A stretch of 64,000 bases of DNA, from contig CM055096.1 in the NCBI GenBank assembly GCA_029204225.1, positions 59,037,600-59,101,599 on the forward strand. Direction: 5' to 3'. The notes under the pieces are model-generated. The model made no database searches and was not told the DNA's origin. It was given only the letters and a program-made list of their open reading frames with translations. The position numbers were made by a program, and so were the translations under genes. The stretch is from Diphasiastrum complanatum. Lineage: Eukaryota; Streptophyta; Lycopodiopsida; Lycopodiales; Lycopodiaceae. This document shows, one piece after another, positions 1 through 64,000 of the stretch. The first letter of the stretch is position 1. The number at the start of each line of letters is the position of its first letter.

Positions 1-981
1 AACTCTAATAGTTCCATCAATTGGAAAAGCTTGCCTTTGAAATTTTCCAAGTATGCATCCTTCGCATACATATCCTTCGGGATGCTCAATATTAGGAATG
101 TCTTCAACCATATTGAATCTCTTCAACATCTTCAAGCTAGCAAAGTTGAGATGTCCAAACCTAGCATGCCATAATTCAGCCAATAATGTGAACTTGATGC
201 AACAAGACAAAAAGATGATGAAGCTCTTCGCTCATCATGTTCCCGAAGCAATGATCATAAGAGATCTCTTTGGGTCTTTGATAAGACATTTGTCTTCTTT
301 GAATTCCACAACCAATCCTTGGTTCATAATTGTAGACACCGAAATGAGATTCTTTTTTATTTTTGGAACATAAAGTACATTACGAATGTACTTCTCCTCA
401 CCATTGGGTAAGATAATGGGGATCACTTCAATACCTTTTATAGGATAAGAGGTGTTATCAACACCTTGAACTTTGCTTCCATCATGCACTTTCACAAGCT
501 TTGTGAAGACCTCTTTGTGATAAGTCATATGGCGTGTGGCACCGCTATCAATCACCCAATCAATAGATGAAAAAACAGCAACTTGTAAAGCTGAAGATGA
601 GCTATTTTCTGCTAAAAAACTAGCAAGATTTGAAGTGGCAGAAATCTCGTCTTTAGGAGAGATGAGATTATTAGTGACAAAAGCATAATCATTATTGAAA
701 AGATTATCCTCCTTTCCAAATTGTTGTTCCAAAGTAATGATTGCGGTACTTGTATCGTTACCTTTCTCTTTTTCCTTTGCAGCAAGCCTCTTCCTACATT
801 CTTTGATGTGATGCCCAAACTTCTTGCAATAGTGGCACTTACCCTTCTTCTTGGAGTCTTTATCTTTAGCTTCCGTAGATTTTTGATCATCTTTGGAAGT
901 GTTGAAAGAAGGCTTTCCTTTCCACTTGCTTTCGCCTTTGCCTTTTGCAAAGAAAGCTTGATCTTCTTGTAAGCAAATCAC
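1..981 (-). pseudogene. Copia pol start: zinc knuckle, protease, GAG-pre-integrase
   Basis: Domains in order on the minus strand: a CCHC knuckle (CHYCKKFGHHIKEC, about 846-800), an aspartic protease with WVIDSGATRHM (about 560-530), then the pre-integrase domain with LWHARFGHLN and a CEGCILGK zinc-ligand pair (about 170-40). The frame crosses to another reading register near base 235, so one small indel is likely. The integrase catalytic core lies outside the window. Confidence 0.85.
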
Positions 982-1018
982 CTTCTTTCATCTTCAAGAT
1001 AGAAAGTTGATTTCGTAG

Positions 1019-1453
1019 CTATACCACTTCTGCCGCATTCTTTACTTGAAACATCTTTGCAAGAGTCTCCCAAGCACTTTGGGAAGTCTTGCATGATCTA
1101 ATATGTGGAAGGATAGATCTCTTCACTGATAATGCAATGACAAAATGTGCTTGTGCATCTCGTCGATCCCACTTCTTTTGCTCATCGAAAGACACCTCCG
1201 TAGATGATGTAGTTGTTCTAGATGGTGTAATAGGTGCCAAGGTAGGCGGCCTCTCTTCGTCACCATTAACTACTTCCCACAAACCTTTAGCAATTAGAAG
1301 GTTCTTTATCATGTAGCACCACAAGGAATAGTTTGTGCCATCCAGCGTATCTTCATTAAATAAAGAACCAATAGACTCCGATTCTTTAGCCATAACAAAA
1401 AAATCAGCTTGTAGTAGATAGGAAATAGACTTTCCAAGACAAAATCTACTCAA
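1019..1453 (-). pseudogene. Copia gag N-terminal part (UBN2-like)
   Basis: The peptide has the plant Copia gag opening: DGTNYSLWCYMIKNLL near residue 40, then a WEVVNGDE-like stretch, and WETLAKMFQVKN near the end. Gag forms the virus-like particle that packages element RNA. The frame ends at a TAG (1019-1021) where a Gln codon is expected, followed by a LRNQLSILKMKEGD-like continuation. The middle of gag, before the zinc knuckle, looks shortened by a deletion near 980-1000. Confidence 0.8.
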
Positions 1454-1873
1454 AGGGCAGCAACCTCAAAGCTGAAATTATGAGCACAATAGATTGCAAT
1501 ACTCCACATGCAATTTGCTCAACAAGTAATGAAATAGGTGGCTGATTTATGCACAAAAAACAGAATGCTCACAAATAGGTAGACTTCGAATGAAGCCAAA
1601 ACCAAAACCAGAAATTTGTGGCTAAAAAGAGTGCACACTATGTGCATATAGAGCTGATGGTAGCGCCCTACTCCAAGCTCACCAACAGGGAAATTTCAGC
1701 AAGAAATGTGTCCAAAACACATGTATCTTCATTTAAGAAGTAAATCTGAAATTTTCAGCATGTAATTATTCTTCTCCTGCAAAAATCAGCAACTTGATGA
1801 TTTTCTGCAACCAAAAGGGGAAGAAGATAGCTTCCTATTGGGCTCCCTCCTGCAAGCAATATGATCACCTAAA

Positions 1874-1886
1874 GGCTCTGATACCA
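1874..1886 (-). other. Primer binding site (tRNA-iMet type)
   Basis: Minus-strand TGGTATCAGAGCC abuts the LTR end with no gap. This is the standard plant Copia primer site, complementary to the 3' end of initiator methionine tRNA, where minus-strand DNA synthesis starts. Confidence 0.9.
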
Positions 1887-2125
1887 TGTAGGAAATAGAA
1901 GCCTAAGGATCCAGAATCTTAACTATTCATCGTCCTAGTCGTCTATCAAGTCCCCTTGGAGAGCACTAGTCCTTTAAGTTAGCAAAAAGGACGGAGGCAT
2001 TCGCCTCTGTGTTGTCTATAAAAAGTTGATCAAAATGAACTTACCCTTTATCTAGGACGGATGATCTAATGGATGGTCTAAATGGAGCTTGACCTTGGTT
2101 TTATTGGTCGAAGACATTTCTAACA
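1887..2125 (-). repeat. 5' LTR of the Copia element
   Basis: On the minus strand it begins TGTTAGAAAT and ends ATTTCCTACA, an imperfect inverted terminal pair with canonical TG...CA ends. The inner end touches the primer binding site exactly. At 239 bp it is short, as is usual for Copia. The partner LTR is outside the window, so its age cannot be judged. Confidence 0.85.
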
Positions 2126-2371
2126 CTGGTTGATTCCTAATTAGAGCCATCATTGCCACCTCAAGATTCTGTACTTTGATTCGTAGAGCATCCATTTTGG
2201 TTTTTAGGTGCCTTCATGTGCTTTTCTTGGCATATATAGAGAGCCCCTTCTGGAATAAGATTGGTGGAAACATCGGCTGGAGGAGTGCTGGCATCAGCAG
2301 CAGTGGTAATAGTGACAGAAGAGGAGGCATAGGTGGCAATTGCCCATGCAGGTAGGCAGCAGCTGATTGCA

Positions 2372-2435
<64 letters not shown>

Positions 2436-2643
2436 AAGAAAGCTTTATTAATGTCTTTTCCATGGCCAAAAGGCATATAAGACTAGTAAATGTACATGTC
2501 AAGTATGTGGTAACCGTAGGAGCGTATGAAACGTCTCAAAAGCTATAACAGAAATAACAAATCTAACTGCTATGAACTGAAATGGAAACTGAAAAAGATG
2601 CGATGATATATGAAGCATGTGGGAGCATATATACTGCTAAATG
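2126..2643. other. Non-coding stretch with GA microsatellite
   Basis: No gene is recognisable. A (GA)n run of 55 bp occupies 2376-2430 and is followed by (GAAA)-like sequence. Long Leu-Ser and Glu-Arg open frames here are translations of the microsatellite, not proteins. Confidence 0.7.
2376..2430 (+). repeat. (GA)n microsatellite
   Basis: About 27 uninterrupted GA units ending in an AAAG run. Similar tracts occur at 3814-3855 and, as CT, at 31363-31470 and 60674-60752. Confidence 0.95.
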
Positions 2644-3469
2644 TCATGAATATGGTATGACACTATCATCCAATCCTGTCACGCTGATGCTATAAAAGGA
2701 TGTAATACGAGCTGCAGCATGAGGAACTATTGGTGGTCGCCGACGTTGTCTAGGAGGATGAGGTCTCCTCATGATCGGTCGTGTAGCTCGTGCAACAACA
2801 TGAGTATGAGTGGGACACTGTCTCTGATCCCAGTGGGCATGTAAGTCGTCATCAACCTCATCAACATCAAATGCTAGGTCTTGTCTCCTCCTCTTGGAGA
2901 AGAAAGAAGTGATCTGAGGCTGAGAAACATGACTCCGCTGGGCTATCTGACACAGGTCCTATCGTAGAATAAACATCTCTCGTATCATGAGTGCGGCGCA
3001 ACGGGAGTCTTCATTGGCTAGGAGGGATCGTAGGGTGATAGGTGTGTCACGGAACAGACAGTGGTATCTCCCTCTGATCTCGTAATACACCGGGCACCTA
3101 AAGATAAAGTGCTCCTCTGACTCCACCTCATCCAAGGAACATAACTGACAAATCCGCTCTTCTCTCGGGGTACCCTGGTTTCAACTGCGAGATTTCCTGC
3201 CGCAAAATCTGGAAATCTGCCCGGATTTGATCAATCTGCCAAGAAGAGAACAATTTGGTTGATTTGGAGGGTGTATATGGGATGCTAGCTGTGGGTTGTG
3301 AGCTAGCAATGGTCGGGGTAGGAAGAATGGGATCGGAAACTGGAGGAGCAGATTCGGGAGGAGGGATGGACAGGGCTGCATATAGGGTTGAGGTGATGCC
3401 AACCATGGTGCCAGCATCAGGCCCAATGAGCAGGGGGGGGATGCAATCAGCAAGTGTGGTAGCCGGCAC
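2644..3469 (-). pseudogene. Retroelement C-terminal fragment with Cys/His motif and PIP-box-like peptide
   Basis: Minus-strand reading from about 3470: a Pro-rich stretch, a short helical segment (IRADFQILRQEISQL), then after a one-base frame change near 3175 a CxxC...H...C motif (ICQLCSLDEVE, then EEHFIFRCPVYYEIRG). This resembles the zinc-binding tail (zf-RVT type) of plant non-LTR reverse transcriptases. The frame continues through one TAG (2959-2961) to a TGA at 2644. After the TAG it encodes QPQITSFFSK, a good match to the PCNA-interacting box QxxIxxFF. No reverse transcriptase core remains, so family assignment is tentative. Confidence 0.5.
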
Positions 3470-3811
3470 AACTGCATCGGGGGAGGGGAATGTAGGGGAG
3501 ATGACAGCAGGGAGGGGCGCATCTGCAACGAGGGTGGCAACCGGGGGGGGTATATCTGCAACGAGGGTGGCAGCAGGGGGTGGCGCAACTACAGCAGGGG
3601 GAGCAGAGATGGGGGAGCAACAGGGGGCGGGATATCTGCAGCTGGGAGAGCGGGGGTGGGGGAGATGGTAGCAGGGGGGGGTGTATCTGCAGCGGAGGTG
3701 GAGGTAGGGAGGGTGGCAGCAGGGGGCGGAGTAGCTGTAGCGAGGAGGGAGGATGTAGGAGAGGCGGCAGCAGGGGGCGGGTCTGCAGCGATGGAGGTGG
3801 AGACAGGTGAG

Positions 3812-3812
<1 letters not shown>
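3420..3812 (+). repeat. G-rich minisatellite (GCAGCAGGGGG-type units)
   Basis: Degenerate repeats built on gtatctgcaacgagggtgg and gcagcagggggcgg run for about 390 bp with many G runs of 5-8 bases, unlike the AT-rich surroundings. It encodes only low-complexity Pro/Leu or Gly/Ala strings. G-run spacing would permit G-quadruplex structures on the plus strand. Confidence 0.8.

Positions 3813-3813
<1 letters not shown>

Positions 3814-3855
<42 letters not shown>
3814..3855 (+). repeat. (GA)n microsatellite beside a splice acceptor
   Basis: A 42 bp GA run ends 24 bases before the first visible TTLL9 exon (3880). The region where a polypyrimidine tract is expected is therefore mostly purine; only a short ttcctta remains before the acceptor AG. 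Confidence 0.9.
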
Positions 3856-3859
<4 letters not shown>

Positions 3860-3879
3860 TAAGTTCCTTACAAATGCAG

Positions 3880-17190
<13,311 letters not shown>

Positions 17191-20100
17191 AGCTTCAAGG
17201 TGCTATGTTTGAACTCAAATTGATTGGGCTTTGAAGCCTCAAAGAGGCTTTTGACCTCTCTACATGAATTAATTGAATCCAACATTCCCTAATTGAAGCT
17301 CAAAGAAAGATGCAAAGTTTTCCCATCACACCACAAACTATGTAAAGAAAATGGATGATAGCAAAGTGACCACCATTGCTAGGTCAACTATTGCTTGTAA
17401 AGTCTAGGTGTTGTTTGAGAACGTAGGCAAGCAACCTACATTGATTATGTTGCAAAAGCCTTCCTTTTTTTCTCTAGTGGAATGAAGATGCAAAACATAG
17501 AATATTTCACATTTTTTTTGAATTGAGATTTTCAAAGTTATAATGTCTAAGGTTGACTGAATGCAACGATTTTTGCAAATTGGGAGCATTTAAAGTCATT
17601 CGCTGTTAAGTTTTAGCGCTACCATCTCATTGTAAAATAATGCAAATCAAGTCGCTTCTAGATATGCAAGCAAATCTATCCGACATCTTATTTTTTGATT
17701 AAGATGCTTTTAAGCTATTAATTTTTGTATACCTTTTTATTCAAATCTTTGTAATTCACATGTTGTAGTTGACCAAGAATAGCAACTAAGTGCACAACTT
17801 TGAAGTTTTTTATATGTAAGGCATGTAGTGGAGTGATGCCACTAAACTTTTCATGTTAAACTCAAAGTCCAACTACTTCTGTAGATAAGAAATAAATGTT
17901 GTCATAATGTTGAAAGAGTATGTTAGGACAATTTTTTCAAACACTTTGCAACACTATCGCACAATCTACTGTGAACTGTGGAGATAAATCGACATATTAT
18001 GCACCCATAGTTATGGCTCATGTTTTCACACTTGGACTTCACTCACTTGGATCAATGACAAACAACTATCACAACTTGGAAAAAAAGAGTCGTCAAACCA
18101 CACAGGTCTTGCACATGCTCATGAAATTGTTGGGATGAGAGGTGGAGCTGAGGTGATGATACATCAAGATTTTCAACGAAGGCATTATAGCTGGTAGAAT
18201 AGGCTAGCATTTTATTATACAAGCCAAAGTAAATAGGGCTTGTGGAAAGATGCAAATAAAAGGACTGTTAAATGGTTTTTTATATGCAAAAGACTAAGAA
18301 ACAAGGCCTTATGCAACGTCACTAAGCTCCAAAATGAGTATTTACATAAAGCATGTGGTGTGGGCTGATCTGACCTAAATCACACATGTGAAACAGTCCT
18401 GTGACTTGTCCTTTGCCCCACCTACAGTCCACATCCATATAGTGGTAGCTCAAGCTCCTACTCAATAAGGCATGTAGTCACCTCTAAACATGATTGGCAG
18501 CCTGCCATCTCAGATGCAATATCCAGGCTAGCCCTTTTCCTTCTACACAACTTTCGCTTCTCCATTGGAAGGCAACTTGGAGTGATAACTCAATCTTACG
18601 CAGTTTTGTGAAATGATCAACTGGACGATGCTCTGATTGCACGGTTTCCTTATCTAAAAATCAGCCTCAAGGATTTTGGTAACTCCCACAAGCGAGGAAA
18701 CAATTTTTTTTCTTGGTCCATGACATCTACAACTACATTAAGATATTTCACAGGAGATTCTAGGCACATTATCCTATGATTTGTTAGTTTCTATTATCCA
18801 ATCACTTGTTGCTCCCTCTGTAATAAATCTTTAATTGCATTTGATGCTCTAAAAAAAAATCAACAGGTAGAATTCAATCACTTGTGTAACTGAAGTTGTG
18901 AAGATGCTAGAATGTTACTAACTTTTTTTTGGTTAGTTGATGCTTCAGATTTTTGTACTTTTAAGATGTTTGTAAGTTGCACAAATGGAGGTACAAGTTG
19001 TTTTTTGGGGGGGGGTTCTGACCTCTTACAAAGTTTACTAAGGTAAGAGTAGCTCAAGTTCAGAACCTTTTTAGAAACTGAGAACTCCTTGGCTACATAG
19101 TTTTCAAGCTTTGTGAAATTTTTGTGAGAATCAGAATACAGAGTACAAGGAATTTTCTTCTTATGAAAAGTGATAAAGTCTATTAGTCTGGCATGTAAAC
19201 AGTTATTGTTGATGTACATATCAAATAGTGCGTCTTCTAATAGTCTAGTAATCTAGTGTGTAATTTAGTAGTCTAGTAATCTAGTGTGCAATCGAAAGCA
19301 TCAACTTATAAATGGACCTAAATGCTCTCGATAATGAAAATATGGTTTGCAATTGAACGTAGTTGAACTTTTTAATCATTTGTTTTATTCATTTTTTAAT
19401 GACTGCACTAATGTTATTTAGACTTACCTACAACATGTTGAATTATTTACCTTACGGATTTTTAATGAAGTTAAAACTTGCTGCCTTTATGTGAGGTTGA
19501 AATTTATAACGTTTTTGATGAACTACAAAGCTGAGGGCCTAGAGTTGCTCGTTGATATCTCCTCTTGGTGCTCATACGAATTGTGGAAGACAACAATTAC
19601 TTTCTTTCACACTTGAATAAAGACCTGATTCCATTATTTCCACTCAATTCATTTTCCTCGTCTACTTCCTTGGACTCTTTAGATCGTGAACAAATCACAA
19701 TGATTCAAGAGAATAAAAATAAAATAAATGGAGGTGTAGACACTTCAGCACATAGTTTTGGATGGCATGAGTGCCATCATGCACTATTGTGATACAAGGA
19801 AGTGCAAATGAAAAATTGTACTCAATATTTTGGTACAAGAAACTTGGCATATAATGAAAGGTGGCAAGAAGGTAAGGAGAAGTTGAAATTCTACAAGTGA
19901 ACATGTTTGCTCATTTGTGAACTGTAGCCGAATGAATCTTTTTGTTAAGTAAAGATACATAAGTACAGTGATAGAAAAGTTCCAAAGGAAAACACAAACA
20001 ATCTAGAAAATTGTGTCAATATAAGTAGTCTTGAAATTTGCAAAGAGGCAACCAAAGATATGTCAATCATATAAGTTTGTAGTATGTGGCACTAAAGATC

Positions 20101-22250
20101 ACCTTGCAAGACATAAAATGATACCAAGATTGCAATTCCATTTATAACATTGTAGGTTCTAAACCTTACATAGACCTTTTCCTCAATACAAAAATCAAAT
20201 ATCCTTGGCTACCCTACAACAAATTTCATGCAAAAGAGAGACCTAGACAAGCTTGATGAAAAATCCTCAATGGGTGAAGCAGAAGCCGAGGGCTCTCCTG
20301 TTAAGAAAGTTTGAAGTTTCATGTTAGAATGTCCAAGGAGATCCAGGACGTCTACGTCGCTGTGGAATTGGCTGGCCCCGAGACCGAGACTCCAAAGAAT
20401 AAGAGAATACCGCCAAAAAGAATAATGTATTTGGCAAAAATCTCAACCATTGAAAGCTCCGACTGGGGCTCGCAGACAAGCAGCCTTGCATTCTTAGTGA
20501 GAGTGGGATAAGGAATTGTTATCCTGTAATATATTAGATCAAAACCCAGCTCAACTGGCTGTCATTTACAATGTCGTGGTAAGGGATGTTTCGTGTAACA
20601 TTTCAATAGACAAATGCAAATGGTACAGACAAAAAAATGAGATCATTGGAACAAATCTGGGGTTTCATGAACAGAGGGATGACTTCTATTGACTTTTGTT
20701 TTCAGATACCTGGAATTTTGTAAGGAGACTGCATGAATTTGACTCTAGGCTGACAGCATAAAAAGTCCAAGAGCATGATTAAAAGACAGTCACAACTCAT
20801 GAAAATAGCCTCATCTCCTGAAAGAGTTCAGCCTGACTGGACTGACTATCTTCAAGTCATTGATTCCTTCGCCAAATGTTCATAAACTATTCAGAACAAA
20901 TAAGTTCTATGTAGAATATTTACAATATCTCCAGGATACCAGACATAGCAAAGGAGACATGAAATCTTGAACCTTATTGTGTCCACCCAAAAAGTGCACA
21001 TAATAAGGTCATCAACTTCATCATGCCAATTGACTTTGCATCAAGCTTCTTTCTTTTCTGTTTAGGCTCATGTGCATATGCATCACAACCAAAGAAAATC
21101 ACAACAGAACCAACTGAAGGGCATGCATTTAGCATTCCTTATCATTGCACAAACCCACAACATTGAAGACCATAGTCTAACTTAAATATGCTTTGAGAAG
21201 AACTAAGCATGTGGAATGAAGTTAACAAAAAATTGCATTGTTCGACGATCCTTGTTAGCACATCAAGCTTTGAAATAGTTTTTGCAGTGCAACATCTTCA
21301 TGAACAAATTTACAAAATTGTATTTTATTTCATGGCAATGCCCTGAAATCTATGCACGCAAAAGAAAAAAGGACGCATTATGTAAAATCCACATGGTGAG
21401 ACAAACTGTAAACGACCAAAAGACAACAGTCAGCATACTTTCAACTCTTTTTGCCCTTATACTGCAGGGTGTACAGTAGAATCTTGCCTGTTACACAAAA
21501 TCTCACATTTCAAATTTTAAGTAATGCTGAGAGGCATGTGCTAAGACAACTGGTAACCTAGCCATGTTTCAATCTTCAAAGCAGCTAACAAAAACTAAAA
21601 AAGTAAAGCAAGTCTTTATAGAGACATGGTTTCTGGCAAAAGAAACTTTAACAAAGACAGTTTTAAGGAAGTGGTAGTGCAGGTATGAATAACTTTAAAT
21701 AAGCAGGGACTGAAAAGTGTAAGAAATGGGGTTTTGATTTACCAGATAAAAATTGGCACTTGCTCAATAAGATTATCTTTCATGGTTAAAAGGGGCAACA
21801 AATGTGATCAAGAAAATTCAAAATGAGCAGTCAATTAAGATCAGAGGCAAGTGGAAAGCGTTCATCTTTGATGCACACCAAGAATTAAAATATTCTCTGA
21901 ACTCTCTCACAGTTAAAAGTATTACTTTGATTGAGTAAAAAAACAAATAGTGAACGAGAGATCGAGTTGAAAGAAAGCTTAATAATCTCCCATCTTTGGC
22001 ACCCACCAACAATTAAGATACACAAAGTAAGGGATCAAAGGCTTGCCGTCAAAAAATGCAAATGTAAGCTATGAGTTCCAGCAACTGGATTGCAGTGAGC
22101 AAAATAGATCTAGCTTCCAGATGAAATTACACATATAGCTAACAGAACTTAAAGCTTGGCATACTGGAATATTAGTAAGAATAACACACAAAATGGAATG
22201 CAAACAACACAAACAAACAGAAGCTATGCCAAATGGATCATCAAGGTCAT
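17191..22250. other. Intergenic region between TTLL9 and eL30
   Basis: About 5 kb between the two host genes, which converge (TTLL9 plus, eL30 minus). It contains the 3' UTRs but no further gene I can recognise. A 113-codon open frame (minus, 18878-19219) and a 66-codon one (plus, 20311-20511) have no known motif; the second sits in a slightly GC-richer patch. A short duplicated phrase, tagtctagtaatctagtgtg, occurs at about 19238-19290. Confidence 0.6.
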
Positions 22251-22527
22251 CGATGAATAATATTTCTGAACATTTTAGCTGATTATGGTTCCCACGATAC
22301 CATCAGAAGCCATATTGATAAGAATACCGTTAAATCTCTATATTTTTGTTCTAGAAGCCAATCAAAATTTCAAAATTCCAGAGCATCCAACAACATTTTG
22401 TTGAGATAAATGATCAAGTGGAATGTTGCATTGGTAACAAAAAAATACAGACACACCACGCCGCCTTCTCAAATATCCTTGCTAAATCAACTCAATAAAG
22501 AATCGAGATGTATGCAGGTAAAACAAG

Positions 22528-24990
22528 TCATTCTGTTGGCATGGACCTTATGATATCCGAGTCACCTACAACAGATGAACAAGTGTTAATACTCAAGGGT
22601 CAAGATCAACCATGTTTGCACAATCAAGTAGGCGACTGTCAACAATGGAGGCCAAAAGCGAGAAACTAACAAGGTCAATCAAGATGACTTCAAATTTATG
22701 TACATGTTCATAGCAAGTAAAACACTTTATCTGATAGCAGAAGTTGGAACCAAACTAAAGAGAGGTTGTACCTGGATCAGTGATGCTAAGACAACAGACT
22801 CTAAAATATTTGCCACAAGCTGTGCCAAGATCCACGTTATCTACCACAAGAATTATAAGAGATTTACTAGAGAATAATTCTATGCTGATTTTTAGTTCAC
22901 TAAGAGCAATACATCAAAACAAAAATGAAGTAGCTGCAAAACTTAAAACTGTAAGAACACACTCAGCACCAGAATTGAGTACACCCTGAATAAGTCAGTG
23001 ACGTCATTAGGTAAAGCTTACAGAAACCTACATGCAAAAGAAAAAGGATACATAACAGAACGATAATATAGAATCATAAAACCGAAACTTAGCCAGCCAA
23101 CACTGATGTCTCATCAGTAATTGCTATATGGGTTCTTAAAGAAAGAATAAACTTCTATAATTTCAAAATTCCATATGAAAGATAAGCAAATGAATGTCAG
23201 AAAAAAATGAGACTCCACATGATGTTGAAAAAAAGATATAATCTGATCAATGTTTGAAATAAAAACATTTAGAAATGAGAACTTAATAATTGACTTACTT
23301 CCTGTGTAGTGATGTACACCAGTTTTTGATAGCATAGCGTAGTACTCGATTTCAGATTTTCGTAATGGCGGGCAGTTATTAGATATGATTACCAGTTTTC
23401 CTGTATTCAAAATAATAAATGTTGTTAAAATTTGAACAAGACAAAACTTAAATGAGAGATCTGATCACTTTTTTGTTGACAAATTGAACTAATGCCATCA
23501 GTCCAAGGCACAATTCACATGCTGCTTGCATTTGGTCAGCAAAACCAAGCCTAGAATTGAACAAGTTACAAAAGGACAACCATGTATGTATATGTGTGTG
23601 TGTACTCCCGTTTTTTTTTGGAAATTTCGGTAAGTATGGGATAGTACCCAGAAAAAGTAAAAATGCGGGTAATCATTAGCATTATGAAATCATTATGCGG
23701 GTAATCATTCCACCCAGAAGGTCTTGGACCATCGTGCACAGCATAATATGGCATCCCTTCTCATATCATCAATGCCAAAGATAGTGTATGCCACATTTCG
23801 AAATATAAGTCCATACTAGTGAACAGTGATGTTGCAACTGGGCTCTTTAAAACCCTGTACGAGCATTTAAATTACACCAAAATTTGCAATTCATAACTGC
23901 AATCTATTGGTACTGAAAATAAAAAAACTAGATAATGTGCGAAATAAAGGCATTCTGTGGAAATCATCGGCGAGTCCTCTTGTGGGGTAGCAGTGGCAAG
24001 GGGTGAGGACGTGTAATAGCTTGCATAACAAGCTGAGAAACGATCATTACAAGCCCAATACCTGTTGCGAAGAACTTATACAGATTACACCCAAAAGAGG
24101 TCCATAAATTCCATCCAAGAGGGCTCCAAATTTTAGATTCCATCCTATGAAGGTTCCATATTTTCAATTTCCATCCAAAAGTGCTCTTTATGTCAGATTC
24201 CATCATGAGGGCTTTGCATATTCAGGGAACAAAATTTCGACAAATGAGATTGCAAGGAGAAAATCAGGGTTTAAATTAGAAAAGAATATTACAGTGGATA
24301 ATGGGGGTCTTCTCACTCAATCTCCACCGTCCAATCTTGTAAACATTAATCTGACGCATTAATAGTAGATAATAGTACATGAAAGACAAACACAATCAGT
24401 TTCTCAAAGCAGGTTTCCAATACAATTACACAACAAACCCGAACTTACATCGCCAGCTACTATGCCGCTAAAAGATGGCGCCCAATTAACATCTATATGG
24501 CCATGTCTGCTATTTACTACAAACAAAACATATCTGGTGAAATTCACAAAACCCTAAAAACCAAGTCCGCCTAAAACCCCAATTATATATTGCGAATACA
24601 TAATGATTCGCAATATAGTTAATAGCAGATATCAGATTTATGTGGCTCCATTTGTGGATTGCTTTACGCATACAATACCTTTTCCACCTCGCAAGGACTT
24701 GAGGGTGGTCTTGTAACCAAGAGTGAACTTGCCACTCTTCATCACAAGAGCTAACCTGTTGTTGATGCTCTCCTGAGCCTTTTTCTGTCACAAAGGCGAA
24801 AAAAAAAAGCTTGAGCTTCCAGAAGGAGGTGCTATACCGCAAAATTATAATACCTTGTGCTGCGCTCGTAGACTTTAAGCGAATCTAGATCTTCCCAGAG
24901 GTCTAGGAGATCTGGAAAGCTGATTGAGATCAAAAGAAATGCAGCAAATACCAAAGGAAGGAGGCTTACAGTCTTCTTAGCTGCCACCAT
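22528..24990 (-). CDS. RPL30: 60S ribosomal protein eL30 (L30e), 5 exons, complete
   Basis: Structural protein of the cytosolic large ribosomal subunit. Minus-strand exons: 24990-24970 (MVAAKKT), 24784-24679 ([18 protein letters not shown], then [17 protein letters not shown]), 23400-23299 ([20 protein letters not shown], then [13 protein letters not shown]), 22840-22772 ([15 protein letters not shown]) and 22565-22528 ([14 protein letters not shown]). They sum to 336 nt, giving 111 residues, the normal plant length. All introns are GT-AG with consistent phases. The L30e fold is covered end to end with no stops. The ATG at 24990 is chosen because MVAAKKT is the conserved N terminus and no upstream ATG in frame was seen. 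It is expressed towards TTLL9. Confidence 0.96.
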
Positions 24991-25145
24991 CTTGGCTTCC
25001 AAAATGCGATGGGCGAGAGCGGAGATCGCGACGCCGCACAAGAGAAAAGAAGAGCAGAGAAGAGACGAGAAAAAGTGAAGAAGAAATTTGCGAACAGAAA
25101 AAGAGATATATGAAACCCTAAAGGAGTCACGTAGTCACGTGGCCG
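24991..25145 (-). promoter_or_regulatory. eL30 5' UTR and promoter with telo-box
   Basis: Upstream of the eL30 start lies a pyrimidine-rich leader on the gene strand (cttctcttctgctcttctttt-like, about 25040-25080), a TATA-like TCATATATC (25104-25112 region), and a telo-box AAACCCTAA at 25113-25121, an element typical of plant ribosomal protein promoters. A G-box core CACGTG follows at about 25137-25142. Transcription start was not determined. Confidence 0.7.
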
Positions 25146-25583
25146 CCATATTACGTCGGCTTGGGGTCATAAGAGGATAAAATATGTCAAGCCATAGTCT
25201 ACCGTATTTTCATACAGTCTACAGCTATGTATACGGTTGCACATCAATTATTGGTGCAACTTCAAATGATGTTTACGTCTACAAGTCTAGCTCAGTGTAC
25301 TAGTACGAGGTGTGTATGTGGTAGCATATACGTACATGACTCAACGTATGGTTCGCTAAGACCTTTAGTTGTTTGCCAATATCCTCGGTATACAAAATGC
25401 CTAATGATATACCCTTGTAAGATTATACAAACCATTTTGGGGTGGACATATACATAGGAGGCCGACTAGTATCTACCATCATCAACCAGGCATCATCCCC
25501 AGTATCAACTGACCTAGCTAATATCAGTCTTTACGATGTTAGGGTCAATCCCCAACCTAGGCCAATCTTACCACAAGCAATAC
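25146..25583. other. Spacer between eL30 promoter and Ty3-derived insertion
   Basis: No gene or repeat is recognisable in these about 440 bp. The last five bases (AATAC, 25579-25583) are the left target-site copy of the neighbouring insertion. Confidence 0.6.
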
Positions 25584-25862
25584 TGTAGTGGGTTTCTTTC
25601 CTTGCCTAACCTGAATCCAAGATTTAATCAATCTAGTATCAAAGAGACGAAGTTAGTTGTCACGCATAGATTCGTTCCCATGAGAGCGATAATATAGTTC
25701 AGATTTTAACATGAATGGAAGATTCACATCTAACTCTAACATCCATTAACCCTACATCCACTAACACTAGATCCATTAACACTACATCCACAACAAGATA
25801 GCTTACTCTTTCTCTCTCCCTTCTCTCTCATAAAAAGTATAATAACATGCAATCCCAATAAC

Positions 25863-27045
25863 AATCCCCAATGAAATATTAATCTTACTAGATAAAATAT
25901 TCATGAGCAGTTCTGTTTGCGGCGCTTCCGGTTCAGTCATCTTGAAGGGTTCTTCATGATGATGCAACTGAGCATTCATATCTGTACGTGAATTTCTTGG
26001 TGGCTGCAATGGTGAAGAACGAACTTCGGTTGTTGCTTTAGCAGCTTCAAGCTCCTCTTCTTCTTGCAGATGTTTAGTCCACTGTGTGATTCTCGATATC
26101 CCATTTGAGCATACCGTTGCTGAATTATCCAAGGATTGAAATTGCAAAAAGAAGTCTCATGATCAGACGAATTACACAAATGGCATACACTGATTTCCAT
26201 TCATTTTTTCAATTGAGGACACTCGTTCACTGTGTCCCATTTTGATTTTACTTAAAAGTAGGAAAGGGTCTTCCATGAACTTCCGAGGTTTGAACCGTGT
26301 GATAAGGGCTCGTTTAACAACCTCTCAATCTGTACGTTCAGTTTCATCTTGATTATAGTACCAATCTTGTGCTGCGCCTGTTAATGTTAGAATAATAAAT
26401 GTAAATGATGTAGAAGCCATAGGTTACTATGACCCAAAAGGTCGAGATCTGTGTAACCATGGTCATTTATATTTTAGGCCCAAGTTAGTATGAAACTAAC
26501 TTGCAGGGACTCGTGGGTCCACTAGGGGCCTATACATGTGAATTAAGTACCTAGCTTGTTATTTGGGGTACTTAATTATTTTATGTAACTTATGGTAGCT
26601 AGATAGCCATTAGTCAAGTTATTGGACAGCCAACAGTCATGAAGGTAGATAGCCATCTTGGACTACTTATATGTAGCCATTCATTTGTATGAGACACACT
26701 TTTGTTAAGCAATCTACTATTCATATTGGCTATCCACAAGTTTCTACAAGAGGGTCATCTAACCATCTGTCTCTTCTCTTTGAGAATACTTTGTGTTAAT
26801 GAATAGTCTTGATTCTGGATTCCTACAGTTAAGGCCATAGGAAAAAGCTTAAGTTTATCTTGAGAAATTTTTTTGCCATAGACTTCACAGGATTCGGCAT
26901 AAATCTGATGAAATCTAATTGGATCTGTTAACCCATTGTATTTGGGTAGATCCAAACGGGGTGCTATTCTAACAATGATAGGATTGGCAACCTGAGGAGC
27001 ACCTCTAGGAGCAGCCATCTTTAAAAAATTCAAATCAAGCAACAA
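25863..27045 (-). pseudogene. Ty3 gag fragments, interrupted by a solo LTR
   Basis: 27045-26833 encodes the gag N terminus (PIIVRIAPRLDLPKYNG, FHQIYAESCEVYGKKIS). After the solo LTR, 26379-25863 gives more distal gag pieces including SVCHLCNSSDHETSFC, a zinc-knuckle-like segment, and a QHLQ-rich linker. Compared with the copy at 57.1-59.3 kb, several hundred bases are missing. It cannot encode a working capsid protein. Confidence 0.8.
26385..26827. mobile_element. Solo LTR (443 bp) with perfect GTTAA target duplication
   Basis: Begins TGTTAGAATAA and ends GATTCCTACA, and is flanked by GTTAA on both sides (26380-26384 and 26828-26832). Removing it and one GTTAA rejoins the gag sequence seen intact at about 59124 in the related element. 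No internal sequence remains, so it formed by LTR-LTR recombination. TG...CA ends and 5-bp duplication fit Copia or Ty3; length and ends resemble Copia. Confidence 0.9.
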
Positions 27046-27572
27046 GATAGCTTACTCTTTCTCTCTCCCCCTTTCTCTCTCATAAAAAGTATAATAACAT
27101 GCAATCCCAATAACAATCAGATCCAACAATTAGCAAAATCCAAAGAAAGCATGAGAGATGGAGGAAAAGTGATAGAGAGCAAGGACATTCATCAATCCAT
27201 TTCAGAAGAGAACCAATCTGCTTTATTGAAATGAGAAAATGAACATGTGTAGGAACTCAAATTGGTCCCTTTTTATAGTAGAGAGGAGTACCCTGGCCTC
27301 TGAATCCTACCGGTCCATTTCTGCCTCCCTAATTATTCAAATTTAAGAAAGAGTGGAAACCATCCAAATTGGAGGGAAACCCAACTTTATTCACTAACTT
27401 GACATTTAGGCCCTGCGACATTACAAGTCCCGCAAAAAGGTCTAAAGTCATTTTATTGACTTGTAACTAATCAAATAACTATGTGATCATCGGGTTGGAC
27501 TTACACACACAAGGTGCCAAATCCCTCTCACTTATTAACTAGGGTTAGGGTTGCCTTGCAAACCCTCCAACA

Positions 27573-29059
27573 AATACTTAGGACAATACCCAATTTTTTT
27601 TTCTTCGCGAAGGGGGGAGGGGAGAGTTTTGAATGAATATTTGTGCATATGTAAGCTCAACAAAGATTCATCATTGTCATGCGAAAAAAGTATGCATGTC
27701 CCCCTTGCAACAAATAGGACTTTTTGAATGCAATTTTCCTTTTATTCATATATTTTTGTGTGTAGTCTGAATGGAGGCTTGTAGCTAGGTGTCTCGTTTT
27801 TTTTTTTCCATTGCTTGCAAACTAAAAAATATGTTTGCAATTATTCATACTCAAGGTTGATGATTGACTAGTATCACACTTGCAACACCATTTTGGTTGA
27901 TGCAATTGTGCAACTCATAGATCACTTGGTTTATGATAACATGAAATCGACTAGTTAACTGTTAAAATAAAATAAAAAACAAGTAAATGCTAGGAGTCGA
28001 TTAGTATAAAAAATCTGCCTCTTGTATATGTGGAGCTTTTGGACTAGAGTTGGAAGTATATCATTAAGTTCGTCCCTCGAGTCCCAATAATTTAGTGCTT
28101 GGATTTGTAGATAACCAATAAGCATGAAAATCTAGGTAAAAGATTCAATACATGATGTCATATTTGCCCAATACCCACTCCCAAATCAAGAACCAAATGC
28201 ATACATGGACCTTGGCAGCAGTAACCGATGGTTACTTAGAACAAAAAAAAAATCAACATATATGTGAGAACCTTCCAACACTAGTCTAGGCCTATGTTAG
28301 GCAAAGGCCTCTCATAATTCAGTCGATTGTCTCACATACTCCTATTCCTAATTAAACTCCCACCTCCATGCCTGCAAGCAATCACCAAAATACCCCTTTG
28401 GCCTTTGGATAGATTTGGAGATCAGACATTTTCACTAAATTTTACATGGAGGAGAGTTCCTCATATTGAGAAGGCGATTTGCTAAACAATCAAGTGAATG
28501 CAATGCCTCACAACTCACCATGCAACAAGCTTAAAGCCCCTCAATCAAAATTGGTGATGGTTGAAGAGCAACCCTTTGTGACATGAATGAGTTAGAGCAT
28601 AATATTGATGCTAAAGGAGTGACTTGAATACGCGGTGGCTTCATTGTCATGCTGTTAGGAACATTGGTGATGCTTGATGAGCTACATATTGCCATGAATG
28701 AGTTAGCATAATGACACAAAATCATTGACTTGGATACTTGTTGCCTCATTGTCATGCATGTAGGAACATTGATAAAGGCCAATCCTCTGACGTTGAGAGA
28801 CTAGATTGGCACCCATACCTTAATTCCTACTGTGAGGCAATCTAGTGCTTAAATTAGGAATTGAGGGCATCCACTTGCACTAGTGAAATTGTTGTTCATA
28901 GATGGTGGATATAGATTCAACATATTTGAAAAACTATATCAAGCGTGGTTTCTAGCTTGTATGGATTTCACCCCTTTTGCATTCAAGTTGGATCATTAAT
29001 CTTGTATTGGTAGCAAATGTCCAAGTCCTTTTAATTAATGTAAATTTGCCATATCCTGT
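27573..29059. other. Intergenic region with a short tandem duplication
   Basis: No recognisable gene. At about 28550-28770 a unit of roughly 105-115 bp occurs twice with divergence (shared phrases: catgaatgagtta, cattgtcatg, taggaacattg). AT-rich otherwise. Confidence 0.6.
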
Positions 29060-29299
29060 AGTTGACAATACGCTATAAAAACGGCCAATTCAATCACCAC
29101 AGCTGCTTCAAGACAAGACAAGACAGAATTGCTCTCACATAACTGTATATTCACCATATTCCACAAACTTGCTTAAGACCTCAACATGGGCTCCTAAAAG
29201 AATCGGCCCGATAGTTCTAGAGCTAAGCAAAATGTGTCACCGTCAAACTTATAAAGTAATCGTAAAACAATTTACATGTTGATTATTGCTAATTTAACT
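29060..29299 (-). repeat. 3' LTR of Copia remnant (non-canonical ends)
   Basis: Starts AGTTGACA and ends AATTTAACT on the plus strand, aligning with the 249 bp LTRs at 48869 and 54594 through shared phrases such as caatcaccacagc, ctgtatattcac and cccgatagttctagagctaagca. About 240 bp. Confidence 0.8.
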
Positions 29300-29394
29300 C
29301 TCTCCCTCATCAATGTTTCACTTGGTCTATGATCTATGCTATTCATGGAACATACCTCCATGATAGTATCAACAAGCACTTCAAAGAAAACTTT

Positions 29395-30836
29395 TTACAT
29401 AACTGTATCTCTGCCAAGCTTAGCTCTAAAAGTCTCAAATTTATCCTTACTTAGAGCTTTTGTAAATACATCAGCAAGTTGCAACATCGTAGAGCAATGC
29501 ATAATACTAATATCTTTAGACTGAAGCTTTTCACGCACAAAGTGAGATTTTACTTCAATGTGTTTAGTTATTGCGTGAAAGATTGGATTTTTAGCCAGTT
29601 GTATCTCGCTTTGGCTATCACAGAAAATAATAGTAGGGTGTGTTTGCCACATACCAATATCACTCAGCAATCTATGCAACCAAACAACTTCTTGAGTAGC
29701 AGAACTTAGTGCTTCATATTCAGCTTCTACCGACGAAAGAGAAATAGTGTCCTGCTTCTTACTAGACCATGAAAAACAGCCATTTCCAAAGTTGAAAGCA
29801 TACCCAATAGTTGACTTTCTATCATCTACATTGCCAACCCAATCAACATCAACAACCTTGCAACCTAGGTAAAGCATTTTGCTTCTTATAAACCAAGCCA
29901 AGATTATGTGTGCCCTTCATGTACCTCAAAATCCTTTTTGCTGCTTTCCAATGAACTAAAGTAGGTGATGACATGAATTGACTAATCAAGCTCACAACAC
30001 ACCAAATATCAGGACGAGTAGTCGTGAGATAAATCAAACTTCCAACTAGTTGACAAAATAATGTAGCATCAACTTGACCACTATCATCAACACGAGACAA
30101 CTTCTTACACTCTGTCATGTGGAATCGTTCTAGATCTTGCGAACGTACTTTTTTTTATATAGCCTGATGTCGTTGCCATTTTGCTATACTTCAACTCCCA
30201 AGAAATAATGGATAAGATCTAAATCTGTCATCTCAAATTGCTTGCACAAGCTTTGATAGAATGAATGAGATTCTCATCATTGCTCGTGATAATTATATCA
30301 TCAACATAAGACACAACCAAGGCAATGCTATCATTGTTTATAAGAACATAAAGATTTGGATCTGAATTTGTTCTTATAAACTCGTGAGAGAGAAAGTAAT
30401 GATCAATTCATCCATACCATGCATGCGGCACTTGCATCAGACCATAGAGTGCCTTGCATAGCTTGCATACCTTTTGTTCTTGTCCCTTTGCAATGAAGCC
30501 TTATGGTTGGAGCATGTACACTTCCTCTTCCAAACCACCATTCAAGAATGCGGATTTTACATGCATTTGATGGATCTTCCACCCAAAATGGGACGCTAAG
30601 GCAATGATTAGGCATAGCGTAGTCCACTTAGCCACTGGAGCAAATGTCTCCTCATAGTTGATCCCCTTGCTTTGCTCATAGCCCTTTACTACTAGACGTG
30701 CCTTATGCTTTGCAATCATGCCATCCACATGAAACTTTCTAAATATCCATTTATTGTCAATGGGTTTCTTTCCAAGTGGTGGATCAACCAACTCCCACCT
30801 GTCATGTTTGTGGATCGATTCCATCTCCTCTTCCAT
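29395..30836 (-). pseudogene. Copia reverse transcriptase and RNase H, decayed
   Basis: From 30836 down: RT N-terminal part ([73 protein letters not shown]), frame breaks through the VDD region near 30300, then RNase H (VDATLFCQLVGSLIYLTT, HWKAAKRILRYMKGTHNLGL, SSVEAEYEALSSATQEVVWL), ending in ADVFTKALSKDKFETFRAKL. At least three frame changes are present, so no functional enzyme remains. Confidence 0.88.
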
Positions 30837-30894
30837 TGCCCTTTGCCACTCTTTGAGATCCTTTGTCTCCTCAAAGGTCGATATATGCTTATTA

Positions 30895-30906
30895 GCTCTG
30901 ATACCA
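30895..30906 (-). other. Primer binding site (tRNA-iMet type)
   Basis: Minus-strand TGGTATCAGAGC, three bases from the LTR that starts at 30910. It marks the LTR 30910-31997 as a 5' LTR for the material on its left, although the coding remnant there belongs to another Copia family. Confidence 0.8.
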
Positions 30907-30909
30907 ATC

Positions 30910-31997
<1,088 letters not shown>

Positions 31998-34020
31998 CTC
32001 CCCCTCAAGCTTACTACTACGAATCTGAATTAAGATTGAGATTTATCATATCTACTACAGTAGAATGTTTATCTCTAGACAATGGCTTTGTCAAAATATC
32101 AGCCAACATATTGTCTGTATGATAAATGGGTCCTCCCGCAAGGAAACATATATAACATGATGTGGATTTTCTGGTATCCACATCTCCTGCCCAATTTGAA
32201 TATGAATAAGTGACTAGCAAAAGTGCAGCTTCTGTATTACATTATAGCACAAAGCATAGTGCTTCGTAGCTTGAATATACTTCAATACTCTTTGTAGAGC
32301 CTTCCAATGTTGTAAGCCTAGATTGGACATGTATTGAGACAATGTGCTTACCGCACTAGGGTAAATGTTTTTAGACAACTTGGATCCTGGATCCACAAGT
32401 GTGTCCATCAGTTTATAGTCCTCCATGCCATATCTACGAAGTACATTGACTAGATAGGACTCTTGGCTTATAGTGATCCTTCTGCTTGCGCGATCTCTAG
32501 TAATCTCCATATCGATTAAGTAATGGACTAGGCCTAAATCAGTCATCTCAAATTCTGATGAAAGCAAATATTTTGTCATGCAGTAATTGATTTGAATTGC
32601 TGATGATTAAAGAATCATCAACATATAGAGCTATTATGACATAGCTTGACCCTTTACACTTGAGATATACATTTGAGTCTGCGGAGCAAGAGGTAAAATC
32701 ATGCTGCAACAAGAAATGAGTAATTCTTTCATACCAGGCCCTAGGAGCTTGCTTGAGGCCATATAGTGCCTTATGCAATTTACATACCAAATGCTCTTGG
32801 CCTTGAAGGATGTAACCTTTTGGTTGATAAATGAATATTTTTTCTTGTATGTATTTGTGAAGGAATGCTATCTGGACGTCCATCTTTGAATGTCCAGATC
32901 CTCTGCAACAGCTATAGCCAGCAAGGTGCGAATACATTGATGCTTTACCATTGGACTGAAGGTGTTAGTGTAATCTATTCCATAAACTTGTTGAAATCCT
33001 TTAACCACCAATCGAGCTTTCCATTTGGATATTGATCCATTTGGCTTAAGCTTTAGCTTGAAAATTCAGTTAGAGTCAATCAGTTTTATACCTGTAGGAG
33101 ATTAACAAGACTCCAGATCTTGTTCTTCATTAAGGAATCGTACTCAGCATCCATGGCAGCTTTCCATTCGTCTGCATCTGACATTGAAAGTGCTTCTACA
33201 ATAGTGGCAGGTTCATCATGACTGATGAACGCTTGAGAGACAAAACGATCAGGTTTCTGTCATTGTTGTGTTGCTCTTTGAATTGCAGGTGTTGGAGCGG
33301 ATATTTATCTTGGGTGAATGACTGGGATAACTTCAGCTTGTGGTTGAACAATCGTGAATAATTGTTGTGCGGTCTAGGCCTATCGATCAAATGGAGTTGT
33401 TGGAACAAACTCCTGCATTTCTTGTTTTTGCTTGAAATCATGAAACTTGTTTTCAAGGAAGACAACGTCACGACTGACTAAGATCTGACATGTTTCAACA
33501 TCATAAATGCAATATGCCTTATGCGATGTTGAATAGCCAATAAAAATATACTTACAACTGACTAGGTCTAGCTTCTTCTTTATTTGTGCATAGCAGAGAC
33601 ATCCAAACACACGTAGATGTTTCAGAATTGGTTTGTAGCCATAGTAGGCTTCAAACGGTGTTCTGGAGTCGACTGCCTTTGTGTTGGAATAATTTTGCAG
33701 ATAACAGACTGTAGGAATTGCTTTAGCCCAAAAGTTTTTGGGTAACTAAGCATTGACTGTCATGGATTGTGCAGCTTCCAACAATGTTCGATTCTTTCAC
33801 CCAACTACGCCATTCTGTTGTGGTGTGTAGCTGGTAGTGAAATGATGGTGCACGCCGCATGAAGATAAATAGTTTGCCATTTCATCAGACATGTACTATC
33901 CCCCTGCATCAAATCATAGGGTCTTGAGTCTCAGCAAACTGCTTGAATTCTCTAAAACTGTTGAATGCCTCAGACTTGTTCTTTATGAGCATGAGTAAGA
34001 AGGTGGTTCCCTCTCTGAAA
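31998..34020 (-). mobile_element. Copia element internal region, decayed and internally deleted
   Basis: Minus-strand order from the right: integrase core remnants (33.7-34.0 kb), integrase C-terminal linker (FGCLCYAQIKKKLDLVSCKY, IFIGYSTSHKAYCIYD; 33610-33480), a linker, reverse transcriptase ([43 protein letters not shown]; 32890-32600), a connection domain (EFEMTDLGLVHYLIDMEI) and a shortened RNase H (YSNWAGDVDTRKST, ADILTKPLSRDKH; 32200-32040). The middle of RNase H is deleted, gag and protease are missing, and several frameshifts occur. Confidence 0.85.
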
Positions 34021-34225
34021 GTGCTCTGAATAAGGATAAATAAGGCCTAAAATAGACTAAATATGGTCTAACAAGTGCTAATTGTGATACGTGATAGTTA
34101 AGTTCAGTTAAGTCATGGGCTCTATCCATAGGTAGGAATTATAAATCATTTTGTGAAGTGAAATTGAATTCGTATATGGTTTGTTCTAGAATGATATCTA
34201 GGATTCAAAGATAGATTTACGCAAT

Positions 34226-35783
34226 TTAAATGGTCACAAAATAGAGCAATAAGTAGAGGTTGAGAAATATCCAAGTCGTTGAGTAGAACTCTAATCCAAA
34301 TTGTCTCCTTAGTAGCTTGTGTGGCAACAACATGTTTGGCTTCTTTTGAAGAGAGTGTGATGAACTTTTACTTCCTGCTGTTCCAAAAGATTGATCCTTG
34401 GGATAACATAAAGCAGTAGCCGAAAGTAAATATCTCGGAATCAACATCACCTCCTCAATCTGAATAAGTGAATCCTTACAAAGTGAAAACAGCTTCATGA
34501 TTGCCATTTTTGCATAAAGTTTCATGCTAAGTAGCTTGAACAAATTTATTGCAATGAACCAAGACTAGATTAGACATGTATTGGCTAAGAGTGCTAATGG
34601 TGTAGGCTAGATCCAGTCTACTACAAATCATAGCATATATAAGAGAGCCAATTAATGAGTGATAAGGAATGTTCTTCATCTTCAGGAGTTTGATGATAGA
34701 TATGTCCTTAGATAACTCTACACTAGGATCCATTAGAGAATTGATGGACTTGAAATAATGCATAGAGAATTATTCTAAAATACTTTGCAAATACATATCT
34801 TGAGTTAGATAAATTATCTTCTTGGATCTGTACCTAAAAATTTGGATTCCAAGAAGATAGTGAGTAGGCCATAAGTATGTCATGTGAAATTCCTAATGAA
34901 AAGTCTAGAATTGCATCAAATGAATGTTCATACTACATTTCTTAATGGTTTTATTCATGAAGAAATTTATATAAAGCACCCAGAAGGATTCATTTAGCTA
35001 AATTCAAAACACAAGATTTGCAAAATTCACAAGATGGGCTCAAACAGTCGCATAGGGCTGTGTTTTGGAGAATTATTTAATTCCTTCTACATCTTAGATT
35101 TGCAGCAAATGCAATAGACGAAAAAGTTTGAAGGCCCTTCTTACATGATTATTGTTTTGTATGTAGATAATGCACTATTACTAAGCAATGACTTGAAATT
35201 TTTATATATAAATAAATCTCAGTTATTACTCTAGCCACTAGTCTAGTTTTTCATTTGAAAATAGATCCATCATGATGAATTTTTTTTTTTGAAAATCCAT
35301 TCACAATCAATAACTATTATCTCTTTTGGAAGATCAACAAGAGTCCAAGTCTTTTTTCTAATGAGTGAGCTGTAATCTCTGGTAGTGCTTGAGAACAAAA
35401 CCTTTCAAGCTAGTTGACTTTTGAAGGGTGCACCAATCTCTTCAGACTCAACATCTAAACTAGAATTTTCTTCTTGAGGAGGCATGACTTGTAGAAGGTA
35501 TGTCAGAACCTGATGGGACTAGAACTTTGTGTAGGAGTAGAAACTGATTCAGAATTATTAGTAGGTTAATTCTAAATTTTAGATTTAAAATCTGAAAATT
35601 TATCTTCTAAGAAGATAACATCTCTACTAACAAATGATTTCTTTGTTTCTAGATCATGAAGCTTGTAGCCTTTTGAGTAACCAATAAAAATAGACTTAAT
35701 GTTGTCTACGTTGAGCTTATTTCTAAGCTTGTGTGGAGTTTGAGCATAACTTGTACATCCAAATATTCCGCAATGTTTGAAAG
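34226..35783 (-). mobile_element. Copia remnant, split by the large Ty3 element (left part)
   Basis: Minus-strand integrase C-terminal peptides (KHCGIFGCTSYAQTPHKL, SIFIGYSKGYKLHDLET) run up to the Ty3 LTR at 35789, and RNase H remnants (PYHSLIGSLIYAMICSRLDL) lie at 34530-34760. Between them, at about 34905-35215, a reverse transcriptase piece is in the opposite (plus) orientation: HQMNVHTTFLNGFIHEEIYI and IVLYVDNALLL. This implies a local inversion or an independent fragment. The missing integrase half lies at about 61257-61470 across the Ty3 insertion. Confidence 0.8.
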
Positions 35784-35788
35784 AAGGT

Positions 35789-36540
35789 TGTAGTGGGTTT
35801 CTTTCCTTGCCTAACCTAAATCCAAGATCTAGTCAATCTAGCATCATAGAGACGAAGTTAGTTGGCATGCGTAGGTTCGTTCCCATGAGAGCGATAGTTT
35901 TAGTTCATATTTCAGCATGAATGGAAGATCCAAACTCTAACTCTACATCCATTAACCCTATTCTTTAACAATACGATCCATTAACTACGATCCACAACAA
36001 AGATAGCTTACACTTCTTCTCTCTCTATTTCTCTCTCATAAAAAGTATAATAACATGCAATCCCAATAACAATCAGATCCAACAATTAGCAAAAATCCAA
36101 AGAAAGTATGAGAGATGGAGAAGGAAAGAAGAAGAGCAAGGACATTCATCAACCCATTTATGAAGAGAACCAATCTGCTTTATTGAAATGAGAAAATGAA
36201 CATGAGGAGCAACTCGAGTACCACCCTTCTTATAGTAGAGAGGAGGACCCTGGCCTCTGAATCCTATTGGTCCATTCTTGCCTCTCTTTTTATTCAAATT
36301 TAAAAAAGTGTGGGAACCATCAAAATTGGAGGGAAATCCAACTTTATTCACTAACTTGACATTTAGACTCTGCGACATTAAAAGTCCCGCAAAAAGACCT
36401 AAAGTCCTTTTATTGACTTTTAACTAATCAATCAAATAACTATGTGATCATCGGGTTGGACTTACACACGCAGGGTGCCAAATCCCTCTCACTTATTAAC
36501 TAGGGTTAGGGTTGCCTTGGGATCCGCAAACCCTCCAGCA
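35789..36540 (-). repeat. 3' LTR of Ty3 element
   Basis: 752 bp, TGTAGTGGG...CCCTCCAGCA on the plus strand. Closely similar to 60481-61251 over its whole length. The main visible difference is the CT tract, which is short and interrupted here. The last-but-few base differs from CCAACA in the partner. Confidence 0.92.
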
Positions 36541-36599
36541 GTATCTACCACCAGAACTAGTGGCGGTCCCACAACACCTACAATATGCAGTTATGGGGG

Positions 36600-39500
36600 A
36601 CTTTTATTGGTTTCGCGTCGAATCTTGATTAAATGGTGCTGCACCTTCTCCATAAAATCAAGACATGCAATATTAAAATCCAAATTGCGTGCAGAAAACA
36701 ACGGTGGGCTCCGGCAATCCACTTTGAGGTTGTCCATGATGTGAAGCGTGATTCCCAGGAGCTTCTCATCATTGCTGCACGAAAATATAACCGAGCAAAC
36801 GGCAACCGATCTTTGATTTGCTCTGAGGCCATCGGCTTATTTGGATCGAATGCCAGTAGAGGGAGACAATTGTCCCATCTGGTTGCCACTGACGCCAACA
36901 GAGTTAGATCTTTAGCAAACATTGCTGATTGTCACACCGTTGGATATGGAGAGCGGACATATTCTCTCTGATAGGCTTGTAAGGCGCGGTGGAAATGTAC
37001 TGCGATTGTCCAGCTGTAGGGATGATGGATGATTGGTCGATTGGGCGTATGGATGGTGATCTTGTCCATAGCCAATCCCAAATCTTTCCATTTATTCCTT
37101 CACGGCATTGGCACATAATAGGGATCTACCCGCAATTGGCGAGGGCTGGCGACGTAACTCCTAATTAATTCCATACTTTTTTCAAAAACAGTGATTCTCC
37201 ATTACAGCTGCTCTCCCAATGCAAGTATTTTGTCCAATTATTTGCCGGCTTCGATCTCATAGGTCTTAAAATTCAGAACCCATCCACCACGCGAGGACTC
37301 ATGTGGGTGTTGCTTTAAGAAGGTCTGGATCTGGTCCTCGACGCTGATGGGCCTTCTGTATAGAAGTGTGGTCCTTGATGAGGATGGACTTTCTTGTACT
37401 GCCGGTAGGATTGGCGGTTGTTCTGCTATATCTGGAGCTCCCCCTTGGTCCATGCTTGAATCTACCCCTGTATCCATTGGTACAGCTTCTTGGCACGGAG
37501 GGGAGAATTGCGGCATGACCGATACGAGGATTTGTGGTCCTGCTTCCAACACTTGAGCGGCAGCTTTTTCATAGGCGATGATAGTCTCTTTAGCCTTTGC
37601 CAACTCGGTTGAAGCTATCCTTTGAAACTATCAAAGCGGCCTTGGAATCCTTGAACGACCACTTTCTATGTCTCCACTTTCTTGAACAAATACGCAATCT
37701 TCGTCGGTGTGACCGGATGATCTGGTATTTGCGTTTGAAGATACACATCACGTTCAAGGGTGGTCACATCCAATTCACCTTGAAGCCGCGTGTGATCTTG
37801 TTCGCCATCTGTAATTGACCCTTCAGCAGCTGTATTTGTTGCTTTGCATCCTGCAAGGCCTTATCCACCTGATCCTGTGCGGTTGTCAAGACATTTTGTA
37901 GAGAGCTGATGTAGTCTTCCAAGCGATTAGCTTGTTGCTGGGCCAACTTCTTTTCGGCTTCAGCCTTGTCTTCATGTTGTTTGGCAATCTTTAACTCTCG
38001 ATCCAACTGGACAATTTTTTGGCTGATCAGAGTGTTTTCGGACCCCAGGCTCCATTTCCTTCTTCTTATCCAGCATAGACTAGATCACTTGCGCAAGGCT
38101 TGAGACCAAACCGAGAGCATCACCGGAATCGACGGTGGTGGAGGCGACAACAGCACTTGATGGAACTGTCCTTGGTTGGCATGGAATAGGTGCCACTAGC
38201 TCTTCTTCTTCAAAAATGTCGTCCTCTTCAAATCCCTCAGGCACTGTGGCGTTGAACTATTTTGGTGATTTTATAGCTTTGTCGACCCGAAGTGCGACTG
38301 GGCTTTCTTTCATATGAGGTTGCTGGCTGACATCTTCAACACCAACAGTTTATTCATGGATATGTTCGAATCCTCTTCCAGGGGATTGGAGTTCAAAGGG
38401 CGCAGGGCTCTGGGACATTTCAAAAAATTTGGCGGCCTCGAAATCATCAAACATATCCATAAAAACCTGCATGTTTGGTAAAGTGGCTTCAGTGTGTGGG
38501 GGTGTGGCGGCCTGGGCAGCTGTGATGAAAATGGTAGGCCCAATGGTCACAGACTGTCCTTGATTGGAAGCACAGGCGAGAGAAACATCAGAGGCTAGGG
38601 GAATGGGAAGTTCAGTGCGAATAGCAGCAGGGGGTGGAAGTGCAGCTGACGAGGTATGCCTAGTGCGACGTCGTGACGCGGAAGGTGAGTCAGAAATTAT
38701 GATCTCGCTGCGTAGACGATGACGACAATGAGAACTTGAGGCCTTGTGAGACGACTAGGCCGGTGCTTCTTCATAGACCGAAAGCACAGAATCTAGGTGG
38801 AAGCCATGGATTCTGTTTTCTAAGTGAGAAGCAGCTAAAAGGGACAATAAAAACCAGCAGCGAACTACTGCTTAGTATTGGCCTTAATAGCTCGTTTGAG
38901 CTCACCAGAAACAGTCTTGAACCAATTATATGGTTCAAGAGCGGCTTTGGCCAACTTGGTGTGAGACTCCACTATCCTATGGAGGATCTGTGATGTGATG
39001 CGGTCTTTCTTGAGGTTGCCAACCATCAAGAAGTTGTTCAGTAGCTGGGTAGCAGCGTGGATTGAAGGCTCAGTGATGGCTTCCAAAAGGTATATGTCAT
39101 TGCTCCAGTGCAGATCATTAGTGAGGTCAATGTAGGGCTTGATGGACTGTTTGTGATTGGGTGAGGCCTGCGTACCAGATGTTATACCTATGGCTGCAAG
39201 GGCGGCCTCAGTGACTTGCACCTTGTGTGTGGCTCCCTGGAAAGTGATATAAAATCTGGATTTCTCTTCTTTCCATGTACTGAAGGCAAGAGTGATGAAA
39301 TCCATATTGATCATGATAGAAAAGGCTCTCTCATGAATACCCATTGCAGTGAGCAGAGGCTCCGCAAGGGTCATCCACTGAGTGACCATGCTTGTGCTAG
39401 GAAGGATCATGATGTCTGTTGCAGATGGGACATCACGATGGATAGTATAGTGCAGAGACTGGGAAGTATCGGTGAAAGACATGGTGATCAGAAAGGAAAT

Positions 39501-39695
39501 ATAAAATGCGTGAAAGTGTTTTAGAAAGTAGTGCAGGAATTTTGGAAGGCTTTGGTTGCAAGAAAAATTCACAAGAGCTTCGCTAGCACAAGTGAGGAAT
39601 GAATTGAAATTAGCCAACTTATAGGTGAATTTGGTGGGTCCATTACATTGAATAGTAGTTTGGCTGATCAATTCTAAACAAAAATTTGCAGGCAT
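36600..39695 (-). pseudogene. Extra region between integrase and 3' LTR (unknown protein)
   Basis: Sense-strand open frames follow pol: 39695-38865 (276 codons; an internal Met begins MSFTDTSQSLHYTIHRD; contains ITLAFSTWKEEKSRFYITF and IDLTNDLHWSNDIYLLEAI), then a charged coiled coil (DKAEAEKKLAQQQANRLED, 38006-37764) and a Pro/Ser-rich part (37603-37238). Position after integrase matches the extra or env-like region of Athila/Tat elements, but I recognise no signal peptide or transmembrane segment, so an envelope role is not supported. Frames are broken by several stops. Confidence 0.65.
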
Positions 39696-40327
39696 GTACA
39701 GTACTGTGAAAATAGGCTATAAAAATCTTGGCAAAGATTTATGGAGATTTGAACCTATCAGGCGAATGTTTTCCAAGGCTGGCGAAGGATGAACCTTCGC
39801 CCAGAAGTGTCCTTCGTCCAGATATTGTCATAAATGCATTTTTCCCAGATCTGAACCTATGGATAACCTAATTTGGACATTTTAAAATCATCTAGCAGGT
39901 CAACAAAGGTTCATAATGAGGTTAAGATATTCGACGAAGGTTTTCAAAATGACATATCACTGATCCTTCGCCTAGCTCAAAAACTGGAGTGTTTCTGGAC
40001 AGGAACCTTCGCCCACCTCAAATTAGATAAATCTAGAGTGAATGTACAATCTGAGAGCTCAGCGAAGATTTCTAGTCTTGTATAGGCCAAATCTGACCAA
40101 GACAACGATATTCTAAGGCATTTTTCATTAAAAAATAATGTGCTTTCTTTTTCCCATGCTGATGACTTTTTGACTTTTGCTCATCAATCTTTGCTCAATT
40201 TTTGCTTGTCATTTTTTTTTTTTTACTGTCTTTATCCAAAAAAATCAGCAATTTAAATACTGAAAACAATAAATTTGAAAAACAAATAAAATAAAATAAA
40301 ATAAAAAAACCATTGAGATCAAACTTG
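39696..40327. other. Ty3 spacer after integrase with GGCGAAGG motifs
   Basis: AT-rich spacer between integrase and the extra region. It contains repeated gcgaagg / ccttcgcc words at about 39760-39815 and 39960-40015, the same word that is spread over the leader at 59.5-60.15 kb. Confidence 0.6.
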
Positions 40328-41430
40328 CTAAACTGGCGGAGCAGATTGCCAAAACTTGCGTAATCGACTGCCATTTACCAGAGTATCAAATCGTTTTCCA
40401 TCCAAGTGCTCAAGAATTACGGCACTATAGTTCAGGATTTCCTTCACTTTATATGGGCCTTCACTGTTAAACTTCAACTTTTTCTTGATCAACTTGGTTT
40501 TGTACATCAATACAAGATCTCCTGCTTTTAGATTTTTTGTGTGCAATCGACGATCGTGCCATGCCTTGCAGCGGCCTTTCTCTGCTGCTAAGGCATAAAC
40601 TGCCATCAATCGGATTTTACATAATTTGTGCAACGCTTCATGACGGAGTTGTAAAGACTTATCATCATTTAATCGTTTCGTTGCTGCTATGCGTAAGGAT
40701 GGGATTAAAAATTCAATTGGCATGACAACATCTTGACCATAAACCAGTTGAAAAGGTGTTTGATTTGTACTATTTTTGTAAGTGGTTCTGAATGGCCAGA
40801 ATGTTGCATATAGTTTATGTTCCCAATCAGACCGACTCGCTTCAACTGTCTTTGTCATAATGGTGCAGAGAATCTTATTGGAAGATTCAGCTTGGCCATT
40901 CCCTCTGGGATAGTAGGGAGTACTAAATCTGTGTATAACAAAAAAATCTTCCAATAAACACTTTATTGTTTGATTAACAAAGTGTGTACCCCTGTCACTG
41001 ACAATCTCGATCGGACATCCAAATCTAATTAGAAGATTTTCATATAGAAACTTGGCCGTAGATTTCGCATCAGCAACTTTGACAACTTTGGCTTCAACCC
41101 ACTTGGTCATATAATCAGTTGCTACGATAATGTATCAGGCCTGAGATCCTTGCGCGGCAGGGTGAATAGGTCCAACATAATCCAGTCCCCATTTTTCAAA
41201 CGGTGCTTGCGATAAAACCGGATGCAAGGGTTCATAGTTCTGACGAGTAGGTTGTCATGCTCGCTGGCAAACATCACACGTCTGAATAAAATTTTCTGTG
41301 TCCTTGTGAAGCGTAGGCCACCAACAACCTGATTGCAAAAGTTTGCGAGCAGTAATATTTGTAGAGAAGTGTCCTCCACCCATGCCATTATGTGAAAATA
41401 TGATTAAATCTGGAACTTCATGCGGTAAAA
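40328..41430 (-). pseudogene. Ty3 integrase
   Basis: Starts with an H2C2 zinc-binding region (HNGMGGGHFS near 41395 and CDVCQRA near 41270), then the catalytic core in a good open frame: YMTKWVEAKVVKVADAKST, GCPIEIVSDRGTHFVN, YYPRGNGQAESSNKILC, and a C-terminal part with AGDLVLMYKTKLIKKKLKF. Asp and Glu of the DDE set are present at SDRG and GQAE. Some stops lie in the N-terminal part (41122-41388). Integrase joins the element cDNA to the host chromosome. Confidence 0.88.
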
Positions 41431-42670
41431 CACATCTTCAATCGGCAGGTGCAATTTTAACTTGGTTGTAACCACTAAATCCATCCAAGAAACTATAAGC
41501 TTCCGTTCCGGCAAGGCAATCCAAAATGCTTTCAGTAAAAGGTAACGGAAAGTGATCCTTCCGCGTCACTTTGTTCAATGATTTGAGATTCACACAGATC
41601 TGCAATTTCTCATTTTTCTTAGGAACAATGACAATCGATGAAATCCATACAGTGTGCTCAATTCATAAATGAAATCGGCGTCAAGCAATCTCTGAAGTTC
41701 TTTCTTTATTAGGTCCGCCACATTAGGATTACAACAATAGAACTTTGTAACCTTTGGAACTGCATCAGGTACTAAAGGTATGGTATGTTCAATCATTGAT
41801 GTCGGAATACCCTTCAGATCTTGATAAGTCCATGCAAAGCAATCTTGATACTTAATAAGTAACATGCGTAGTGCTTGATACTGTTTAGGAGTAAGTTGTG
41901 ATCCAACTTGTACAATTTTTTTTGGTTCTCCTGGTTCGACAAGATTCATTGGCTGTGTCCTAGCTGGGCCATCGTAAACCTCTTTAGATTCTGGCATGTG
42001 TTCTTCATGTTCACAATGTGCTTTAGGTAACATGATAACCACACCATCCAATGTATAACGTTTAAAATACTCGGGCATATCATGTTGGACTGCATCTGCT
42101 TGTTCTTTTTCGAAAGGACTTGTCTTGGATCTTCACTTAGCCTTCTTAGTAGGAATTAATCATGGAGGTGATGACTTCGAAGAAGATAAATTTTTCTTCA
42201 AAGGTGAAGACTTCCTAGACGATGATGTCTTACTAGAATTCTGACTTGAAGAATCATCCTCGACTTTTCCTTTGCCTTTATCCAATAAGGGTGGCACTTT
42301 CTTTGAATCAATCTTTTGAGGGAGATTTTCTCATTTCAGGACCGTATTATAATGTTGCTTAGCTTGTTTCTTCGTCATCAATCCTGTGATCCTATCTTCC
42401 TTCAGTATAACTGCCTTGGGCGGTTTTATTGTTGGTTCATCAGAAACATTACGCACTCCAAATCTAGTCGGATCCATATGATTTAGAATCTGCTCATTCG
42501 TAAGTTCAGCATTGCCATCATAAGTCAAGGCATGACTCACAGGAATGAGTTCATCCTCAATCGGATCTGGTATAGGTTCTGTTGATATCCAGGCTACATT
42601 CAGCACATTTAGGGAAACGTGATTGGTGTATCCAAAGTTCGATCTAACAAGGAAATCTCGCTCAAATCTG
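41430..42670 (-). pseudogene. Ty3 linker and truncated reverse transcriptase
   Basis: 42670-42331 encodes a linker (RSNFGYTNHVSLNV, DPTRFGVRNVSDEP); 42078-41590 the region before RT with a CFAWTYQDLKGIP motif and VADLIKKELQRLLDADFIY, then after a frame change the fingers up to GFSGYNQVKIAPAD at about 41460. Directly after that the sequence becomes integrase, so the catalytic YxDD palm, the thumb and RNase H are all deleted. Confidence 0.85.
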
Positions 42671-42674
42671 ATTG

Positions 42675-42709
42675 CATTAGAGGAGTTCTCAATAACAAAA
42701 AGACCCTTT
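42675..42709 (+). repeat. Left terminal inverted repeat
   Basis: Matches the reverse complement of 56804-56838 at 34 of 35 bases (difference at base 21). The reverse complement could also be read as open frame continuous with the Ty3 linker, so by itself it is ambiguous; the partner and the 63781 copy argue for a TIR. Confidence 0.7.
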
Positions 42710-43003
42710 GTAAAGATACTTTTATTTATTTATCTTTAGTTTTAACCGTCACCAGGCCCAATCAAAATGCATAGATTTGAAATCTACGTAACGTAGTTCA
42801 AATTAACTAAAAAATAAAAATGAAATATAGAAAACTTTGAAATTTGTGTCCGGACAGCATGGATGTATCCCATTGGTTTCTTCTTCCTGTCCGACACGTG
42901 CTAATCTGTCCGACGTCAATACCTCAAGTTAAATATACTTGACTATGCTGGTTAGTATAATGAAATTTTCTAACTATACTAGTTACAGTTATAGAAATAC
43001 AAT

Positions 43004-44384
43004 ATGTACAGTTACATAAAATATGGTATACGCAGTAACTATGACTATGTTGGCATTCACATTAGATTAAATGTGATACGAAAAATTGATATTAAGTATC
43101 ATATCAGAGAGATTTTTGGTGCCCAAGCTTTGAAAATAGCAATGGCAAGGAGACCTAGATCTACAATCGATTCTGTGATTCTTTACAATGAGAAAGATGA
43201 AGCTAATAACTGGAAGCCAACAAAATATACGAAGAACTCATGGGTATTGCTGCATCCATCATCAAAGGGCAATTTTTGACAAAAGAAAAGAGCAAAAATG
43301 GCTTACAAATCTTATTGGAAAGCAAAAATTTTGGAGTTTAAGACTACCCCGGGAGGTCAATCGATATCAGAAGTCTTAGTACAACATGTATATATGCATT
43401 CAGAAATCAAAGTATATGATATCAATCCTCATGATCATCAAAAATGTAATTGTAAGTATATCAAAACATATGCACTCTACAGCAATCATAGGTGATTTCC
43501 TTTATTGATGCTCTTCAGATTATGATTTAAATGCTTCAACATTGTTTTTTCTTTCAGATTTATATCCATCATGCATAAGTGAATGGGAGCTCGCACAATC
43601 ACTTGCAGGAATATTAGACGTGATTCACTCTGATGTTGAAAACCTGCAATACAGAGGAAGAAGTCCAAAGGAACTTGTAGATTGTGGTATCTATTTTTAT
43701 AAATCTTTATATACGCCACAGACAGATGGAGGTTTTGGCAAGCTCGAAGCAATTCCTTTGCCTAGTTTTCAAAGTGATGAGTGGCCTACTCCTGACAACA
43801 TTGTTTCTGAATTCTTGAGATGCAAGCTACTCATTGATATTAGAAATGCTATGAAGATAAGCACAGGCTCAAAAATTGTTCACCTAAGTTGGTTTATCTC
43901 ATTACATATATTTGTTGAGTTTTTCTCGAGTGCTAGTGTTCGTAGGACACCAACTTTATTTGTTTGCAAGGATTTATCAGATGAAACTTTGTCAGATCTC
44001 ATGGATCAAGGTTGGAATAGTAAAACAAATAATGACATAGAATGCAGGATTAAAAAGTCCTCAATGATCTTTCGTTATCATATCGAAAAGCAAATGCTCA
44101 GTCTCACATTTAGCTACCACAGATACAAGAAAATTGAAGGTACATGGCTACCACTGGATCAAGACTTTGAACTAAATAGTCACACAAATCAAATGGAGAT
44201 GAGCATTATCTACAATGAGGAATATTTGACTATGGTTGAGGTGGAAGAGCATTGGAAGCTTGATTTTATTAGAACAGAGCTCATGCTATTACAAACCAAT
44301 CTACCAACATATTTCAGATTTATCATCAACGGAAGACTCGTAAGTACTTTATGTTTATTGCCATTTCAAAATAGAACAAAATAA
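43004..44384 (+). pseudogene. Unknown gene of the TIR element (probably intron-containing)
   Basis: Two main open parts: 43004-43279 (91 codons; MARRPRSTIDSVILYNEKD in the middle) and 43542-44384 (about 275 codons after a plausible acceptor ttttctttcag at 43546-43556), with EWELAQSLAGILDVIHSDVE, TPTLFVCKDLSDETLSDLMD and an acidic C-terminal half. Between them, 43188-43495 is open in shifting frames and a donor-like TAG/GTGATT occurs near 43491. I recognise no family. Whether it is a spliced gene or a frameshifted one cannot be settled by eye. Confidence 0.45.
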
Positions 44385-45262
44385 TAGAAAATGTCATCAT
44401 TTACAATTGCACATTCACTAATATTTGTCATGTCACAGATGCAAAAAAGACAGGAGCTGATAACGTGCTGCAAAGGTTTACCTACAACAATCACCATTGT
44501 GGGAGAACAATAGTTTCAAATAAACTTTAGTAAAAATTTGTGTATACACTCTTTCATTCAATAAATGAAAGCCCAAGTTGGGCATCAGTACATGTATTTT
44601 GTGCTCCCAAATTCATAAAATGGAACAACAACTGATATATCAATGTATATTTTTCTATGAATTCTATACATGTATTTTTGTTCTATGCTATCTATATTTG
44701 TTCTGATCTTAATTTAGTATAACTACATCATCCTTTGCACCATCATCAATAACAAGAGGCTGAAGCCTTGCCCTAGCCAGTATACTCAGGATAATTTCTT
44801 ATCTAAATCTGTACACCTGGCTTGATGTGTACTCAGGAAGTGTAAACTGCAAAATAGAACATTCATGTATTAGTAATGGCTAAAAACATCAACAAAATAG
44901 AAAACTAATTATGATTCCAAAATAAGAATAAACAGACTTTTTTACCTTAGAAATATCAACATCTTGTTGAAGGTTGAACCACTCAAAAAATTGTATAATG
45001 TGTACCACCCGCAACTGAATGAATCATTTTGCTGAGGTGACTGCAAAAAAATTCAGCACACAAGAAATCAATTATGAAACAGAATGAATTAGAATGAAAC
45101 AATTACATTAGAATACTGATTTCAAAATGCTATTAAAAAAGACAGAGTTTACCTCCAAACTGACGATCTGCCAGTCCACAGAATGGAGAGCATCTGTGGG
45201 AATATATTTACTTAAATATAGAAGGTATATATCTACATCCTTATGCGTATTTCTCGCCGAAT
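44385..45262. other. Non-coding sequence between two convergent TIR-element genes
   Basis: AT-rich, no recognisable gene. Probably 3' UTRs of the unknown plus-strand gene and the minus-strand histone-like gene. Confidence 0.55.
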
Positions 45263-46015
45263 TCATCTTGACACAAAATCCTTTAATACTATTGTATCTA
45301 TGGCATAGGATATGTCTTTCTCAAATTTAAGATAATCATCTAAATCTATATATGTATAAAAATTTGGAGGAGGTGGAGGAGGAGGTGGATGTGTAGTATC
45401 TACAGGAATTGAAGGGGTATTCAAAACAGATGTAGCTATATTTACAACATTATCAACAGGAGCGTTATCTACAATTGAGTTCGGGTTAGGCTTCACAGAA
45501 TCTGTGGTGTCTACCCTTCTTACTTTTTTGGGAGCTCTCTTGGGGGTTGTCTGCTTCCTAGGACGCTTCGTAGGAAGATCAGTCCTATCTAGAGGAGTTG
45601 GTCTGGGAGCAGCAGGCTGAGATACGTGTAACCTGCAAAACCTATCCCTCATTCTCATCAGGAGCTGAAAATCCTTGGGCATTATGGTGACTCTCCTGGA
45701 ATGGATTGCAAGCAAAAAAGAATCTTAAAAAAAAAGGCTAATGTAATCTTCAGCAACCTTTTGAAGGCACTAAAGAGCATTGGGTGTGAATCTAACCAAC
45801 AGTTTGAGATCATTTTTTGTTATGTTTCGGACAACACGGTAGAATGAAGCTCTTGGGATCAATAGAGCGGTTGATCTCTGATACTTGCGTATCTCAGAGA
45901 GCCACCTGCTGTGGGTGCGCGTTCTAGGTCTAGCGGGGGGTGTAATGGCAACCGCATGAGCTAAGGATGAGCCAGGAGAGAAGAAGTCCCTCCTTGTTTG
46001 GTTTCTCCTATCCAT
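45263..46015 (-). pseudogene. Histone H3-like (CENH3-like) gene with long C-terminal tail
   Basis: A 251-codon register from ATG at 46015 to a stop at 45263, broken by TAG (45770-45772) and TAA (45725-45727). N-terminal MDRRNQTRR recalls MARTKQTAR of H3. The histone fold follows: EIRKYQRST, LLIPRASFYRVVRNIT, a loop one residue longer than in canonical H3, VRFTPNAL, LQKVAEDYISLFF, AIHSRRVTIMPKDFQLL. The LLIP-ASF and KDF words and the longer loop 1 resemble plant CENH3 more than canonical H3. After the fold comes a 110-residue tail, basic (KRPRKQTTPKRAPKKVRR, NLS-like), then eight prolines and an acidic end. Both stops fall inside conserved helices without changing their length. Divergently transcribed from the gene at 46853. 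Confidence 0.75.
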
Positions 46016-46852
46016 GGACGTGTACTATGGGATAGCGGACTTGTGCATGACGGCAAGGATGAGCAGGGAAGGATGACAAAGAAGTCGTAGAGGACAGATA
46101 TGTACGGACAAAGCATACGGTATATCAGACCTGTGCAAGGAGAATATAAGAGAGAGAGAGAGATTAGCTTAGACAAAAGACGCACAAGTGCGATATGGAG
46201 AGACATGTAGGCAGACGTATCGGACTTGTGCGCATGGAAGGCGGTAGTAGGAATATCGATAGTGAAGGTCGCGCACAAGTGCGATATGCGGAGCGAAAAA
46301 AAAGTGAAAAAAAATTCATTGAAGTTTGTGATTTTATATCGTGGTTCGCACGTGCGAAACAACGTCCTGTCACACGTGTGGAACTTGTACGGCCAAATGC
46401 GAGAGCGACACATGTCGCCCTGTCACTTCACACGTGTGGGATATGTATGGGCAAATGCGGGAGCGACACGTGTTGTCAAATAAAGGAATGAACACGCGAC
46501 ACATGTACAGGTGTCATTTTACACGTGTCCAGGTGTCACCTCACACGTGCCAGTGCCTACACTCCAATTGAAAGTAGACACGTGTCCTTTGACCGTTGAC
46601 CACACATGTGTGAAAATTTAGTATAAATGACACGAAACCCGATTAATTTTTTATCTTTTTCCTTCTCGAAATTGATGGCATATCGCTCTTGTGTGCGTCC
46701 ATTGTTGTCCGTTTGTATGCAACTATACCTACTTGCGCACAAGTGCGATATCGGTATCTACCTGCCGTACATATCCCTTTTGTGCGCGATCTTGATAGTT
46801 AGTTTTGTTTCAGTTCTCCATTGCGCACAAGTGCGATATCTACGTCACTTCC
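46016..46852. promoter_or_regulatory. Shared divergent promoter region with repeated 17-mers and G-boxes
   Basis: The 840 bp between the histone-like gene (minus) and the unknown gene (plus) holds at least four close copies of GCGCACAAGTGCGATAT in plus orientation (about 46180, 46271, 46735, 46822) and at least four in minus orientation (about 46032, 46218, 46681, 46771). The centre (46345-46590) has about seven CACGTG cores, including a 14 bp perfect palindrome TTCGCACGTGCGAA (46345-46358). A TATA box (TATAAA, 46622-46627) faces the plus-strand gene. Confidence 0.7.
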
Positions 46853-48361
46853 ATGGCCTCTTCCTCGGGATCCTCATGAGATTCAGGCTTGAGTTCTTTT
46901 CTTAGTGAATTTGGGATTACTGAAAATTTAGACTACTTCCATAGCCTATTCCGGCCATATCTACATGTTTTCAGGACTGCACAACCAAATTCTGATGTAT
47001 TTTATGATCATAATGTTAGATTCAGAGATATACTTAGTAAGCCTATTTTCTCCATCGGTACACTCCAGTACATGCACTATACTGATCTTGTTCATTTCTT
47101 CCCAGTTTTCAGACATAGACTAGATAGAATATTCACCAAATTGTTTGGTCTATTCAAAAGTAGTTCAATGTGTCCTTATTGCAACAAGAAATGTCGATTG
47201 GTAGAATATCAGAATGGTTTTGTACTTTTTCTTTTAGTTCAGATCCCAGATGATGAGGAAGTTTCTGTTGCTGACCCTCCTTTTGCATCATCCTCTGTTC
47301 AGTCAGCCATTAAGGATATCAGTCACTTCCTTATCGACACTCCTGATAAGGAAAGTGACTTTATTGATGTAAATACTGATTTTCTTCGGGATTCTTTTAT
47401 TGGCCAAAGTTCATCTACTGATGAATTGATCCCTATAGAGGAGTCTAAATGTCTTTTCAATTTGCATGTATATTATGTTAATGACGATGTATATTTTACT
47501 ACTGCTGATTTATGTAAATTTTTTGACTATCGTGAAGATGAGATTCTATGTTTATTATCCGGCACAATTTCCGAATTCTCGGACTTTGTAGATTTTGAAA
47601 CACATGACCTTGTTGCTGGTATTGATTTTGATGATGAGGAGGGCTTTATGACCGGTGAAGAATGCCTGACTAAGACTTTATCAAATATTGCTGAGGATGA
47701 GCGAGGCAGACCATCCGATCACATCATTTCAATCCCAGATGGGCTTCCCTCGTCCATTATTAATGCATTTCACTGATCATTCCACTTCAGTACATGCTCA
47801 TTATATTGATCATCCTGATCTGGTTGCTGCTGATGATGAAGAATGTGTAAGTGTTTAAACTTCCTTTCATTAGAATGTTTTTAATCATTGAATGTGTTTT
47901 TGCTAACATATTTCCTATTGCAGGATGCTCTCATAATTGATTATTTTGCTGCCAGACGAGGTGGGTTCAAACAACATGCATCATCCTTCCAGAGGGATAG
48001 TGGACTTGGCCACTATCTTAGACATTTCCTGAAGAATGAGATTTGTATTGCTCATTCCAAGCTGAGCCCAGTTGGGGAGAGTCTTATAATGGCAGTTAAA
48101 GCTTTATCATTTTACCTAGGAGGACATAAATTTGTTAAGACAAATAAGATCATTTTTGTCAAAAGATCTTATGTTTTGAACATTTTACGTTTTACTGATG
48201 GGAATGTTCCTTTAAGGAGCTCCCATTATTCATTGTATTCCACTTATATTGAGCTTAGTGGAAATAAGAATAAGGCACATCTATCAGATGCATACGCTAG
48301 CAGAGAATTTCTTCATGACAATACTGCCATAAAATCTGACACACGATTTGATGATGAATAG
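46853..48361 (+). pseudogene. Unknown gene of the TIR element, acidic protein with CxxC pair, one intron
   Basis: ATG at 46853 follows a TATA box by about 230 bp. The frame has a TGA at codon 9 (46877; possible CGA-to-TGA), then runs open to 47776 with MCPYCNKKC near 47170 (zinc-ligand-like) and a strongly acidic second half. A one-base shift near 47760 gives HFTDHSTSVHAHYIDHPD and leads to a clean donor (GT at 47847) and acceptor (AG at 47922-47923). The last exon (47924-48361) encodes ALIIDYFAARRGGFKQHASS, ALSFYLGGHKFVKTNKIIF and SSHYSLYSTYIELSGNKNK. No family recognised. About 480 residues if repaired. Confidence 0.55.
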
Positions 48362-48852
48362 TTGACACTTTGTATTTTGTTATAATACAATCAATACATT
48401 TACACTGAGTATTTCTCCTCTCTTGTTCAATGAATTTGCAAGGCAATTCTAAACATGTCATGATTTGATGACAATGATGATCTTCTACTCAGCAATCATC
48501 TAATTTTCTCTTCCTGTATAAACTTGCATGCTTTTCTAAACTTGTTGTATTGTGTGGACTTTGTTATATGTCAAATCTGAACTCTGCGGTAGAACCACTG
48601 AAACAATTGACAAATGTAGTTTCGTTTTTCATTGGTTCCTCCATGTTGTGTGTTTCGATGAAATGCTGCTCGTGCTTGCCAGTGTGACTTCTCCATCCCT
48701 TGTGATGACCATACACTCAAGCTTCCATATGTGTTTGCAAAAAATGTTGTATGATCTCTTAGTATGTGCTGCATATGTCAAAATCATAATGTTAGTCTTA
48801 TGTTTGGATCTAAATATATATGAAAAATTGAAAGCATCTTAAAAATTTTATA
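48362..48852. other. Non-coding spacer after the unknown gene
   Basis: 3' flank of the plus-strand gene and of the converging transposase-like gene. No recognisable coding sequence. Confidence 0.5.
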
Positions 48853-48868
48853 CTAACCATGTAATGAG

Positions 48869-49117
48869 AGTTAAGGAAACACAATGTAAACACCTGACCG
48901 GATCAATCACCACAGCACAAAGTCAAGTGCAACAAGACCACAAAATTGCTCTCCTCAAACTGTATATTCAACTTACTCGTAAGTACAAAGATAAGTTGCT
49001 TAAAAAACACTCAAAGGGCTCGTAAAAGAAAGATGGCCCGATAACTCTAGAACTAAGCACACGTGGTGCCGTCGAAATAAGAAAGCATTGTATAAGTCGA
49101 TCATTGTTATTTTAACT
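48869..49117 (-). repeat. 3' LTR of the complete Copia element
   Basis: 249 bp, partner of 54594-54842. A minus-strand polypurine tract (TTGAGGGAGAG, 49118-49128) lies directly before it in element orientation. Confidence 0.93.
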
Positions 49118-49208
49118 CTCTCCCTCAATGATCAACATCTCTTTTTATTTTAGAGTTTACTCTATTCATGAAACATACCTCCATGATAGTATTACAAGTA
49201 AAGGCTTT

Positions 49209-52200
49209 TTACATGACCAGATCTAAGCCAAATTTGGCTCTAAAAGTCTCAAACTTTTCTTTACTTAAATCTTTCGTAAATATATCAACAACTTGTAATA
49301 ACGTAGAACAATGTACAATACTTATATCTTCAGATTGTAACTTTTCATGTACAAAGTGATATTTTACTTCAATATGTTTTGTCCTTGCGTGAAAGATAAG
49401 ATTTTTAGCCAATTGTATTCCACTTTGACTGTCACAGAAAATAACAGTGGGATTTACCTACTTCATGCCAATCTCACATAACAACTTACGTAGACAAACA
49501 ACTTCCTTGGTAGCACAACTTAACATTTTAAATTCGGCTTCTGTGGAAGAAATAGTATCTTGCTTCTTGCCAGACCATGAAAAACAACCGCTACCAAAAT
49601 TGAAGGCATAACCTGTTGTCGACTTTCTATCATCTATACTTCCTGCCCAATCAGCGTCAACATAACCTTGCAACTTAGGTAAAACACTTTGTCTTTTGTA
49701 GATTAGACCAAGGTTAGATGTACCTTTCACATACCTCAAAATCCTTTTTGCAGCTTTCCAATGGTCCATAGTGGGTGATGACATGAATTGGCTAATCAAA
49801 CTTACATCATAGCAGATATCCAGACGTGTAGTCATAAGATATATCAAACTTCCAACTAGCTGACGAAATAGTGTAGCATCAACATGTGCACTATCATCAA
49901 TACAAGATAATTTCTTACCAGCTTCGCAAGGGGTGATGGAAGGTTTGCCTCTGTCATATGAAATCTCTCCAATATCTCGCCCACATACTTGTTTTGACAT
50001 AACCTGATATCACTGCTAGTTTGCCATACTTCGACACCCAAGCAATAGTGCATAAGATCTAAATCTGCCATCTCAAACTGCTTGCATAAGTTGGCTTTGA
50101 TAGAATGAGTGAGGTTCTCATCATTGCCCGTGATAATGATATCATCAACGTAAAGTACAATCAAGACAATGCTGTCATCATTTATAAGAACATAAAGGTT
50201 TGGATCTGAATTTGTTCTTACAAACCCATGAAAAAGAAATTAACTGTCAATGCGTCCATACCATACGTGTGGCACTTGCTTAAGGCCATAAAGTGCTTTG
50301 TGTAGTTTACATACCTTCTGTTCTTGCTCTTTTGTCATGAAACCCTGCGGTTGGACCATGTAAACTTCTTCCTCTAAGTCACCATTCAAAAATACAGACT
50401 TCACATCCATTTGATGGATATTCCACCCAAAATGAGATGCTAAGGCAATGATAAGGCATAGCGTAGTCCACTTAGCCACTGGAGCAAATGTCTCTTCATA
50501 GTCAATTTCTCTGCTTTGCTCATAACCCTTCATTACTAGGCGTGCCTTATACTTTGCTATTGTGCCATCCGCATGAAACTTTGTTCTAAACACCCATTTG
50601 TTGTCAATGGGTTTCTTTCCAAGTGGTAGATCAACCAACTCCCATGTATCATGCCTGTGGATGGATTCTATCTCTTCTTCCATTGCCCTTTGCCACTCTT
50701 TGTGATCTTTTGCCTCATCAAAGGTTGATGGCTCTCGACACTTCAAAATGTCAGTCATTAGGGCATAGTTCACATGATAACGATCAAGAGACTTCCTTTC
50801 CCGTGTTGATCTTCTCACTTCACCTTGTGTGCTAGATCCTGTTTGATTTAGCTTTGCATCCTTCATGATCTTTTCATACCATTTTGGCATCTTAGATTCA
50901 GGTGATACACCACGTGGAGAGTATGTATCCCAAGGAGTGTCCAAGTAATGTCTCTTACTTCCAACCGGTTTTTCCTTTATTGCTCCTATTGGCAAGTACC
51001 TCCCCCTAGGCTCTTGAATAGGCGGTGTCCTTTCATACTCGCCCTCTCGACTCTCGTCTTCACGTGCATCATTTTGTGGAGCATCTTCTTCATCTTCTTC
51101 CTCCAGAATTGTGGGAAGTCTTTTGATGTTTTCACCACTTGCATGGTCTTCATCTTCATACCTATGCGTTTCATCAAAGATCACATCTTTGCTAATGTGA
51201 ATCTTATTCATTACAGGATCAAAACACTTGTAAGCTTTCGTTCTTTCATCATAACCGACGAAGATACACTTGATTTCTTTGGCATCAAGTTTCTTTCGCT
51301 CCTCCTTTGGCACATGTACATAGGCCTTACATCCAATGACACGAAACTTGTCGATTTTTGGCTTTATTCTAGTAAATGCTTCTTCAGGAGTCACATTTGG
51401 AACCGCAACTGTAGGGTCTCCTATTTTGCAAGAACGTTGCCGCACTGCACGCTTCTGACCAAAGTGAATCGGTCAATCCCATTTGCTTCATCATGGAACG
51501 TGCACTCTCCATAATAGTCCTGTTTTTCCTTTCAGCTACACCATTACTATGCGGCGTGTGTGACTGTGTGAATTGTCTTTTGATGCCGTGCTCTTTGCAA
51601 AAGTCTTCAAAATCATCAGATTTGTATTCGTCCCCTCTATCGATCTTAGCACTTTGATGCGTGCATCCAGTTGGTTCTCTACCAAAGTCTTGAACTCCTT
51701 GAAGCGAGCAAAAGCACCAGATTTTTTCTTCAAGAAATAAATCCATGTCCTCCTAGAATAATCATCTATGAACGTCATAAAATAATATGCTTTCCCCAAC
51801 AACACGGTCTTCATTGGGCCGCACAGGTCGCTGTGAATGAGTTCCAGCGGTTTTTAGCTCTTGCAGCTCCACCTTTCTTGAATGTCTCCCTGTGATGCTT
51901 TCTCATGATGCATCCTTCACATATTGCATGATGATCATCCTGCAATGCCGGTACCCCTATTACCATCTTCAGCTTCGCCATCAATCTCAAGCTCTCATAG
52001 TTCAAAAGACCAAGTCTTATGTGCCACAGTTCGGATTGAGATGCTGTTGAGATAGCCAAACTATATTCACCTGGTTTTGCAGCATCCAATTTATAAAGGC
52101 TACAATTACTATCTCTATAACCCTTCGCCACCACTTTGTGGTTGTGGTTCATATCCTTCATAAGACATCCATCCTTGACAAATTCAACTTTAAGATGTTG

Positions 52201-53340
52201 ATTTGCCATTACACCAACAGAAAGCAAACTCTTTTTGAGTCCAAGAACATAAAGTACATTAGGGATGTTTTTAATTTTGCCATCAGAAAACTGCACATGT
52301 ACATTGCCCACACCCTGTATCTGGCATTCCTCTCCATTGGCTTGAGTGACCTTATCCCCATCATGGATTGGTGAGAATTTTTCAAACCAATCACGTTTCC
52401 CGGTCATATGCCTTGTGGCGCCTGAATCTATGAACCATCTGGCACTATCATCAACTTGGGATGCCAATGCCGATGAGAAGACACTTGTCTCGTCATCCTC
52501 TCCATCATCTTCGGCAATGTTTCCTTGTTGAGTCACTTTTCCCGCCTTTATGTCCGCTTTCTTCTTATAACACTCACGTGCCCAATGACCCGGTTTGTGG
52601 CAATAGTAGCATTTGTCTTTCTTCTTCTTTTTCCCTTTTGATGATGACTCTCCCTCATCATCATCGTCCTTGGATTTCTTAGGAATCCTTTTCCATCCTT
52701 TCTGCTTGCCTTTAGCAAGCAAGGCTTGATCCTCTTGTGGGGTTGGCCTTGACTTCACCACTTCGCGACGCTGCTCTTCTTGCAACCTGATTCTGTGGAA
52801 GTCTTCAAAAGTAGGCAACCTCTCCCTCGAAGCAATGCCACTCACAAACATCTGTAGCCCTTCCGAGACACCGCTCATTGTGGTATGTACCAATTCAATA
52901 TCCCTGATTGGTTCTCCAATCGCCACAAGTTGATCTCTCAGCTCCTTTATCCTGGTGAAAAAAGATCTCACTGATTCACTTTCTTCCATTCTTACTGCGT
53001 TCAATTTCGACTTCAAGAACATGGCTCGAGCTGGATTTCAAGTTTGAAATTGCATTCTAAGAGCTTCCCAAGCTCCTCTAGCCATCGTGGCATCACTTAT
53101 ATGAGTGATCACATGGTCTTTCACTGAAAGATTGATCAAGGACAATGCTCTCTGCGCCTTTTTATCAAAGGCCCTTATGTCACCTGGAGTGGTATTTGGC
53201 CAGACTTCAATACCTACCACGATCTCCCACAACTATTTCTCCATCAAAATGCTCTTCATTTTGAATTTCCAGATGTTGTAGTTAGAAGCCCCATCAAGTT
53301 TGCTTGCATCACCCAAAATTGCCTCATTGATGTTTGCCAT
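49209..53340 (-). pseudogene. Copia gag-pol polyprotein, decayed
   Basis: ATG at 53340 (MANINEAILGDASKLDG). Gag runs in one register to about 51855 with a TAG (53233) and a TGA (53038) as only stops. It includes FFTRIKELRDQLVAIGEPI, a CCHC knuckle (CYYCHKPGHWAREC), protease (WFIDSGATRHMTGKRDWF) and CEGCIMRKHH. After a one-base shift comes integrase (MTFIDDYSRRTWIYFLKK, HTPHSNGVAERKNRTIMES), linker (FRVIGCKAYVHVPKEERKK), reverse transcriptase (NKWVFRTKFHADGTIAKYKA, HQMDVKSVFLNGDLEEEVYM, MIVLYVDDIIITGND with intact VDD) and RNase H (YVDADWAGSIDDRKSTTGYA), ending near 49209. Three or more shifts separate the parts. Confidence 0.93.
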
Positions 53341-54580
53341 CTCCAAACTGCTTGAAACTTCACTTGTAGGCTATAAAGTGTATGCTGGAGCCAACCGTGA
53401 TGTCAGAAATCAATAATAATGACCTACAATTTTTAGCTTACCAGGCCACCCGCCATTCTTTCACCGAATTGAAAGCCAAACTGGCGTCGTTTTCCGAAAT
53501 GCTTCTCGTCACCAACTCCCAGCTTCCTACCCAGTGGAATGGTGAAATCACTTCTGGCACGCTTCGAACACTTTCTCCATGACAATCACTTTGTTTTGGT
53601 GTACCGTACTTGCAGGTACAGTCAGGGTGCCCTTCGTTTGGAGGCTATACCTTTCGTTTGGCCAAAATAGGCTAAAGGAGGTGAAAATAAAGGCAATTTG
53701 GGTTTTTGAACTGTTTCTTCAGTGTGAAGAAACTTCACCCTTCAAAAACTTGGGACCCAACAATTTTTTCAGTTTGAAGATTTTTAATGAAGTTGCAATG
53801 CACTTTGCACTTCAGACCCCTTCAGACTTTTTTACATCAATCCAACGGATCCTTTAGATCCAACAACCCACCTGTCGTGTGATTCGAGATCGGACGGCTT
53901 TCCACGCTTTTGTGCGTTGATCAAGGGCCTTCGAAGCACCAAGCACTTCGGGCCGCTAACTGGCAAGCTGAACTGGGCGCGTGAGAGGTCCCGCGACCTC
54001 TCCTCCTCTTCTCTCTCTCTCTCTCTACAGTGGACTCTTCTCTCTCTTCACAAGCTATGGCTGCTCCATGTGGATCGATCTGGCTGCTTTCTTTCTCCAC
54101 GGCCAGTCGCGACCTCCTTACTACTGAATCACACTACCAGGGTGCCCATTCTCAGCAATTTACAGCTCTGAAAAAGGCCTCCTACAAGGAGATATCTCAA
54201 ATTTTGCACTTTGAAACCCTAGCTACTCTGAAGAGAAGGATATATTGGGCTTTACTCAGACTTTCCCTGAGCTTTCACTTACAACTCCTATCTGGTTGAA
54301 GTCGCCCTACAACAGGCCATCTTCTGCTCCAAATCGCTCTTCAAACGATGTTCGATTGGATTCAAACCAATCACAAATGCCAAGCAACCCTCCAGAAGAA
54401 TTTTTCAGCTTCAATCTTTGCTTGCTTTCTGATTCAATCGACAATTCCCTGTCTCTGAATCCTTTTTACAGCTTTGAGCTGTTCCACGAATCTCCACAGA
54501 CTCGGTTTTGTGCTTCCTAGCCAACAAACCGCCGTGAATTCGCAGCTCTCTGTTCTTGTCCGGTGATTCAAGCCACCAAG
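53341..54580 (-). other. Copia 5' leader
   Basis: About 1.2 kb between primer site and gag start. It is less AT-rich than the coding part, with a CT run at 54008-54027. Open frames on the plus strand here have no recognised domain and are taken as chance. Confidence 0.6.
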
Positions 54581-54593
54581 GGCTTTGATACCA
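54581..54593 (-). other. Primer binding site of the complete Copia element
   Basis: Minus-strand TGGTATCAAAGCC directly abuts the LTR. It is the tRNA-iMet primer site with one change (A for G at position 9). Confidence 0.88.
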
Positions 54594-54842
54594 AGTTAAA
54601 AAAACACAATTTAAATACCCGACCGGATCAATCACCACAGCACAACGTCAAGTGCAACAAGACCACATAATTGCTCTCCTCAAACTGTATATTCAACTTA
54701 CTCGTATGTACAGAGATAAGTTGCTTAAAAAACACTCAAAGGGCTCGTAAAAGAAAGATGGCCCGATAACTCTAGAACTAAGCACACGTGGTGCCGTCAA
54801 AATAAGAAAGCACTATATAAGTCGATCATTGTTATTTTAACT
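54594..54842 (-). repeat. 5' LTR of the complete Copia element
   Basis: 249 bp; minus strand starts AGTTAAAATAACAATGATC and ends in TTTTTTTAACT. Nearly identical to 48869-49117, differing at scattered positions, which suggests a fairly recent insertion. Confidence 0.93.
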
Positions 54843-56290
54843 ATGAGTGATATGATCTTCTCCCCATGCTTTTGATACTGCATTAACAAACTCGACACAA
54901 GTCCTTTGGACAACTTTCTTATTAATATCAGAGTATTTTTTTTTCTTATAATAACAATTATACTATCAAGCTTCTTCCATACATCAACTTTTAGTACTCT
55001 GGTTTTGCCGTCTTTCTCGAAATCCTGTGTGGAAGCAATAATATCTATCCAGACTGAGTGTTGAATATTAGAAGCCTTACCAGTATGATTTAATAGGAAA
55101 CGAAGTGCTTTTACTCCTCCTATGCTTGGCTTAGTTGGCATGTTCCCATTCTTTCCTGAAAGCTTTTCATCTTTTTGAATTTTGACATGTCCCGAGTCTT
55201 GCTTTTGATAACACATCTTCTAATCGAGAGATAGCTTCCTTTGCTAATGATGCTGGCTTAGTATTCCAAGCAAAAACTATATGAAGATAAATGATCTTTT
55301 CTATTAAGCTAACTTCTGCATGAAGAGTGCAAACATGCACATTTTTCAAGGGGATAGGCAGCACAGGCTTCCAGTTTGGATCTGTATATTCTCTAGTAAT
55401 TCCTGTACTCCTAGTTACATCTTTTGCCATTTTCATGTAGTACAAACAAGGGTGTTTTGATGTAGCACCGTGAGAGACATTATACATACATTTCAATGTT
55501 TTCAAATCACCTGCTAAGTGCCATTCAACATTGAAGTCTCCAACTCCTGGAACGTTGAGCAGTCCTCCATCCATATGGTCCTTGATGATCCTAGGATAAG
55601 ATGTCCTTGAGAATATCCATGATAATATATCATGATCCTCCTTTAGAACCTGTCCAAAAAATTAATCAGACTTAGTTTACAATGAACTAATACTATTCAA
55701 TGAATGTAATGTAGTAATGAGGCTAGTTACCTGAAACGCTGCCAACCACCATATATCATTTTCTGATTGGACACTGAATCTGAAATCTTCTTGGTTCTTT
55801 GTTTGTGATAGAGCACCATTCATGAGAGCTATACTAGCCCTCTCCATCTTCTGCCCTTTCACAATTTCTGACTCATCTAATTAAAGTACTATGATTATTT
55901 TGTCATTCATCTTTTCATAGGTTATATTATAGAATGTGACGATGTATCTCAGCAAGTAATTTAGATCAACAAATAAGTTTTTGATGAATTATAGAATATC
56001 GATCTTCCATCAGTTTCATACACCTCCTCAATATGAAATGGAGTTCCAGTGATCTTATGCATACCTATGTTTAATGTATCCCTCTCTTTCTTCAAGTGAT
56101 ATGTCCTAGGGATTGGGACTTTTCTAATTTGAACATGCTTAAAAGCTTCTCTAATTAGTTTAAATATTGTTGTATACCAGCAAAATCACAAGCACCTTGA
56201 ACTATAGTCTTATCTAAATTTTTTTGAATGTCCACCATCAAAGACTCTGCTATTTTACACTTTACATTTGAACTCCTATTGTTCATCATG
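54843..56290 (-). pseudogene. Transposase-like gene of the TIR element, with one intron
   Basis: From about 56290 downward: FKLIREAFKHVQIRKVPIP and PFHIEEVYETDGRSIFYNSS, a frame break near 55960, then LDESEIVKGQKMERAS and FRFSVQSENDIWWLAAFQ (55860-55731). A GT-AG intron of 81 nt (55650-55730) joins in phase to VLKEDHDILSWIFSRT, then FNVEWHLAGDLKTLKCMYNV, SKHPCLYYMK and HVCTLHAEVSLIEKIIY. A second break lies near 55210. The pattern D...(VEW..AGD.K) followed by a C-terminal helical part looks like an RNase H-fold transposase, but I cannot name the superfamily. The final codons and TAA lie at 48863-48853, cut off by the Copia insertion. Confidence 0.55.
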
Positions 56291-56399
56291 ATACGCTCAG
56301 TCGATTCGATTCTATGAAGCAAAACAAAATACTCATCTTTGATTATGTTATATACTATTCAAGATCAATCCAATCTCCATGCTTGTATGCTTGATTCAA

Positions 56400-56600
56400 A
56401 TTTGGAAATGCCGCTCATTTTTTCACTCCAATAGGTAGTTGGGCTCATGTTTTCATTCCAAGGTGATGATGGCGTTCATAATTGGAGATGGCACCCATAT
56501 TTCTATTCTCGTGGAAGGAATGCATATGTAAACATTTTGCAATTTTTTTTAGACTTGAATTTGGGAATGACGGTCATATTCTAGATCCAGTGAAAATATT
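56400..56600 (+). repeat. Short degenerate tandem repeats inside the right TIR
   Basis: Four to five loose copies of a unit of about 40-45 bp with the shape GG-ATGGCGCTCAT-TTTTCATTCCAA occur at roughly 56405, 56440, 56467, 56490 and 56565. Subterminal repeats of this kind are often transposase binding sites. No matching series was seen at the left end. Confidence 0.45.
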
Positions 56601-56803
56601 GCTCTTTTCGTAACCAATGGAGGGAATATTTTTGAATTTAGTCAAGTTATACTACGAACTGTTTACAGTTCTTAACTGTGACTATGGACACTGTGGTTAG
56701 ATCATTGGGAGTTGGGGAGGCCTCGGGAGTGGTGGGGACAAGCAAATAAACAATATTGTTTTTTTTATTTTGATATTTTTTTATATCCTACATGGCATTT
56801 CTT

Positions 56804-56838
56804 AAAGGGTCTTTTTGATATTGAGAACTCCTCTAATG
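56804..56838 (-). repeat. Right terminal inverted repeat
   Basis: Inverted partner of 42675-42709. Read inward it continues ...CTTTAAGAAATGCCATGTAGG, which resembles 63781-63831 beyond the part shared with the left end. Confidence 0.75.
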
Positions 56839-56879
56839 ATTATCTTGTTGACACATATATCCTGCTGCACAGTCAATCG

Positions 56880-59306
56880 TTGCAAGAGCTTCATTTCAAT
56901 TGACAGTATCCATTTGAGAATCGTAATGAACTCCCAATTTTTTCGTTGGTCGATCACAAGTGTGTCCCGTTGTTGACGAATCGTCATCCTCTTTTTGAAC
57001 CACTAGTTTGATAGTCCATGTTGTAGGATTAACTTTAACTGCACGTTCATGATTTTTTAAAGTGATTTTTCCGGTACCCTAGTTACGAATTACTTGCACA
57101 ACTCGTAACCATGGACGTCCCAAAAGAACTCAATAGACATTTGGCGCTTCTGGTAAGTCCATCACTACGAAAGTAATGACGAACTGTACTCCCACAATTC
57201 TGACAGGTATATCTTCCACCATTCCTCGTGGACGAACTATCGTTTGATCAGCTAGCTTAATAGCAAAAGTAGTAGGCTTAATCTTTGTAAGGCCCCATTT
57301 TGCACATAACTTTGTAGAGATCAGGTTAACTCCTGAACAGCCATCTATCACGGTTGCTTCTTTAGGAAATTGTCTATGATGTATCGGTAGAGTGATATTC
57401 TTTTGTTCACTTTTCCAAGCGGCTCCAACATGGAGTACTTCGTTAGATTCTTCAAATCCAGCACAAAAAAGTGGCTCTTGATGGACTTTTGGTTCTTCTT
57501 GAGCTAACTTTTCTGCTAAGACTTCTTTTGCTTTTGGCACCAACTTCAGGAACTCTCCTAATGAGATATTGATCTTGCTAGACAAAATGTTCATGAGCAG
57601 TTCTGTTTGCGGTGCTTCCGGTTCAATCATCTTGAAGGATTCTTCATGATGATGTAACTGATCATTCATATTCGTACGTCAATTTCTTGGAGGCTGCAAT
57701 GGTGAAGACTGAACTTCAGCTGTTGCTTTAGCAGCTTCAAGCTCCTCTTCTTCTTGCAGATGTTTGATCCACTGCCTCATATTCTGATATCTTCGTTTTT
57801 CTGCATTAAAATTTAAATAGACTCCAGATGTTGTTGGTATATCGTTCAATGGTATAGAATCAGCAAGTACTGGATCCATTGTTGGTTCTTTTTGCTTCTG
57901 TGCTCTGGTGACCACCATCAAGGGTGCACTTGGTTTATTCGGAGCTACTGGTCTTTGCTTGATTGTTATCAAATTTACAGGCGCTGTAGCTGGTGGTGGC
58001 TTCGGTCTTGCTGGACAGTCTTTATAGCAATGCCCATAATCACAGTCACAACAGAATGGTACAAATTTCTCTTTATTTGGACATTCTACGACTCTGTGAT
58101 TTTCTCCACATGCAAAGCATCCAATTGGTGCTCTGGTCCAATTTCTGGAGGCTTGTTGTTGAGTGGCAGCATAAATGGCATACTGTTCTGAAGATCCACC
58201 TTCTTGATCATTACCGTAGTTCCATTGCGCAACACTTCCGTAAGATTCTGGTTCTATCAAATTAGCAGGAGGAGCGGAGTGCTTTGGTGGGGCAGGTAAA
58301 GCTAAACATTATGGGTATCCAAGAGCAGATTGTCGCGGACTTGCTGCTGGATTTCCTCCATACTGCGATTCTCGATATCCCATCTGGACATACCGTTGTT
58401 GAATTATCCGAGGGTTGAAGTTGCAAAAAGCAATCTCATGATCAGGTGAAATACACAGATGGCAAACACTGAGTTCCATTCGTTTTTTCAATTGAGGACA
58501 CTCATTTACTGTTTGATTCCCTGTACAAATAAAACACCAGACATTTTCCCTGGTAGAAAAAGTCTTTGCAAACTTTTCAGGTTCCTTGTTTGCTTCCCCG
58601 TGGAAAGCTTTGATCTTCTCATCAAATTGCGACTGCAACTTTTCCATCTGCTTTTGCTGCTTCTTCCCAAGTTTCTCGAACTCATTGAGCATCATTTCTG
58701 CAGTAGCGTTGGCATTCGTTGATGCAATAGTGGTGGATGTCTTAGTAGTCTGCCCTGCTGTATAAGGCAACATACTGATATTTGGCTCATCATCTGAATC
58801 TTCATCCTCCTCCCGAATTGCATCGTCCATAGTATTTTGCAAGAGTGCATACTCATTATGGCGTTTCAGCTCACGTCTGATCCGTTTAGGTAGACCTGAC
58901 AAAAACCACATAATCATGGCATTCTCATTAATCAGCTCAGGTTCGCATTCAGATCTGAGACGTTTCACCCGTTCAATGTAATCTCGAACCATTTCCCTCT
59001 TTCCCATTTTAATTTTACTTAAACTTTCGCGGTTTGAACCGTGTGATAAGGGCTCGTTTAACAACCTCCCAATCTGTATGCTCAGTTTCGTCTTGATTCT
59101 AGTACCAATCTTGTGTTGCGCCTGTTAAGGCCATAGGAAATAGCTTAAGATTATCTTGAGGATAAATCTCGCATAGACTTCATAGGCTTCAGGATAGATA
59201 TGAAGAAATCTAATCTGTTAATCCATTATATTTGGGTAGATCCAATCAGGGTGCTCTTCTAACAATAATTGGATTGATTTCTTATGGAGCACCTCCAGGG
59301 ACAGCC
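56880..59306 (-). pseudogene. Ty3 gag-protease
   Basis: From 59306: gag start (MAVPGG) with early stops, then the retrotransposon gag core (KMGKREMVRDYIERVKRLRS, MIMWFLSGLPKRIRREL; about 59010-58840), a coiled segment, CCHC-like knuckles (WCFICTGNQTVNECPQ, then HLCISPDHEIAFC and CFACGENHRVVEC with CDCDYGHCYKDC). Next comes a retroviral-type protease with a changed active site (EATVIDGCSGVNLISTKL where a D[ST]G is expected; here DGCSG) at about 57370-57300. The frame continues past VRPRGMVEDIPVRIVG into a linker that stops at the TIR insertion. Three or more stops or frame changes are visible. Confidence 0.85.
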
Positions 59307-59499
59307 ATCTTCTCATATCCAAATCAAGCAGACAATGAGATTGGATCTAGATTTTTCAATGCAAACTATTTTAGATCAGATCTGCTTGATTTATTTCTCT
59401 ACATCTCAAAAATGATAAATTTCTCAAAATCCAAATCAGAATATATAAGATTTGACCCAAATTTTGACAGAGACTTGATCTGGAAAATCAAAAACTAAA

Positions 59500-60150
59500 A
59501 ATAGGACTGGCGAAGGTTCCCTAGGCGAAGATTGGCTCGGCGAAGGTTCAACAGTGTTATTTCTGAAAAAAACTCTCTGATCAACTTTTCTCACAATTTC
59601 TTGAGAAATAACCTTCGCCAACCTTTCAGATGAAAGATCTGACACAAATAAAACTATGGAAAATCGGACGAAGGTTTTAGACACAAGAAAATACAGTTTC
59701 TGTACTTTGGCGAGGGTAAAAATCAAAATTTTTTGTGATCTGATCAAGAAGAATCTTTGCCGAACTTAAAATTAGAACTTTACTATAAATAGAATATTTT
59801 GAAAACTCGGTGAAGGTTCTGGCGAAGGATTAAGAGTAATACTGGTAATTTTGCAAAAAAGTGACATTTTTGGCAAAAATATGACAATATGACAACTGAT
59901 CCTCTGAAACCCTTTTTATTTTTGGTATTATTCTTCGCCGACCTGGCAGTAGATAGATCTGAATCACACCTAAGCACAGTGAATCGGTTTTTCTATTTTT
60001 TTTTTAGGGTTTTGATTATTTTTTGGTGTTTTTTGACGATTTTTCTGATGTTTCTGAAAATCTGCTGGGAATTAATCTTTGCCCTTCAAACTGAAGGTTC
60101 TGTAAACAAAACCGAAGGTGTCTGCAACTCGGCAAAGGTTTCCTGAAAGA
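59500..60150. repeat. Ty3 leader with scattered GGCGAAGGTT motifs
   Basis: Between gag start and primer site. Copies or near copies of ggcgaaggtt occur at about 59509, 59524, 59539, 59612 (reverse), 59670, 59710, 59808, 59821, 59934 (reverse), 60110 and 60132. The rest is AT-rich with T runs. Function unknown. Confidence 0.6.
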
Positions 60151-60458
60151 GGATAAGACGTTCTAAGCTCTGATGACGCTTTTTGCCTCTTTTTGATCAA
60201 ATCTGACAGATTTGACCGATTTTTGTTATTTTTTCTGATATCTCAGATCCAAATGGATCTTAAGATTGGTGATCTGAGTAGCTTTTCTTGTTTAACAATC
60301 AGATTAGATTTCAAACAAGCAAATCCACTCAAATCAAGCAAAATCAATCCCAAACTAACTCTAAAATGTAGAGTCTAACACTATTCATGCCAAAATGAGA
60401 TGCCTAATACAAGCTAACCATCCAACAATCATGCTGCAAACTAAAAAATTGGCATAGC

Positions 60459-60476
60459 TCCCCGGCAACGGCGCCA
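60459..60476 (-). other. Primer binding site (tRNA-Asp type)
   Basis: Minus-strand TGGCGCCGTTGCCGGGGA, four bases from the LTR. This 18-mer is the usual primer site of plant Tat/Ogre/Athila Ty3 elements. Confidence 0.9.
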
Positions 60477-60480
60477 AAAT

Positions 60481-60672
60481 TGTAGTGGGTTTCTTTCCTT
60501 ACCTAACCTGAATCCAAGATCTAGTCACGCGTAGGTTCGTTCCCATGAGAGCGATAGTTTTAGTTCAGATTTCAACATGAATAAAAGATCCAAACTCTAA
60601 CTCTACATCAATTAACCCTATTCTTTAACACTACGATCCATTAACTCTATGATCCACAACAAAGATAGCTTA

Positions 60673-60758
<86 letters not shown>

Positions 60759-61251
60759 AAGTATAATAACATGCAATCCCAATAACAATCAGTTTCAACA
60801 ATTAGCAGAAATCCAAAGAAAGCATGAGAGATTGAGAAGGAAAGAAGAAGAGCAAGGACATTCATCAACCCATTTCTGAAGAGAACCAATCTGCTTTATT
60901 GAAATGAGGAAATGAACATGAGGAGCAACTCGAGTTGGTCCCTTCTTGTAGTAGAGAGGAGAATTCTGGCCTCTGAATTCTATTGGTCCATTCTTGCCTC
61001 TCTTTTTATTCAAATTTAAAAAAGTGTGGGAACCATCAAAATTGGAGGGAAACACAACTTTATTCACTAACTTGACATTTAGGCCCTGCGACATTTTCCG
61101 CAAAAAGACCTAAAGTCCTTTTATTGACTTTTAACTAATCAATCAAATAACTATGTGATCATCGGGTTGGACTTACACACGCAAGGTGCCAAATCCCTCT
61201 CACTTATTAACTAGGGTTAGGGTTGCCTTGGGATCCGCAAACCCTCCAACA
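60481..61251 (-). repeat. 5' LTR of Ty3 element
   Basis: 771 bp, TGTAGTGGG...CCCTCCAACA on the plus strand, beside the primer site (four bases apart). It contains a (CT)n run of about 80 bp at 60674-60752, expanded compared with the other LTR. A third, rearranged copy lies at 25584-27572. Confidence 0.92.
60674..60752 (+). repeat. (CT)n microsatellite in Ty3 LTR
   Basis: About 39 CT units inside the 5' LTR. The corresponding place in the 3' LTR has only short mixed CT/TTCT runs, so the tract grew after insertion or in the donor copy. Confidence 0.93.
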
Positions 61252-61256
61252 AAGGC

Positions 61257-61480
61257 TTGATACTTAACCAGGTTTTTTCGGGCGTCTTTTATCCCCTGTT
61301 TTGTGCTTGGTCACTTTTGGAGTAGCAAGCAATCAGTATTGCTTTAGCCCAAAAATGATTGGATAAATTGAATGTGTAAGGAGAAGCACCTCCAAGATTC
61401 TGCTTACAAGACACACACAAAAGAATGAATGTGAAGCCAAACCACCCAACCATGCAGATACTATTGATCAATCTCCAATA
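61257..61480 (-). mobile_element. Copia remnant, right part (integrase)
   Basis: Minus-strand peptide NLSNHFWAKAILIACYS at about 61385-61335 is the Copia integrase segment that comes just before the part at 35.5-35.8 kb. Directly across the Ty3 element the codons for KPS-FKHCGIFGC rejoin, so this and 34226-35783 were one element. Confidence 0.8.
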
Positions 61481-63780
61481 GCATCTCCCTCATGCTAGGG
61501 AATAGGATGCAGGTGTAGAGAGAGTAACCTAGAAATGAAAACTCACAATGAGAATGAGAGTAGGGCGAGTTTCACCAAGAGGAAATAGCCCTTGCCTTAC
61601 CTGTGCATGTGTCCGTGCAAGCATATAGCATTCCCATACATGTAGTTCATTACTATTGATACTCTACACCATGCCAATAGTAGTCCTAACTCATGCAATA
61701 GCTCCATATGTCACAATATGTGTGATTGAGTCCTCACAAAATTATTAATAACATTTCTGGCCTAGTCTAGAATGACGTGGCTAATAAACTCGAGTACTAG
61801 AGTACCGTGTATTCAAGTCTAGGACTATATCGAATCCTAGATACAGGACATGGACGTAACATTCTTCCCCCTTGAATTGGTTCTGTGCTCAAAACAAGAA
61901 AGGAAAACTTAAAAACCATTTCTTTAACTTTTAATACTTACCTAGAAAATCATTATCCTTAGTCTGACTTTCACCTCAAACAAGCACTCAGAGATAGAAC
62001 AATCTTTCAATTCTTTCTCTTTGTTTTGGAGTACAAACTCGGTTTTTAGAAAAGTACACTAAGTAATAAATTTTTCTTCTGGGCTATACTCTCAATAAAT
62101 CGGTAATATCACCTTCATGTAAACACTTTACATGACACACTGGATGAATCATTGCTTAACTCATGATATCAAAATTAAAGAAACTAACAATTACAGTCTA
62201 AAACTATCCACAATCTCTTATAGACAATTCATAAATGCTTCTTGATACAAATATGTAAAAAATTGGCAAAATCTAGCTTGATCTTTTGCTATCATGTACG
62301 TAGTGAAATATCACATGTGTGGAGCATGTTCCCACGTGTCAAGGGTAGCCATAATATTTTTAGTTATTTTATGAAGAGTTTGAATAGTCAATAGGCCTTA
62401 ATCTTGAGGACTAGTGACACTTTCCTATGTGTTTTCATGAAGTAATGTGACCAATCAAAAGCAAAAGATCCATGAAATTGGTCCAATCACAATCAAGGGT
62501 CCCTATGTCACTAGACCAATCAAAGTTAGTGGAGGTATGTAAGAGGTCCAATCATATTACTTGATTTAATTTCTACTCCTCTTGGATCTCGAATCACTAT
62601 ATAGAGGAGCTCACTCTTTGTACAATTAATTAAGTTGGGAGTTAATGCAATTTTGGTTCACATACATTTTCGGTCTATTCTCTCTCTACCCGAGTATGAC
62701 TATATTTTCTCTCTCTACCTAAGAGCATCATGGTTGGTTTTGTCTCTCATCGTGAGTTTCACTTTGTTTTTTCATGTGAATGTGAAAAAGTAGCTTCTCT
62801 TTGGATGATCATAACTTCTGGTGTAGATGAGCTCTTGCCTTGATTCAAAGCTTGATAGATAGCCCTTGAAAATTCAATTTGATCTATCATAGATGCATCT
62901 TGTGCAACCTCACATGCAAGGAGGGTGTTGTAGATCTCTGCATGGTCCTCAAATCTCATTTTTAACAAAATACTCTTAGAATCCAAAATTACAAAGTATC
63001 ACAATTCATTTAACCAGAATCCTAGGAGATCCATTAAGATAAAAATGATCTTAGCTCAAGTCTGAGTATCCTATATACTATCTTGAGTTAATTGTCCCTG
63101 TTTCTAGCATCTTATGCAAGAAAATAGCAATCATCCAGTTGTAATAGATTTGTCTGTCTCCTATAACCATTAGAGATTTAGAACGAAAACTGTACACAAG
63201 CTTTTACAGACTATAACCTATAGCAGAATACCATCCACTAAATTATTTAAATTCTCCATAAGTAAAAGCAATTCCCTTATGAGACTTCCTATGAGACACA
63301 AAATTCTCAATTCACTAGAGTGAAGAGATTTAGATTTTCAACAAACTAATCTAAATTCCTAACTCATTCGATGGATCGAGAATTATTCACCATACTAAAG
63401 AATCATCACAATTCCTTATAATTCTTAGACCATAGTTAAGTATCAATTTATGATCCGTCAATCATAAATATTTAGATCCTTATGATTTGTCAATCATAAC
63501 TAACTAGAATCCAAAATTATACATGACTCAGGAAAAAATAAGAATCATATCAAAATCTTTCCCACCAGGAAAATACTGGTTTTAAAAATATTCTCTAAAA
63601 CTAGATTCTTTACCAGAAGTGCGAGATATACAAATTCTATATGCCACAAGTAATTAAAGACAGAAAGCATACCAAAATGATAATGACAACCATCCTCAAC
63701 TACAAAAACTTTAGATTACCATCTAAAACCAAATTCAGACACCCAAAGTCATGTGAATATAAATTCAGTTGTTCGTTGCC
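61481..63780. other. Unassigned AT-rich region, promoter-like segment inside
   Basis: No recognisable protein; a 75-codon minus open frame at 62759-62986 has no known motif. A pyrimidine run (ttcttcccccttgaattgg) at 61862-61880 follows a ...GTAACA end and looks like the polypurine tract and LTR boundary of a minus-strand element, but no LTR partner is seen. Confidence 0.5.
62451..62640 (+). promoter_or_regulatory. Promoter-like segment: four CCAAT boxes and a TATA box
   Basis: CCAAT in plus orientation at 62451, 62483, 62516 and 62548, then TATATA at 62598-62603 (cactatatagaggagctc). The spacing is right for a strong plus-strand promoter, but no plus-strand gene follows in the window. It may be part of an LTR. 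Confidence 0.5.
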
Positions 63781-63831
63781 ATTAGAGGAATTTTGAATTC
63801 AAAAAAGACCCTCTAAGGAATGCCACGTAGA
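63781..63831 (+). repeat. Terminus related to the TIRs of the 42675-56838 element
   Basis: Starts CATTAGAGGAATTTTGAATT and continues with AAAAAAGACCCTCTAAGGAAT and GCCACGTAG. It resembles the right TIR (read inward) over about 50 bp with several changes. An element of this family may begin here and extend beyond the window, or this is a lone end. Confidence 0.6.
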
Positions 63832-64000
63832 TTGACAAAGTTTATTAATGTAAATTACCAAAATAAATTCATTTTCTGCCCAAATTCTTTTTCATTTTTG
63901 CCTGCACTATTTTCGATGCTTAACAATTCTATGTACATTATCGTTTGTAGTTCATTGAAAATCACGTAACTTTTTAACCGTACCTCTGATTGAGACGAAA

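Follow-up and report, generated by a model that had tools for sequence, protein, structure and literature searches.

A diverged, K9-less histone H3 carried by a decayed DNA transposon of the lycophyte Diphasiastrum complanatum: a possible anti-silencing gene

A stretch of 64,000 nucleotides from the lycophyte Diphasiastrum complanatum (contig CM055096.1), referred to below as the window, contains a decayed copy of a DNA transposon with terminal inverted repeats (TIRs). It carries genes for a histone H3 (eH3), for a transposase predicted to adopt a RAG1/Transib fold (gD) and for two further proteins (gA and g1). The same four genes are common to two diverged subfamilies, A and B, and the eH3 fold is, judging from substitution rates, under purifying selection. 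Of the roles considered for this histone, anti-silencing appears from the sequence to be the most likely, with centromere targeting and transposase tethering less likely. The statement as a whole, that a decayed TIR transposon carries an H3 variant and that this transposon-encoded, K9-less histone acts as an anti-silencing factor, is put forward tentatively and with somewhat less than even confidence.

The element in the window (Table 1) measures approximately 8.2 kb, to which a nested Copia retrotransposon adds approximately 6 kb; the Copia identity of the nested ORFs was recognized by eye. Its inverted ends are 35 bp long, 97% identical and opposite in orientation. The Copia insertion splits gD, leaving the exon with the putative catalytic E on one side and the earlier exons on the other, and one stop codon lies close to the first D of this gD copy. 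Elsewhere in the window, another diverged copy of a type A end is found near the edge (63780-63830), and a repeat family occurs in pieces at 25578-27574, 35788-36540 and 57557-61253 that are ~76-96% alike, the last of which overlaps ORFs that weakly match gag. A stretch with a tubulin-tyrosine ligase (TTL) domain (5287-5640; Pfam 1.8e-11) is likely derived from a host gene.

Table 1. Features of the transposon copy in the window
Feature	Coordinates	Strand	Remarks
Type A left terminal inverted repeat	42675..42709	+	Self-comparison; start common to six type A copies including the window
g1, element gene	43143..44384	+	Open exon 43509-44384; extent upstream of the exon putative
eH3, element histone H3 gene	45263..46015	-	Two stops; C-terminal tail truncated; fold ~45642-45907
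Divergent H3/gA intergenic region	46180..46839		Seven near-copies of the imperfect palindrome GCGCACAAGTGCGATAT
gA, element gene	46853..48361	+	CPYC..C motif; one stop near start; probable intron ~47850-47922
gD transposase, last known exon	48583..48777	-	Putative catalytic E (YGSLSVWSSQGMEKSH)
Copia LTR retrotransposon nested in gD	48869..54842	-	LTRs 249 bp, 95% identical; foreign to the element
gD upstream exons	54843..55907	-	First D in 55728-55907; WHLAGDLK and CTLH motifs in 55167-55661
Type A right terminal inverted repeat	56804..56838	-	Self-comparison

A sequence-only reading of the window had described an H3 fold interrupted by two in-frame stops, and this was borne out: the gene is read in frame 1 of the minus strand, and its two stops, a TAG and a TAA, both fall within the fold. 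PF00125 is matched at 9.9e-25 by the window copy (with X at the stops), at 4.7e-28 by the copy at locus L020 and at 8.3e-30 by that at L013, and in a search of PDB sequences with the window eH3 the best 60 of 175 matches are all H3 (top score 76.9 bits). The features named in that reading (LLIPRASF, AEDY, KDFQLL and a loop 1 exceeding that of canonical H3 by one residue) are all found. Its tail of about 110 residues has to be revised, as the true tail is ~200 residues; open type A copies run to ~330-340 residues and the window copy is shortened, with a tail region ~440 bp shorter than in L020. The two stops are decay of a single copy, and many other copies of both types are open, with reading frames of ~300-440 residues.

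In the 1.74-Gb host genome, the best 150 of 6,325 candidates from a histone profile search comprised 13 canonical H3 places and ~140 others, nearly all of them diverged. The large contigs hold at least 150 eH3 places of type A (7,377 candidates) and at least 150 of type B (6,403 candidates). Inverted terminal repeats are common to the dispersed copies, as in Class II TIR elements; with up to three mismatches allowed, the terminal sequences match 3,759 times genome-wide for type A and 1,828 times for type B, and reversed controls match 0 times. Since these ends far outnumber the H3 places listed, many copies probably lack H3.

Twenty H3 loci of 10 kb each, chosen for open frames, were fetched and split by their match to the window genes into 7 of type A (H3 76-82% identical) and 13 of type B (42-48%). 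At the protein level, the open g1 exon recurs in 6/7 type A loci (at least 72%) and in 12/13 type B loci (~30-34%). gA is found in 6/7 and 10/13, and gD in 5/7 and 7/13, respectively; gD is inverted at L025, and H3 is the sole match to the window genes at L019. Two loci hold complete elements, L020 (8,681 bp, its two ends agreeing at all 35 positions) and L023 (8,957 bp). Among the type B gD places listed, 56/113 have a type B H3 place within 12 kb, where 0.23 would be expected; 54 of these 56 pairs lie on opposite strands, mostly 2.8-3.9 kb apart, and the one of the 57 unpaired places that was read has a truncated H3. An exact end is found no more than 8 kb from 5/9 type A H3 places on contig C1 and the part of C2 that was listed (0.10 by chance; equalled in 0 of 20,000 draws) and from 9/22 type B H3 places on C1-C3, with 0/6 on C1.

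The histone had been read as cargo of the element and not as a host gene into which a transposon had inserted, and the recurrence of H3 across the genome with the same ends and neighbor genes upholds this; other copies with the same TIRs do carry H3. That the gene is instead a host H3 variant struck by an insertion, or an assembly artifact, has next to no probability and is already contradicted. The decay of the window copy would be in keeping with it, as would the near-identity, flanks included, of L011 with L013 and of L010 with L024. Against it stand the at least 150 places of each type over the large contigs with the same neighbors, together with one insertion with a precise empty site: at L015, a short type B derivative (7809-8897 in the H3-minus orientation) is inserted in a type A gD, and the empty site is given by L017, L028 and L014.

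In the window, the region that separates the divergently oriented H3 and gA genes has 7 matches to the palindrome GCGCACAAGTGCGATAT, against 0.07 expected, along with CACACGTGT repeats. The palindrome occurs 3-8 times per copy in 8/8 type A copies, the window included, and 0 times in 13/13 type B copies. It is possible that these palindromes are binding sites for a protein of the element. Neither g1 nor gA matched any Pfam family above the cut-off.

The predicted core of gD has its best structural matches in RAG1, RAG-like and Transib transposases over ~340 residues, and the model shows an RNase H-like core fold as in RAG1. Foldseek gave TM-scores of 0.28-0.41 and rmsd of 12-15 for this model; a second model, of the gD relative P0106 with the E exon included, has a pLDDT of 64. 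Like RAG1, ProtoRAG and Transib, gD has two D positions, an E in its last exon and a CxxC 20 residues past the second D, a spacing after the second D that is also that of RAG1. It differs from these systems in that its host is a plant and that no 5-bp target site duplication (TSD) or RAG2-like partner was found. At the sequence level, a profile of 47 gD sequences retrieved no RAG1 or Transib chains from the PDB sequences, a set with few Transib entries, at E ≤ 10. A 5-bp duplication is present in 0/9 two-ended elements (the window, L020, L023, L010, the copy nested in L015 and four on C1/C2); TCA stands on both sides in 1/4 elements of C1/C2, the nested L015 copy has at most 1 bp, and the elements are read as having no consistent TSD. 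A CAC-type terminal motif is a feature of RAG1 and Transib elements, whereas the ends of both subfamilies start with CATTAG. No PHD or kelch (RAG2-like) domain was detected in the gA and g1 exon pieces scanned with Pfam.

The relatives of gD (P0055-P0133) form a broad transposase-like family that includes Ceratopteris proteins and has no Pfam domain. A viral origin was considered and set aside, with gD relatives confirmed in neither the viral nor the prokaryote contigs searched. In a gD tree of 80 rows built by a quick method, type A joins two proteins (support 100) and type B falls among 39 sequences, Ceratopteris included (98). On this tree, the transposases of A and B are not each other's closest relatives, and thus the common gene set probably predates the split of the subfamilies or moved between lineages. 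If the set is older than the split, H3 would be predicted in fern elements. Proteins of the eH3 type were found only in Diphasiastrum (P0137-P0139 and P0142) in the opened part of the best 120 of 927 matches to the A and B H3 alignment. Two candidates from other plants were rejected: Actinidia P0001, taken for an outlying relative of the window H3, consists of two canonical H3 copies in tandem, as does Telopea P0134. Matches in Nymphaea and Lotus score similarly to these two.

The descent of eH3 was examined in a tree of 44 rows and 104 columns with long branches, including 7 type A sequences, 9 type B sequences and four CENH3s. A and B join (support 84/82) as a long-branched group that lies outside the CENH3 clade (87/87) and outside H3, and with either type removed the other still falls outside the CENH3 clade. 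A grouping with canonical H3, one outcome that would have spoken against cargo, is rejected by the AU test for A (p = 0.002) and for A and B together (p = 0.024). Identity with the true host CENH3 locus fails as well, that being a separate gene on chromosome 3 (O6H91_03G120200). eH3 may be of the CENH3 type: its residues are CENH3-like, and it forms its own group outside the four sampled CENH3s, with which a union (AU p = 0.249) is not rejected. With the host CENH3 it shares an LIPxAPF-like helix 1, AEDY in type A, KDLHLARRLR in type B and a divergent tail. It differs in being element-borne, of high copy number and long-tailed, with its own place in the tree and with MARTKQTAR kept in type B.

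These data bear on the explanation that eH3 is a captured CENH3 derivative, which would direct the transposase complex toward chromatin containing CENH3 or enable the element to persist there. We regard it as unlikely. LIPRAPF, AEDY (A) and KDLHLARRLR (B) as in host CENH3 argue for it, a union with CENH3 is rejected for neither A and B together nor A (p = 0.299) nor B (p = 0.175) alone, and CENH3-chromatin integration by Arabidopsis retrotransposons has been reported (cited in the available portions of PMC13317346); the placement of A and B, together or singly, outside the CENH3 clade argues against it. The positions on C1 likewise point both ways. Exact type A ends are concentrated at 64.9-66.7 Mb (15/81) and 95-100.7 Mb (28/81), exceeding all 2,000 uniform simulations, and the second region also holds 5/7 type B gD places and 3/6 type B H3 places. 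Exact type B ends, however, number 0/29 and 1/29 in the two regions, the type A H3 places listed on C1 fall in neither (0/7), and two clusters on one contig are unlike a single centromere. Centromere-linked insertion, which had been suggested for the element, would be one reading of the clustering of type A ends, a pattern that exact type B ends and type A H3 places do not follow; the clusters may be centromere, subtelomere or duplication.

The two types of eH3 differ in their tails. Type A begins with MDRRKQTRRD and has a C-terminal tail of ~200 residues, and type B has MSEEMARTKQTARD and a long proline-rich stretch ahead of the fold, directly after which the protein ends. An upstream ATG (MSEE-MARTKQTAR) is retained in 13/13 type B copies and would, if used, add four residues to the N-terminus. 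Among 21 readable N-termini (8 of type A, including the window, and 13 of type B), position 9 in alignment numbering is D in 18, G in 3 and K in 0. K4 is retained in 20 of the 21, and the window copy has N at that position. The median dN/dS of the fold is 0.17 in type A and 0.39 in type B, values that are biased downward by the choice of copies for histone score and open frame. Outside the fold it is 0.36 and 0.58 in the type A tails and 0.75 in the N-terminal part of type B. Between A and B, dS of the fold exceeds 2 or is saturated, with dN at ~0.5. The contrast between fold and tail and the distance between A and B are less affected by copy choice; several copies are near-duplicates.

Such constraint is relevant to the view that eH3 rides along by accident, having been acquired once from a host H3 gene and then amplified without function. 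There is precedent in Dothideomycetes, where, according to the available portions of one report, hAT DNA transposons with an 18-bp TIR and an 8-bp TSD captured and amplified host canonical H3; in P. fijiensis the captured H3 is RIP-inactivated in all copies except the original, and P. tritici-repentis has tens of possibly active copies (PMC6710886). As far as that text goes, the two systems are alike in being TIR DNA transposons that bear an H3 sequence in hundreds of copies. The lycophyte eH3 differs in being diverged and constrained, with tails of its own, and in its occurrence in two subfamilies; the transposase fold is a different one, and a consistent TSD is lacking. The excess of type A ends over H3 places would suit a passenger, but the low dN/dS of the fold across a saturated distance, the presence of H3 in two subfamilies whose transposases appear not to be nearest relatives, a K9 change common to A and B and mostly to D, and the many open frames make this explanation distinctly improbable.

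For the anti-silencing reading, the following course is proposed. An active element would produce eH3, which would pair with host H4 and be deposited on the element or on donor or target DNA. With K9 absent from its tail and K4 kept in nearly every copy, the resulting nucleosomes could not take H3K9 methylation, which drives the silencing of plant transposons, and the locus would stay open to transcription and to the transposase. A self-supplied histone fits the anatomy of the element because of the palindrome-rich intergenic region shared with gA, the apparently selected fold and the K9-less tail. Loss of K9 would also be expected of a CENH3-type or drifting tail.

Alternatively, eH3 may package or mark element DNA for the RAG1-like transposase, as a tether that reads the K4 tail and favors self-recognition or excision from nucleosomal DNA. 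RAG2 reads H3K4me3, and the predicted RAG1/Transib fold of gD, the near-intact MARTKQTAR of type B and the co-occurrence of H3 with the transposase are consistent with such a role. The lack of a RAG2-like domain in the pieces scanned, and N-termini that in type A (MDRRKQTRRD) and in the possibly four residues longer type B would both be poorer RAG2 ligands, weigh against it, and we consider it quite unlikely. A broader proposal would combine this idea with the anti-silencing reading: an old lycophyte/fern transposon lineage with a RAG1-fold transposase and an H3 variant as a core gene, the K9-less, K4-bearing chromatin of which encodes both escape from silencing and recruitment of the transposase. 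This combination is doubtful, and is held less firmly than anti-silencing by itself.

Other transposons have been described that bring in proteins acting on chromatin or DNA. In Arabidopsis, VANDAL DNA transposons encode an extra anti-silencing protein, VANC (available portions of PMC10398659 and PMC5735166), and fungal DNA transposons encode a TET/JBP dioxygenase (available portions of PMC12730594). On that partial text, a chromatin or DNA-modification gene is cargo in the fungal elements as in the eH3 element, with an enzyme acting on DNA methylation there versus a histone here. A repeat-rich noncoding region likewise lies beside the genes in VANDAL, for which anti-silencing is reported in the text available, whereas it is proposed here. 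VANC is not known to be a histone. A report of an H3-carrying element of this kind was not found in openly licensed papers, and the word "histone" is absent from the available portions of a 2026 review of plant-transposon gene capture (PMC13317346).

Gene capture by transposons is known, and so, though rarer, are transposon-encoded anti-silencing proteins. The elements of D. complanatum suggest that transposons can carry a chromatin protein of their own, and a histone maintained by selection among the standard genes of a transposon would give the element a direct means of altering the chromatin around it. The K9-less eH3 would thereby provide a natural way to test whether silencing of nucleosomal DNA requires H3K9 methylation of the nucleosome that it is wrapped around. 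In addition, RAG1-fold transposases in plants, here predicted from models of proteins that matched no Pfam model, would bear on the age and spread of V(D)J recombinase relatives.
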